Assembly (NCBI GenBank): GCA_021800255.1
Contig: JAJYZC010000016.1
Coordinates: forward strand, 1-51,572
Direction: 5' to 3'
Source of the DNA: Acidobacteriota bacterium
GTDB lineage: Bacteria > Acidobacteriota > Terriglobia > Terriglobales > Acidobacteriaceae
Length of the DNA stretch: 51,572 nucleotides
The notes below the pieces were generated by a model, which did not search any database, was not told the origin of the DNA, and was given only the letters and a program-made list of their open reading frames with translations. How positions within the stretch are numbered: position 1 is the first letter of the stretch; each line of letters opens with the position of its first letter. This document shows, in pieces, positions 1 through 51,572 of the stretch. The position numbers and the translations under genes are program-made.

Positions 1-67
1 TCACGTCACAGGCGCCGTCCAGCAGCGAGTATTCCGTATGCAAGTGCAGATGCGTAAATTCAGACAT
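1..67 (-). CDS. dnaE: DNA polymerase III alpha subunit, N-terminus (partial)
   Basis: Read on the minus strand from the ATG at 67-65, the first 22 codons give MSEFTHLHLHTEYSLLDGAC and then DV. This is the start of the PHP domain of bacterial replicative polymerase alpha subunits, with the HLHLHTEYSLLDG signature. The gene runs off the left edge, so only the first motif is visible. It is a core host gene and marks the chromosomal side of the island boundary. The reading is short but the motif is highly specific. Confidence 0.9.
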   Translation of the reverse strand, partial: MSEFTHLHLHTEYSLLDGACDV

Positions 68-319
68 GGCTCTAGTTCAATTTTAGTGTCGATTGAATTC
101 CGCGCTCACCATGAATCCGGCGCGCTGCACGCCAGGGTGAGGAAAACCGAGCCTAAATTCGCCTCGGCGAAGCAACCGCCTCATTCCACCCGAAGCCCTG
201 TCATCCCGGGCAGCCAGACGCGAATTCCCAAACGGCCGCGGCTGTCGCCTCGCACCGCCCCCGGCGGCTGACGCTCAATGCGCGCAGGCACGCGAAATAA
301 ACATAAGTCTTTTATCTTG

Positions 320-368
<49 letters not shown>

Positions 369-387
369 GGGTCAGACCACTTTTTGA

Positions 388-538
388 AATTCGTTGAATT
401 TGGCTGTCCGCAACTAATTGATATGGAAAGCGTTGCGGACGAAGCGCATGGAGGTATTGATCTTTGAGGCATCTGGATGCTCTGGTTGCCACAAATTTGT
501 CTCCAGCCACAGAAATCTCTAGTCGATAATTCGTTGAA
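388..538 (+). repeat. Candidate integrase arm-site repeats next to attL
   Basis: An 11-bp motif AATTCGTTGAA occurs at 388-398 and again at 528-538 in the same orientation, just inside the left attachment core. Between them, at 486-502, lies TTGCCACAAATTTGTCT, which recurs at 26031-26047 near the other end. Short repeats flanking a core are typical of arm-type integrase or excisionase binding sites; that role is inferred. The rest of 369-674 has no supported gene. Confidence 0.45.
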
Positions 539-674
539 ATTGATACATGCCTACATACCTGAGTTGCACAAACATGTTAATCATCAATGTGTAATGATAC
601 TTTGCCATTTTTCGGCAAGCCCCTTGCCTATTGCCTTCAGTCGCGCATGAATTTCGCATACTGCAAAAGCAATA

Positions 675-1010
675 CTAAACCCACATCACTTTGTTATCGC
701 GAATAAAAAAATGACTCTGACAAGGCTCATCTCGCAGCCAGACGGAGGGATTGAGCGTGGCTTTGCCATTCTTGATGGCGAGAGACCAGTTCGGCCCTTG
801 GCTCTTCACGAGATTCAGATCGATTCTCCTGCCGCAGTTGCAGGGGCAATTGAACACGGCCCGGCGGTCGAAACCTGCCCGGCGAACAACGTAGAAGTTC
901 GATGCAAGTCTTGCCGGAACGTCCGTCATCGATTCGACGATGATGACTCTCTTAATGTCTGGCCGTTTCTGAAGACACTGCCACCAGCGACGAAGCGCTT
1001 TTAGGATCAT
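675..1010 (-). CDS. DUF6527 family protein of a bacterial Ubl operon
   Basis: A 111-residue protein and the last gene of the ubiquitin-like operon. Visible marks are a cysteine cluster CPCNCG, a central W, a C-x2-HFF element near the C-terminus and a terminal MWV. Together these match my recollection of the DUF6527 family, found beside ThiF/JAB/E2/multiubiquitin genes. The cysteines suggest metal binding; no biochemical role can be read from the sequence. The ATG at 1010-1008 overlaps the TGA of the JAB-E1 gene (ATGA) and has a GGAGGGAAG ribosome site. A GTG at 1022 would add four residues but lies within that site. The overlap implies translational coupling, so this is a genuine operon member. 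Confidence 0.75.
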   Translation of the reverse strand: MILKALRRWWQCLQKRPDIKRVIIVESMTDVPARLASNFYVVRRAGFDRRAVFNCPCNCGRRIDLNLVKSQGPNWSLAIKNGKATLNPSVWLRDEPCQSHFFIRDNKVMWV

Positions 1011-2398
1011 TCTTCCCTCCACGTTAAGCCAAGAAATCGAGCCTGATCGCCTCGACCTATTCTGGTTGCATCAGTACAAATACACCCAGGCTGCTGAATC
1101 GCTCCGGGCTTCCTGATTGCGCTTTCGTCAAAACGTATCAAGAGTTCCCCAGCCTGATAATCCTCTCCCTTAAACCCAGTCAGACGGTTGAGAAACTCAC
1201 CAATCGCCAGGGCGGCAGTTGCGGTAGTGAAGGCAATTACAGCCGGCTCGGCATCTGGTAACTCCGGGATGTACCCTTCGCGGCGACGCTTGTCCGCCTC
1301 CTCGGGTGCCAACTCCTGCAACTGCTCTGCGGCTACACCTTCTGGGGTAACCTGGCGACGGCAGAGCAGACATGGTTGCCCTGGAATCAAAGTGGTCACG
1401 CGTCCAGGGATGGAGCGGATGACACCGTCCTTCGAATCAATTTTGATCCCAATGTCAAAAATAGGGACACTATATTCAATACTGAAGAGGCTCAAAAGAG
1501 ACCTGCCCCACTGATCGTCAGTGCAGCCGAAAATGATGTCACAGTCACGAAATTTCTTCATCTCAGATTGGTACGTAACTGGCCGTTTGATCAAATCAAC
1601 GCGGGTTCCAAAGCCGAGATGGCGAGCAAGGCGTCCCATAAGAACTGCTTTTGAGATCCCCACATCATCAGTCTGTGAACCATAGACGCGACTAACGTTT
1701 GAGCGTTCAAGAGATTGGCCGTCCGCAACAATGAGATGACCTACACCCAGCCGAATGAGTTGTTCAGTAACCGAGGAACCTGTCCCTCCGGTCCCAACAA
1801 CCCCCACTGTAAGACTTTTAAGGAGAGGTTGTAGGTCCGGGCCAAACGCTCTTACCGCACGGTCGTGGAAGCTCGTATCTACCGAGCCATAGAGGCCACC
1901 CCTTGGGATGAAACGGATTCTCCGGCCAACGATACGGATGACATCAATGGGGTAAGTTTCGCCACCGTCCAGCCAGACTCGGCCCTGCATCATCTTCGGC
2001 TCACTGACAATCAGGCTGGCATGTAGCGCGTCTTTGGTCGAAATGCGGTTGTATGCGGTGCGAAATAGCCCCGGTTCCTCTCGATCATCTTGCTCGGAGT
2101 GATTGGGAACCCCTTTTGGATGTGAATGAACCAACACAAAGCACGTTTGTTCGCGATCGGCCTTTTTCATCACGGGCAAGAACGAACTTGCGGGGATACT
2201 CAGGTTGTGATCGCTTTGCGATAACAGATCTGAGTCCGGCACGCAAATGACCTGCCGAACGAGTAAGCGAGCTTCCGTGGCGGTACGGGACAGGCCGCAC
2301 AATAGATATGCGGCCCGCTCCCGATCATGCCCTTCGCCGAACAGATGTTCCGTGAGTTGGGCATACTGGGTCTCCAAGAATGTGAGAGTATGACGCAT
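1007..2398 (-). CDS. JAB deubiquitinase-like / E1 (ThiF) fusion protein
   Basis: A 463-residue two-domain protein. Residues about 1-150 form a JAB/JAMM metalloprotease with the complete zinc motif H91-S-H93-x7-S101-x2-D104. Residues about 170-440 form a ThiF/E1 adenylating domain, with the nucleotide loop GTGGTGSS (202-209), an acidic strand end at D226, an R-x-N-V-S-R element (232-237), CTDDQWGR (292-299) and paired cysteines C343/C346 and C439/C441 that could hold zinc. By family knowledge the E1 part activates a ubiquitin-like C-terminus with ATP, and the JAB part trims precursors or removes conjugates. It starts at ATG 2398, sharing one base with the E2 stop (TAATG). Fusion of protease and activating enzyme is known in predicted bacterial Ub systems. 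Confidence 0.88.
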   Translation of the reverse strand: MRHTLTFLETQYAQLTEHLFGEGHDRERAAYLLCGLSRTATEARLLVRQVICVPDSDLLSQSDHNLSIPASSFLPVMKKADREQTCFVLVHSHPKGVPNHSEQDDREEPGLFRTAYNRISTKDALHASLIVSEPKMMQGRVWLDGGETYPIDVIRIVGRRIRFIPRGGLYGSVDTSFHDRAVRAFGPDLQPLLKSLTVGVVGTGGTGSSVTEQLIRLGVGHLIVADGQSLERSNVSRVYGSQTDDVGISKAVLMGRLARHLGFGTRVDLIKRPVTYQSEMKKFRDCDIIFGCTDDQWGRSLLSLFSIEYSVPIFDIGIKIDSKDGVIRSIPGRVTTLIPGQPCLLCRRQVTPEGVAAEQLQELAPEEADKRRREGYIPELPDAEPAVIAFTTATAALAIGEFLNRLTGFKGEDYQAGELLIRFDESAIRKPGAIQQPGCICTDATRIGRGDQARFLGLTWREE

Positions 2399-2802
2399 TA
2401 GATACCTTTCTGCAATTCTCGGCGTATGGTTCCAAGAAAAGTCTTGAGGTTGTCGGTTCCAGGGCGCCAGGAGCTAACATCCGGGTGACGGGACCAGCGT
2501 TGCCATTGGCGGCCCTGAAACTGCACATCGAGAACATCGGCAGCCTTCGGGTATGCCCCATTTGCAAGCCTGACGTGCGGAAATGTCCAGAACATGTCAG
2601 GGCAGGCCAGCGGAAAATTGAGCGGCAACCGCAGCAAGAGATCCGTCGTCTGTAGGTTGTATCCTGTGGGCAAAGGAAAATTGCGAATCGCCACGCAAAT
2701 GAACCCCTCCTCTCGCTGCACATCAAAGACATGGCCTTTGTCTTTAAGGTGCTTCACATCCTCTTCTGCAAGCAATTCCTCAAGAGTGTCTGCTGCGGTC
2801 AT
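2398..2802 (-). CDS. E2-like (UBC fold, Prok-E2_E type) protein
   Basis: A 134-residue protein placed between the ubiquitin-like and E1 genes. The stretch LRLPLNFPLACPDMFW (57-72) resembles the proline-rich strand of E2 enzymes. The C-terminal W-x-R-H and WRPG elements (103-115) followed by a long helix resemble the Prok-E2_E family. Only two cysteines exist, C36 and C67, and both lie before the position where the catalytic cysteine normally follows the HPN region. It may therefore use another residue or be non-catalytic. Its ATG at 2802 overlaps the Ubl stop as ATGA, so the two are coupled. The family assignment rests on context plus motifs. Confidence 0.75.
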   Translation of the reverse strand: MTAADTLEELLAEEDVKHLKDKGHVFDVQREEGFICVAIRNFPLPTGYNLQTTDLLLRLPLNFPLACPDMFWTFPHVRLANGAYPKAADVLDVQFQGRQWQRWSRHPDVSSWRPGTDNLKTFLGTIRRELQKGI

Positions 2803-3266
2803 AGGGACACCCCCGGGGTCACTTGTCCAAGACTGGAATAAAACTTCTCGTCCTTCCGAACACGAATGGTAGTGGTGTTGTTGGGGATTGGCTGATCCTC
2901 TTCTGGGCCGCTGGTTTCGCGGTAAAGGATGTAGTTGTCCGGAACCTCGCCGAGCACATAGAGTGCGGCACCGGTTGTTTCCTTCGGAGACTCGACACGC
3001 TTGCGATCAATGATGATTTCGACTTTTTTCCCATTCGGTTCGGAATAGAATTTCTCACCTTCGTGCAAGTGAATCTCCGAATCGTCCAAGGGAACTGGAG
3101 GGTCTTCGCGCTCGCTCTCCGGCTTTTCGCGATAGAGCGTGTGCTCTGGTTGAACACCACCAAGCGCGTATAACGCCTTGCCTGTCGTGGGTGTTGGGGA
3201 TACGTGATGCATTGCATCAATTGTGATCGTGACTTCCTTGCGGTTTTCGTTTACTTGGTCTGCCAT
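2799..3266 (-). CDS. Tandem ubiquitin-like (multiubiquitin) protein
   Basis: A 155-residue protein built of two similar ubiquitin-like units, about 11-74 and 81-143. Each runs K-x-V-x-I-x-I-D, then TTG-x-ALY-x-LG, then a L-YRE segment, an acidic loop with P-x-P or P-I-P, an I-x-(H/R)-x strand and a closing E-KFYS. This is the layout of the Multi_ubiq family. The tail is VTPGVSL: Gly152 could be the mature C-terminus after removal of VSL, since no Gly-Gly is encoded in this frame. The start ATG at 3266 has a GAGGAG site nine bases upstream. It is the first gene of the four-gene operon and the presumed modifier. Confidence 0.88.
   Translation of the reverse strand: MADQVNENRKEVTITIDAMHHVSPTPTTGKALYALGGVQPEHTLYREKPESEREDPPVPLDDSEIHLHEGEKFYSEPNGKKVEIIIDRKRVESPKETTGAALYVLGEVPDNYILYRETSGPEEDQPIPNNTTTIRVRKDEKFYSSLGQVTPGVSL
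2811..2817 (-). other. -1 slippery heptamer at the end of the Ubl gene
   Basis: On the minus strand the bases C CCG GGG fit the X XXY YYZ pattern in the Ubl frame. A one-base backward slip would give Thr-Pro-Gly-Gly-Val-Pro and continue straight into the ATG and frame of the E2 gene. No experiment supports slippage; a chance GC run or a sequencing length error is possible. Confidence 0.4.
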
Positions 3267-3284
3267 TTTGAAACTCTCCTCAAT

Positions 3285-3309
3285 CCATCGCCTGTTTCTA
3301 TTGCGATGG
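3285..3309 (-). promoter_or_regulatory. Leader hairpin just upstream of the Ubl gene
   Basis: A perfect 7-bp inverted repeat, CCATCGC at 3285-3291 and GCGATGG at 3303-3309 with an 11-base loop, sits directly before the ribosome site of the Ubl gene. In RNA it would form a hairpin that could modulate translation, or in DNA it could be a protein-binding site. The function is inferred only. Confidence 0.5.
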
Positions 3310-3349
3310 CTGTTAATATTTGTTGCTAGTCGGAGAACGCCGCCCTATG

Positions 3350-3419
3350 CCGCCGAGACTCTCCAACCCCGTGGTCCTTATCGAAGCTAGGCTTGCGACC
3401 TGACCAGATACTCGGCGGC
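3350..3419 (-). ncRNA. Folded leader element between immA and the Ubl operon
   Basis: A perfect 9-bp outer stem, GCCGCCGAG at 3350-3358 with CTCGGCGGC at 3411-3419, encloses a second pairing GGTC/GACC and an apical hairpin AAGC-TAG-GCTT. The total is about 70 nt with three stacked helices. No U-tract follows on either strand, so it is not a plain terminator. It lies in the 247-bp gap before the Ubl gene and could be a leader structure or a small RNA; the strand is assumed from the operon direction. The closed acceptor-like stem recalls a tRNA, but no usable T or D arm is present. Confidence 0.5.
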
Positions 3420-3481
3420 GTCAAATAGATTCTGTCTTTCTGTGTTCCTCTTATTTCTCCTTTCCTTTATCTGTATTGTCT

Positions 3482-3496
3482 GCATACGATGCGTAC
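3482..3496 (+). promoter_or_regulatory. Candidate operator copy 2 (GCATAC-n2-TGCGTAC)
   Basis: GCATAC-GA-TGCGTAC lies upstream of the Ubl leader. The same two blocks, separated by three bases instead of two, occur at 4577-4592 before the XRE gene. A shared rare motif at both transcription-start regions suggests one regulator, most simply the XRE protein. This is inferred from sequence similarity alone. Confidence 0.45.
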
Positions 3497-3513
3497 TGTT
3501 TGAGCAAAAAAAA

Positions 3514-4215
3514 TCACAATAACCACTGCTGTTGAGTGTCTGCCCCGAACAGTTGCTTAATCCTTATCTTGGCAACCAGTGGATTGACGTTGAAGACCTC
3601 GGCCAAGGCTCGTGCCGCCTCTTCAATGCGGTCATGATCGAAGTGTGGAAATCCTGCAGGCCCCTTCAACATGAACTCGCCCAAGGACTCGGTGACAAGA
3701 GCAGAGGGCATTAGCAACCCACCAATGGCACGGTTCGCTTGGAATTCCCACCAGTTTCCTGCATACTGCACCCGAGAATTTCCGAGAACTTCATCTCTGC
3801 AAAGAACCTTTGGTTTGTCCGGCTCACTGAAGTCTCCAAACAGTTTCTGCGTTGGTGTCGCCAAAGCAAACAGATGTGCATGGAGTAGACAATGACCGCC
3901 TTCGTGTGCAAGAGTCGTGCGTATCCGGCGCTCTGCAACAGTACTTGAATCGTCGTCGAGCGCTTTGGCCACGACAACCTCTCTTACGCCCTTTTGGCCA
4001 AACCGGGTAAGCCCCAGTACTCCATCTGGCAAATCTTCATATGTCGGAACTACGCCGAAGCGCTTTTCGATGAAGCGGTCAATTCTAACGGCTTCTGGAC
4101 GTGTTGGTAGCAAACCGACTTCTCGAAGGGCTTCGGTACAGATGGTCTCTATTTCCCGGTCTTCGTAGAAAGGCCGCTCAAGGAATGGCCCGGTTGTGGA
4201 TCGAAAGTTCTTCAT
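3514..4215 (-). CDS. ImmA/IrrE-type zinc metallopeptidase
   Basis: A 233-residue protein with the zinc-protease helix H104-E-G-G-H108 in TLAHEGGHCLLH. A downstream WWEFQANRAIGGLLMP helix supplies the likely third ligand, as in ImmA/IrrE peptidases. By family knowledge such enzymes cleave a partner XRE repressor and relieve repression on a damage or phage cue. Its ATG overlaps the TGA of the XRE gene (ATGA), so the two are coupled and probably functional partners. The pair sits directly upstream of the ubiquitin-like operon, like the CapH/CapP regulator pair described for some CBASS loci. That parallel is an analogy, not proof. Confidence 0.85.
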   Translation of the reverse strand: MKNFRSTTGPFLERPFYEDREIETICTEALREVGLLPTRPEAVRIDRFIEKRFGVVPTYEDLPDGVLGLTRFGQKGVREVVVAKALDDDSSTVAERRIRTTLAHEGGHCLLHAHLFALATPTQKLFGDFSEPDKPKVLCRDEVLGNSRVQYAGNWWEFQANRAIGGLLMPSALVTESLGEFMLKGPAGFPHFDHDRIEEAARALAEVFNVNPLVAKIRIKQLFGADTQQQWLL

Positions 4216-4559
4216 TGGTTCTTCTGCCTGTCGGACTTGCCTTCAGTCATTTTCAGCACGTCCTCGGGTGTAATCTCCTTATCTACAAGTTTGCGCAACG
4301 CCAGCCCAAAGGCCGGATCGCTCAGTGCAAGCCTCTTAATCTCCTCTACCGGCGGGCGTGTGTCCAAAACGCGCAGTTCTGCCTCATCCACCTTGAAGAA
4401 CACAGCCAGTTTCTTCAGCAATTCATCTGACGGATAGCGCCGACCGAACTCAATATCAGACAGATGTGCAGCTGTTACTTCACCAATTTGTTTGGCTAGC
4501 TCACGCAGAGAGAGATCGTTTGCATCTCTCAGCTTGCGAAGCTGATCGCCTAATGTCAT
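4212..4559 (-). CDS. XRE-family transcriptional regulator
   Basis: A 115-residue protein. Residues about 1-60 (from MTLGDQLRKLRDANDL through FGRRYPSDELLKKLAVFFKV) form a typical XRE/Cro helix-turn-helix. The rest is an acidic, charged tail that may be the peptidase target. The ATG at 4559 is preferred because GGTAGG lies nine bases upstream; ATGs at 4565 and 4580 are in frame. It is coupled to the ImmA-like gene through ATGA. A candidate operator lies 18 bases before the start, so autorepression, plus repression of the ubiquitin-like operon, is the simplest model. Confidence 0.85.
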   Translation of the reverse strand: MTLGDQLRKLRDANDLSLRELAKQIGEVTAAHLSDIEFGRRYPSDELLKKLAVFFKVDEAELRVLDTRPPVEEIKRLALSDPAFGLALRKLVDKEITPEDVLKMTEGKSDRQKNQ

Positions 4560-4576
4560 TTTCATACCTACCGTCA

Positions 4577-4592
4577 GCATACACCTGCGTAC
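4577..4592 (+). promoter_or_regulatory. Candidate operator copy 1 (GCATAC-n3-TGCGTAC)
   Basis: GCATAC-ACC-TGCGTAC sits immediately upstream of the XRE start and matches the site at 3482-3496. Its place over the probable XRE promoter fits an autoregulatory operator. No clear -35/-10 pair could be defined. Bases 4593-4777 hold no supported gene. Confidence 0.45.
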
Positions 4593-4777
4593 GTTTCATG
4601 TCAAGGCCGTCAACCGGTATTCACTCTTGGGCCAAATCCTTGGGGCCACGACAGACTGTCGCCATCGCGCACCTTGAATCTGCTAGGGATGCGGCCAGAC
4701 CTCATTGCGCGGGGCATTGTTCGGAGACGCGAAACAAATAGATTCCTTGGCGACCTGGAGCCACTTCCTTGGAAGTC

Positions 4778-6412
4778 TTAGGTAGGCGCTTGCCCTATTT
4801 CTCCGTTCAGCTTGTCACATAGCCGATCCACCCAGAGCTCCCAGAAATCCTGGTTTATTGCCGAAAATGTCTCACTGAATGCCTCGCCCTGTTGCCCTTT
4901 GTTGAGGCAGAATGCTCCTTCCTGATTTGTGTGGTTTCTTTTGCTAGAAGTTCGAGCTTTGAGTCGAGGAGGGCCACCAAACCGTACATTAGGCCGCTGA
5001 GCGGCCTCTGAGAGTGCAGATTTTAGCTTGAATTCGAGGTTTTTCCCATTAGCCGAGCGGTTCGACATTGAGGCTTCGAGTACTTGTCGCTTTTCCTGGA
5101 GATTCCCCACTTCGTACTGTAAATACAGCCGTTTTACGAGTTCGACATATTCCTGCATCCGGCGCAGACAGGATGTAGGGTCGGCGTTCAGCTGTCCCAT
5201 TTCGTCCTCATATTCAAGGCGCTCTGAAAGGAGTGCCTTTTTACGCTCATTAAAAGCGTCCTTGTCGATATTGCCGTCTATGTAGATATCTGTGAGGCGA
5301 TTGAGCCGATCCTTGACGGCGGCGATCTTCAACTCAATTGATGCTACTCTGCGATCCTTGTCTGCAACTGCTTGGCGTTCCTTGTGGGAAGCGTAACGGT
5401 CTAGAACAGCTACTTCCTTTGGGTGCATTTGCAGCCCCGTAATCATTCGTTTGACCTCCTGATCCAATATCTCCTCGCGGAATATGGTCGATGGGCATTG
5501 CGAACTGTGACATCGATAATAAATGTGCCCCTTTTGCATTTCGCCCACGAGAGAGCGCCCGCAGTTCTGGCAGCATACAAGGCGTCCAAAAAGAAATTCG
5601 CGGCGTATCGGAACTGAAGCACGATTAACCTTGCCCGACATAGTGGTTTTAACCTGCTCAAACAATTCACGGCTTATCAGAGGCTTGTGACTTCCCAAGA
5701 AGCTCTGATTGGTCTTTTTAACAACCATAAGACCATAATAAAAGGGGTTTGAGAGCGCATCAGCCAGGGTAGTGGCACTTACCCTTGTTCCCCTTCTGGG
5801 CCGCAGTCCTCGTCGATTAAGTTCCGCTGCAAGACTACGAAGACTGTATTGCCCGGTCGAATACAGACGAAACGCTTCTCTGATAAGCGGACCACAGACA
5901 GGGTCAATGATCTTAGGTTTTCCAGCGCCAGCATTCAGGTAACCAATGGGAGCCGGCATGGGATAGATACCCTGCTTCAAGCGTCCGTAGAACCCTTTGA
6001 TGGTTTCCTCGCGTAAATTGCGAACGTAGTTAGAAGCAACGACAGCTTGAACATCGGCTGCAAGCCTGCCGCTGGAAGATTTGAGATCAAGAGATTCACG
6101 AGTGAAGTAGACTTCGATGCCGTCTTCCGCGAGCTGGGCCACATCAACCCAATCTCGAAGATTCCTCGCACTTCGGTCAATCTTGTGGATGATGACCCCC
6201 TGCGCTTCCCCTTTGCGCAGTCGTTTAAGCATGTCGGTAAAGATTCGTCTGCCAATCTTAGCCGCCGTTTCCCTCTCCTCAAACCACATTGAAATCGCTA
6301 GCCCTTTTTGGGCGGCATATCTTTCAATTTCTGCCTTCTGTTCTTGCAGAGAAACTCCTTGCTCACCTTGTCTCTGAGTGGAGACACGAGTATAGGCAAA
6401 ATATGTCTTCAT
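4778..6412 (-). CDS. Large serine recombinase
   Basis: A 544-residue site-specific recombinase. The N-terminal resolvase domain starts YTRVSTQRQ with the nucleophile Ser11 and R9, and contains the DRSARNLRDW motif. A central recombinase domain follows (about 150-260, YLNAGAG to FYYGLMVV). Next come a zinc ribbon (CQNCG and YRCHSSQCPS) and a long charged coiled-coil region (about 340-440). This is the architecture of phage- and transposon-borne large serine integrases. It is transcribed toward the XRE-ImmA genes but no overlap links them. Its own attachment sites, usually a 2-bp core in short inverted repeats, are not recognised here. It may be the integrase of a separate element nested in the island. 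Confidence 0.93.
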   Translation of the reverse strand: MKTYFAYTRVSTQRQGEQGVSLQEQKAEIERYAAQKGLAISMWFEERETAAKIGRRIFTDMLKRLRKGEAQGVIIHKIDRSARNLRDWVDVAQLAEDGIEVYFTRESLDLKSSSGRLAADVQAVVASNYVRNLREETIKGFYGRLKQGIYPMPAPIGYLNAGAGKPKIIDPVCGPLIREAFRLYSTGQYSLRSLAAELNRRGLRPRRGTRVSATTLADALSNPFYYGLMVVKKTNQSFLGSHKPLISRELFEQVKTTMSGKVNRASVPIRREFLFGRLVCCQNCGRSLVGEMQKGHIYYRCHSSQCPSTIFREEILDQEVKRMITGLQMHPKEVAVLDRYASHKERQAVADKDRRVASIELKIAAVKDRLNRLTDIYIDGNIDKDAFNERKKALLSERLEYEDEMGQLNADPTSCLRRMQEYVELVKRLYLQYEVGNLQEKRQVLEASMSNRSANGKNLEFKLKSALSEAAQRPNVRFGGPPRLKARTSSKRNHTNQEGAFCLNKGQQGEAFSETFSAINQDFWELWVDRLCDKLNGEIGQAPT

Positions 6413-6428
6413 TGACTATTGCGTATGA

Positions 6429-6683
6429 TTAATCTACAGGGGATGGCTTTTGTTCCTTAACAGTAAGAATTTTCGATGTGTCTGTCAAAGCCAACGAATC
6501 AAGTGTTCCCTCTGCCTCAAGGCGCACAAACATGCTCCAGACCATATCAAAATGCCGATAGAGTCTAGCTCGTGCTTCCTCAAGTTCCAGCCGTGTATAG
6601 CCGGGATTGATCGCGGCGAGAGAACGTAAATCGTCCTCCAAGTCGGAGGAGCTTTGATCTACCTGATTGTCTTCTTCTTGCAT
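6429..6683 (-). CDS. Small acidic protein upstream of the serine recombinase
   Basis: An 84-residue acidic protein (MQEEDNQVDQSSSDLEDD at the start) ending 16 bp before the recombinase start and on the same strand. The middle is helical and rich in E, R and L. I do not recognise a family. Small ORFs next to large serine recombinases sometimes encode directionality factors or accessory proteins; that is only a contextual guess. Confidence 0.55.
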   Translation of the reverse strand: MQEEDNQVDQSSSDLEDDLRSLAAINPGYTRLELEEARARLYRHFDMVWSMFVRLEAEGTLDSLALTDTSKILTVKEQKPSPVD

Positions 6684-6750
6684 TGAGATATAGCCTATAG
6701 ATCATCAGGCCATTGCGGAAGCAGGGAAACTGTCTTACGGATGTGACATC

Positions 6751-6794
6751 AATGTGTATATCTGTCGGGTCTTCATAGACTTCATTTACACATT
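6751..6794. promoter_or_regulatory. Inverted repeat in the divergent intergenic region
   Basis: AATGTGTA (6751-6758) and TACACATT (6787-6794) form an 8-bp inverted repeat with a 28-base spacer, between the divergently transcribed small gene and the XRE gene. It is a possible operator for that XRE protein. The remaining 6684-6910 shows no gene. Confidence 0.3.
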
Positions 6795-6910
6795 TCTCCC
6801 CTGCCTTATGCACAAGAAAAGCCTACATTGTCTCACGAGCGCGACACTTTCCCTCCTTTTCCATATTGCATTTGCTTGGCACACTGCAATCAAGAAAGGG
6901 GGACATACCC

Positions 6911-7204
6911 GTGTCCGAAGTTAAAAACAAATATCCAAATCATCTCGTGCGTTACCGCAAGCGTATGAGATTCTCACAGGAACACGCCGCACACCTTCTC
7001 AGTAAAGAAAGCCGCGCCACGCTATCTCGCCTTGAACTTGGCGAGCGGTTGCCGACCTTCCTTACAGCGCTCAAGTTGGGAGCTATATACCGGGTGCCGG
7101 TTGAGTTCCTGTATAGAGACCAATACTTGAAAGTACGGAGCGAAGTCCGTCGGCAAGAAGAAGTTGTCGCTGGAGGAACGCAAGGAGAACTTCCACTGCC
7201 ATGA
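6911..7204 (+). CDS. XRE-family regulator of the mobile module
   Basis: A 97-residue helix-turn-helix protein with SQEHAAHLL, RATLSRLELGERLPTF and VEFLYRD segments, typical of XRE/Cro repressors. The GTG at 6911 is chosen because AAGGGGG lies eight bases upstream and the helix-turn-helix follows with a normal short lead. An ATG at 6866 would add 15 residues without a ribosome site. It is the first gene of a tightly packed plus-strand series, overlaps the next gene by ATGA, and is the likely controller of that series. Confidence 0.8.
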   Translation: MSEVKNKYPNHLVRYRKRMRFSQEHAAHLLSKESRATLSRLELGERLPTFLTALKLGAIYRVPVEFLYRDQYLKVRSEVRRQEEVVAGGTQGELPLP

Positions 7205-7428
7205 GTATTCTCGAACAGATCAAACCAAAATCTGATTTCGTTCCTGAAAATGTTGCTGAGTATTTCGCTCTGCGGCTTGCCCAGCGGCTAGGAGATACCG
7301 AGAATGCGCGCTGGTATGCGAATGCATGCTATCGCCTCGGTATCGGTAGAACACTCGCAGCCTTTCGCAGGGTACAGCCCGGGCCTAAGAGCCAGATTGC
7401 GAAAAGGTTCCGCGAAGCAATTCATTAA
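7201..7428 (+). CDS. Small hypothetical protein
   Basis: A 75-residue, mostly helical basic protein that I do not recognise. The C-terminal half contains WYANACYRLGIGRTLAAFRR and ends with REAIH. Its ATG overlaps the XRE stop (ATGA), which supports translation. It belongs to the same operon as the following nuclease-like and methyltransferase genes. Confidence 0.65.
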   Translation: MSILEQIKPKSDFVPENVAEYFALRLAQRLGDTENARWYANACYRLGIGRTLAAFRRVQPGPKSQIAKRFREAIH

Positions 7429-7449
7429 AAGTAAACAGAACGACAACCC

Positions 7450-7920
7450 ATGTTTGAGGCACCATTGGCCGCCGTCGGCTTTGAACGGCGCAGAGTTGTT
7501 ATTGCTCTTTTCAACCAAACACACCTGGAAGACGTGGTTGTGAAGAACTTCACCTCTGACGAGCCGGGAACGATGACCAGTCTCGCGGCATTTCTAACAA
7601 GCGTTTTTGCAAAACAAAACATTGAATATCTGGCCATCGAGGAACCTCGTGGCGGCTTGAGATTGCGGCAGATGCATCGAATGGCGATTCGGACTGCCAA
7701 TGATGCGGGTGTTCCATTGCAACAAGTATCCGGCTCAGAGTTGCTCAATGCCTCTGCCAGCCCACCGCTTAACCGCAGAAGCCAGCTTCGACGCATGGCA
7801 GGCCTGATTTGGCCGAGTCTGCGTGATCCCAGAACCGGACCTGCCGGGCTTGATGCCGCACTTCTCGGTCTTCATGTGCAGCTAGACAGACTATTTAACA
7901 GGGACTCAGAAATATCATGA
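7450..7920 (+). CDS. Possible RNase H-fold (RuvC-like) nuclease
   Basis: A 156-residue protein. It shows two beta-strand-like segments, RRVVIALF and YLAIEEPR, a helix and a C-terminal GLDAALLGLHVQLD. Acidic residues at the ends of these segments suggest the RNase H/RuvC-like fold seen in Holliday-junction resolvases, but the first expected aspartate is not clear. The assignment is tentative. The gene ends in an ATGA overlap with the adenine methyltransferase, so they are co-translated. A resolvase or nuclease next to a methyltransferase fits DNA processing in a mobile element. Confidence 0.55.
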   Translation: MFEAPLAAVGFERRRVVIALFNQTHLEDVVVKNFTSDEPGTMTSLAAFLTSVFAKQNIEYLAIEEPRGGLRLRQMHRMAIRTANDAGVPLQQVSGSELLNASASPPLNRRSQLRRMAGLIWPSLRDPRTGPAGLDAALLGLHVQLDRLFNRDSEIS

Positions 7921-8750
7921 AAGGCCCTTTGAGCTACGTTGGCGGCAAGTACCGGCTCGCCAACGAAATCATCAAGCGATTTCCACCGCATAAGACATAT
8001 GTCGAGCCTTTCGCAGGTGGGGCACAGGTCTTCTTCCGAAAGGAGTCTTCCCCGGTGGAGATCTTGAACGATCTGGATGGCGAAATGGTGAATTTCTATC
8101 GCATCTGTCAGTCGCACCATGGGGAACTGATCCGCTACATGCACTACATGCTTCTAAGCAGGAAATGGTTCCAGCATTTGCAGAAGGCAAATCCTGAAAA
8201 TCTGACCGACATTCAGCGCGCCGCCCGATACCTATATTTGCAGAAGGTGGCCTTCGGCGGGCGCGTCAGGTCCCAGTCCTACGGGTATTTCGTCACAAGC
8301 GCCAACCGGTTTTCTCCGCAGAAGATTCCCGATCTGATTGAGGAGGCGCACCAGCGATTGGCAGGAGCGCAGATCGAGTGCGGACCATACGAAGAAATCC
8401 TCACACGGTACGACAGGCCGACAACACTGTTCTACCTTGACCCGCCGTACTTCGGCATCAAGCTATATCACCACAACCTTGAGAAGGACGACTTCATTGT
8501 CTTGCGGGACAGGTTGATGAAGCTCAAGGGAAAGTTCCTGCTTTCGCTTAACGACACGCCGGAAGTGCGCCGGATATTCTCCAGCTTTCATATAGAGACG
8601 GTCGGCATTACGTATTCCGTCCAGATCAAGGGTGAGCGCCAGCACGAGGAAGTCCTGATCTCCAACTATACTTCTAAGGAAGAGATGGAGACTGGTGCTC
8701 CTGGAACCATGCCGGCAAAGGGAAGCCCTCAGCGCGCGCCGCCGCCATGA
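7917..8750 (+). CDS. D12-class DNA adenine N6-methyltransferase
   Basis: A 277-residue protein of the Dam/MTase_D12 family. SYVGGKYRLANEI (6-18) and YVEPFAGGAQVF (28-39) form the AdoMet site, ILNDLDGEMVNFYR follows, and the catalytic DPPY is at 175-178. The enzyme methylates adenine N6 in a short duplex target; the target cannot be read from the sequence. No restriction enzyme gene is paired with it, so it is probably an orphan enzyme that protects or regulates the element. It overlaps both neighbours by ATGA. The C-terminal tail after residue 250 is low-complexity (Pro, Ala, Gly). Confidence 0.93.
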   Translation: MKGPLSYVGGKYRLANEIIKRFPPHKTYVEPFAGGAQVFFRKESSPVEILNDLDGEMVNFYRICQSHHGELIRYMHYMLLSRKWFQHLQKANPENLTDIQRAARYLYLQKVAFGGRVRSQSYGYFVTSANRFSPQKIPDLIEEAHQRLAGAQIECGPYEEILTRYDRPTTLFYLDPPYFGIKLYHHNLEKDDFIVLRDRLMKLKGKFLLSLNDTPEVRRIFSSFHIETVGITYSVQIKGERQHEEVLISNYTSKEEMETGAPGTMPAKGSPQRAPPP

Positions 8751-9886
8751 AGAAGGTACGGAGAAAAACGCGGAGGTTCGATCCAACCCCGAAAGACTTT
8801 CGGGGCGCGATCCACTTTCTTCTCCGTAGAGGCATGCCAAGGCCTGAGATCGCGGAGTTGTTCAAGAAGTCCCCAAATCTGGTCTCCGTTCATGCCCATA
8901 ACGAGGAAACGCAGCGCAGGTATCCCAGCAGTAATGACGGTATCCCGTTTAGGGCGCCAGACATCGCTATCGCCAAAGACGAATTGCTTCTGGAGCAGGA
9001 ATCCAGTTCCCTCAATGCCCTTGAGGAGGATGTGTATGCAGCCTCAGTGCATTTCTGGTCGAATGTTAGGGCGCTTGATGGAATAGGCGAATACAATCGG
9101 CTTCTGCAAAGACTTTCCCGCCCAAGGGCCGACAACATTGCTGGTTTTCGTCTGCGAGCCAGGCTAAAGCATCTTATTGCCGAATCGTACCTGCATGTCG
9201 GCTATGCCCAAAGCGCAATATTGGCATCGACCGAGGCGCTCGATATTGAGCTTGATATATACAAGCAGACAGAGAGCAGGCTGGACCTTGCGAACTACGC
9301 AAAGACCGCTGTCCTGTTATCCCAGGCCCGGATACACCGCGATGAGCGGGAACCAGCGTGGCGTGTCCTGGAACTGGCTGAACAGGCGCATATCGGCGCT
9401 CGCATCCCAGTCAATCCTGCCGTCTACCAACAACGGGCAACGATTCAATCGCGTTATGGGAATGTTGAGGCCACAAAGAGGCTGTTGCTGAAAGCCTTCG
9501 CCGCATTCCCGGACTATCGGGCATACATGGGCTTCGGCAGCGAAGGACATGCCCGCCATGACGTTGGCAGGAGGCCGCTGGCGCTTCTTTCCGGTGACTT
9601 CGAGCGTGCGCTTGAAAACCTATCTATTGCAGGTTCATGGCCTTCTGGGGACATCCATCAGGCAATTAACATGAACGCCGCAATTGCCGTATCTCTGCTT
9701 TCCGATTCCGCCGAAGCGAAGCATTTTGCTGAAGAACGGCTTCCGCTCGCCCTTGCTCTTTCACAAGGGTATGGCGCACAGACCACGACTGCCACTCTGC
9801 TTGCAATGACGCCGCGCATTCCTCAATACCTGCGCCGCAGTTGGGTCCGGTTTGCGCTCGACTACAACGCATATCGCAATCGGTAA
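8747..9886 (+). CDS. HTH and TPR-like repeat protein
   Basis: A 379-residue protein. A basic N-terminus (KKVRRKTRR) leads into a probable helix-turn-helix (RPEIAELFKKSPNLVSVH, about 32-49). The rest is an all-helical repeat array resembling TPRs, with LRARLKHLIAESYLHVGY, AKTAVLLSQARIHRDE and QQRATIQSRYGNVEATKRLL. This looks like a DNA-binding sensor or scaffold in which repeats bind a peptide or protein. No exact family is recognised. The ATG overlaps the methyltransferase stop (ATGA), and the gene closes the overlapping set 6911-9886. Confidence 0.7.
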   Translation: MKKVRRKTRRFDPTPKDFRGAIHFLLRRGMPRPEIAELFKKSPNLVSVHAHNEETQRRYPSSNDGIPFRAPDIAIAKDELLLEQESSSLNALEEDVYAASVHFWSNVRALDGIGEYNRLLQRLSRPRADNIAGFRLRARLKHLIAESYLHVGYAQSAILASTEALDIELDIYKQTESRLDLANYAKTAVLLSQARIHRDEREPAWRVLELAEQAHIGARIPVNPAVYQQRATIQSRYGNVEATKRLLLKAFAAFPDYRAYMGFGSEGHARHDVGRRPLALLSGDFERALENLSIAGSWPSGDIHQAINMNAAIAVSLLSDSAEAKHFAEERLPLALALSQGYGAQTTTATLLAMTPRIPQYLRRSWVRFALDYNAYRNR

Positions 9887-9973
9887 AAGAAATCCCTGAA
9901 AGTTAATTTCTCGGCACCGGGTCTTTCCCGCACCCGCCCCAATGATTGCTGTCATTAATCCAGAGGCAGCAAC

Positions 9974-11326
9974 ATGAATCCACTCGAAACCATCTTCATA
10001 AACACATGGAACAGCCTTTCCAATAGGGCGGCAAAGAGGCTCTCCGGCGGGTTGCCACTCGGAAAGATCGTTCTGGATGAGCGAGTAAGCGATGAGATGT
10101 ACTTCTTGCCGACTGCGATGCGGACCCAGCACATGGCCGTCGAAGGGGCTACCGGCTCGGGGAAAACCAAGTTTATACAAGGGCTTGCCCAGCATGACAT
10201 CGATGCCGGAAGAGGCTTCGTTCTTTTTGACCTGCACGGCGATCTCTTTGATCCGCTCCTGCGCTACGCCGCAGTACGAAGGCCAGAGGACGCTCATCGG
10301 TTCATTCTCGTGGACCCGACCCGGCAGGATGGCGTCGTCGGCATCAATCCAATCGAAGCGAAGGATGAATCATCGAGATTCCGGCTGGTCGCGGAGCAGA
10401 CTCGCAGTATCGCTGATCGATGTGATTTCAAGGGTCAGCGGACAGAAGAGAATTTACGAAATGCCCTGTTTGTGCTTTCGGCAAATGGATTGACTCTGCT
10501 TGAGGCTGCTCTTCTTCTCTCGAGTGACAGCTACCGGGAAATCCTTCTAAAGAACGTGTCCAATCCGGAGGTCCGCGAATACTTTGAGCTGCGCTTCAAT
10601 CCATTAAGCGATGCGATGAAGGCGACGATCAGGGAAGCGGCGCTTAACAAGTTTTCTGAGTTCACCGCAGACCCACATTTCCGCTACATCCTCGGACAGA
10701 GGCATTCCACTTTTTCTTTTGATGACGTGCTGAATGAAGGAAAGACCGTACTCGTCAACCTGCACAAGGGACGGCTCGGCATCCATGCCATGACCATGGG
10801 CGCTCTGATCTTCGGCGCTCTCAAGTCTGCCATCTTTCGGCGCACATCGAGAGAGCCGTACACCGCATACCTCGACGAGGTTCAGAATCTCGTATCTGCC
10901 GATATCGGAATCGACGTTCTCTTCGCAGAAGCCCGCAAGTTTGGCGTCGGGATCGTGACCGCCAACCAGGTATCTGCGCAGTTGCCGCAGCATCTGCGTG
11001 CGGCAATCGGAGCCATCGGCACCCGCGCCTACTTCCGCCTCTCACCGGAGGACGCCTCGCGCGCCGCGCAAGAACTTGGCGGCAGCCGTGCAATGGCCGA
11101 CAAGTTGCGCAATCTGCCACCGCGCCACGCAATCGTGAAATCCGGCCACTATCCGCCACAGGAGATCAGAACCCTCGACGCTCCAGACATAAAGGCGTCT
11201 GCCGCGGATTTCACCCGGCAAAGCCAGGACATCTATGCCCGAAGCCGGGGCCAGATCGAGGCCGACATCCTGTCCCGCAAACCTAAGCCAGAAAACCTGA
11301 AGGAGGCTATTCGTGACTGGGAATAA
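9974..11326 (+). CDS. VirD4/TraD-like conjugative coupling ATPase
   Basis: A 450-residue cytosolic P-loop ATPase. Walker A GATGSGKT is at 58-65, GFVLFDLHGD follows at 81-90, and Walker B TAYLDEV is at 297-303. The C-terminal part contains ARKFGVGIVTANQ, as in TraG/VirD4-type DNA pumps and coupling proteins. No transmembrane helices are seen at the N-terminus, unlike classical VirD4, so it resembles soluble TraD-type proteins of integrative elements. It probably pumps or remodels element DNA. The stop overlaps the next gene by 14 bases, linking it to the replication-relaxation protein. Bases 9887-9973 hold no gene. Confidence 0.85.
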   Translation: MNPLETIFINTWNSLSNRAAKRLSGGLPLGKIVLDERVSDEMYFLPTAMRTQHMAVEGATGSGKTKFIQGLAQHDIDAGRGFVLFDLHGDLFDPLLRYAAVRRPEDAHRFILVDPTRQDGVVGINPIEAKDESSRFRLVAEQTRSIADRCDFKGQRTEENLRNALFVLSANGLTLLEAALLLSSDSYREILLKNVSNPEVREYFELRFNPLSDAMKATIREAALNKFSEFTADPHFRYILGQRHSTFSFDDVLNEGKTVLVNLHKGRLGIHAMTMGALIFGALKSAIFRRTSREPYTAYLDEVQNLVSADIGIDVLFAEARKFGVGIVTANQVSAQLPQHLRAAIGAIGTRAYFRLSPEDASRAAQELGGSRAMADKLRNLPPRHAIVKSGHYPPQEIRTLDAPDIKASAADFTRQSQDIYARSRGQIEADILSRKPKPENLKEAIRDWE

Positions 11327-12089
11327 GGTGATTCGTGTAATCCCGACTCCGCGCGATCTTCATCTCCTCCGGGAGCTGGCCGAGGTGAAGGTTCTCGACC
11401 GCGAGCAGGTACAGCTCGTAACCGGCATTCGCGGTATCAACCGCGCGAATGACAGGCTCGGGCAGTTGCACAAAGCCGGGCTCGTCCGCCGTCATTTTCA
11501 GGGAACCCCAGCCGGTGGCCGCAAGGCCATCTACTCGCTGGCCCACAGGGGCGCGGCGCTGGTCGAAGTGGACAAGCTCTGGCGGCTGCAGCATGCCGAG
11601 GATGAACTGCTCATAGGCGACAGCTTTACAGCACACCAAATGGCCCTGAACTGGATCTGGGCCTCGGCCAAGTACAGGCTCCCTTACGGCATGAAGTTTC
11701 TTTGCTGGCGCAATTTTCAGGAACCCATCTCTGCGGCCCTGCCGCTTGTTCCCGACGGATATTTCGAGATACGGTTCGGCGGCGAAGAGATCGCGCATTT
11801 CGTCGAGGCAGACCTGGGGACTGAATCTCAGCGGGTCTGGGAGCGCAAGGTCCAGCTCTACGTGAAGCTGGCAACGAGCGGCGAGTTCTCCCGGATATTC
11901 AAGCGCGGAAGGTTCCGGGTGCTTATCTCTGCGCCTTCAGACCGCAGGCTTACGAACATCTGCGCCACAGTGCGCAAGCACACCAACAAGATTTTCTTCC
12001 TTCTCGATCAAAAGACCATTCACCGCGACGGCATCTATGCGCCCCTGTGGCTTCGCCCCGAGGGTGACGTGCGCCAGTCGCTCACATAA
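11313..12089 (+). CDS. Replication-relaxation family protein
   Basis: A 258-residue protein with an N-terminal winged-helix part (TPRDLHLLRELAEVKVLDREQVQLV, then RLGQLHKAGLVRR and GRKAIYSLAHRGA). A second part with FVEADLGTES, WERKVQLYVKL and FRVLISAPSDRR is like the nuclease-like half of the Replic_Relax family. Such proteins are found beside coupling ATPases on plasmids and integrative elements and may act in nicking or strand handling. The GTG start at 11313 has GGAGG upstream and lies inside the ATPase gene, so expression is coupled. Confidence 0.75.
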   Translation: MTGNKVIRVIPTPRDLHLLRELAEVKVLDREQVQLVTGIRGINRANDRLGQLHKAGLVRRHFQGTPAGGRKAIYSLAHRGAALVEVDKLWRLQHAEDELLIGDSFTAHQMALNWIWASAKYRLPYGMKFLCWRNFQEPISAALPLVPDGYFEIRFGGEEIAHFVEADLGTESQRVWERKVQLYVKLATSGEFSRIFKRGRFRVLISAPSDRRLTNICATVRKHTNKIFFLLDQKTIHRDGIYAPLWLRPEGDVRQSLT

Positions 12090-12098
12090 GGAGAGCAC

Positions 12099-12464
12099 AT
12101 GCGATATTGCCGCAATTGCCGCAAGTTCACAGCAGGCCAGCCTGCATATTGCCAGTTCTGCGGCCGCAGCTACGGCGTGAAGCTTTGCCCACGGGGACAC
12201 AAGAGCCCGCGCGCGGCAAGCGTTTGCTCGGAGTGTGGTTCTCACGAGCTATCAACGCCTCATTCAAGTCAGGCGGGCATGAGCCTGATTGGAACTGTCA
12301 TCGGCTATGTCATTCTCTCGTCTCTTATCCTCTTTGCCCTGTATTTTGCATATCGACTGTTTACCAGTCCTGATTCGCTTCTATGGCTCATGAAGCTCGG
12401 CTTGGGCCTTGCCCTTGTGCTTCTGGTCTGGATGAACGTCTTCGGCCAGCCAGGGCGCAAATGA
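12099..12464 (+). CDS. Double zinc-ribbon membrane protein
   Basis: A 121-residue protein. The first 50 residues carry two zinc-binding units: CRNC with CQFC, then CPRGH with CSEC. Two hydrophobic helices follow (about 62-86 and 95-113). The zinc ribbon probably faces the cytoplasm. No specific function is known to me. A GGAG ribosome site precedes the ATG, and the stop overlaps the next gene (ATGA). Confidence 0.75.
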   Translation: MRYCRNCRKFTAGQPAYCQFCGRSYGVKLCPRGHKSPRAASVCSECGSHELSTPHSSQAGMSLIGTVIGYVILSSLILFALYFAYRLFTSPDSLLWLMKLGLGLALVLLVWMNVFGQPGRK

Positions 12465-12799
12465 ACGCGAAGGCCCCATATATGGAGGGATACCTAGTCG
12501 GATTTTCTCAGGTGACGGAAACCGGCAGAAACAAAGGCCATTTAGCGAATTTGCCTCTGGCAGAAGTACCGGAGGCAACACCGGAGGCAGAAATGACAGA
12601 GAGGGATCAATTGCTGGGCGAGCCCATGAGTATCCGCGAGGTCGCTCGCCTGATCGGCTGCTCGGCCTGGAGCGTCCGTCAGACCCTTTTACCCAAAGGT
12701 CTGCCCCATTGGCGCTCCGGCCCGAGCGGCAAGCTAATTTTCTACCGCGATCAGGTAGTGCGCTGGCTGCTCGAACAGCAAGAAAGGAGGAATGGATGA
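12461..12799 (+). CDS. Excisionase-like helix-turn-helix protein
   Basis: A 112-residue protein whose C-terminal half reads MSIREVARLIGCSAWSVRQT, then GKLIFYRDQVVRWLLEQQ. This is the helix-turn-helix of the excisionase/MerR-like type that reads a DNA site and ends with a wing. The N-terminal 50 residues are variable. The start at 12461 (ATGA overlap) is preferred to an upstream in-frame ATG at 12383, which would lie within the previous gene. Its place just before the integrase suggests a recombination directionality factor. Confidence 0.75.
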   Translation: MNAKAPYMEGYLVGFSQVTETGRNKGHLANLPLAEVPEATPEAEMTERDQLLGEPMSIREVARLIGCSAWSVRQTLLPKGLPHWRSGPSGKLIFYRDQVVRWLLEQQERRNG

Positions 12800-13852
12800 A
12801 TGGCCTTATACAAGCGAGGTCTGCACTGGCACTCGTACATCATGATCGACGGCGTACGTCACCGCCGGGGCCTGGGAACCGGGAACCGCAGACGGGCCGA
12901 AGTTCTTGAACGCGAGTTCCGAGACGAGCTTGAGGCCAAGGCCACAGGGTTCGTCGAGCTTCAACCGGAGATGACCTTTGCGGAATTGTCCGCGCGCTTT
13001 CTCGCTTCCGGGGAAGTGAAGCCTTACCACACCGACCGGCTGAAGGTGCTTCTGCCGTTCTGGGGATCAATCGAGCTACGCGCCATTACTCGTGCAAAGG
13101 TTCGTGAATATCGGGCTGCACGAATGAAGGCGAAGAAGCTCACGGATACCACCGTGAACCGCGACCTCGAAGTCCTGCGCCACATGATGTATTGGGCGGT
13201 GGACGAAGGGATCATCTCCGTAAACCCGCTGGCACGGCTTCAGATGCAGCGTGCCCGCAAGCGTAAACGCCCGATCCTTTCTTGGGAAGACGAACAGAAG
13301 CTCATCGCTGCCGCTTCGCCGCACCTGACAAGGATCATCGTTGCTGCCCTCGATACCGGGATGAGGCGCGGCGAAATCACTCACCAACTCTGGGAGGATG
13401 TCGATTTCTCCCGGGGCGCGCTCTCCGTGACCCACTCGAAGACCCCGGAGGGAGAGGCCAGGGAAATTCCACTCACCGACAGGATGCGAGCCATGCTCAC
13501 AGTCTGCCGAGAGTCTTCAGGACTGATCTTCACCTTCAAGGAAAACCCCATCTCCCGCATCAAGACCGGGTGGGCCTCGGCCATCAGGCGCTCCGGAATC
13601 GAAAGGCTCAGATTTCACGATTTGCGCCACACCTTCAACACCAGGCTCCTTGATCTCGGCGTGTTGACCGATGTGCGCAAGGCCCTCATGGGACACAGTT
13701 CCGGGGAAGACGTGCATTCGATTTACACCCATGTGGAGATGCCGCTTAAGCGTAAGGCTGTGGATTTGCTCAACGCCTGGATACGCGAACAGATGCATGT
13801 ATCAAGGCCAAACCCAAAGGAGGAAAGCGATGGACCAACAGAGGGCCGGTGA
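12800..13852 (+). CDS. int: Tyrosine recombinase (integrase)
   Basis: A 350-residue phage-type integrase. An N-terminal arm-binding segment (RGLHWHSYIMIDGVRHRRGLG) and a SAM-like core-binding domain (about 58-150) precede the catalytic domain. The catalytic set is complete: R189 in TGMRRGE, K214 in the beta-hairpin, H273-x2-R276 in FHDLRHTF, H299 in MGHSS and the nucleophile Y309 in SIYTHVE. It would catalyse integration at a tRNA 3' end and is the best candidate for the 49-bp attachment repeats. It lies about 12 kb from either end rather than beside the tRNA. An AAAGGAGG site precedes the ATG by nine bases. Confidence 0.95.
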   Translation: MALYKRGLHWHSYIMIDGVRHRRGLGTGNRRRAEVLEREFRDELEAKATGFVELQPEMTFAELSARFLASGEVKPYHTDRLKVLLPFWGSIELRAITRAKVREYRAARMKAKKLTDTTVNRDLEVLRHMMYWAVDEGIISVNPLARLQMQRARKRKRPILSWEDEQKLIAAASPHLTRIIVAALDTGMRRGEITHQLWEDVDFSRGALSVTHSKTPEGEAREIPLTDRMRAMLTVCRESSGLIFTFKENPISRIKTGWASAIRRSGIERLRFHDLRHTFNTRLLDLGVLTDVRKALMGHSSGEDVHSIYTHVEMPLKRKAVDLLNAWIREQMHVSRPNPKEESDGPTEGR

Positions 13853-14072
13853 TCCGGCGAATCCGGTTGATGAAGTTCGCTTGCTGCTATTCAACCAAGC
13901 CGCAGGGATCACAAAGAGGCTCAACCAAAGACTTGCCGATGTCGCCGAAGACATTGCAGTAAGCAACGCCCTTGGAGCAATCGGTGCAATCGAAGGCGCG
14001 GAAAGGGAGATTGAGAAACTTCGCTCGCTCATGATTCTCGTTCGCGACAACTTCACGAAGACAACCGCATAA
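13830..14072 (+). CDS. Small helical hypothetical protein
   Basis: An 80-residue, mostly helical protein with no recognised family (LNQRLADVAEDIAVSNALGA, then AEREIEKLRSLM). The ATG at 13830 has a strong AAAGGAGG site and lies inside the end of the integrase gene, so the two are coupled. It may be an accessory protein of integration or mobility, by position only. Confidence 0.65.
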   Translation: MDQQRAGDPANPVDEVRLLLFNQAAGITKRLNQRLADVAEDIAVSNALGAIGAIEGAEREIEKLRSLMILVRDNFTKTTA

Positions 14073-14081
14073 GGAGGAACC

Positions 14082-14309
14082 ATGTCCGCTGACAAGAAAA
14101 CCTTGCCGGGGCAGCCGGCACAAACCGTCCAGTCTGGCGCCACTACAGGCGCACGCAAGGCCTGGGTGCCCAAGTCGCCCATCGACGTAATGCTCGACCA
14201 GATCAAGAAGCAGGAAGAGAAAGTCTCCCGCCTCCAGGCCGAGATCGACGCCGAAAAGGCCACCCTCAACAAGCTGCGCAAGGCGAAGGAAGTTCTCGAA
14301 GCCAGCTAA
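14082..14309 (+). CDS. Small coiled-coil protein
   Basis: A 75-residue protein with a disordered N-terminal 30 residues and a clear coiled coil from IDVMLDQIKKQEEKVSRLQA to LNKLRKAKEVLE. A good AAGGAGG site precedes it. The function is unknown. The operon appears to end here, since a terminator-like hairpin follows. Confidence 0.7.
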   Translation: MSADKKTLPGQPAQTVQSGATTGARKAWVPKSPIDVMLDQIKKQEEKVSRLQAEIDAEKATLNKLRKAKEVLEAS

Positions 14310-14313
14310 CCCA

Positions 14314-14347
14314 AAAAGAGTGTTCGCTCTTCCGCGAGCACTCTTTT
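14314..14347 (+). terminator. Intrinsic terminator-like hairpin
   Basis: AAAAGAGTG (14314-14322) pairs perfectly with CACTCTTTT (14339-14347), with an inner CGC/GCG pairing and a T-rich 3' arm. It separates the integrase gene group from the membrane protein genes, which start after a fresh AAAGGAGG site at about 14351. Partial read-through is possible. Confidence 0.6.
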
Positions 14348-14365
14348 CCTAAAGGAGGTCCCATC

Positions 14366-14668
14366 ATGCTTCATCCATTTACCGCGTTCCTCGGCATTCT
14401 ATGCGCGGCTCTTGCCGTCCTTGTGATGATCCGCGCGATCTCGCTCCAGGCCATAGCCCAGGCGGCGCGGCAAGGCGTCAAGGCAATCATCGCTTTCTTC
14501 GCTCTCGGTCTGTTCATCCAGATGCTTCTTCCTGGAATCCTCACTCGCGGTTTTCTTGGCGCGATTGGCTCTTCGCTGTTTCTCGGCGTGGGCATCATTG
14601 TTCTCGCGCTCGCGCTCATTCTCATCTCGAAGTTCTTCTCATCCGCTGGCAATCGCGGCGGCAAGTAG
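14366..14668 (+). CDS. Small membrane protein
   Basis: A 100-residue protein dominated by hydrophobic segments at about 6-24, 41-58 and 66-88, with short basic loops. I do not recognise a family. An AAAGGAGG site precedes the ATG. It is the first of three consecutive genes (membrane, membrane plus coil, lipoprotein) that probably form one envelope-associated assembly. Confidence 0.65.
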   Translation: MLHPFTAFLGILCAALAVLVMIRAISLQAIAQAARQGVKAIIAFFALGLFIQMLLPGILTRGFLGAIGSSLFLGVGIIVLALALILISKFFSSAGNRGGK

Positions 14669-14683
14669 CGCCAGGAGGCAAGC

Positions 14684-15868
14684 ATGAAACTACCCACGCT
14701 CAGTGGAAAGAAACCCCGCCCGGAATCGCTTGAAGCTCACGCATTCTTCCAGGGCGCTCACGGGGTCGATTTGAAACCCGGCCTTGAAAGGGTGCAAGCC
14801 AATTTCGATCAGGAAGCCGCCAAGTACAGCCATGACGCGGTGGCCAGAGAAAAGAAGCACGAGACGGTATTGGAACGTGTGCGCGCGGTGCTGCCCGATG
14901 CCGAAGCGAAGGCCGATCAGGTGAATGAGCGAATCGGCATCGGGAAGCCACAGGCCATTTTGCCAGCCCTTGCTGTTGCTAGCGCTTTCTTCATGGCTGC
15001 CGCGGAAAGCGCTATGCTTGCCCCGGCGCTCGATGTCCTGCACATTACCAATCCCTTCGTTCAGGTATTCGCGGCCACAGCGATTGTGCTGGTCTCCTGC
15101 TGGGCATTTCACTTTGCCTGGGAGAGTTTCACCTCGGACCAGTCTCCACGCATCTGGCGCAATATATCGCGCATCGTGGCCATTCTGGTCGCGGTGGCTC
15201 TTACCTTGTGGGGAATCTTTCGCGGTAGCCAGGTGGCCTTTGCCGCGAATCTGGACCACAATCCTCTGGGCCAGTTTCTCTCCGGGCACCCGGTACTGGC
15301 TTCCGCCTTCTACATCTTCGTTACCCTGGCTACGCCCATAGTCGTGGCAGCCGCCATGCAATATGGAGTCCATCACTTGCGTGACTGGTGGGAGTGGAAG
15401 ACGGCCAATGCCAAGGTTGAGCGGTTGAGAGAGACGCGCGTCACCGCGCAAAAGCAGCTCGAAACTGAGCGCGAACAGCACCAACAGGTTCTCAAGCAAT
15501 TGGCCTATGAATGTGCCCAGTGGAAAGCGAGCTACCGCATCCACCATGAGCGGGGAGCACGGCATAAGGCCGTAAAACAGCCCCTAGCCATCGTTTTTCT
15601 CAAAGCCGCACTTGCAGCCATCCTGGCAGGTTTACTGCTCTTTTGGGCTCCGCTGCCGTGTATGGTGGGCGCTGTGCTTGCCGCCGGGATCGCTGCATAT
15701 CTCTATTTCCAGCGAAAGCGCGAACATCCAGGCGCGGAAGACTACCTCAAATCGCACAAGGTCGTATTCGCTCCGAATGCACATGAGAGTATTCCATCGG
15801 GCCAGGCTCCGCTCGTGCTGGAAGCGTCGGTGACGACGAGAAAAAAGCGGAAAGGACTATTGCCATGA
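14684..15868 (+). CDS. Multi-pass membrane protein with coiled coil
   Basis: A 394-residue protein. The N-terminal 90 residues are charged and helical. Hydrophobic helices lie at about 90-107, 119-142, 161-181, 200-225, 300-320 and 325-343, and a charged coiled coil (about 243-285) sits between the fourth and fifth. No family is recognised. The gene ends in an ATGA overlap with the VWA-like lipoprotein gene. This suggests a membrane platform with cytoplasmic coil and a periplasmic lipoprotein partner. Confidence 0.65.
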   Translation: MKLPTLSGKKPRPESLEAHAFFQGAHGVDLKPGLERVQANFDQEAAKYSHDAVAREKKHETVLERVRAVLPDAEAKADQVNERIGIGKPQAILPALAVASAFFMAAAESAMLAPALDVLHITNPFVQVFAATAIVLVSCWAFHFAWESFTSDQSPRIWRNISRIVAILVAVALTLWGIFRGSQVAFAANLDHNPLGQFLSGHPVLASAFYIFVTLATPIVVAAAMQYGVHHLRDWWEWKTANAKVERLRETRVTAQKQLETEREQHQQVLKQLAYECAQWKASYRIHHERGARHKAVKQPLAIVFLKAALAAILAGLLLFWAPLPCMVGAVLAAGIAAYLYFQRKREHPGAEDYLKSHKVVFAPNAHESIPSGQAPLVLEASVTTRKKRKGLLP

Positions 15869-16620
15869 AAGCAGCCTATCTCTTGCCCGTAATTTTGCTG
15901 CCCCTTCTCTCTTGCCGTGGGGGACGTCAGGCCGATCAGGCCCCACGGGACGATGTCTCTGTCCTGGACGCCACGGCAAGCGTCATTCCAGCCTCGCTCG
16001 ATCAGGCCATGCAGGCCATCGAGGATGCCTCAGTGCGACTGCGGCGAGGCGACTGCATCACGGTCGTGCCCATCGTCGGCCAGTCCTTCGCTACGCCCTC
16101 GGATGAGATTCTGCACCGCTGCATTCCGAGTGAGCGCCAACCCTATGACCACGATCTTGATGACTTTCATGTTGAACTTCATAACGCGCTCGCTTCCGAG
16201 CGCCGCCAGATTGCGCTTCATCGCGCGGCCAAGACTGACATTCTGGGAACGCTCAACCTCGTGGCGCAAGAATTCTCGCTCGACGGACCCCAGGTCCGCA
16301 AAACCCTCGTCATCTTCTCCGACTTTATCGAGGAGGACGATTCGCGCAATTTCATCACGTCGCCGGACCTCGCCACACCGGAAGCCGCAGAACGCCTTGC
16401 ACGCGATCTGGCAGGAGGGCGGCAGCATTCCTGCAACTGGTCCGGTGTGCGCATCTTCCTTGGCAATCTCCAGAGCACTGAGTTGCCAAACCTGCCGGAA
16501 CCGAGGAGGCAGGCCATTCAGCGCTTCTGGTCGGCATATTTCACCGCTTGCAAGTCGCAGCCGTTCTTTGCCGCAGACGGACCTGGGATGAGCGCCAGAT
16601 TCATACTCCAGGCGCAATAG
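15865..16620 (+). CDS. VWA-like lipoprotein
   Basis: A 251-residue protein with a signal peptide and lipobox LLSC (cysteine 17). The mature part starts with a hydrophobic strand and DVSVLDATAS, a D-x-T-x-S pattern like the metal-ion site of von Willebrand A domains (usually D-x-S-x-S). The strand TLVIFSDFIEED fits a later VWA strand. It may sense or bind a ligand at the membrane. It overlaps the multi-pass protein by four bases. The whole 14366-16620 set looks like an undescribed accessory module. The following 16621-16703 is a convergent gap. Confidence 0.6.
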   Translation: MKAAYLLPVILLPLLSCRGGRQADQAPRDDVSVLDATASVIPASLDQAMQAIEDASVRLRRGDCITVVPIVGQSFATPSDEILHRCIPSERQPYDHDLDDFHVELHNALASERRQIALHRAAKTDILGTLNLVAQEFSLDGPQVRKTLVIFSDFIEEDDSRNFITSPDLATPEAAERLARDLAGGRQHSCNWSGVRIFLGNLQSTELPNLPEPRRQAIQRFWSAYFTACKSQPFFAADGPGMSARFILQAQ

Positions 16621-16703
16621 GGAGTGCAGAAAACATCAGCAATTCGTCAACCACGTTTTCCAGAGGGCAAGTCCAGTCTTCCGCATTCTCACAGAACCGC
16701 AGG

Positions 16704-19700
16704 CTAACGAATCGAATATCGCTGCTCCCGCAATTGAAAAGCCTTGGTCCCACCCTCAAGAATTCTGCAGGCTTCCTCTCGTATTCCAAGGACGGGACCG
16801 TTGGGGTTTGAATCTTCAAGCGCGCCTGAACGGTAAATAATTTTGGGCGCCCTGGAGCCGTCGAAATTCGCTACGAGCACCTGCTCTGCGTCTGTGTTGA
16901 TAACGAGATTCGGATTGTGCGTGATGATGATAATCTGGCGCGTTATCTTACGCGCTCTGAAGTATTCGATTAGACTTGGGTACACCGATAGATTGTCTAG
17001 GTTGTCGTCTGGCTGGTCGATTATGAGCGGTCGGTTGTCTTCACTCTCGGCTTCAAGATATAGGAGGAGCAACACAATGCCCTTCTCACCGGGCGACAGC
17101 AACTGAAGGTCCTTTCCGTCGAACCTTACTGAATAGGTCACAGAGAAACCATCGACCGCAAAGAGCCAGTCTGCAAAGTCCCTTGGCGTGTAATCTTTTT
17201 TCAGTTGCCCGTTGATCGATACCTTTTCTCCATTCTGTGTCAGGAATGTATCCAACAACTGCGTGATCGACGTGCGCACGGCAGTATCTTCGAAGTTTGC
17301 GGATTCGACCTCCTCCCAGAACTTCTTCACGGCGATTTCGAGTTCGGAATTCTCCCTGAATACGGACTTCCGACGGTCAAGAATCTCCATTCCGCGAATC
17401 GCGTGGCTCACATAGTTGAATGAGATTCGGGAAACGAAAGTCAGCTTCTTTGCCGTCTCATTTGACGCGGCCAATGCATCGCGCAGTGGTTGGTACAGGC
17501 GTTCGAGGATTTCCTTCTCTTCTTTGAGAAGACTGAACGTCGCGGCATATTTTTCTAGCCTCTCTGCCTGGAACTTCCTGATCTGTGGCGCAACGACATT
17601 CGTTAGGTCCGCAAGCTCTTTCTCCAAAGCCTGTATCGACCGCTCAAGCAGTTCCTTATCCTTCAGGAATTTGTCGTATTGCTTGCGCTTGGCATCCGAC
17701 ATCTGAAGCTGCGACTTGAGGTCGGAAATCCTCTTCGCAACATCATTCAAGGTCACAGGCTCAGCCGCTCCAGTTGCGTCTCGCAATGCAGCAATCTCGT
17801 CGACGAGGATCTGTCGCCGCGCAGCAATGATGTGCAAGCCGCCCTCAGGCCATTGCACCGCAAGAGCGTCACGCTGATCTGCGAGGCCGACATTATCAAG
17901 CTGAGACGCGATTTCTACGTTGAATCGGTCTACATCTTCTCGCATCAATTCAAATCGTGTCTTAATCCTGTCGAGGGCATTGATCTTTTCATTCACCGCC
18001 ACAATCTGCTGCTCCAATTCCTTGCTCTTGGCGTTCCATTTCTCCAATTCTGTAAGGTCCGCCTGATTCTGCGCCGGCAATTGTGGTGTGGTCTTTTGCA
18101 ATTGTTCCAATTCCGCTTTCAAGCGGATGAGCTCAGTCTCTTTTGCACCCCTCGACGCAAGCCTCGCTTGCGCGTCTGCAATGCTCTGGTTCAAGGAACG
18201 AATGATCTCGCCCGCACGTTGGCGCTTGATGCCGACGGTCTGTGTTTCCGTATCGCGCAGCTCATGGAATGTAGAAGCATCGAGTCGCTCAGTGCGCTTT
18301 ATACGCTGAAAGATGACCCGCTCGATCTCCTGCTCAAGATGTTCGGTGTTCTCCGGAGCACACAATCGCTCCACGAACTTTTGAGGCAGGTACTTGACCT
18401 TTTCTTCCGTCCGGCCGCTCTGGAGCGATGGCGTGATCGTGGAACTGTCGATCGTTCCATCGCACCACTTCAACTGAACGCGAGCACCCACAATGGGCAC
18501 CTGATTAGCGGACGACTTGTGGGACGCCTTGGATAAGAACGTATCTCTCTTATCTTCGTTGCCCGCGAAGAATTGAGCTCCCCCTGCATATGCAATCAGC
18601 TCCGCGAGTGCGCTCTTGCCTGAACCACGCGATCCAATGATTGCTATGAGATCCTGATTAAGGGGAACTTCGGTCGCATCGATCCAACTTGCGTTGTCGG
18701 CGAGGGTCACGCTGTCTATCGTTTGGTAGTCGTTCTTCAATTGGGGCGGAGCTTCGCCAATGAACACCCGCGCGCTCGGCTCGTAAAGGATTTGTTTGAG
18801 CCCCTCAAAGGTGGTGTTCCCTTTGATCCAGCAGAAGCGGTTTAGGTCCGGCTTCGCAATGTCCTCGAGTCGATGCGCATCGCTTCCGTGGATACAGGGC
18901 TTCAGAGACTTGAATTCCACGATAAATGAGTCCTTATTCGCTTCATTTTCAGCACGCGCCCATGCAACCGTTTGAGGGTTTCCGGAGAAGATTGCGTCCG
19001 CACCTTGCAGAAGAACTTTTCGAGTGTGATGGTACTGGTTATTCCACGCCATTAAAGAAGTGTTTTCTTCGGCGAGAACAATCAGGTATTTCCCCTTGAA
19101 GAGTTGCTCTTTATTGCGCAGAATCTCTTTGATTTTGCCGGGGTCCACGGTGGCATTCATGCACCCGACTTCGTAATCGGACTTCTCCTGGAACGGAGGG
19201 TGTTCGGCCTTGAGCCGCTTGCCAAGCTCAGTGAGATTTGCGCGGCGAACGGACCAAGAAAGATCGTCATCCTGTGGATGACCCTGACTTTCGAACTTCA
19301 ACTCCTGGAGGAAGTGCTCATCAATTACATCCGGAGGAACAGATTCCGAGAACAGGACGTGGTAATTGAGCCGCTTCGTTTCGGTGCCTGCAATGATTGT
19401 CTTGTTGAGACGGAATTCAATATTTGGGAGCACCAGGGAAATATTTTTAAGCTTCCCCTTGTTCCTTGCGTCGCAGATATATCGATAACCCTCGATGCTG
19501 AAATAGTCGGTGATTCCCAGAACGCTTATATCTGTGAGGGCCTCAAGAGCGCCAATATACGCCTCCCAATCGGGCTCCCCGTTTTCTAATTTAGGAAACT
19601 GGTTATTCAGGCCGGACAGCGGGCTGTGGACGTGAAGATCCCATTTTCTCCATTCTGAGCCGCGCGACAAATTGGCATTTTGCTGGTCAGGGTCGGTCAT
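16704..19700 (-). CDS. TrlF-type PHP-SMC ATPase
   Basis: A 998-residue protein. The N-terminal PHP phosphoesterase-like domain has DLHVHSP (21-27), ITDYFS (63-68) and HGSDAH (271-276). The C-terminal half is an SMC/ABC-type ATPase with Walker A GSRGSGKS (356-363), a long coiled coil (about 480-740), the signature LSPGEKG and Walker B PLIIDQPDDNLDN followed by ITHNPN. This layout matches the TrlF family as I recall it: ATPases with PHP nuclease modules found in defence islands. It follows hsdR in the same direction, 115 bp apart. It may cleave nucleic acid when triggered, by analogy to other restriction-linked ATPases; this is inferred. Confidence 0.8.
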   Translation of the reverse strand: MTDPDQQNANLSRGSEWRKWDLHVHSPLSGLNNQFPKLENGEPDWEAYIGALEALTDISVLGITDYFSIEGYRYICDARNKGKLKNISLVLPNIEFRLNKTIIAGTETKRLNYHVLFSESVPPDVIDEHFLQELKFESQGHPQDDDLSWSVRRANLTELGKRLKAEHPPFQEKSDYEVGCMNATVDPGKIKEILRNKEQLFKGKYLIVLAEENTSLMAWNNQYHHTRKVLLQGADAIFSGNPQTVAWARAENEANKDSFIVEFKSLKPCIHGSDAHRLEDIAKPDLNRFCWIKGNTTFEGLKQILYEPSARVFIGEAPPQLKNDYQTIDSVTLADNASWIDATEVPLNQDLIAIIGSRGSGKSALAELIAYAGGAQFFAGNEDKRDTFLSKASHKSSANQVPIVGARVQLKWCDGTIDSSTITPSLQSGRTEEKVKYLPQKFVERLCAPENTEHLEQEIERVIFQRIKRTERLDASTFHELRDTETQTVGIKRQRAGEIIRSLNQSIADAQARLASRGAKETELIRLKAELEQLQKTTPQLPAQNQADLTELEKWNAKSKELEQQIVAVNEKINALDRIKTRFELMREDVDRFNVEIASQLDNVGLADQRDALAVQWPEGGLHIIAARRQILVDEIAALRDATGAAEPVTLNDVAKRISDLKSQLQMSDAKRKQYDKFLKDKELLERSIQALEKELADLTNVVAPQIRKFQAERLEKYAATFSLLKEEKEILERLYQPLRDALAASNETAKKLTFVSRISFNYVSHAIRGMEILDRRKSVFRENSELEIAVKKFWEEVESANFEDTAVRTSITQLLDTFLTQNGEKVSINGQLKKDYTPRDFADWLFAVDGFSVTYSVRFDGKDLQLLSPGEKGIVLLLLYLEAESEDNRPLIIDQPDDNLDNLSVYPSLIEYFRARKITRQIIIITHNPNLVINTDAEQVLVANFDGSRAPKIIYRSGALEDSNPNGPVLGIREEACRILEGGTKAFQLREQRYSIR

Positions 19701-19815
19701 GGCTAAAGCATAGCCCCATTACGTATAACGGTCTAGCCAAGAACATTTTGCACGAAGCGAATACTCTTCGCATGATTTGCGCCAATCCTTCCTTGAAGGA
19801 AGCCTCATCGCCTGC

Positions 19816-22224
19816 CTATGCAGCCTCTTGGTATAGGTATTTCTGGAATCCGACAAATACCTTGTTTATCTCCTCAGGCATGCCGAGGTCTTTAACCGCA
19901 TCCGAAATGGAATTAAAATATTTCAAGCGCAACAAGGGCGTCAGTTTTTCTTGATCAAGTTCATCCACACCAACGCCGACATATTGAGCCAACACAAAGT
20001 CCAAAAAGGCCTGCTGCTTGCTGTTGAAGTTCCTTGCGATGGCAAGCCTTGCCCTGTTGGCGCGCTCCTCGCGCGTTAATGTCGGCAGGGCATATGCGAC
20101 ATACGCGAGTACGTCAAAGATGTCGCTCTTTTCGGCGTCGATGATTCGCTGCATCTCAGCGAGTTGCTCGTGTCCGAAACCCTTCTCTGCAAGTCCGTCC
20201 AGGAGCTTCTTCCGCGTATCCGGGGTGCTCCATAGGGCGCGCAGTTCGGCTTCGTCTTTGAAGAACTCTGGCAGCCTACCGAACAGCATTTCCATGAACT
20301 GTTGTGCGGACATCGGCGTGCCGTCCGGATGCCAGAATGTGGTGCAAACCATGTGCTGGATTGTGCGATCTTTGCCGTCCGCGAGCTTCACTTTCGCTTT
20401 CTTCTTACGCTCACACACGCACGGACGCTGTCCGCACACCTCACAGGGTTCTTTCGGACATTCGCAGGGAGTCTTCCCGCATACCGAGCACGGCTGTGGT
20501 ACGGGCTTTACGCATTGGCAGGGATGAAAGCCGCATTTCTCGCACGGTTCCGGCTCCAAAGGTTCTCCGTCCCATTCAGGATCGCTGAAGTGATGATAGG
20601 CCTTCACAAAATCATAGATGGTGAAATAGTCTTTGCCGTCGTAAAGCCGGGTGCCGCGCCCGATGATCTGCTTGAATTCAATAATCGAGTTGATCGGCCT
20701 CATCAGAACGATATTGCGGATATTACGGGCATCCACACCAGTCGAGAGCTTCTGCGATGTCGTCAGAATCGTCGGGATGGTCTTTTCGTTGTCCTGGAAA
20801 TCCCTGAGGTATTGGTCACCGAGAACCCCGTCGTTTGCCGTTACCCTCTGGCAATAGTTGGGGTCTTTACTGGTCTTCATCTGGTTAATCAGATCCCGCA
20901 CGGCCAGTGCGTGTTCTTGTGTCGCACAGAAGACGAGCGTCTTCTCCCGCTGGTCGATCTGCTCCAGGAAGAGCTTTACGCGGTGAGCTTCGCGCTCCTT
21001 GATCTCGATGATACGGTTAAAGTCCTCTTCGGTATACCGCTTGCCGCTTTCGACTTCGCCCTCGACGATTCTGTCGTCGGGAGTATAGACGTATTCATCC
21101 AGAGTGGTCGAAATCTGCTTCACCCTGAAGGGGGTCAAGAATCCGTCGTTGATTCCATCCTTGAGTGAGTAGATGAACACCGGCTCGCCGAAATAGGCGT
21201 AGGTGTCGGCATTCTCTTGGCGTTTTGGCGTGGCGGTCAATCCAAGCTGTACAGCAGGGGCGAAATACTCCATGATGCCGCGCCAGTTGCCTTCGTCGTT
21301 CGCGCCGCCGCGGTGGCACTCGTCAATCACGATAAAGTCGAAGAAGTCTGCCGGGTATTCACCGAAGTATGGAGACGGTTTGCCGTCCTTGACCGGACCG
21401 CTCATGAACGTCTGGAAGATCGTGAAGAAGACGCTGGCATTCTTCGGAACTTTGCCCTTCTTGCGTATGTCCTCTGGCTTGATCCGGGCCAGCGCATCAT
21501 CCGGAAAGGCGGCAAACGAGGTAAAGCCGTTATAGGCCTGATCGGCAAGGGTATTGCGGTCAGCAAGGAACAGGATGCGCGGCCGTCTGGTTGGCGCATC
21601 GCCCTTCTTCCAGTCTGTCAGGTTCCAGCGAGCACTAAAGAGCTTCCACGCAATCTGGAAGGCAATCGAGGTCTTGCCGGTGCCGGTGGCGAGCGTCAAA
21701 AGAACTCGATCACGCCCTTCTTCGATGGCCTGCAGTACGCGGTTGACGGCAATTTCCTGATAGAAGCGCAGCGACCACGTTCCGCTCTTGTCGGGGTATG
21801 GAATGGCGGCGAAACGATCGCGCCAGGAATTTGCAACAGCGAATGTTTTGTCCCAGAGTTCGTCCGGTGTCGGAAATCGAGAGGTTTCGCCCTCCTGGCC
21901 GGTCACCATATCGATGGCGTAGATACCTTGACCATTTGTCGAATATGTAAAGCGGATGGCAAGCTTCTCAGCGTAATTCTTCGCTTGGCCAACGCCATCC
22001 GTCAGTTCCTTGTCCCAGGCTTTCGCCTCGACTACAGCGAGCTTCGTATTCCGATATTCCAGAACATAATCCGCCGTCAGCGGCTTTCCGCGACGGCCTT
22101 GGCCTTCGATGCGCCCCGGCACGATGTTGTATTCGCGCCGAATACGGCTTCCCTCTGTCACTCCCCATCTGGAGGCTCTGAGGGCCGGATCGATGTATTC
22201 CGCTCTGGTTTCGGATTCGTTCAT
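19816..22224 (-). CDS. hsdR: Type I restriction enzyme, R subunit (EcoEI-like)
   Basis: An 802-residue motor-nuclease subunit. The N-terminal nuclease motif is D52 with E66-x-K68 in AVVEAKAW. The helicase part has Walker A ATGTGKTS (179-186) and DECH (301-304). A cysteine-rich C-terminal segment follows, with repeated C-x2-C-x3-C-x-C units. The ATG at 22224 is chosen because the family starts near MNESETRAEY and AGGAAA lies upstream; an upstream in-frame ATG (22344) would run into hsdS. It sits 7 bp after hsdS. The subunit translocates DNA and cleaves it away from the recognition site. Confidence 0.95.
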   Translation of the reverse strand: MNESETRAEYIDPALRASRWGVTEGSRIRREYNIVPGRIEGQGRRGKPLTADYVLEYRNTKLAVVEAKAWDKELTDGVGQAKNYAEKLAIRFTYSTNGQGIYAIDMVTGQEGETSRFPTPDELWDKTFAVANSWRDRFAAIPYPDKSGTWSLRFYQEIAVNRVLQAIEEGRDRVLLTLATGTGKTSIAFQIAWKLFSARWNLTDWKKGDAPTRRPRILFLADRNTLADQAYNGFTSFAAFPDDALARIKPEDIRKKGKVPKNASVFFTIFQTFMSGPVKDGKPSPYFGEYPADFFDFIVIDECHRGGANDEGNWRGIMEYFAPAVQLGLTATPKRQENADTYAYFGEPVFIYSLKDGINDGFLTPFRVKQISTTLDEYVYTPDDRIVEGEVESGKRYTEEDFNRIIEIKEREAHRVKLFLEQIDQREKTLVFCATQEHALAVRDLINQMKTSKDPNYCQRVTANDGVLGDQYLRDFQDNEKTIPTILTTSQKLSTGVDARNIRNIVLMRPINSIIEFKQIIGRGTRLYDGKDYFTIYDFVKAYHHFSDPEWDGEPLEPEPCEKCGFHPCQCVKPVPQPCSVCGKTPCECPKEPCEVCGQRPCVCERKKKAKVKLADGKDRTIQHMVCTTFWHPDGTPMSAQQFMEMLFGRLPEFFKDEAELRALWSTPDTRKKLLDGLAEKGFGHEQLAEMQRIIDAEKSDIFDVLAYVAYALPTLTREERANRARLAIARNFNSKQQAFLDFVLAQYVGVGVDELDQEKLTPLLRLKYFNSISDAVKDLGMPEEINKVFVGFQKYLYQEAA

Positions 22225-22231
22225 AGGTTTC

Positions 22232-23353
22232 CTAAAGTTGGCCGGTGAAGGCTTGATGCAAAAGTGACTTCCTGAGTTCCTTAAGCGCGGAGAGCTTTTG
22301 TTTGTAAACTGATTCGAGTTTGCGAACAGTCTCGCGAAGCTCATCGAGCTTTAGAACAATTTCTTTCTGTTTCTTCACAGTTGGGAATGGAAACCGCTCA
22401 TCCTCGAAAGTCCCCAAGTTGATGTTGTCCTGAGCACTTCCTTTCCCTTTGGCTTGAAGGACTGCCTTGAAGGACTGCAAAAGGTACTCAATGAACCCGG
22501 TATCGGCTTCTCGTGGATTCACGACCATGCCAATAACGCTATCCGGAAAACAGGCATCAAAACCTAGGATTGCTGTTTCTGCAATGTTGGCGGCAATTGT
22601 AATGCAGATTGTCCCCTTCGGCCATAGTTTGCTTTGTGCCAATCCGGCTTCGCTATAGGTCTGCGAGTACTCAGAAATGACGTGATCCGCATTGCGTATA
22701 TCGCCAGTTTGAATAAAAGGATATTTACCACCATACAGGTACGGTGCATTTCTGGGACGATGCTTTGATTTGCCACGGCCAAAAGTTGTCGAGACTTCAG
22801 ACAGAGTCTTCAACTGCCAGTCTTTTTCATTCCTCCCAAAAATCGACTGCAATATGCTGTCGAACAAATCGCTGGCGTTTTGGAGATTCTTCTCAGCGTT
22901 TGCTTTGGCAGATTCGATTCCCTCGAATGCCTCATCGAGGACACTGACAATTCTCTTCTGCTCGGCTAGCACTGGAACTCGAATTGCCAGGGAGTAAACC
23001 TCACTGCGGTTGATTCCAGGCTTTACCCCTTTTGCCAACTTCGGCAAGTTCAAAGTCTCCAGCAGATAGTAAAGGAATCGCAAGTCATACTGCTTCTCAT
23101 CGAACGTGACAAAATAGGTCACATCCAATGGCCAGAACTTCGCCTCAGTTAGGTTGATTTCACCTGCGGAACCTTTCCGGCCAACGATAATGCTCGACTT
23201 TGAGTAATAATACTGGTCCGTGTGGTCCTTCTCTCCGTTCGCGCCATAAACCGGAAAGCTGCCATCGGGCTTCCTATGAGCTTCGTCAAGTGGTCTTCCG
23301 TACTCCAACTGAAGAACTTGACCGACAGTTGTCTCTTTCCAAGAGCTCTTCAT
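22232..23353 (-). CDS. hsdS: Type I restriction specificity subunit
   Basis: A 373-residue protein with two target-recognition domains. The first covers about 1-150 (VGQVLQLEYGRPL, then SSIIVGRKGSAGE, IRVPVLAEQKRIV). The second covers about 180-340 (LKTLSEVSTTFGRGKS, KYPFIQTGDIRNA, PTVKKQKEIVLKL). Each is followed by the helical spacer typical of HsdS (LDEAFEGIESAKANAEKN and LDELRETVRKLESVYKQK). Each half reads one side of a bipartite target. It overlaps hsdM by ATGA (start 23353, hsdM stop 23350). Confidence 0.93.
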   Translation of the reverse strand: MKSSWKETTVGQVLQLEYGRPLDEAHRKPDGSFPVYGANGEKDHTDQYYYSKSSIIVGRKGSAGEINLTEAKFWPLDVTYFVTFDEKQYDLRFLYYLLETLNLPKLAKGVKPGINRSEVYSLAIRVPVLAEQKRIVSVLDEAFEGIESAKANAEKNLQNASDLFDSILQSIFGRNEKDWQLKTLSEVSTTFGRGKSKHRPRNAPYLYGGKYPFIQTGDIRNADHVISEYSQTYSEAGLAQSKLWPKGTICITIAANIAETAILGFDACFPDSVIGMVVNPREADTGFIEYLLQSFKAVLQAKGKGSAQDNINLGTFEDERFPFPTVKKQKEIVLKLDELRETVRKLESVYKQKLSALKELRKSLLHQAFTGQL

Positions 23354-24834
23354 AGCAGCGCCTTTATACTTTCTAGTACCTCGGCGCTTTCGGCATCGAG
23401 TGCGGCAATCTCCTCCATGATCTCCTGAGAAGTGCGATACTTCGCCTCTTCTCCGCCGTTCGGATTCTTCACGGAAAGGTCAAACGTCGATTGGTCGATG
23501 TCCTTGGCCTCGATACTCCAACTCTTGGGCGAGTCGGCGAAAGTTTTCTGCAACTCGATAAACTCGGCAAGGTCATCGTCGTTCAACGGATTTGTCTTGC
23601 CAAGGTTACGGCCCGGATCAAGCTGGTAGTACCAAATCTTGCGTGTTGGTGCGCCCTTTTCAAAAAACAACACGACAGTCTTTACGCCCGCGCCCTGAAA
23701 GGTGCCGCCTGGGCAGTCCAGAATCGTGTGCAAGTTGCAGCTTTCCAGCAACGACTTCCTCAGGCTGATAGAGGCATTGTCGGTGTTCGAGAGAAATGTG
23801 TTTTTGATAACCACGCCGGCGCGACCGCCAGCCCGCAGCATCTTGATGAAGTGCTGTAAGAACAGAAATGCGGTCTCGCCAGTACGGATCGGGAAGTTTT
23901 GCTGAACTTCCTTGCGCTCCTTTCCGCCAAATGGCGGATTGGCCATAATTACGCCCACACGGTCCCGTTCCTGAATGTCGGCCAGGTTCTCTGTAAGCGT
24001 ATTGGTGTGGATGATGTTCGGAGCCTCAATGCCGTGCAGAATCATGTTCATGATCGCAATGACGTAGGCCAGCGACTTCTTTTCTTTACCGTAGAAGGTG
24101 CGCTCCTGAAGCGTCTTGAGGTCTTTGGTCGTGAGATGCGACTTCTTGCTCAGGTAATCGTAAGCCTCGCATAAGAACCCGGCGGAACCAACGGCGCCGT
24201 CATAAATCTTTTCGCCGATCTTCGGCTTCACAACCTGAACTATGGCGCGGATCAGCGGACGCGGCGTGTAGTATTCGCCGCCGTTGCGTCCTGCGTTGCC
24301 CATGTTCTTGATCTTGGCTTCATAGAGGTGCGAAAGCTCGTGCTTCTCGGTCTGGGAGCGGAAGTGCAATTCGTCGATCTGATCGATAATCTCGCGCAGG
24401 TTGTAGCCGCTCTGAATCTTGTTCTTGATTTCGCCGAAAATCTCGCCGATTTTGTACTCGATGGTGTTCGGGCTGGTGGCCTTCTCCTTGAAGCTGTGCA
24501 GGTATGGAAAGAGCTTCAGGTTTACGAAATCACGCAGATCGTCGCCTGTCTGCGCTCGATTGTGGTCCAGCTTGCCATCCTTGTCCTTCGGCGCAGCCCA
24601 GGTTCCCCAGCGATACGGAGCATCGAGGATATGGGTATACTTCTTTCCCTCCAGCGCCGCCTCGGTGCTCTTGTCTTGCTCAAGATCGTCCAGGTACTTC
24701 AAAAAAAGCAGCCACGAGGACTGCTCAGTGTAGTCCAGTTCACTGGAGCAACCAGCCTCTTTCCAGAGGATGTCGTCGATATTTTTGAACGTTTGTTCGA
24801 ACATGTGTCTTTGATTGCCCTCGGGCGATTCCAT
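23350..24834 (-). CDS. hsdM: Type I restriction methyltransferase subunit
   Basis: A 494-residue N6-adenine methyltransferase. The N-terminal helical part ends with EYYTPRPLIRAIVQ. The AdoMet motif is YDGAVGSAGFL (211-221; the usual form is DPxCGSGG), and the catalytic NPPFGG is at 299-304. The operon starts here: ATG 24834 has an AAGG site, while a second start at 24804 (MFEQTFKNIDDILW) would match the family start better and has GAGGG upstream. It modifies the host target so that HsdR does not cut it. Confidence 0.95.
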   Translation of the reverse strand: MESPEGNQRHMFEQTFKNIDDILWKEAGCSSELDYTEQSSWLLFLKYLDDLEQDKSTEAALEGKKYTHILDAPYRWGTWAAPKDKDGKLDHNRAQTGDDLRDFVNLKLFPYLHSFKEKATSPNTIEYKIGEIFGEIKNKIQSGYNLREIIDQIDELHFRSQTEKHELSHLYEAKIKNMGNAGRNGGEYYTPRPLIRAIVQVVKPKIGEKIYDGAVGSAGFLCEAYDYLSKKSHLTTKDLKTLQERTFYGKEKKSLAYVIAIMNMILHGIEAPNIIHTNTLTENLADIQERDRVGVIMANPPFGGKERKEVQQNFPIRTGETAFLFLQHFIKMLRAGGRAGVVIKNTFLSNTDNASISLRKSLLESCNLHTILDCPGGTFQGAGVKTVVLFFEKGAPTRKIWYYQLDPGRNLGKTNPLNDDDLAEFIELQKTFADSPKSWSIEAKDIDQSTFDLSVKNPNGGEEAKYRTSQEIMEEIAALDAESAEVLESIKALL

Positions 24835-24866
24835 ACGAGCGCCTTAACGCCCCGAGAATGAAGGTT

Positions 24867-24892
24867 TTAGGGGATTGCGTGGAATCCCTTAA
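24867..24892 (-). promoter_or_regulatory. Inverted repeat upstream of hsdM
   Basis: TTAGGGGATT (24867-24876) and AATCCCTTAA (24883-24892) pair at nine of ten positions around a 6-base loop, about 35 bases before the hsdM start. It could be an operator or a leader hairpin of the restriction operon. No T-tract follows. Confidence 0.4.
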
Positions 24893-24996
24893 ATGATACG
24901 TCTCTGAACTGCACTCGTCCAGAGGCTAAAATAGCCGGAAATTCCTGATTAAAGGGGAATAGCGGTTGCAGGGCTGTTGAGCTCAGAACGCCTGTT

Positions 24997-25290
24997 TCAA
25001 CTATTGGCAAAAAAGGAATACACCTTTTTTAGGCCGAGCACCCAGCAGAGCAGGAAGTATGGTGGCCAGAAAATGATCTCGGGGATCTTCCAGTGCCACC
25101 AAGTGTCGGCATAAAACTCCACCAACAGTACGAATGGGCCATAGACTAGAAGCCCCAGGAAGAAAATGACTGCGGCAAGCAGGGTTCCAAAGACAAAAAT
25201 TGCGACAAAACGTACCCCAGCCAGCGTCGTCCATGGCCGTCCTCCAGTTCTCGCCTTGTACACAGTTCGTGAGCCCGCAATGATGTTCAT
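24997..25290 (-). CDS. Small membrane protein
   Basis: A 97-residue protein with two hydrophobic segments (FVAIFVFGTLLAAVIFFLGL and a PEIIFWPPYFLLCWVLG region) and a basic tail. I do not recognise a family. The ATG at 25290 is used; a TTG at 25350 could extend it. The 3' end contains a perfect hairpin, AAAAAAGG with CCTTTTTT, at 25009-25030 that could act as a weak terminator. It lies 160 bp upstream of hsdM on the same strand, so it may be a separate island gene. Confidence 0.5.
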   Translation of the reverse strand: MNIIAGSRTVYKARTGGRPWTTLAGVRFVAIFVFGTLLAAVIFFLGLLVYGPFVLLVEFYADTWWHWKIPEIIFWPPYFLLCWVLGLKKVYSFFANS

Positions 25291-25442
25291 GGTCCAGAAT
25301 AATTGCAAAGCACGTCGTTCCTGACGAATCGTTGCGGTCACGGGCTCCAATGCGTTAACACAACTGGCCGAAAGAGCAAGTTCACGGTTTGAATCGCCAA
25401 AGCAGGATGGTTTAATTTCTCCTTTGGTCTGGAGGCGCGGAT

Positions 25443-25911
25443 TTGAGGGATACGAGCGCGGAGCTTCAACTCGTGGTCTTGCCTCAGCCGCCCGTGGTGT
25501 TTTGGGCCGGGCCGACCAGACGGTTTCATCCGGCGTGGCTGTACTGCCAAATCCTGAACAATTCCGAAGTGCCTATTTTCGTCTATGGACCACGCCATGA
25601 ATCAGACGCGGCCAAGATTTCGACATCTCTATATCCTGCCAGCCAGAACATGCTCTCCACGCTTCTGGGATTGCAAAGGGATACTGGTGCCAAGTGGCCG
25701 TGTGGCTTTGGTGCAAGACCAGGTGGTTCAGGGACCAGCTGCCTTGAAGTACCGCGACTTGCGGAGGGTCGGCATACAGGCCCAAGACGGCGTTTACCAT
25801 TGCCCGCCCCCAAACGGAATCCTCCTGGGCGATCAGATTGATTTCCCTGTGCCCACTATGACCTACGAGGAATTGCTCGCTTGCCCGCGCCGTCTTGCTC
25901 GGTTGCGCTGA
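25443..25911 (+). pseudogene. Probable frameshifted hypothetical gene
   Basis: Two plus-strand frames each look partly coding. One (from a TTG at 25443) reads LVVLPQPPVVFWAGP and NNSEVPIFVYGP, then degrades after about 25660. The other, one frame over, becomes coding-like from about 25665 (GILVPSGRVALVQDQVVQG, then VYHCPPPNG and QIDFPVPTMTYEELL) and stops at 25911. A single-base shift near GCAAAGGGA would join them. No homolog is recognised. It may be a decaying gene, a sequencing error, or noise. The rest of 25291-26097 shows nothing else. Confidence 0.35.
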
Positions 25912-26030
25912 GGCATCCCCTCGGCAGTGCTGTTCAGCGTTGCGCCGTTGAGCATGCAAATGAAAAACCAGGCGGAATTCCGATGGTGATATTGTTTGCT
26001 GTTGCGAGGAGAAGAACTTGGCGGCTTTCA

Positions 26031-26047
26031 TTGCCACAAATTTGTCT
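26031..26047 (+). repeat. Right copy of the 17-bp end repeat
   Basis: TTGCCACAAATTTGTCT, identical and in the same orientation to 486-502, lies 51 bp inside the right attachment core. It is a candidate arm-type binding site. A 17-bp match near both ends of one island is unlikely by chance. Confidence 0.5.
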
Positions 26048-26097
26048 ACATGGGCAATTTTGGCGGGCTGGGAGAATGCTGTATTTTATTGATTCTA

Positions 26098-26176
<79 letters not shown>

Positions 26177-26406
26177 AAGCTAGATTGTGGATGCGCGGCG
26201 CGGGGGCGCGGCCTGACGCGATCCTCCCCTACGCTGCGCTTCTCAAAGTGTAGCAGAATCTCGACTGCACAGGGTGTAACAGAATCTCTGGTGAATGCAG
26301 CGCCCGGTGCGCAAGGCGCTGCCGGCGAGCGCGCCGGGACGCGGCTGCTGCATGGCTGAGGCGCCCGATGCGCAGCAGCCCGGCGGAGTACTTGGGCTGG
26401 CGCTGC

Positions 26407-27768
26407 TTACTTTTCTACGAGGGCGTCGGCAATGCTCAGGTGCTCGTCGAGAGCGGCGATGCCCAGATCCAACTCTTCCTTGGTGACGATCAGCGGAGGA
26501 GCGATAACGAAATGGCTGACCCAGGACTGGATGGAGACGCCCTGAGCCATCATTTTGGCTGCAATCTGATCGACAACCAGCGGTTTGCCCTCTACCTTGT
26601 CGCGCATGGTGTTGAAGAGCTGCTTGGTGGCGCGGTTTTTAACCAGCTCGACGGCAAAGAACAGGCCCAGACCGCGTACATCACCGACCGACGGATGGCG
26701 CGCTTTGAGCGCCTCGAGCTTTTGACGCACATAAGGCTCCAGTTCCGAGGCGCGCTCGATGAGCTTGAGGCGCTGCATCTCCTCGATGGTGGCCACGGCG
26801 GGGCCGAGGGTGAGGGGATGGGCCTCGTAGGTGTGGCCGTGGGCGAAGTAGTGATCCTCGAAGAACTCCGCGATCTTTGTGGTGGTGGCGCAGAGGCCGA
26901 GGGGGATGTAGGCCGAGGTGATGCCCTTGGCGGTGACCAGAATGTCGGGTTTCACTCCCCAGTGTTCAATGACAAACCACTTGCCGGTGCGGCCCCAGCC
27001 GGCCATGACTTCGTCGTCGATGAGCAGTACCCCGTGGCGGTCGCAGATTTGGCGCAGGCGCGGGAAGTATTCGGGCGGCGGAACGAGCACGCCGTTAGTG
27101 CCCACAACCGGCTCCACGATGATGGCGGCCACGTCGCTCTCGTTGCGGATCATGTGCTCGATGTAATCGGCGCAGGCGATGTTGCAAGCGGGATAAGTGT
27201 GCTTGATGGGGCAGTCGTAGCAGTTGGTTTCAGGCGCGAATATAACGTTGGCGATTTTTCCGGCCGGCTCCATGGCCCAGCGGCGCGGATCTCCGGTAGC
27301 CGCGATGGAACCCGCGGTCGATCCGTGATAGGAGCGGTAGCGGGAGATGATCTTGGATTTGCCGGTGAACATGCGGGCGATCTTGAAGGCCGCCTCGTTG
27401 GCCTCGGTGCCGCTGGTGGTGAAGAAGAATTTGTTCAGGCCCTGGGGCAAGACCTCAAGCAGCTTGGCGCTGAGTTGCGCGCGCGCGCGCGTGGCATGGC
27501 CAGGAGCCATGTAGGGCAGCTCGCGGGCCTGCTCCGCGATGGCTTCGATTACGCGCGGATTCTTGTGGCCCAGGTTCACGCACATCAACTGCGCGCTGAG
27601 GTCGAGATAGCGCTTGCCGGCGCCATCGGTGAACCAGCAGCCCTCGGCATCGGCGATGTAGAGCGGCTTCCAGCCTTTCTGGAAGCGCCAGGTACCGTAA
27701 TTTGTCTGGCGCGTGACCGCGGAGATCTCTTCAGCGGTGAGGGTTTTGGCGGCGGATGTTTCGATCAT
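26407..27768 (-). CDS. Class III aminotransferase (probable beta-alanine/omega-amino acid)
   Basis: A 453-residue PLP enzyme of the class III (omega) family. It has TTSGTEANEAAFKIAR, YHGST, the DDEVMAGWGRTGKW segment and the PLP lysine in DILVTAKGITSAYIPLG. It ends the minus-strand pyrimidine operon, 99 bp after the semialdehyde dehydrogenase. In that setting it would move the amino group of beta-alanine (or 3-aminoisobutyrate) to a 2-oxo acid and yield malonate semialdehyde (or methylmalonate semialdehyde). The substrate is inferred from context; taurine or other omega-amino acids are alternatives. Confidence 0.85.
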   Translation of the reverse strand: MIETSAAKTLTAEEISAVTRQTNYGTWRFQKGWKPLYIADAEGCWFTDGAGKRYLDLSAQLMCVNLGHKNPRVIEAIAEQARELPYMAPGHATRARAQLSAKLLEVLPQGLNKFFFTTSGTEANEAAFKIARMFTGKSKIISRYRSYHGSTAGSIAATGDPRRWAMEPAGKIANVIFAPETNCYDCPIKHTYPACNIACADYIEHMIRNESDVAAIIVEPVVGTNGVLVPPPEYFPRLRQICDRHGVLLIDDEVMAGWGRTGKWFVIEHWGVKPDILVTAKGITSAYIPLGLCATTTKIAEFFEDHYFAHGHTYEAHPLTLGPAVATIEEMQRLKLIERASELEPYVRQKLEALKARHPSVGDVRGLGLFFAVELVKNRATKQLFNTMRDKVEGKPLVVDQIAAKMMAQGVSIQSWVSHFVIAPPLIVTKEELDLGIAALDEHLSIADALVEK

Positions 27769-27867
27769 GGCGGCGTTCTCCCTAAAAGACCCATATTAAA
27801 TGTGCAGCCGGGATCGGGGCGGGCGCGCCAGACCCGGCGTGCTTTTCATCGAGCCATACTTTCTGTT

Positions 27868-29382
27868 CTAGCGCACCTGCGGGAAACCCAGATCCACTTT
27901 ACTCGCGGCCGGATCGGGCCAGCGGCTGGTGACCACCTTGGCGCGCGTATAGAACTGCACGCCCTCTGGGCCGTACATGTGCAGGTCGCCAAAGAGCGAG
28001 TTTTTCCAGCCGCCAAAACTGTAGTAGGCGACGGGGACGGGAATGGGAACGTTAATGCCCACCATGCCCACTTCGACATCGAACTGGAACTGGCGCGCCG
28101 CGCCGCCGTTTTGGGTAAAGATGGCCACGCCGTTGCCCCAACTGTTTTCGTTGATGAGGCGGATGGCCTCAGCATACGTGGAAACGCGAACCACGCTCAG
28201 CACCGGACCGAAGATTTCCTGCTCATAGCAGGCCATGCCCGGCCGGACGTGGTCGAGCAGCGAGGGGCCGAGGAAAAATCCCTTCCGGCTTGTCATCGGG
28301 TTCTTGCGGCCGTCGAGGGAGAGCGTGGCGCCTTCGGCCACGGCCCGGTCAAGGTGAGAGGCGACGCGGTCGCGATGCTCGCGGGTGATGAGCGGTCCCA
28401 TCTCGCTGGCCGCATCGGCGCCGGGGCCGACCTTGATGCGGCCCGCGCGCTCGCGGATGGCGGCGATGAGAGGGCCGGCCACGCTGCCTACCGCGACCAC
28501 CACCGAGATAGCCATGCAGCGTTCGCCGGCCGCGCCGTATCCGGCCGAGACCGCGGCGTCGGCGGCCATGGCGATGTCGGCGTCAGGCAAAACCAGCATG
28601 TGATTCTTGGCCCCGCCCAGCGCCTGCACGCGCTTGCCGTTGCGCGTGCCGGTTTCGTAAATATACTTGGCTACCGGCGTAGAGCCGACAAAGCTCACAG
28701 CTTTGATGTCGGGATGCTCCAGAATGCGGTCAACGGCTACCTTGTCGCCGTGCACCAGGTTGAGCACGCCGTCAGGCAGGCCCGCTTCTTTGGCCAGCTT
28801 GACGAGAAAAACGCTGGCCGACGGGTCCTTTTCAGAAGGTTTGAGGACGAACGTATTGCCGCAGGCGATGGCGTTGGCCAGCATCCACAAGGGCACCATG
28901 CCGGGAAAGTTGAAGGGCGTGATGCCGGCTACTACGCCCAGAGGCTGACGAATCTGGTAGACGTCGATGCCGCGGCTGGCCTGCTCGGTGTATCCGCCCT
29001 TGAGCAGATGGGGAATGCCGCAGGCGAACTCCACGTTTTCCAACCCCCGCGCCACTTCCCCCTGAGCGTCGGCGATGGTCTTGCCGTTTTCGCGGGTGAT
29101 GATGGCAGCCAACTCCTGCTTGTTCCGCTCGATCAGATCACGAAAGCGGAAGAGAATCTCGGCGCGGTGTGAAAGCGATGTGGAGCGCCACTCGTGGCTG
29201 GCCGCCTTGGCCGAAACCACCGCACGATCTACGTCAGCAGCGGCGGCGTAGCCCACTTCAGCGATCTGCTCGCCCGTGGCGGGGTTCATCACCGGCCCGC
29301 TGCGTCCTGAAGTCACCGCTTCCGCCTTCCCGCCGATCCAAAGTGGCACCGCCACGGGGGTTGCTGTCTCAACTGTGTTCAT
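27868..29382 (-). CDS. mmsA: (Methyl)malonate-semialdehyde dehydrogenase, acylating
   Basis: A 504-residue aldehyde dehydrogenase of the MmsA/IolA type. It has PLGVVAGITPFNFPGMVPLW, FVGSTPVAKYIYETGT, the GGAKNHMLVLPDAD element and the catalytic cysteine in GAAGERCMA. It oxidises malonate- or methylmalonate-semialdehyde with NAD and CoA to acetyl-CoA or propionyl-CoA plus CO2. It follows hydA by 71 bp on the minus strand. It fits as the final step of the reductive pyrimidine route in this operon. Confidence 0.93.
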   Translation of the reverse strand: MNTVETATPVAVPLWIGGKAEAVTSGRSGPVMNPATGEQIAEVGYAAAADVDRAVVSAKAASHEWRSTSLSHRAEILFRFRDLIERNKQELAAIITRENGKTIADAQGEVARGLENVEFACGIPHLLKGGYTEQASRGIDVYQIRQPLGVVAGITPFNFPGMVPLWMLANAIACGNTFVLKPSEKDPSASVFLVKLAKEAGLPDGVLNLVHGDKVAVDRILEHPDIKAVSFVGSTPVAKYIYETGTRNGKRVQALGGAKNHMLVLPDADIAMAADAAVSAGYGAAGERCMAISVVVAVGSVAGPLIAAIRERAGRIKVGPGADAASEMGPLITREHRDRVASHLDRAVAEGATLSLDGRKNPMTSRKGFFLGPSLLDHVRPGMACYEQEIFGPVLSVVRVSTYAEAIRLINENSWGNGVAIFTQNGGAARQFQFDVEVGMVGINVPIPVPVAYYSFGGWKNSLFGDLHMYGPEGVQFYTRAKVVTSRWPDPAASKVDLGFPQVR

Positions 29383-29453
29383 GGATTTTTTCCCACTCCT
29401 TGTATCACAACTTTTTCACTTCCTGCACTTGCATCGTTGCCGCGTGCTGCGTC

Positions 29454-30860
29454 TCAGGCGCTTTGGGCGGCCTCTTGCCGGCGATGGTGCGGCGTACGGC
29501 GCAACATGCGTCCGCGCCCCGCTTCGCCCACAAACACTCCGTCGCGCACCTGCACCTTGCCGCGCACGGTGACCACAGACGGCCGGCCCTCCAGTTCGAA
29601 GCCCTCAAAGGCGTTGTAGTCGTTGTTCACGTGATGCGTGGCGGCGGAGATCTTGCCGCGCCAGGCGGTATCGTAGACGACCAGGTCGGCATCGGAGCCG
29701 GCTGCGATGGCGCCCTTTCGCGGAAACAGCCCGAAGAGCTTGGCGGGCCGCGTGCTCAGCGCGTCCACGAAACGGTGCAGGTCCAGCCGCCCGCGCTTCA
29801 CGCCGTAGGTGTACATCAGGTTCACGCGATCCTCGATCCCCGGAATGCCGTTGGGAATCTGCGTGAAGGCTTTGGCGCCGAGCAGCTTTTGCTCCTTGTC
29901 GAAGGGGCAATGGTCGGTGGCCACGGTGTCAATCATGCCTGCCTGCAAGGCATGCCACAGAGCCGGTTGATTGCGCTCGTGGCGCAAGGGCGGCGACATG
30001 ATGTACTTCATGCCTTCAAGGCCCGGCCGCTCGCCGTAGGTCTTGTCGAGCAGGAAATGCGGCAGCACCGTCTCCACGTGCAGCTTCACGCCGCGCAGTT
30101 TGGCCTCAACGGCCGCGCGCAGCGCCGGCGCGCAGGAAAGATGAACCACGTAGCCGGTGGCGCCTGTCTCTTCGACAAAAGTGGCGAAGCGCGCCGTGCC
30201 CTCGGCCTCCACCGCCTCCGGGCGGCTGGGCTCGTGCCACTCCGGGCCGGTCTTGCCCTCGGCCAGCAGCAACTGCTGCAACTGCGCCACCAGCTCGGCG
30301 TTCTCGCAGTGCGCGGTGGTAATCACGCCCAGACCGGCGGCCAGCTTAAGAGTCTGAAACAGCTCCTCATCGTTCACGCCGAAGAAGTTCTTGTAGGCAA
30401 GGAAGACTTTGAAGGAAGCCGTGCCGTCGGCCACGATCTCGCGCAGTTGCGCCTCCGTTTTATCGCCGTCGTAGCGCGTCACGGCCATGTGGAAGGCGTA
30501 GTCGCAGGCGCTCGCGCCCTCGGCCTTCTGCTTCCAGGTGCTGTATGCCTCCAGAGCGTCGTCGTTGCGCGCGGGGCAAACCATCTCAATGAACGTTGTG
30601 GTCCCGCCGATGAGCGCCGCCTTGCTGGCCGTGGCGTGCGTGTCCTTGGCGAAGGTGGCCATAAAGGGCAGGTAAATGTGCACGTGGGGATCGATGAAGC
30701 CGGGAAAGACCAGCTTGCCCGCAGCGTCGATCACCTCGGTTCCCGGCGGAGCGTCGAGCCCCAGCCCGATAGCCTGAATGGTTTCACCCTCAATCAAAAT
30801 ATCGGCGCGCGTGCGCGTCTCCGCGTTGACAATTTCACCGCCTTTGATGAGCAATGCCAT
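29454..30860 (-). CDS. hydA: Dihydropyrimidinase / hydantoinase
   Basis: A 468-residue amidohydrolase-fold enzyme. The metal motif is GFIDPHVHIY, and the lysine to be carboxylated lies in ASFKVFLAYK. Further ligands are in TTAHCEN and VVHLSCA, and DTVATDHCPF carries the aspartate that activates water. It hydrolyses 5,6-dihydrouracil to N-carbamoyl-beta-alanine. It is 51 bp after preA, consistent with the pathway order. Allantoinase or another hydantoinase is possible by family alone, but the PreA/PreT neighbours favour dihydropyrimidine. Confidence 0.9.
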   Translation of the reverse strand: MALLIKGGEIVNAETRTRADILIEGETIQAIGLGLDAPPGTEVIDAAGKLVFPGFIDPHVHIYLPFMATFAKDTHATASKAALIGGTTTFIEMVCPARNDDALEAYSTWKQKAEGASACDYAFHMAVTRYDGDKTEAQLREIVADGTASFKVFLAYKNFFGVNDEELFQTLKLAAGLGVITTAHCENAELVAQLQQLLLAEGKTGPEWHEPSRPEAVEAEGTARFATFVEETGATGYVVHLSCAPALRAAVEAKLRGVKLHVETVLPHFLLDKTYGERPGLEGMKYIMSPPLRHERNQPALWHALQAGMIDTVATDHCPFDKEQKLLGAKAFTQIPNGIPGIEDRVNLMYTYGVKRGRLDLHRFVDALSTRPAKLFGLFPRKGAIAAGSDADLVVYDTAWRGKISAATHHVNNDYNAFEGFELEGRPSVVTVRGKVQVRDGVFVGEAGRGRMLRRTPHHRRQEAAQSA

Positions 30861-30911
30861 GAGAATGTCCTCCTTTCCGGCATCGCGCCCGTACGCAACG
30901 CCGAAGATGAA

Positions 30912-32297
30912 TCAATGAATACGGATTCCCGCCTTCTGCCGGTAGGCATTCATGGCTTCCCAGTCTTCCGTGACTTGGGGCTGCCGCTCCGATAGCTGGC
31001 CCCAGGTAACCGGGCTTCGACCGGAAGGAAGCTCGACCATGGCGATGCAATTGTCGACCGGACAGACGTTGTAGCACAGGCGGCAGCCCACGCAATCGTC
31101 TTCCCGAACTACGGGTTGAGGGCGCGTCTCCACAGCCTCCCGCTTGCCGTTGGAGCGCGGATCGTAAGAGAGCGGCTCGACCACCTTGCCCTCGCGCGAA
31201 ACCAGATCGATGCACTGATGCGCGGTGTCGTTGCAGGCCACGTAACAGAGGTTGCACTGGATGCACTTTTCCGCGTCGATGCGGGCCACCGCGCGGAAGG
31301 AAAGATCGAGGTCTTTGAAGTCGGAGACGCAATGCAGGCTGCGGCCGGTGACCTCGGCGACGGTCTTGAAGCCCTTTTCATCCATCCAGTTGGAGAGGCC
31401 GTCGCAGAGGTCTTCGATGATACGGAAGCCGTAGTGCATCACGGCTGTGCAGAGCTGAAGGCTGGAGGCGCCCAACAGCAGGAACTGAGCGGCATCCTGC
31501 CAGGTGGCGATGCCGCCCATGCCGGAGATAGGCAGGCCCGATTTGGCTACCACCTCGTCGCTTCCGAGCGCAGCCAGCATATTGAGGGCGATGGGTTTGA
31601 CCGCCGGCCCCGCGTAGCCGCCGTGTCCGCCCTTGCCGCCGATGCTGGGAACGAGCTGCAGTGTGTCGAGATCCACGCCCACGATGGAGTTGATGGTGTT
31701 GATGAGCGAAAGCGCGTTGGCGCCCGCGGCTACCGCGGCGCGGGCCGGCAAAACGATGTTGGTGACATTGGGCGTGAGCTTGACGATGACCGGAATGGCA
31801 GCCGCTTCCATCACCCAGCGCGTGATCTGTTCGCAGTACTCCGGCACCTGGCCCACGGCTGAGCCCATGCCGCGCTCGCTCATGCCGTGCGGGCAGCCGT
31901 AGTTCAACTCGATGCCGTCAGCGCCGGTGTCTTCGATGCGGCGTACGATCTCGCGCCAGGCTTCGGCCTTGGACTCCACCATCGCGGAGACGATGACGGC
32001 GCGCTCGGGCCAGGCGCGCTTGATTTCGGCAATCTCGCGCAGATTCACTTCCAGGGGCCGGTCGGAGATCAGTTCCACGTTGTTGATGGCCAGCATACGC
32101 TGATGGCCGAAGCCCCACGCGCCGTAGCGGTTCGAGACGTTGAGCACCGGCGCGCCGATGGTCTTCCACACCGCGCCGCCCCAGCCGGCTTCAAAGGCGC
32201 GGTGAATCTGCGCTCCAGAGTTGGTGGGCGGCGCCGAAGCCAGCCAGAAAGGATTCGGCGACCGGATTCCGGCAAAATTGATGCGGAGATCTGCCAT
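30912..32297 (-). CDS. preA: NAD-dependent dihydropyrimidine dehydrogenase, PreA subunit
   Basis: A 461-residue protein. The flavin barrel resembles dihydroorotate/dihydropyrimidine dehydrogenase (FAGIRSPNPFWLASAPPTNS, ELNYGCPHGM with the active-site cysteine region, SGMGGIATWQDAAQFLLLGA). The C-terminus carries two 4Fe-4S clusters, CIQCNLCYVAC and CVGCRLCYNVCP. It reduces uracil or thymine at C5-C6. The ATG at 32297 is preferred because MADLRINFAG is the family start; a longer frame to 32459 lies in preT. It lies 7 bp after preT, with which it forms the heteromer. Confidence 0.95.
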   Translation of the reverse strand: MADLRINFAGIRSPNPFWLASAPPTNSGAQIHRAFEAGWGGAVWKTIGAPVLNVSNRYGAWGFGHQRMLAINNVELISDRPLEVNLREIAEIKRAWPERAVIVSAMVESKAEAWREIVRRIEDTGADGIELNYGCPHGMSERGMGSAVGQVPEYCEQITRWVMEAAAIPVIVKLTPNVTNIVLPARAAVAAGANALSLINTINSIVGVDLDTLQLVPSIGGKGGHGGYAGPAVKPIALNMLAALGSDEVVAKSGLPISGMGGIATWQDAAQFLLLGASSLQLCTAVMHYGFRIIEDLCDGLSNWMDEKGFKTVAEVTGRSLHCVSDFKDLDLSFRAVARIDAEKCIQCNLCYVACNDTAHQCIDLVSREGKVVEPLSYDPRSNGKREAVETRPQPVVREDDCVGCRLCYNVCPVDNCIAMVELPSGRSPVTWGQLSERQPQVTEDWEAMNAYRQKAGIRIH

Positions 32298-32304
32298 GCT
32301 TACC

Positions 32305-33714
32305 TCACGCCAGTCTTCCACCCGCCGGCGAAGACCTGCCGGTGGGGGCCCCGTCCGGTCTCGGCTGACGGCTTGCTGCGCGCGCCCCCAGCGCGGATCG
32401 CTGCGCGCGCTGCGCAAGCTGTTCATGAATGGCCTCGGCGGCCAGCTTGCCGTCCTCAACGGCCATCACCGTGGAAGCCGCTCCGGTGGAGCGGATGCAG
32501 TCGCCGATGGCGTAGACGCCGTCCAAGCTGGTTTTGAAATCGGAGTCCACGGCGATGAAGCCTTTCCTGGTTTCCAGGCCCAGAAGCGCCGCCACAGCGG
32601 GTTTTTCCTGGCCTACGGCCTTTACGATCTGGTCCGCCTCCAGCACGAACTCCGACCCCGCAACCGGCGCGGGCGCCGGCCGGCCCGATGCATCGGGCGC
32701 TCCCAGTTGTACGCGCAGGCATTCCAGACCCGTCACCAGGCCGTTTGCTCGCAGGATGCGCGCCGGCTGCGCAAGAAACCGGAACTCGATCCCTTCGCTG
32801 CGGGCAAAGTCGTACTCATGCCGGTAACAGGTCATCTCGCGTTCGCTGCGGCGATAGACCACGGTGACGCGCGCTGCCCCCAGACGTTTGGCGATGGTGG
32901 CGCAATCGATAGCCGTGTTGCCGGCTCCGATCACGATCACGCTGCGGCCTACCTTCAGGCTGGAGGCATCGGTTTTGCTGGCCTCAATATAGGCGAGGCC
33001 ATCAACCGCCGATTCTTCGCCGTCGATTCCCAGTCGCGGCGTGCCGCCTAATCCCACTCCCAGAACGGCGGCGTCGAAATCCTTTTGGAGTGCGGCCAAC
33101 GAAAGATTCTTGCCGAATTCCACTCCGGTTTCGATCCTCACGCCCAGCCCCTCGATCCTGCGCGTCTCTTCGAGGGCAACCTCCATTGGCTCGCGTAGCG
33201 CGATGATGCCGTAGGTGGAGAGCCCGCCGGGCAGAGCGCGCTTTTCAAAGATGGTGACCGCATGGCCGCGCTTAGCCAGTTCGCCGGCGCAGGAAAGTCC
33301 CGCCGGCCCCGCGCCGATTACGGCGATGGAAAAGCCCGTGGGCGCGGCCGTTGCCGGCAGATTCCCGTTGTGCCTCCACAAGTAGTCCATGGCATAACGC
33401 TGCAGCCGCCCAATGGAGATGGGCTTGTGCTCCGCGCCCAGCACGCAGGCCCCTTCGCATAGTTCCTGCACCGGGCAAACGCGCGCGCACGTAGCGCCGA
33501 GCAGATTCGAGGAAAGAATCGTCCGCGCCGACCCGCTCAGATTGCCGGTGGCGATCTTCTTGATGAAGCGCGGAATGTCAATATGGGTCGGGCAGGCGTG
33601 TGTGCAGGGCGCGTCGTAGCAGTACAAGCACCGGTCAGCCTCCACCGTGGCCTCATGAGGAGTCAATGGAGGCAGTTGCTCGGCGAGCGCCTTTCCCGCG
33701 TCGTTCCGTTCCAT
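32305..33714 (-). CDS. preT: NAD-dependent dihydropyrimidine dehydrogenase, PreT subunit
   Basis: A 469-residue flavoprotein of the glutamate-synthase-small-subunit-like type. N-terminal iron-sulfur cysteines lie in CLYCYDAPCTHACP and CARVCPVQELCEGAC. The FAD site is VIGAGPAGLSCAGELAKRG and the NAD site is VIVIGAGNTAIDCATIAK. It feeds electrons from NAD(P)H to PreA. The ATG at 33714 has AGGAG upstream; the longer frame up to 33783 lacks such a site. It is the first gene of the operon. The 250-bp gap to the divergent murQ must hold both promoters. Confidence 0.93.
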   Translation of the reverse strand: MERNDAGKALAEQLPPLTPHEATVEADRCLYCYDAPCTHACPTHIDIPRFIKKIATGNLSGSARTILSSNLLGATCARVCPVQELCEGACVLGAEHKPISIGRLQRYAMDYLWRHNGNLPATAAPTGFSIAVIGAGPAGLSCAGELAKRGHAVTIFEKRALPGGLSTYGIIALREPMEVALEETRRIEGLGVRIETGVEFGKNLSLAALQKDFDAAVLGVGLGGTPRLGIDGEESAVDGLAYIEASKTDASSLKVGRSVIVIGAGNTAIDCATIAKRLGAARVTVVYRRSEREMTCYRHEYDFARSEGIEFRFLAQPARILRANGLVTGLECLRVQLGAPDASGRPAPAPVAGSEFVLEADQIVKAVGQEKPAVAALLGLETRKGFIAVDSDFKTSLDGVYAIGDCIRSTGAASTVMAVEDGKLAAEAIHEQLAQRAQRSALGARAASRQPRPDGAPTGRSSPAGGRLA

Positions 33715-34034
33715 GCGTCGGCTCCTCTTTTGAACGCACGCCGTTTTTGTGCGGCCAGCCCTTCCTGAAGCGGCAATGCCCATCCTGCATCCACCTGCAG
33801 ACGTAACATCCCGCCGTGTACTTGAGGAATATATTGTAGCGCAAAGTTTAAAACTAGGCGTCGCTTCATCTCTGCGCAGAGGCCGGAGAACCGCCGGAAT
33901 GCACTTCCCAGCGATCCCTTAAACCTCTGCGCGGGTACGGAAGGCATCCTCCATCGTCAAATCCTCCGTTAGGATTGCAGTTTCCAGATACAATGAAGAC
34001 TGGGGCTCGATGCAATCATTTGGAGACTGACGCG

Positions 34035-35033
34035 ATGTTAACCAGCTCGATGACGCCGGAGACGGCCGCAGGGCAAGGAAACGGCGCCGGCGCTCAGAAC
34101 AATCGTCATGAAAGTGATCCGGTCTCGCTGCTTCAATCACTGACCACTGAGAGTCAGAACGAAGCATCGCAGGGCCTGGATACGAAATCTGTTCTTGAGA
34201 TAGCCCGCATTATCAACCACGAGGACGGGAAGGTTGCCGGAGCGGTCAAAAAGGCCATTCCTGAGATCGCCCAGGTCATTGAGTGGGTGGCTCACAGCCT
34301 GCGCGATGGAGGGCGGCTGATCTACGTCGGCGCGGGCTCCAGCGGGCGCATCGCGGCGCTGGACGCCTCGGAATGTCCCCCCTCCTACTCCACCGCGCCT
34401 GGCCAGGTACAGTACATCATGGCCGGCGGGCCCAAGGCTCTGGCCTCAGCCGTCGAAGTCAACGAGGATTCTGAGGAACTGGGACAGCGGGACCTGGCGC
34501 GGCGGCGTCCCACGCGCAAGGACGTAGTGGTGGGTATCTCCGCCTCCGGCCGCACGCCCTACGTGGTGGCCGCGGTCGCCTATGCGCGCGCCCGCGGAGC
34601 GCGCACCGCCGCAGTCACCTGCAATCACGGCACTCCTCTGGCTGAGGCCGCCGATATTGCCATCGTCGCTGACGTGGGCCCCGAGGTCATCTCCGGCTCT
34701 ACGCGCATGAAGGCCGGCACCGCGCAGAAGATGATCCTCAACATGATTACCACCGGCGCCATGACGAGGCTTGGGTATGTCTATGGCAATCTGATGGTCA
34801 ACGTACACATGCACAACTCCAAGCTGGTGGAGCGCGGCATTCGCATTCTCATGAACGCCTGCGGCATCGACCGTGCAAGCGCTGTGGAAACCATCAAGAG
34901 CGCCGGCCGCAGCGTGCCCGTGGCCCTGGTGATGCTCAAAGCCGGGGTGGATAAGCAGGAGGCGGTGCGCCGCCTGGCACGTTCCAATGGCAACGTGCGC
35001 CTGGCCATCGAAGACAACGCGGCGGAGCCATAA
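34035..35033 (+). CDS. murQ: N-acetylmuramic acid 6-phosphate etherase
   Basis: A 332-residue SIS-fold enzyme. The phosphosugar loop is YVGAGSSGRIAALDASECPP, with the catalytic Glu in ASEC, then ISASGRTPYV and GSTRMKAGTAQKMILNM. It removes lactate from MurNAc-6-phosphate during cell-wall recycling. The ATG at 34035 has a GGAG site; the frame could be read from 33975 but lacks support. It is divergent from the pyrimidine operon and has no neighbouring murein-recycling gene in the window. Confidence 0.93.
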   Translation: MLTSSMTPETAAGQGNGAGAQNNRHESDPVSLLQSLTTESQNEASQGLDTKSVLEIARIINHEDGKVAGAVKKAIPEIAQVIEWVAHSLRDGGRLIYVGAGSSGRIAALDASECPPSYSTAPGQVQYIMAGGPKALASAVEVNEDSEELGQRDLARRRPTRKDVVVGISASGRTPYVVAAVAYARARGARTAAVTCNHGTPLAEAADIAIVADVGPEVISGSTRMKAGTAQKMILNMITTGAMTRLGYVYGNLMVNVHMHNSKLVERGIRILMNACGIDRASAVETIKSAGRSVPVALVMLKAGVDKQEAVRRLARSNGNVRLAIEDNAAEP

Positions 35034-35262
35034 CCATCGCCGCCCGCGCAATCGAGAGGTTCCAGAATGGATGTGTCATTTTGAGCTTTGCGCCGGGCGG
35101 CATTCTCTCAACGAAGCTGCCGGCAGGAAGTGTGCTTCCCTGGTACGCCAATTCAGGAACCGCTGTGGCCGCAGAATTTCCGGCGCAGAAATCCAACACA
35201 CGCTCGCCGGCCGGCCGCAGAAGATACGCGGAAGGGCTAACTCTAGTAGACTGAACGGCAGG

Positions 35263-37542
35263 ATGATTGCATTCTCCCGCTTGCTGCGCCGTTTCCATTT
35301 TGCGTCCACACATTTCGCTCTGGCGGTTTTTTTAGCCGCCACCCCACTTCCGGTTCTTGGCCAGGCCACGCACCTCTGGACCCGGTCGCAGATGGGTCAA
35401 TTTGAGAAGGGCACGCCGCTGGGGGTTGCCATCACCAGCGATGGTTATCTGCGCGCCGGACCCGGCCTGACGCATCTGCTCACCACGCCTTCGACATTTG
35501 TGTGGTCGGTGGCCGTGGATAAGAATGGCGCGGCCTACCTGGGCACAGGCTCGCCCGGCGCTGTGCTGCGCCTCGCGCCGGCGGAGGGCAGCAAGCCTTT
35601 TACGCTCTTCAAGACCAAAGACATTAGCGTGCAAGCGGTAGTGGTGGGGCCGGATGGGTGGATTTACGCGGCCACGCTGCCCAGCGGCAAGGTCTACCGG
35701 CTCAAGGCGGACGCTACGACGGCACAGGACGACACCAGCGCCACAGTGGTCTTTGACGCCGCCAAGGCCGCAGAAGCCCATCCGGGCGCGGACAAGGCCA
35801 GCAGCAAGCCCCGCTATATTTGGGCGCTGACCTTCGACTCCGTGGGCCGCCTGTATATCGCCACCGGAGATCCGGCGGCGATTTACCGCGTGAATCCGGC
35901 TGAATTGGGCGCAAAACCGGAGCTGTTCTTCAAGAGCGACGACGCGCACATCCGCTCGCTGGATTGGGACGGCAAAGGAAACCTGATTGCGGGATCGGAT
36001 GGCTCGGGGTTGGTTTACCGCATCACCCCGCAGGGCAAAGGCTATGTGCTCTTTGAGGCCCCGCGGCGGGAGATTACCTCGCTGGCCGTGGGCAAGAACG
36101 GCACGATTTACGCGGCCTGCGTAGGCGGGAAGAACAAGAACCCTCTGCCGCCATTGCCGGTGCAGGGAGTGGGCGCGGTCACCATGACCATTGTGCAGCC
36201 GGAATCGATGCAGGCAGTGAATCCCAGCACTTCGGTGCCGGAAGGAAGCGAGATCTTTGCCCTGACTCCCGGCCAGGCGCCGCGCAGGTTGTGGTCTGAC
36301 GAGCACGCGATCGTCTATGCGCTGGCCATTCGTCCGGACGGCCTGCTGGCGGTGAGCGGGAACCAGGGCCGCGTCTTCCTCATCCATAAGGACGGCAGTT
36401 ACGCGGATATCGGCCACCTGGATGCGCAGCAGGGATTGAGCATGGCCGCCGGGCCGGACGCCGCCGGCGGGGTGCTCATCGGCACGGGCAACACGGGCAA
36501 ACTCTTCCGGCTGGGCGCCGCTGAAAAACACGAGTACGCAAGCAGCGTGCTGGATACAGGCGTGTTGTCGCAATTTGGCCGCATCGAAATCGAGCCGGGA
36601 TCTTCCGGCTACCAGATTTTTACCCGCACCGGCAATGTGGGGCAGCCGGTCCGCGGCTGGACCGATTGGCAGCCGCTCACCGATGGCGTTGTGGCCTCGC
36701 CGGCGGGACGGTTTTTGCAATGGAAGGCGGTTCTCAAAACCGGCGGCGTGGTCGGCAGCGTGGGGGTCAACTACCTTCCTGTAAATGCGGCGCCGGTGGT
36801 GGATCAGCTGGTAGTGGTTCCGGGAGCGCGCCTCAATCAGCAGAGCCTGCCCAGCCCATCACAAATTGTGAACATCTCCTTGGGATCAAGCGACAACTCC
36901 GGCGACACCGGGGACGACAGCGCCAGCACGCCGCTGCAGGCTGCCAAGGACAAGAACGCCGTCACCGTGCGCTGGTCGGCTCACGACCCAGATGGCGGCA
37001 AGCTGATCTATTCGCTCTATTTGCGCGGCGACGGCGAGAGCGCGTGGCGGCTGATGAAAGACAAGATCACTGCCCAGGCTTACAGCTTTGACGCCACTAA
37101 GATTCCCGACGGCGGCTACCGGATCAAAGTTGTGGCCTCCAACGCTCCGTCTGTACCGCGCGGCGATGCGCTTACGGGAGACAAGATCAGCGATCGTTTC
37201 GTGGTGGATACGACGCCGCCGGCGATCACTGGATTCAAGGCCACAGCAGAGCCGCTCCACTGCCAAAACGGCCGCTGCCGCAAGCCCTTCCTCATCACCT
37301 TTAGCGCCGCCGACGCGACCTCGCCCATCGCCAGCGCCGATTACTCGCTGAATCTGGGACGGTGGCAGTATATTGACCCCATCGGCCGGATCTCCGACTC
37401 CAAGACCGAGCACTACGAGTTCCGCGTCTGGCTCGACGTGAACGGGGGCAAGATCGCAGAGAACCTGATTACCGTGCGCGCCTACGACAGGTACGGCAAT
37501 GTGGGCCGCGCCAAGACGGTCATCCCCGCCCAGAACGAGTAG
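35263..37542 (+). CDS. Secreted beta-propeller protein
   Basis: A 759-residue protein. An N-terminal signal peptide (about 1-35, ending in VLGQA) precedes repeated propeller blades (VWSVAVDKNGAAYLGTGSPG, VVVGPDGWIYAATLPSGKVY, ALTFDSVGRLYIATGDPAAI, SLDWDGKGNLIAGSDGSGLV). C-terminal beta-sandwich regions follow (WSAHDPDGGKLIYSLYLRGD and VDTTPPAITGF). It is probably exported and binds a ligand or partner; no enzyme motif is seen. The ATG at 35263 is chosen over an upstream frame inside murQ because of the signal peptide. The stop is 4 bp before the next gene. Confidence 0.75.
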   Translation: MIAFSRLLRRFHFASTHFALAVFLAATPLPVLGQATHLWTRSQMGQFEKGTPLGVAITSDGYLRAGPGLTHLLTTPSTFVWSVAVDKNGAAYLGTGSPGAVLRLAPAEGSKPFTLFKTKDISVQAVVVGPDGWIYAATLPSGKVYRLKADATTAQDDTSATVVFDAAKAAEAHPGADKASSKPRYIWALTFDSVGRLYIATGDPAAIYRVNPAELGAKPELFFKSDDAHIRSLDWDGKGNLIAGSDGSGLVYRITPQGKGYVLFEAPRREITSLAVGKNGTIYAACVGGKNKNPLPPLPVQGVGAVTMTIVQPESMQAVNPSTSVPEGSEIFALTPGQAPRRLWSDEHAIVYALAIRPDGLLAVSGNQGRVFLIHKDGSYADIGHLDAQQGLSMAAGPDAAGGVLIGTGNTGKLFRLGAAEKHEYASSVLDTGVLSQFGRIEIEPGSSGYQIFTRTGNVGQPVRGWTDWQPLTDGVVASPAGRFLQWKAVLKTGGVVGSVGVNYLPVNAAPVVDQLVVVPGARLNQQSLPSPSQIVNISLGSSDNSGDTGDDSASTPLQAAKDKNAVTVRWSAHDPDGGKLIYSLYLRGDGESAWRLMKDKITAQAYSFDATKIPDGGYRIKVVASNAPSVPRGDALTGDKISDRFVVDTTPPAITGFKATAEPLHCQNGRCRKPFLITFSAADATSPIASADYSLNLGRWQYIDPIGRISDSKTEHYEFRVWLDVNGGKIAENLITVRAYDRYGNVGRAKTVIPAQNE

Positions 37543-37546
37543 CGCC

Positions 37547-38821
37547 ATGCGATTCGAACTCTTTCTGGCGGCGCGCTATCTCCGGGCAAAACGGCGGCAG
37601 GCCGTGGTGGGGGTGGTGACCGCCATCTCCGTCGCCGGCGTGGCCGCGGGTGTAGCCGCGCTCATCATCGCCTTGGCCATCACCACGGGGATGCGGCGCG
37701 ACCTCCAGGGCAAGCTCGTCGACGCCATCTCCAACATCGATCTGATGCGCGTCAAGGCGGATGGCATCCGCGACTGGCGGCCGCTGCTCAAACGGCTCAG
37801 CGAGCTGCCCCACGTGGCCGCAGCCGCGCCCGGGCTCTACGGCGAGGTGCTGGTTTCGCGTGGTCCGCGCGCCGGTTTCGCGCTCATCAAGGGCGTCATC
37901 CCGTCACAAGAGCGCCGCGTGAGCACGATCCTCGACACCATCACCTCCGGCTCGGCGAAAGATCTGAACCCCGGCGCGGCCAACCTAAGCACGATTCCCG
38001 TTCCCGGCCAAAGCACGGCCACCACGCCCTATCCGCCGATCGTTCTGGGCAGCGACCTCGCCGGCCAGATCGGAGCTCTGGTGGGCGACAGCGTGCTGGT
38101 CACCAGCCCCCAGGGCGAACTGACCCCCTTCGGCCTGGCGCCCAAATATGAGCAGTTCCGCGTGGCCGGCATCTTTCACTCCGGCTTCTATGATTACGAC
38201 TCGGCCTACGCTTTCATGCGTCTCGCTGATGCGCAGCAGCTTTTCAGCGAACCTGATCTGCTCTCGGTCATCAGCTTCAAGATCGACAATATCTATCACG
38301 CTCCGCAGATTGGCGCTGAGATCGAGCGCGCCGCCGGCAAGGGTTTTATGACCACCAACTGGATGGAACAGAACCGCCAGCTCTTTCGCGCCCTCAAGCT
38401 CGAACAGGTGGTCACCTTCATCATCATCGCGCTCATCGTGATCGTGGCTGCGCTCAACATCCTCATCGCCCTCACCATGATGGTGATGGAGAAGACCCGC
38501 GACATCGCCGTGATGATGAGTTTTGGGGTGCGGCCGGAACAGGTGCGGCGCATTTTTATGCTGCAAGGCTTCCTGATTAGCGTGATGGGAACGGCGCTGG
38601 GCCTCGTGCTCGGCTATTTCGCTTCCTGGGCCGGCGGGCACTACCACTTCATTCATCTCTCCGCGCAGGTCTACTCGATCAGCACCTTGCCGTTTGCCCC
38701 GCGCCCGATCGACGGCGTGATTGTTTCAGCCGTTTCCCTGGGCATCTCGCTGCTGGCTACGCTGTATCCATCCTCTTCGGCGGCGCGCATTCTGCCCGCC
38801 GAGGCGCTGCGATATGAATAG
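37547..38821 (+). CDS. FtsX-like permease (LolC/LolE type)
   Basis: A 424-residue inner-membrane protein. An N-terminal helix follows RFELFLAARYLRAKRR, a large periplasmic domain covers about 45-275, and three C-terminal helices follow (FIIIALIVIVAALNILIALTMMV, GFLISVMGTALGLVLGYFASW, and the last one at VIVSAVSLGISLLATLY). MEKTRDIAVMMSFGV is the coupling-helix motif of LolC/E-type transporters. It would move lipoproteins or another substrate with an ATPase not present here. It starts 4 bp after the propeller gene, so the two form one unit. Confidence 0.9.
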   Translation: MRFELFLAARYLRAKRRQAVVGVVTAISVAGVAAGVAALIIALAITTGMRRDLQGKLVDAISNIDLMRVKADGIRDWRPLLKRLSELPHVAAAAPGLYGEVLVSRGPRAGFALIKGVIPSQERRVSTILDTITSGSAKDLNPGAANLSTIPVPGQSTATTPYPPIVLGSDLAGQIGALVGDSVLVTSPQGELTPFGLAPKYEQFRVAGIFHSGFYDYDSAYAFMRLADAQQLFSEPDLLSVISFKIDNIYHAPQIGAEIERAAGKGFMTTNWMEQNRQLFRALKLEQVVTFIIIALIVIVAALNILIALTMMVMEKTRDIAVMMSFGVRPEQVRRIFMLQGFLISVMGTALGLVLGYFASWAGGHYHFIHLSAQVYSISTLPFAPRPIDGVIVSAVSLGISLLATLYPSSSAARILPAEALRYE

Positions 38822-38976
38822 CTCCTGCTGCGTATCCAGAGTGATCGTTGCGTTCCCACATTGTATCGCTTGAGCTTCCTTATCCGTCCAGATTCCTGCT
38901 CCGGTCATCGGCCACTGGCGCAGGAAGAGCACAGCCGGTCAGGAGCCGGCGGCGGCCGGCGGCCCTAACTTTTTTC

Positions 38977-40260
38977 CTACAAACCCGTGAAGCCCTCACT
39001 GCCGTTGGTTGCAAAGACCTCGCCGTCGAAAATGATGAGCCGGGGTTTGCGAAGATTCGCAATGCCGTCCAACGGCGAATGGCGCGTTAAAATGAAGCGG
39101 CTCAGGAATCCGGGCTTGACCCAGCCAAACTTCTCCCTGAACGCAAGGCGCTCTGCGCTGGCCCCCGTGGCGGCGTGAATGACGGCCAGCGCGGAAAGCC
39201 CGGCGCGCTCCATGAGTTCCAATTCGTCGAGAAAGCCAATCCCGTGCGCCACGCCGTAGGAGCCGGCATCGCTCCCCGCGATCACTCTCACTCCCATCGC
39301 GTGGGCCTTTACCAGGCTCTCTGCATGGCGGTCGAGAATCTTCTTTATATTCCCAACCACGTCCGCACCCCAGCCCATGCGGCCGGCATGATCCACTTGC
39401 TTTTGCACCGGAACGAAGGTCGGCGTCCACGCAATCTGCCGGTCGCGCATCTTGGCAAGCTGATCATCGCGCACAAAAAAACCATGCTCGATGCTGTCCA
39501 CGCCGCCCGCTATCACCCGCTCGATTCCTGTGTCTCCGGAAGCGTGCGCCAGCGTTTGCCTGCCCAACGATTTTGCCGCTGCGGCCAATTCCCCTATTTC
39601 CTCCGCTGTCATCTGCGGCTCTGCAGCCACCAAGCCCTTTTTGAAATTGATGATCCCGGTAGGAATCAGCTTGATGCGATACGCCCCGGCCTGCACGCGC
39701 ATCTCCACGCATTGGCGGGGCGTAGGGCAGTCTTCAAGCGGCTCAGCTATAAAACCGCCGTAACGGCCGCGGCGATGAATGGCCGCGCCGGGGCTGTCAA
39801 TATAGGGCATCAGCGGGCGATGCTCGCCGGCGCACTGCTTGCTCAACGCCAGGCCCACGCCATCCTTGTCGCCCGCGTCCCGGCAGGCTATGATGCCCAG
39901 GCGCACGAGCTTCTCCAGCCGCTGCCCGGCCAGGTCCAGCAGCCTCTGCGGCGTTTGCTCAAGATAAGCCGCGCGCTTTTCCGCATCCAGCTCGCCGCCC
40001 TCGAGGAAAAGATGCGTGTGCGCATCGATCAGCCCCGGCAAAAGTGTGTAATCCGGCAGGTCGCAGTCCGGTTCCTTCTGCCCGCTGTCCAGCAAACTGC
40101 GTGGTGGAGAATCTGCGCCGGCAAAGAGAATGCCGCCGCTGGTGTAGACCACATGCGCGTTGCGCAACGGCGGCGTACTGCCGCCATCAATGAGCGCACC
40201 AACGCGCAGCCATACGCGGCGCTGGCCGGTGCTGCGGAGAATAGGGGCAAGCGTGTTCAT
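38977..40260 (-). CDS. Amidohydrolase family protein
   Basis: A 427-residue amidohydrolase with the metal motif GLIDAHTHLF. KLIPTG carries a candidate bridging lysine, HASGD, IEHGFF and GSDAGSYG supply further ligands, and a C-terminal strand (LIIFDGEVFA) closes the small domain. It resembles the imidazolonepropionase/prolidase-like branch. The substrate cannot be assigned. It does not look like a beta-ureidopropionase. It is 44 bp after the methyltransferase gene on the minus strand and may share its transcript. Confidence 0.8.
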   Translation of the reverse strand: MNTLAPILRSTGQRRVWLRVGALIDGGSTPPLRNAHVVYTSGGILFAGADSPPRSLLDSGQKEPDCDLPDYTLLPGLIDAHTHLFLEGGELDAEKRAAYLEQTPQRLLDLAGQRLEKLVRLGIIACRDAGDKDGVGLALSKQCAGEHRPLMPYIDSPGAAIHRRGRYGGFIAEPLEDCPTPRQCVEMRVQAGAYRIKLIPTGIINFKKGLVAAEPQMTAEEIGELAAAAKSLGRQTLAHASGDTGIERVIAGGVDSIEHGFFVRDDQLAKMRDRQIAWTPTFVPVQKQVDHAGRMGWGADVVGNIKKILDRHAESLVKAHAMGVRVIAGSDAGSYGVAHGIGFLDELELMERAGLSALAVIHAATGASAERLAFREKFGWVKPGFLSRFILTRHSPLDGIANLRKPRLIIFDGEVFATNGSEGFTGL

Positions 40261-40304
40261 ATCAGTGACCGGCGTTCGTTGACCGGCGGCTCAGCGGCCG
40301 GCGC

Positions 40305-41234
40305 TCAAAATTCCACGGCTTGAAACTCTCTGCAGATGGCCATGACGGCCTCGGCCTGGCGAAAACCGGAAATCTCATGAGTCTCGCCGGCGGCTGGCCG
40401 GCCCAATTCCAGCGCCTCGCGCAGCTTCGCCGCCATCGGATGATCGCCGGGCAGCGGAGCGGGCGACTTTTCTGGATTGGCGAGCGCAAAATCCAAGCCT
40501 GCGTTCATGCCCAGCGTAAGATAGGCCTTCTCAAGCTCATCACGAACCTCCCGCGGCGTGCCCCAGGCAAAGTTCGAGAGGCCGACGATCATGTGAACTC
40601 CCTTCAGGTCGGGATCGGCGCTGATCAGACGCATCGCATCCAGCCCGGTGTTCACCAGGCCATACGTATCCGCGCCCACAGGCGCCAGGCCGGTATCGAT
40701 GATGATCTGATCGTTGCGGCGGCCCGCTTTTGTCGCCAGCAACTCCACAAAATACTTCGCCGCGCGATGTGAGTCTTGCGGATTGAGGCACTGCGCAGTG
40801 CCGCCAGGCACGAACATCTCCGAGGCCATCACGATGACCAGCGTGTCGTAGTGCTTCACCAGCTCGATCATCTCCTCGAGGTGCTCGCGCGACGCCGCAA
40901 GAGAGTTGAGAATCGGCGCGCCGCTCTTTTTCCGGTCATAATGCCGGAGCGCAACCTTGTGATACTCGACCGACGGATTGTCGAAGGCGATGGGCGCCGG
41001 CGCCGCTTCCTGAATAGCCGGAATCACATCGGGCAAAAAGTCGAGCATCTCCTGCCGCCGCACCTGGATGCGCTGCGTGCCGTCAAGGTTCAGGGTAAGA
41101 TAATCCGCGCCCAGCTCCGACTGCCGCCGCGCCAGTTGGCGGTAGCCCTCCAGATCGCGCGCGGTGAAGGCATTGCGCGCGCGGGCGTAGGAATTATTCA
41201 TCAATTCGCCGATGATGTGCAGTTTTCGATTCAT
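40305..41234 (-). CDS. Methyltetrahydrofolate:corrinoid methyltransferase-like (AcsE/DHPS fold)
   Basis: A 309-residue TIM-barrel protein of the pterin-binding family (MNRKLHIIGELMNNSYARAR at the start, then LGADYLTLNLDG, APIAFDNPSVEYHKVAL, GAPILNSLAASREH, IIIDTGLAPVGADTYG, IVGLSNFAWG). It would move a methyl group from methyl-THF to a corrinoid protein or related acceptor. Its ATG overlaps the stop of the MetF-MetV gene (ATGA), so the pair makes and uses methyl-THF. The corrinoid partner is not visible in the window. Confidence 0.82.
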   Translation of the reverse strand: MNRKLHIIGELMNNSYARARNAFTARDLEGYRQLARRQSELGADYLTLNLDGTQRIQVRRQEMLDFLPDVIPAIQEAAPAPIAFDNPSVEYHKVALRHYDRKKSGAPILNSLAASREHLEEMIELVKHYDTLVIVMASEMFVPGGTAQCLNPQDSHRAAKYFVELLATKAGRRNDQIIIDTGLAPVGADTYGLVNTGLDAMRLISADPDLKGVHMIVGLSNFAWGTPREVRDELEKAYLTLGMNAGLDFALANPEKSPAPLPGDHPMAAKLREALELGRPAAGETHEISGFRQAEAVMAICREFQAVEF

Positions 41235-42811
41235 TTCTTCTGTAGCTCCTCTTGCTGTGAACAGGAGTCTGTGTGCGCTGCCTCCCGTTTGCTATGGTGA
41301 TCGCGGCCCAGCCACAGGTTCGCCCAGGCCGACGTTCCCCGCAGGCCTTGATTCTGGACTACAGGCGCGTGGTCCAGAAGCAGCTTTTCGCGGCCGTCGT
41401 ACTTCAGCCGCTCGTAGGCGCGCAGCCAGATGCAATCGCCGTACCCGTCCACCTCGCACCGCCCCTCGCGCGTGCCTCCGCAGGGGCCGTTGCGCTGGTT
41501 CTTCGCGCACTGCGATTCCGGGCACAGATACGCGATGTCGGGCAACGAGCAGTCGCCGCAATCCTTGCAGCGGAACAAAGCCGCTTTGCTCAGGCGCTCA
41601 AGAATCCGCAGCGGACGCGGCCCTTGCATCGGGTCCTGCGAGTGGGCGCAAACGCTGCCGCCCCATCGGGCAAACGCCTTGCCTGGGATAAACATCGTTT
41701 CGTGCGACCACTTGGAGATTTGATACAGCGCCGTCACATGGTTTGAATGCTGGCGAGGCCTGGCCGTCTCCCGCTGCGGATCGGCAAGCCCCGTGGCCGG
41801 ATCTTCGGCGTAATAAAAAAACTCGCCTGGCCGCGAGAACCGGATTTCGCGCGCAAACTGTTTCCAGTCATCGGGCGCGAATCCGCGCTCCATCTCCAGA
41901 ATCTTTTCAATGGCGGAAAAATTATGCACCCCGCCCAGATAGACGCCGCGGAAACCCAGGCCGCGGTAAATCGCAATCTGCTTGGCGGCGAATTCCAGAA
42001 AGAACGCCTGGCCGCGATCGGGCGAAGCGCCGCGCGCGCAGCAAACGTCCCACAGCGCATCGCTGACCACAACGCCGGGAATCTTGCCCTGGTGGAAGAG
42101 CTGCGCGACGCGCCGGCTCAGCAGGTAAACGTTGCCGATCAGCGGCGTTTTCCGCATCCGGTTCGCATCCATGTAGCAGCGCAGCTCACTGATCTTACGC
42201 GCGTCAAACCCGATCTGGTTGATGATGAACTGCGCGCCGCACTCTACCTTTTTCTGGAGCTTCAAGTACTGGGGAATGACCTCGCCCTCGCGCAGCTTGA
42301 AGTTGGTGGTCACCGCGCCGATGCAGAACTCAGTCTTCTCAAGCCGCTCTTCCGTGCCTGCCCCCGCGTGGCTCAATCCCCGGTTCATCTTGCCGAGCAG
42401 AGAGATCAGGCCGATGGAGTCGATGTCGAAGACCGGACGCGCCAGCCCGTCGTTGCCTGTCACCGGGTAGTCGCCGGTCATGGCCAAGATGTTGTGGAAG
42501 CCCTCGCTGTTCAGCATCCAGGCTTCGCTCTCCAGGCCGTTCCGGTTCAGGTCCTTGCAAGTCAGGTGGATGACCACTTCCTTGCCGGCGTAGAGGATCG
42601 GCCTGCCGAGCACGAGCGGCGCAAGCTGCGGATTGCCTCCAGCATTGTCGGTAATCGAGATCCAGTCTATCGCCGGGCTGGCAATGAGATCGCCGGCAAA
42701 GTTGCGCGCCTTGATGGCGTTGGCTCCGGCCATCGATCCGCGCACCGATACCAGTTCGGTGGCTATCAGGAATCGCGTTGGATCGGCGAGTTTTTCGCTC
42801 AGCGTAGGCAT
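41231..42811 (-). CDS. metF: MetF-MetV fusion (methylenetetrahydrofolate reductase with C-terminal zinc domain)
   Basis: A 526-residue protein. Residues about 1-300 form the MTHFR barrel (LIATELVSVRG, SPAIDWISITDNAGG, VIHLTCKDLNR, IGAVTTNF, FIINQIGFDA). The C-terminal third is a cysteine-rich MTHFR_C/MetV-like unit (CKDCGDCSLPDIAYLCPESQ, then CAKNQRNGPCGG and CEVDGYGDC). By family knowledge MetV-type units are found in acetogens and related anaerobes. The ATG at 42811 fits the family start; a frame to 42883 adds a non-conserved lead. It overlaps the methyltransferase gene by ATGA. Confidence 0.88.
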   Translation of the reverse strand: MPTLSEKLADPTRFLIATELVSVRGSMAGANAIKARNFAGDLIASPAIDWISITDNAGGNPQLAPLVLGRPILYAGKEVVIHLTCKDLNRNGLESEAWMLNSEGFHNILAMTGDYPVTGNDGLARPVFDIDSIGLISLLGKMNRGLSHAGAGTEERLEKTEFCIGAVTTNFKLREGEVIPQYLKLQKKVECGAQFIINQIGFDARKISELRCYMDANRMRKTPLIGNVYLLSRRVAQLFHQGKIPGVVVSDALWDVCCARGASPDRGQAFFLEFAAKQIAIYRGLGFRGVYLGGVHNFSAIEKILEMERGFAPDDWKQFAREIRFSRPGEFFYYAEDPATGLADPQRETARPRQHSNHVTALYQISKWSHETMFIPGKAFARWGGSVCAHSQDPMQGPRPLRILERLSKAALFRCKDCGDCSLPDIAYLCPESQCAKNQRNGPCGGTREGRCEVDGYGDCIWLRAYERLKYDGREKLLLDHAPVVQNQGLRGTSAWANLWLGRDHHSKREAAHTDSCSQQEELQKK

Positions 42812-43112
42812 GGGCTGAGAACCGCAGCCTCCTCTGGAGAATACCACAAAATCGATTTTGGGCTGCATTTTTAGCGGACTCACACTGCTGTTTGGCCCGC
42901 CTCGAGCTTCCTCTCAAACAGAATCGATGGCTTGGGATCGGAAGGCGGCTTCTTGTTTTGCTTCCTTCAGGTGCGGCCGCGACCGGCGCGCGGGCGCAGG
43001 CTGCGCCGCGGCGCACCTGGCGGCGGCCGCGAACCCAGGCAGCCCTTTGGCGGAGCTTATGATGAGAGGATCGCGCAAAACGAAGGCACGAGTTCCTCAC
43101 GAGGAGAAGAAG

Positions 43113-44387
43113 ATGGGTGTTTTCCGCAGTCTGCTGGGCATGTTGGTTTTGCTTTTGATCGCCTATGCCGTTTCCATGAACCGCCGCCGCGTCCGGCTGC
43201 GCGTGGTCGCCGGGGCGCTGCTGTCGCAGATCGCTATCGGCGCCTTTGTGTTGTTTGTGCCTTTAGGTAAAGACATTCTGGGCGGCGCGGCGGATGTGGT
43301 CAACCGCGTTTTTGCTTACGGCGACAACGGCATTTCCTTTCTCTTTGGCGGCCTGGTTTCATCCAAGATGCTCCAGCTCTTCGGCAGCGGCGGCTACATA
43401 TTCGCCTTCCGTGTGCTGCCCGCCATTATCTTTGTCACTTCGCTCATCTCCGTGCTCTATTACACCGGCGTGATGAAATGGGTGGTCCTGGCGCTGGGCA
43501 CGCTCTTTCAAAAAGCCATCGGCGTATCCAGGATCGAGTCTTTTTCCGCCGCCACCACCATCTTCCTCGGCCAAAGCGAGATGCCGGCCATGGTCAAGCC
43601 CTTCGCCAAAACCATGAGCGGTTCGGAGCTGTTCGCGGTCATGTCCAGCGGCATGGCCTCGGTGGCCGGCTCGGTGCTGGCCGGTTACGCCGGCCTGGGC
43701 GTCAACATGCAATATCTGTTGGCGGCTTCGTTCATGGCCATTCCCGGCGGCCTGCTCTTCGCCAAAATTATCTGTCCCACCACGGAAGAGAGCGCCGCCG
43801 GATTCACGCACATCGCCTTCGACGAGCGCCGCCCGGCCAACATCATCGACGCCGCGGCCTCAGGGGTCACAGTGGGCCTCGAGATCGCGTTCAACGTGGG
43901 CGCCATGCTTATCGCCTTCATCGGCCTCATCGCGCTGGCCGACGGCGTCTCAGGCTATGTTTGCGGTTTGTTCGGCCATCCGGGATGGACCCTCGAGTAC
44001 CTTTTGGGCGTGCTCTTCTCGCCGCTGGCCTGGCTGATCGGCGTCCCTTGGCATAACGCGCAGATCGCAGGCAGCTTTCTCGGCCAGAAGATGATTTTGA
44101 ACGAGTTCGTGGCCTACGTCCGTCTCTCTCCCTACCTGCACAGCGCCGCTTCGGTGGCCGCCGCCGGCTTGCAGGTGCTGGACCCGCGCACGCTGGCCAT
44201 CGTCTCCTTTGCGTTATGCGGCTTCGCCAACCTCTCGTCCATCGCCATTCTGGTGGGCGGCTTTTCCGTGGTGGCGCCGGAACGCCGCTCCGAGGTCACC
44301 CGCTACGGCCTGCGCGTGGTGGTCGCCGGCACCTTGTCCAACCTGATGAGCGCGACCATCGCCGGAATCTTTCTGTCCTTGCACTGA
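43113..44387 (+). CDS. NupC-type concentrative nucleoside transporter
   Basis: A 424-residue membrane protein with about ten hydrophobic segments. The CNT family signature lies in FLGQSEMPAMVKPF, a second site is VGLEIAFNVGAMLIAFIGL with the Asn motif, and WLIGVPWHNAQIAGSFLGQK follows. By family knowledge it couples nucleoside uptake to H+ or Na+. The ATG at 43113 has GAGGAGAAG upstream. It could supply pyrimidine nucleosides to the operon at 26-34 kb, but it is 9 kb away and not co-transcribed. Confidence 0.88.
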   Translation: MGVFRSLLGMLVLLLIAYAVSMNRRRVRLRVVAGALLSQIAIGAFVLFVPLGKDILGGAADVVNRVFAYGDNGISFLFGGLVSSKMLQLFGSGGYIFAFRVLPAIIFVTSLISVLYYTGVMKWVVLALGTLFQKAIGVSRIESFSAATTIFLGQSEMPAMVKPFAKTMSGSELFAVMSSGMASVAGSVLAGYAGLGVNMQYLLAASFMAIPGGLLFAKIICPTTEESAAGFTHIAFDERRPANIIDAAASGVTVGLEIAFNVGAMLIAFIGLIALADGVSGYVCGLFGHPGWTLEYLLGVLFSPLAWLIGVPWHNAQIAGSFLGQKMILNEFVAYVRLSPYLHSAASVAAAGLQVLDPRTLAIVSFALCGFANLSSIAILVGGFSVVAPERRSEVTRYGLRVVVAGTLSNLMSATIAGIFLSLH

Positions 44388-44516
44388 GGGCGCGGAAAAG
44401 CGGATGGATGCTTGCGCCGCAACCAGATCGTTTGATAAGCGGGAAGAAGGCTGCCCCTCGATTCCGGGAACCTTTGGGCCCTCGCCGCCGTATAGCAACC
44501 CAGGAGGGATTTCCCT

Positions 44517-45173
44517 ATGACACCACGGCCGATTCGGAGTGCCGATCGCAACTGGGCGCTCTTCGCCATGGCCGCGCTGGCGCTGACCGCCGGCCTCGCC
44601 GGATGCAAGATCAACGTTCAAAAGAGCGCCAACGGGCAGGATAAGAACGTCCAGGTGGAGACGCCCTTCGGCGGCGTCAACGTGGCCACCAACCATCTCA
44701 CCGCCGCCGATGTCGGCCTGCCCGTCTATCCCGGCGCCAAAATCGCTCAGGACAACCAAAATGACAAGTCGGCCGACGTACACGTGGGCTTCGGCAAATG
44801 GCAGATGCGCGTGCGCGTCGTCAATTATTCCACCACTGACGGTCAGGAAAAGGTCGTCGCCTTCTATAAAAAAGCCCTGGGCCGCTACGGAGACGTGATC
44901 GCGTGCCAGGACGATTCTCCCGTGGGCACGCCCACAGTGACCTCGGAGGGCCTCACCTGCTCGAACAAAGGCCAGCCCGTCATTCAGGTCAACGGGGACA
45001 GCGCCAGCTACGGAACTAGCTCCGGCCGCAGCGGCTTCGCACTTGAAGCCGGCTCCAAGCAGCACCAGCACATCGTGGCCTTCAAAAGCTCCGCGCCCGG
45101 CCAGACGCTCTTTACCCTCATCGAGGTGGAGCTGCCCAGCGACATGGCCGGCGGCTCCGGCAAGAGCGATTGA
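44517..45173 (+). CDS. Lipoprotein of unknown function
   Basis: A 218-residue protein with a hydrophobic signal and a lipobox LAGC (cysteine 30), then a Ser/Gly/Asn-rich linker and a beta-rich domain ([30 protein letters not shown]). I do not recognise a specific family. It would sit in the periplasmic or outer leaflet. It ends 49 bp before a perfect hairpin, which may act as a barrier. Confidence 0.75.
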
Positions 45174-45221
45174 TTGCGCTTCGGGAATGCTCCCGTTTTG
45201 GCTCCGTATCCGCTTCCAGCG

Positions 45222-45241
45222 CGCCGGCGATCTCGCCGGCG
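45222..45241 (+). terminator. Strong GC hairpin after the lipoprotein gene
   Basis: CGCCGGCGA (45222-45230) and TCGCCGGCG (45233-45241) pair perfectly with a 2-base loop. No T-run follows, so it is a possible transcription barrier rather than a proven terminator. Confidence 0.4.
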
Positions 45242-45442
45242 TGGGTTTCTTGCTCCGCCGCTTTTCCTCCGCCATTCATCCCACCCTCGCCGGCTTACCA
45301 ATCCCTCAATCAACCCGGTAATTCGACCCTCCCCATTCTTTACTCCGGTCGCCGGCTGACCCCTCACTCAAACCATAAAGGCGCCGTCATCTCCGGCGGG
45401 GCCAAGGTTGTAGCTCATTATTTATGTGTTATTTGCATCAGA

Positions 45443-45470
45443 GGAGATCGTGGGATGGAGGGTGATCTCC
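45443..45470 (+). promoter_or_regulatory. Leader hairpin of the ferredoxin-kor operon
   Basis: GGAGATC (45443-45449) and GATCTCC (45464-45470) form a perfect 7-bp inverted repeat about 84 bp before the ferredoxin start. It could be a regulator site or leader hairpin. The gap 45174-45553 otherwise shows only the strong hairpin at 45222. Confidence 0.35.
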
Positions 45471-45553
45471 ATCACTGCGGACCCCCTCGAGCAAAGAGCA
45501 GAATAACGCGGGTTTTTGAAGGCAATGCAGACACGCGAGGGGAGGCAAACTTT

Positions 45554-45892
45554 GTGAGCTTAGGTTCAGCGCCGGCACATCGGCGCGCAGAAGATGCGAA
45601 GCAGATGTTTGAGGCCAAGAAACAGGATCGAGGCCGGTTGAGGATCGATGGCGACGAGTGCAAAGGCTGCGGGCTGTGCATTGAGGCCTGCCCGCCCAAG
45701 GTCATTGGCCTGAGCGAGCGGCTCAACCACTACGGTTATCACACCGCGGTCTACGCGGGCGCGGGCTGCACCGGCTGCGGAATCTGTTTCATGGTCTGCC
45801 CTGAGCCCGGCGCCATCACCGTCTATCGCATCTCGCCGCTGCGGCCCAGCCCTTGCTCCTCTGAAGCTTGTGCTGACTTACTCGCTCGCTGA
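45554..45892 (+). CDS. 2[4Fe-4S] ferredoxin of a 2-oxoacid oxidoreductase
   Basis: A 112-residue protein with two cluster motifs, [13 protein letters not shown] and [13 protein letters not shown], each with the C-x2-C-x2-C-x3-CP pattern. The GTG at 45554 is favoured by a GGGAGG site eight bases upstream; an ATG at 45605 would give a shorter form. It lies directly before korA and probably is the delta-type electron carrier or subunit of the complex. Confidence 0.85.
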
Positions 45893-45922
45893 CTGCGGAT
45901 TTGTTGTTTTGAGGAGAACCGA

Positions 45923-47059
45923 ATGCGCAAACACCTCATGAAGGGCAACGAAGCCATCGTCAAAAGCGCCATCCTAGCCGGCTGCCGCGCCTTTTATGGC
46001 TATCCCATCACCCCCGCCAGCGAGATCGCCGAGGCCGCCGCCGAGTTCATGCCCAAAACCGGCGGCGTGTACGTGCAGGCTGAGAGCGAGGTCGCGGCCA
46101 TCAACATGCTCTATGGCGCGGCCGCAGCCGGCGTGCGCGCCATGACCGCCTCCAGCGGCCCCGGCATCAGCCTGATGCAGGAGGGCATCAGCTACATGGC
46201 CGGCGCCGAGTTGCCCTGCGTCATCGCCGACATCACCCGCAGCGGTCCGGGGCTGGGCAATATCGCCGCCGAGCAGGGCGATTATCATCAGGTGGTCAAA
46301 GGCGGCGGCCACGGCAATTACCGCACCCTAGTCCTGGCCCCGCACTCCGTGCAGGAGATGGCTGATCTGACCACTCGGGCCTTCCACCTGGCCGCGCGCT
46401 ACCGCAACCCCGTCGTGGTAATGGCCGATGGCTTCGTCGGCCAGATGATGGAGCCGGTCGAGTTCCAGGAGCAGGCTGTTGAGGCGCCGCCGCCGCCTTG
46501 GGCCGTCACCGGAACCGCCGCCACGCGCCCCAACCTCATCTCCTCGCTCCATCTCGATTGCGACGAGATGGAGAGGCACATCCGCGCCCTCGAGGAAAAA
46601 TACCGCCGTGCGCAGATCCATGAGGCCCGCGCCGAACTGTACCATGCCGACGGCGCCGGCATCGTCCTCGTCGGTTACGGCATCGTGGGCCGCATCCTCA
46701 AGGCCGTCACCGCCGAGGCCCGTGCCGCCGGCCTCAACGCCGGCCTCCTGCGTCCCATTACCCTTTATCCATTCCCGGCCGCGCACTTTCAGCGTCTCGC
46801 TGCCCACGCCCGCGTCTTCCTTGTTGTGGAGATGAGCAACGGCCAGTTGCTTGAGGACGTGCGCCTGGCCCTCAACGGTGAGCGCCCGGTGGAGTTCTTC
46901 AACCGCATGGGCGGCAATGTCCCCGGCCACGAGGAGGTGCTGCGCTTCGTTCACGAGCAGGCGCGGCGTCACTTGCCGGGATCTTCTGTGAGCGAACATG
47001 GCTCGCCGGGGCGTTTGCCGGCCCTGACGCCAGACGAGGAGCATCTAGTCGATGTCTAA
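45923..47059 (+). CDS. korA: 2-oxoacid:ferredoxin oxidoreductase, alpha subunit
   Basis: A 378-residue subunit with [34 protein letters not shown] and the C-terminal domain-II fold ([12 protein letters not shown]). By family knowledge alpha (PorA/KorA-type) and beta subunits bind the 2-oxo acid and thiamine diphosphate. It overlaps the next gene by eight bases. The neighbouring ilvE suggests branched-chain 2-oxoacids, but 2-oxoglutarate or pyruvate cannot be excluded. Confidence 0.92.
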
Positions 47060-48638
47060 CGAAGAGTTTTCCGAATGTACCGTTGCCTTCTCTAAGGCCA
47101 AATCCTTCTACGCTCGCTACGAGCGCAAGGACAGCCTCCAGCACCAGACTCACTACTGCCCCGGCTGCGGCCACGGCATTGTGCACAAGATGCTCGCCTC
47201 GGCCATCGATGACCTTGGCGTGCAGGACCGCACCATCCTCGTCGGCCCTGTCGGCTGCTCGGTCTTTACCTACTGCTACTTCGACGTGGGCAACGTGCAA
47301 GCCGCCCACGGCCGCGCGCCCGCCGTGGCCACTGCTATCCGGCGCAGCCGTCCCGAGGCCGTCGTCATCAGCTATCAGGGCGATGGCGATCTGGCCGCCA
47401 TCGGCTCGGCGGAGATTCTCCACGCCGCCAACCGCGGCGAGCGCATCACGGTGATCTTCGTCAACAACGCCATCTACAGCATGACCGGCGGCCAGGCCGC
47501 GCCCACCACGCTTCTCGGCCAGAAGACCACCACCACCCCCGAGGGCCGCTGCGCCGCCAGCGAGGGCTACCCGCTCCGCATCTGCGAGCTGCTCTCCACG
47601 CTGGAAGCGCCCGTCTACATCGAGCGCGTCGGCCTGGGCGACAACCGCCAGGTTGCCCAAGCTGCGCGCGCCATCCGCCGCGCGGTCGAAAATCAAGTGC
47701 GCGGTTTGGGCTTCTCGCTCATCGAGGTCCTCTCCCCCTGTCCAACGATCTGGAAGATGACCGCCGTGGAAGCCCAGCATTGGGTCCGCGATGTGATGGG
47801 AAAAACCTTCCCGCTCGGCGTCTTTTGCGACCGCACCAAGGACCGCGCGCCGCTCCCCCGGCCCGATCCGCCTCCTGCGCTCGATGAGATTCCACGCATC
47901 CTCGGAGTCGCTGACGAAGCTGCCACAGGTCCCCATGCGACTTCGAACGCTGGCGCGATCTCCGCTCAGGGCAGGCTTTCGGCTCCAGGCCGCGGCGGCC
48001 CGGAACTTAGGATGGCAGCCGGGACAGAGATCGATCTTCAGGTGCGCATCGCGGGCTTCGGAGGCCAGGGCGTTCTGCTTCTCGGCGAGGTCCTCGCTGA
48101 AGCCGGCCTCGGCGCTGGGCTTCAAGTTTCGTGGCTGCCTTCTTACGGCCCGGAGATGCGCTCGGGCACCTCCAACTGCCATGTGCGCCTGGCCAGCCAT
48201 GAGATCGATTCGCCCCTGGTCGCCTCGCCCAGCGTGTTGGTGGCCATGAACGAGCCCTCGCTGCGCAAATTCGACCAGAGTGTCCGTCCCGGCGGATGGA
48301 TCATCTACAACGGCGACGAGTTTCCAGCCGATTGCGCGCGCCCTGACGTACATGTCCTGGCGCTGCCTTTTACCCGCCTGGCCGACGAACTCGGTGACGC
48401 CCGCGCCTCGAACATGATTATGCTCGGCGCTGTCCTTGAGATCGCAGCCGCCCCGCCGCAAGCCAGTGTTGACGCCGCACTGCGCCGCCTCATCCAGCGT
48501 CCCAAGTGGATCGAACTTGACGAGCGCGCCTTGGCCCTGGGGCGCAAGCTCCTCCGGGAATCCTTCGCGGAGGGGCCCCCTGCGGCAGGTCTTCGCCGCT
48601 GGGATGGAGTGGAGGTGAGCAATGAATCCCGGACCTGA
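47052..48638 (+). CDS. korB: 2-oxoacid:ferredoxin oxidoreductase, fused beta-gamma subunits
   Basis: A 528-residue fusion. Residues about 1-270 are the TPP-binding beta part ([48 protein letters not shown]). After a Pro/Ala-rich linker (about 275-325), the gamma part follows with [36 protein letters not shown] and [13 protein letters not shown]. Separate beta and gamma genes are usual; this fusion fixes their ratio. It is followed by ilvE with a 17-base overlap. Confidence 0.93.
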
Positions 48639-49608
48639 TCCCAATTTGATCGTCTACTTTGGCGGGCAATTCGTGCCCCTTGCCGAGGCCCGCGTCGGAA
48701 TCCTCACTCATGCCCTCCATTACGGCACCGGCGTCTTCGAAGGCATTCGCGCCTACTGGGACGCTGCTGCGGAAGAGCTTTACATTCTGCGCCCCTTGGA
48801 GCATTTCGAGCGATGGCGGCGCAACTGCGGCATCCTCCACATCGATGTTCCCCTGCCGGCTGCGGAGTTGTGCGCCCTCACGGTCGAGCTCGCGCGCCGC
48901 AACGGCTTGCGCGCCGGCCTTTACGTCCGGCCTCTGGCCTACAAATGCGCCGAGCGCATCGGCGTCAGCCCCGACGATCGCGACGCCTTCGCCGTCGTCG
49001 CCCTCCCCTATGGCGAGTACCTGCACAGTGATCAGGGGCTGCACGCCGGCGTTAGCTCTTGGCGTCGCGTCGAGGACAACGCCATTCCCGCCCGCGCCAA
49101 AATCTGCGGGGCCTACGTCAACAGCGCGCTGGCCGGCGACGAGGTCCGCCGCAGCGGATTCGACGAGGCCATCTTCCTCAACGAAGACGGCCATGTGGCC
49201 GAGGGCGCTTCGTCCAACCTCTTCATGGTGCGCGACGGAACGCTCATCACCCCTCCGGTCACGGATAACGTGCTGGAAGGCATTACACGCTCTTCGGTCA
49301 TGGAGATTGCCCGCCGCGAGCTTGGCCTGGAAACCGTCCAGCGATCCATTGACCGCAGCGAGCTTTACATCTGCGACGAACTTTTCTTTACTGGCACGGC
49401 AGTCGGCTTGGCCCCGGTGGTGCGCGTCGATCATCGTCCCGTCGGCGGCGGCGTCATCGGAACTCTCACCCTCCGCCTGCGCCAGTTGTACCTCGACGCC
49501 GCGCACGGGCTTTTGCCTGCTTACCGGAAGTGGCTTCTTCCGGTCTACAAGGCGCACGGGGAATCGCCGCCGGATGCGGGTCGCCTGGCGGGAACAGGCA
49601 CCGGCTGA
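48622..49608 (+). CDS. ilvE: Branched-chain amino acid aminotransferase
   Basis: A 328-residue fold-type IV PLP enzyme. It has HALHYGTGVFEGIRAYW, YVRPLAYKCAERIGV, the PLP-lysine region (PARAKICGAYVNSALA), GFDEAIFLNEDGHVAEGASS and FFTGTAVGLAPV. It interconverts Leu/Ile/Val and their 2-oxo acids, which the kor complex could oxidise or make. It overlaps korB by 17 bases. The last 20 residues are not family-like, and the frame ends where a truncated phosphoesterase begins. Confidence 0.93.
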   Translation: MNPGPDPNLIVYFGGQFVPLAEARVGILTHALHYGTGVFEGIRAYWDAAAEELYILRPLEHFERWRRNCGILHIDVPLPAAELCALTVELARRNGLRAGLYVRPLAYKCAERIGVSPDDRDAFAVVALPYGEYLHSDQGLHAGVSSWRRVEDNAIPARAKICGAYVNSALAGDEVRRSGFDEAIFLNEDGHVAEGASSNLFMVRDGTLITPPVTDNVLEGITRSSVMEIARRELGLETVQRSIDRSELYICDELFFTGTAVGLAPVVRVDHRPVGGGVIGTLTLRLRQLYLDAAHGLLPAYRKWLLPVYKAHGESPPDAGRLAGTGTG

Positions 49609-49613
49609 GCAGC

Positions 49614-50159
49614 GCCGCCAATAGGCTCGCCGTCGGCCGCGCCGTCCAGGCCGTCTCCCACTCGCCCTTTTGGAACGACACCGCCTTCTTCATCCTCGAA
49701 GACGACGCCCAGAACGGCCCCGATCACGTCGATGCTCACCGCAGCATCGCTCTGGTCGTCAGCAAGTACTCGCCCCGCGGTCCTCACGGCGGTCCCTTCG
49801 TCGATAGCCGCTTCTACTCCACGGTCAGCGTCCTGCGCACCATCGAGATGCTCCTCGGCCTGCCGCCCATGAATGACAACGATGCTTTCTGCTCCGTGCT
49901 TTCCTCGCTCTTCACCGGCCCCGGCAATCAGCCGCCCTACAACGCCGACTACGCCAATGAACGGAACGGCCTCATCTACCAGGCCAATCCCAAAAATGCT
50001 TACGGCGCCCGCGCCAGCATGAAGATGGACTTCACCCACGAAGACCGCGCTCCCACTCAGAAGCTGAACATCATCTTGTGGAAAGACGCCATGGGCAACA
50101 AGCCTGTTCCTCCCATGCTCCTCGCGCCCGTCAAAAAATCCCCTGGGGACGGCGACTAG
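49614..50159 (+). pseudogene. Truncated phosphoesterase, C-terminal part only
   Basis: The open frame (from an ATG at 49530 within ilvE) becomes family-like at about 49614 with NRLAVGRAVQAVSHSPFW. It continues FFILEDDAQNGPDHVDAHRS, STVSVLRTIEMLLGLPPMND and later a Met/Pro-rich tail. These are the C-terminal metal-site and cap elements of large phosphoesterases (phospholipase C/acid phosphatase type) that usually exceed 500 residues. The N-terminal two thirds are absent, so it is read as a gene remnant. The stop TAG is part of the CTAG flanking the downstream MITE. Confidence 0.7.
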
Positions 50160-50160
50160 C

Positions 50161-50268
50161 AGCGTGTTTCATAAACCCCATGCGGATGGTTCTGCCTTGT
50201 ATGGGAGCTGGGAACAAGCCGGGGATCGGGAGCTTGGCCTGCCACAACGGTCATTTATGAAACACGCT
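50161..50268. mobile_element. 108-bp MITE with 15-bp terminal inverted repeats
   Basis: AGCGTGTTTCATAAA (50161-50175) and TTTATGAAACACGCT (50254-50268) are perfect terminal inverted repeats. CTAG stands on the left (50156-50159, one base before the repeat) and directly on the right (50269-50272), a plausible target duplication of the YTAR type known for IS5-family elements. The interior encodes nothing. It is a non-autonomous element that would need a transposase elsewhere. Confidence 0.75.
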
Positions 50269-50321
50269 CTAGGCGCCTCCCTCAGCACTCTATAGGAATT
50301 GGAGAACCGTCGTAACGCCGT

Positions 50322-50675
50322 TTACGAGCGGCGTTGGCTGCTGCGCAACGGGTCGCCTGTGCCCGATCCTTCCATCCGCGCCACCGCCTGTTTCGATTTC
50401 CGGTACACATTGGCGACTGCCAAGGTCCAGAACGGAACCATATCCACTGCCGGCACCACCTTGGCGACGAACGAGGGCATAAACTCCCACTGCCAGCCCA
50501 AAAGAGCCACCAGTATGGCCGCCACCGCCAGATCGATCAAGTCATCGGTGGGCGATACCGCTCCCTCCACAACGAACGGAAACACTAAGAGTTGCAGTAT
50601 ATCGGCAAGGATCGCCACCACCATGGCTGCGCGCAGCCGCGGCCCCGGTGAAATGGTGATGGCCTTCTCCGTCAC
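50322..50675 (-). CDS. Small membrane protein
   Basis: A 117-residue protein with hydrophobic segments at about 17-45 (MVVAILADILQLLVFPFVVE) and 46-66 (DLIDLAVAAILVALLGW), and a third at VPFWTLAV. A GTG at 50675 with GAGGG upstream is the likely start; the longer frame to 51056 has no support. I do not recognise the family. Bases 50676-50906 hold no other gene. Confidence 0.6.
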   Translation of the reverse strand: MTEKAITISPGPRLRAAMVVAILADILQLLVFPFVVEGAVSPTDDLIDLAVAAILVALLGWQWEFMPSFVAKVVPAVDMVPFWTLAVANVYRKSKQAVARMEGSGTGDPLRSSQRRS

Positions 50676-50906
50676 ACGCTCGCCCTCAATGCGCCCATTG
50701 TACGCCGCAAGAACCGCCGCCAACAGGTTTGACCATCCATCGCCTGGCGCAGATTCGGAAGCTGCTTGCCGACCTTGGTTCCTTCCGCCCGTTCCACAGG
50801 GACTTCCCCTTGACCCGCGGTGAAAGGTTGCGTTCACTGAGAAGTAGAAGGCAGTCTTGCTTCGTTGAGCGGCATCGCACTCTTCGCTCAAGGGGGGCCA
50901 GGATCG

Positions 50907-51311
50907 ATGGCGGCCGTGAGAGCGCAAACCCGAAACCCTGCTGTGGACGCCGCCCATCTTTCGCTGCGCCGGCGCGCGCTGGCATGGGCGCGGCGGGCGT
51001 GGCGTCCCGCCGGAACGCTGATCGCCATTGTCCTGGCGCTGCTCTTGACCTGGCACGTGATCTCCGGCAAGGATGGTGTGTCATTTTGGCAGCGCAAACG
51101 CGCCCAAGACCGTGAACTGCAGCGGGAGATCAAAGACTTGCAGCAGCAGAACGCGCAGATGCGGCAGCATATCCAGCAGCTCAAGACAGACCCCGATGCG
51201 ATTGAAAGCGAAGCGCGCAAAAAACTCCACTACGCCAAGCCCGGCGAGGTGATCTACATGCTGCCCACACAGCCGCAAGGCCATGCTCAGCCTGACGGCG
51301 CAGGCAGGTAA
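50907..51311 (+). CDS. FtsB/DivIC-like septum protein
   Basis: A 134-residue protein with a basic N-terminus, one transmembrane helix (about 37-49, LIAIVLALLLTWHV) and a coiled coil (DRELQREIKDLQQQNAQMRQ), then DPDAIESEARKKLHYAKPGEVIY. This is the FtsB/DivIC layout: cell-division coiled-coil proteins that act with FtsL and FtsQ. The ATG at 50907 is used, with AGGA upstream. No other division gene is next to it in the window. Confidence 0.85.
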   Translation: MAAVRAQTRNPAVDAAHLSLRRRALAWARRAWRPAGTLIAIVLALLLTWHVISGKDGVSFWQRKRAQDRELQREIKDLQQQNAQMRQHIQQLKTDPDAIESEARKKLHYAKPGEVIYMLPTQPQGHAQPDGAGR

Positions 51312-51427
51312 CTCGGCGATTGCTACTCCATTTCGGGCGCAGTCTGGTTTCAGCTCCTCAGAAGCGCGGCTCCAAGCTGCGCCCCTTGCGCAACGCGAAG
51401 GCGCCGGGAGAGACGCAGCCGGAGCGC

Positions 51428-51572
51428 CTACTCTTCGAGCGCCGGGTGGTAATGGCTCTCCCATCCCAGGTAGCGGGCGGCCTCGTGCACGGCCTTGGAA
51501 ACGTCGCTGAAGTTGGCCGCCACGTGGTGCTCGAAGCCCTCCCGGCAGATGTAGTGGAGCAGCTTCTGCAAC
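51428..51572 (-). CDS. Sugar isomerase (L-fucose/L-arabinose type), C-terminus (partial)
   Basis: The minus strand from the right edge reads LLHYICREGFEHHVAANFSD, then AVHEAARYLGWESHYHP and a TAG stop at 51430-51428. EGFEHHVA and YLGWE are typical C-terminal elements of L-fucose/L-arabinose isomerase family proteins. Only 47 codons are inside the window, so the exact sugar cannot be said. Confidence 0.7.
   Translation of the reverse strand, partial: LQKLLHYICREGFEHHVAANFSDVSKAVHEAARYLGWESHYHPALEE

What the first reader, a model, noticed from the sequence alone, without database searches (positions are those of the whole stretch)
675..3266. Compact bacterial ubiquitin-conjugation operon with a tandem Ubl
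Four coupled genes encode a two-unit ubiquitin-like protein, an E2-like protein, a JAB-E1 fusion with an intact JAMM motif and ATP site, and a DUF6527 protein. All junctions overlap (ATGA, TAATG, ATGA). Seen: motifs, order and coupling. Known: related Ubl operons act in phage defence. Inference: this island-borne version is a defence system of the multiubiquitin type, which is much less studied than Bil-type loci. The DUF6527 component has no known role.
Basis: partly seen in the sequence, partly recalled or inferred. Interest (0 to 1): 0.85.

Follow-up and report, generated by a model that had tools for sequence, protein, structure and literature searches.

The report
Bacterial ubiquitin-like (Bub) conjugation operon
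This is one more copy of a recently described bacterial ubiquitin-like protein-tagging operon, here carried on a mobile defence island with what looks like its own DNA-damage switch; the family is known, but what its fourth protein does and what the system protects against are still open.

Summary
In detail: four coupled minus-strand genes (675-3266) encode a tandem ubiquitin-like protein, an E2-like protein, a JAB-E1 fusion and a DUF6527 protein. It is a member of the Bub (bacterial ubiquitination-like) family: its E2 and JAB-E1 match the solved Citrobacter BubB and BubCD (E 1.4e-10 and 1.6e-36), its Ubl profile matches solved multi-ubiquitin proteins (5e-28), and the gene set is row 6e of Iyer et al. 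2006. Hundreds of such operons are in print, so it is not a new system. In two sister species close relatives of this pair sit before a curated anti-phage 6A-MBL operon. All of it lies on a 25.8-kb tRNA-Pro island beside a type I restriction system. Conserved residues suggest the chemistry: trimming after Gly152, adenylation, and transfer without an E2 cysteine (Ser104 and His106 in 87 of 87). DUF6527 is usual but not universal, also accompanies another E1 type that lacks E2 and JAB, and has phage relatives: it is the interesting unknown. Anti-phage action is inferred; the literature I could read says it has not been shown for Bub.

The parts
2799..3266 (-). BubA-like modifier: two beta-grasp (ubiquitin-like) units; predicted mature C-terminus Gly152, tail VSL removed
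   Evidence: Multi_ubiq 0.0044, under cut-off; G152 in 43 of 43
2398..2802 (-). BubB-like E2-fold protein without a conserved cysteine; Ser104, His106, Trp112, Asp69 invariant
   Evidence: PF14462 1.5e-32; Citrobacter BubB 1.4e-10; 87 of 87; no column with more than 21 Cys of 87
1007..2398 (-). BubCD-like fusion: N-terminal JAB/JAMM deconjugase, C-terminal ThiF-type E1 with a four-cysteine site (C343, C346, C439, C441)
   Evidence: (Citrobacter BubCD 1.6e-36)
675..1010 (-). DUF6527 protein (111 aa from ATG; GTG at 1022 possible); putative metal ligands C55, C59, C97, H100 (kept in 85, 68, 68 and 85 of 86)
   Evidence: PF20137 4.9e-22; model pLDDT 92.5
3514..4215 (-). CapP-like M78/ImmA-type metallopeptidase (HEGGH), predicted ssDNA-activated protease of the repressor
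   Evidence: PADLOC capP 3.2e-8; HExxH; Pfam M78 only 0.37
4212..4580 (-). CapH-like HTH repressor
   Evidence: HTH_3 4.4e-14; overlaps capP; relatives paired with CapP
4576..4604 (-). promoter-like site TTGACA-17-TATGCT just before capH (1 site in the region, shuffles give 2.6 on average, so weak)
311..372 (.). left direct repeat: copy of the 3' end of tRNA-Pro (island end)
   Evidence: 92% to 26089-26150, spacing 25,778
26089..26150 (.). right direct repeat, overlapping the intact tRNA-Pro gene
26100..26176 (-). tRNA-Pro(cgg), the likely integration site
4778..6412 (-). large serine recombinase
   Evidence: Resolvase 1.5e-25, Recombinase 5.9e-17
12800..13852 (+). tyrosine integrase of the island
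   Evidence: PF00589 4.6e-21
19816..24834 (-). type I restriction-modification genes hsdM, hsdS, hsdR on the same island

Best explanation
A Bub operon under a CapH/CapP-type switch, carried on a mobile defence island. Proposed working: (1) CapH keeps the genes off; single-stranded DNA from phage attack or damage activates CapP, which cuts CapH (in print for other CapH/CapP pairs, inferred here). (2) The JAB domain trims the last three residues (VSL) of the di-ubiquitin-like BubA, leaving Gly152 (inferred from conservation). (3) The ThiF-type E1 adenylates Gly152 (inferred from family and kept ATP-site residues). (4) BubA passes to the E2-like protein and on to targets without an E2 cysteine, most likely through invariant Ser104 with His106 (inferred). 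(5) DUF6527 helps in choosing or presenting targets (guess). (6) The JAB domain can also remove the tag. Rough step likelihoods: Bub-family conjugation operon 0.95; CapH/CapP control 0.85; Gly152 maturation 0.85; cysteine-free E2 0.8; anti-phage purpose 0.6; DUF6527 in target selection 0.3 (lowered from 0.35 because three distant Ubl-E2-E1 loci lack it).
For: Solved homologues BubB and BubCD and multi-ubiquitin proteins. Recurring gene set: of 88 loci in the main count, E2 in 86, DUF6527 in 86, Ubl in 83. Gly at the mature end: motif in 56 of 59 standalone Ubls, 43 of 43 aligned, and, read by eye, a Gly in the linker of 26 of 26 Ubl-E2 fusions. No conserved Cys in 87 E2s; S104 and H106 in 87 of 87. 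JAMM 88 of 88. Switch: PADLOC capP 3.2e-8; CapP-like genes within 4.6 kb upstream in 51 of 74 loci with enough flank against 6 of 68 downstream, adjacent CapH+CapP in 28 of 74 against 4 of 68. Among 98 other genomes searched, two congeners have a close CapP (51 and 50%) and one more genome a weak hit; both close pairs stand before anti-phage 6A-MBL genes over NCBI's cut-offs. Print: 219 of 544 Bub operons have CapW or CapH+CapP (PMC13373217, passages).
Against: No experiment shows phage protection by a Bub operon in what I could read. The two core Bub papers are not held. CapP's Pfam score is under threshold (0.37), and a sequence search of the PDB gave no peptidase match (best 0.013, to isocitrate dehydrogenase). 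The iterated CapP profile also collects other M78 proteins (12 long fusions), so 51 of 74 is generous. E1 Cys292 is kept in 86 of 88, so a cysteine step on the E1 is not excluded. DUF6527 is missing in L015 and L017-L019. No promoter-like site was found between capP and bubA. The third CapP-like relative (L206) has no E1 or other Bub hit by my profiles next to it.
Confidence: 0.72

Rival explanations
1. Same biochemistry, but the purpose is a general DNA-damage or stress response rather than phage defence.
For: The switch type senses DNA damage, not phage as such; PMC13373217 (passages) raises this for Bub openly and says protection has not been shown.
Against: Patchy presence (E2 family in 4 of 80 genomes of the genus, own included, 3 over the cut-off), mobile island next to a type I restriction system, and sister pairs of the switch before 6A-MBL.
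Confidence: 0.3
2. The HTH-peptidase pair belongs to the mobile element (like ImmR/ImmA of integrative elements) and only happens to lie next to the operon.
For: A serine recombinase gene ends about 200 bp before capH on the same strand; an HTH-containing regulatory module is reported for an integrative element of Streptococcus mutans (PMC10233336, start of abstract in a listing).
Against: L014, L042, L050 and L052 have the pair in the same orientation before Bub genes, with no serine recombinase hit in the stretch examined; the nearest CapP in the Bub set (54%, L014) is before another Bub operon, and the congeners' pairs stand before 6A-MBL.
Confidence: 0.12
3. BubA works mainly as an assembling (filament) protein and the enzymes only modify or trim it.
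For: Closest folds include entries titled multi-ubiquitin protein filament from Citrobacter and Methylobacterium.
Against: Conserved Gly end, intact JAMM and ATP-site residues, and an E2-like protein in 86 of 88 loci; the title of Ye et al. 2026 speaks of protein conjugation (seen in reference lists).
Confidence: 0.1
4. A sulfur-carrier or cofactor system of the ThiS/MoaD kind.
For: ThiF family E1 with a four-cysteine site.
Against: E2-like, JAB and DUF6527 partners; the Ubl profile hits multi-ubiquitin proteins, not ThiS/MoaD; ThiF equivalog score far under NCBI's cut-off (61 against 275 bits); no biosynthesis family among the ten island proteins scanned.
Confidence: 0.01

Closest known systems
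Bub operons (bubA, bubB, bubCD; Citrobacter structures 9ea4, 9eae, 9eav)
   Same: E2-like and JAB-E1 fusion of about the same lengths; E2 1.4e-10 and JAB-E1 1.6e-36; a multi-ubiquitin Ubl
   Different: The window's E1 has C343-x2-C346 and C439-x-C441; the first pair is not cysteine in Citrobacter BubCD, and the aligned stretch does not reach the second. The Ubl looks like a lineage-own duplication: nine of the closest relatives have one unit
Row 6e operons, 'polyUbl', Iyer, Burroughs and Aravind 2006 (PMC1779556)
   Same: PolyUbl, E2/RWD-like protein lacking cysteine, JAB fused to E1, metal-binding protein Y; 2-3 Ubl repeats (passages)
   Different: Nothing basic; the signature printed there for protein Y (C-x3-C-x35-38-H-x2-C) differs in its last part from ours (C55, C59, C97, H100, that is C-x2-H)
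CapH+CapP control of immune operons
   Same: HTH plus M78-type peptidase directly upstream, overlapping genes
   Different: CapP-like protein is divergent (PADLOC 3.2e-8, Pfam 0.37)
Bil (BilABCD)
   Same: Ubl, E1, E2 and JAB in one operon; two-unit modifier like ISG15
   Different: Bil E2 has a catalytic Cys in a CEHH motif and a two-half E1 with a Cys domain (PMC11354881, passages); here no conserved E2 Cys and one ThiF unit fused to JAB
Ubl + DUF6791-ThiF + DUF6527 loci (probably the 'domain X' versions of row 6e; that equation is mine)
   Same: Ubl, ThiF E1 and DUF6527 in the same order
   Different: DUF6791 in place of JAB, no E2 found, Ubl ending in Ser rather than Gly

Membership tests
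Bub operon | Ubl of the multi-ubiquitin family with beta-grasp fold | tested here: met
   profile to 9cd2 5e-28, fold to 9d59 1.3e-7; single-sequence Pfam under cut-off and no phmmer hit in PDB
Bub operon | BubB-type E2 (Prok-E2_E) without catalytic cysteine | tested here: met
Bub operon | JAB and E1 fused (BubCD) with JAMM and ATP-site residues | tested here: met
Bub operon | DUF6527 / metal-binding protein Y as fourth gene | tested here: met
   whether Ye et al. count it as a Bub component could not be read; it is absent in 5 of 91 loci
Bub operon | conjugates its Ubl to proteins | not testable with these tools
   needs mass spectrometry
CapH+CapP switch | HTH protein plus M78-type zinc peptidase next to the operon | tested here: met
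   HTH_3 4.4e-14, PADLOC capP 3.2e-8, HEGGH; Pfam M78 under cut-off
CapH+CapP switch | ssDNA-activated cleavage of CapH and induction by DNA damage | not testable with these tools
   experiment
Bil (BilABCD) | E2 with catalytic cysteine | tested here: not met
   window Cys36 and Cys67 are Cys in 15 and 4 of 87; no column has more than 21
CBASS type II or 6A-MBL | CD-NTase or MBL enzyme in the operon, E1-E2 in one chain (CD-NTase part recalled) | tested here: not met
   separate E2 and JAB-E1 here; 6A-MBL cap2_3 26 bits against cut-off 320; no such enzyme among the window proteins scanned
ThiS/MoaD sulfur carrier system | ThiF/MoeB equivalog E1 with cofactor genes nearby | tested here: not met

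The most novel reading that the evidence does not exclude
DUF6527 is a long-missing specificity factor (an E3-like or acceptor subunit) of bacterial E1-driven tagging, with a fold that has no match among the solved structures searched. It accompanies two kinds of E1 (JAB-E1 with an E2, and DUF6791-E1 without E2 or JAB), and phages carry stand-alone relatives of the second type to misdirect or block tagging. In this window the four-gene core plus the exchangeable CapH/CapP cassette would then be a plug-in immune module.
Probability: 0.12. Interest if true: 0.78.

Novelty: new member of a known kind. Interest (0 to 1): 0.4.

Why it matters
As a member it is ordinary: the family, its gene set, E1/E2 structures and its DNA-damage switches are in print. 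It still matters in two ways. The operon is compact, intact and linked to a switch whose close relatives stand before a curated anti-phage system in sister species, which makes the open question 'is Bub a phage defence?' directly testable. And the comparison singles out DUF6527: where present it varies in step with the E1 as closely as the E2 does (r 0.895 against 0.900 in 82 loci), it also goes with an E1 type that lacks E2 and JAB, its confidently predicted fold has no match in the solved structures searched, and phages have relatives. Against too strong a reading, three distant Ubl-E2-E1 loci do without it.

Tried and rejected
Single-sequence searches for the Ubl failed (phmmer against PDB 0 hits; NCBIfam and PADLOC none); the profile settled it. 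DUF6527 found nothing in PDB by sequence or fold (Foldseek best E 1.2; VIA best Z 3.6, 42 residues aligned); Z this low means little, and a missing match does not show a new fold. The metal site could not be checked in space because the models came without coordinates. In the eight phage proteins, three (L111, L112, L114) lack the cysteine that answers to C97, so the putative ligands are not fully kept there. I considered that phages carry the Bub-type DUF6527: a tree of 82 rows (33 of 67 phage loci, 41 of 86 Bub, 7 DUF6791-type, 1 orphan; the divergent L198 and L199 dropped) put the phage rows with the DUF6791 type instead (split 98/88, few columns, bootstrap not settled). In 68 phage loci no E1, E2 or Ubl profile hit lies within 3.5 kb of DUF6527, and I saw no convincing recurring neighbour. 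E1 homologues in annotated phages: none in 50,697 records; in IMG/VR 5 contigs, of which L100 is Bub-like and L101 broken. Rows dropped before the main counts: L017-L019 (weak PF14462 hits; later scanned: clear E1, E2 in all three, Ubl in two, DUF6527 in none) and L102-L104 (partial, weak E1). The organism was not identified: the handles search told no kinship for named loci. Literature: DUF6527 0 papers, and 0 with ubiquitin-like, bacteria and phage together; BubCD, 6A-MBL, DUF6791 and three related terms 0 papers; one broad search returned almost only unrelated papers.
Full report
Observation. Four frames on the minus strand run 3266-2799, 2802-2398, 2398-1007 and 1010-675, each overlapping the next (ATGA, TAATG, ATGA). 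Pfam gives Prok-E2_E (1.5e-32), ThiF (4.8e-25), Prok-JAB (5.2e-6) and DUF6527 (4.9e-22) over the curated cut-offs; the 155-aa protein reaches Multi_ubiq at 0.0044, under the cut-off. A profile of 43 sequences settles the last: four solved multi-ubiquitin proteins match at 5e-28 to 1.5e-21. The AlphaFold model (pLDDT 89.3, pTM 0.63) finds the same proteins first (best 1.3e-7), then talin FERM domains and ISG15 (1e-4) in the PDB; overall rmsd to the first rows is high (about 13 A), as would be if the two units are set differently.

What it is. The E2 and JAB-E1 match Citrobacter BubB and BubCD (1.4e-10 and 1.6e-36). Gene content is row 6e of Iyer et al. 2006 (PMC1779556, passages read), which already lists a polyUbl, an E2/RWD-like protein without cysteine, a JAB-E1 fusion and a metal-binding protein. 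The family is now called Bub, with 544 operons counted by its authors (PMC13373217, passages read). The two main Bub papers (Ye et al. 2026, Gong et al. 2025) are not held; I know them here by title from reference lists only.

Relatives. One scan of genome contigs gave 459 relatives of the JAB-E1, of which the best 80 were kept. The two without DUF6527 are L015 and L101 (broken E1). Three more distant loci from the phylum survey (L017-L019), which I had left out, have a clear E1 and an E2, two of them a Ubl, and no DUF6527, so the full count is 86 of 91. DUF6527 is on the opposite strand, convergent, in 7 loci (L028, L030, L031, L032, L034, L036, L038). Plasmids: 153 of 72,556 records match the JAB-E1, 64 of them predicted conjugative. 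In the window's genus the E2 family is in 4 of 80 genomes, own included, 3 over the cut-off.

Chemistry read from conservation. JAMM residues H91, H93, S101, D104: 88 of 88. E1: G202 and G207 88 of 88, R237 and K250 87 of 88 with one gap. Four cysteines C343, C346, C439, C441: CCCC in 70, CCHC in 12 of 88; in Citrobacter BubCD the first pair is not cysteine, and the alignment stops before the second. C292 is Cys in 86 of 88, so a cysteine step on the E1 cannot be excluded. E2: in 87 sequences no alignment column has more than 21 cysteines; S104, H106, W112, D69 are in 87 of 87, and the same W-S-R-H stretch is in Citrobacter BubB. L017-L019 are not in these alignments. The Ubl ends in NPG, TPG, TEG or NNG plus 0-14 residues in 56 of 59 standalone proteins; the misses are L015, L049 and one of two in L088; in 26 of 26 Ubl-E2 fusions I read a Gly in the linker. 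The window has G152 followed by VSL. The simplest reading is trimming by JAB, adenylation of Gly152, and transfer through a serine. All of this is inference from sequence.

Tandem modifier. The two units are 31 of 65 identical (score 131; shuffles mean 25, maximum 50 of 500). Nine of the closest relatives (L020-L027, L047) show a single unit, so the duplication looks lineage-own, and unit 1 lacks the PG end, so the mature form should be a di-Ubl.

The switch. 4580-4212 (HTH) and 4215-3514 (HEGGH peptidase) overlap and lead into bubA. PADLOC names the peptidase capP (3.2e-8); Pfam M78 gives only 0.37, and a sequence search of the PDB gave no peptidase. CapP-like genes lie within 4.6 kb upstream in 51 of 74 loci with that much flank, against 6 of 68 downstream; adjacent CapH+CapP pairs in 28 of 74 against 4 of 68 (the window is included, single chains holding both domains count as pairs, and the iterated profile takes in other M78 proteins). 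The core proteins vary together (E1 against Ubl 0.909, E2 0.900, DUF6527 0.895; 3,321 pairs, 82 loci); CapP, taken as the best hit anywhere in the locus, does so less (0.50, 1,653 pairs), which fits an exchangeable switch. In 99 related genomes including its own, the CapP query finds two close relatives, both in congeners (51 and 50%), and one weak one. Both close pairs stand, same orientation, before genes that exceed NCBI's cut-offs for the anti-phage 6A-MBL system (285 and 290 bits against 220; 411 and 384 against 320); the weak one (L206) has a CapH-like partner but no E1 hit beside it. This is the best evidence I have for a defence role. In print, CapP is activated by ssDNA and cuts CapH, and 219 of 544 Bub operons have CapW or CapH+CapP; the same paper says phage protection by Bub has not been shown (PMC13373217, passages).

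The island. A 62-bp repeat of the tRNA-Pro end lies at 311-372 and 26089-26150, 25,778 bp apart, with tRNA-Pro at 26100-26176. GC is 50-58% up to 26 kb and 61-67% beyond. Inside are a serine recombinase, a tyrosine integrase, a Dam-like methylase (just under NCBI's cut-off), a HerA/TrwB-like ATPase, a Replic_Relax protein, an SMC-like ATPase and hsdM-hsdS-hsdR.

DUF6527. The model is confident (pLDDT 92.5, pTM 0.82) and mostly strands; no PDB match (best Foldseek E 1.2; best Z 3.6). Putative ligands in 86 Bub sequences: C55 85, C59 68, C97 68, H100 85. In 297 genomes of the phylum 17 have the family. Six of these are genomes with the Bub E2. Of the ten others that I fetched, seven have DUF6527 right after a ThiF-type E1 of 392-462 aa; Pfam, run on five of the seven, shows DUF6791 in place of JAB. 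Six of the seven have a short Ubl-like frame ending in Ser just upstream (Multi_ubiq confirmed by Pfam in the two tested, the others by eye); the E2 profile found nothing there. One is an orphan Bub-type DUF6527 (L195) and two are divergent (L198, L199). The 17th (G105) was not fetched. Phage relatives: 3 of 50,697 annotated phages and 65 IMG/VR loci. Two of them keep C55, C59, C97 and H100, but three of the eight lack the C97 counterpart. The best viral fold match has E 3.8e-8. The tree puts the phage proteins with the DUF6791 type, not with Bub. So DUF6527 goes with two kinds of E1 but is not in every Bub-like locus. That fits a role in target choice or transfer, but nothing here proves it.

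Verdict. Observation confirmed; interpretation right in kind, overstated in novelty and in certainty of defence. A new member of a known kind, worth testing because of its switch and because DUF6527 is still unexplained.

Noticed in passing
L059 3533-6958; L080 3541-6963; also L070, L071, L075, L076, L083, L086, L087, L089, L094; L091 9721-13098 (downstream): A protein of about 1,140 aa joins an M78 (CapP-type) peptidase, a UvrD helicase and a PD-(D/E)XK nuclease next to Bub operons; 12 such long ORFs, 2 scanned in Pfam. Possibly a DNA-end-sensing switch in one chain.
   Followed up: partly
L190-L194, L196, L197: Systems without E2 and JAB: Ubl-like frame ending in Ser (not found in L194), DUF6791-ThiF E1 (Pfam run on 5 of 7), DUF6527. 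L191's Ubl seems to join a BubA-like unit to a DUF6791-type unit.
   Followed up: partly
L105 4890-5174, L106 3908-4177, L107 3944-4258, 65 IMG/VR loci (L108-L172): Stand-alone DUF6527 proteins in phages, some on contigs over 200 kb, with no E1, E2 or Ubl hit within 3.5 kb.
   Followed up: partly
L204 2894-7567, L205 2707-7317: Sister species of the window's genus carry capH-capP followed by an anti-phage 6A-MBL operon.
   Followed up: yes
L017 5119-7205, L018 6338-8453, L019 6393-8218: Distant Ubl-E2-E1 loci (Ubl found in L017 and L018) without a DUF6527 hit, with CapH-like genes near.
   Followed up: no
window 474-505 and 26019-26050: A second, inner direct repeat (32 nt, 81%) near both island ends, perhaps recombinase arm sites.
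   Followed up: no
L025 5687-6637: A histidine-kinase-type ATPase gene (CapK-like?) upstream of a close Bub relative, so near kin may use a different switch.
   Followed up: no
L195 4948-5331: Orphan Bub-type DUF6527 without an E1 hit nearby in a genome of the window's family.
   Followed up: no
window 16704-19700 (-): Large SMC/AAA-type ATPase next to hsdR, like Ppl and other defence ATPases in PADLOC (Ppl 6.5e-29).
   Followed up: no
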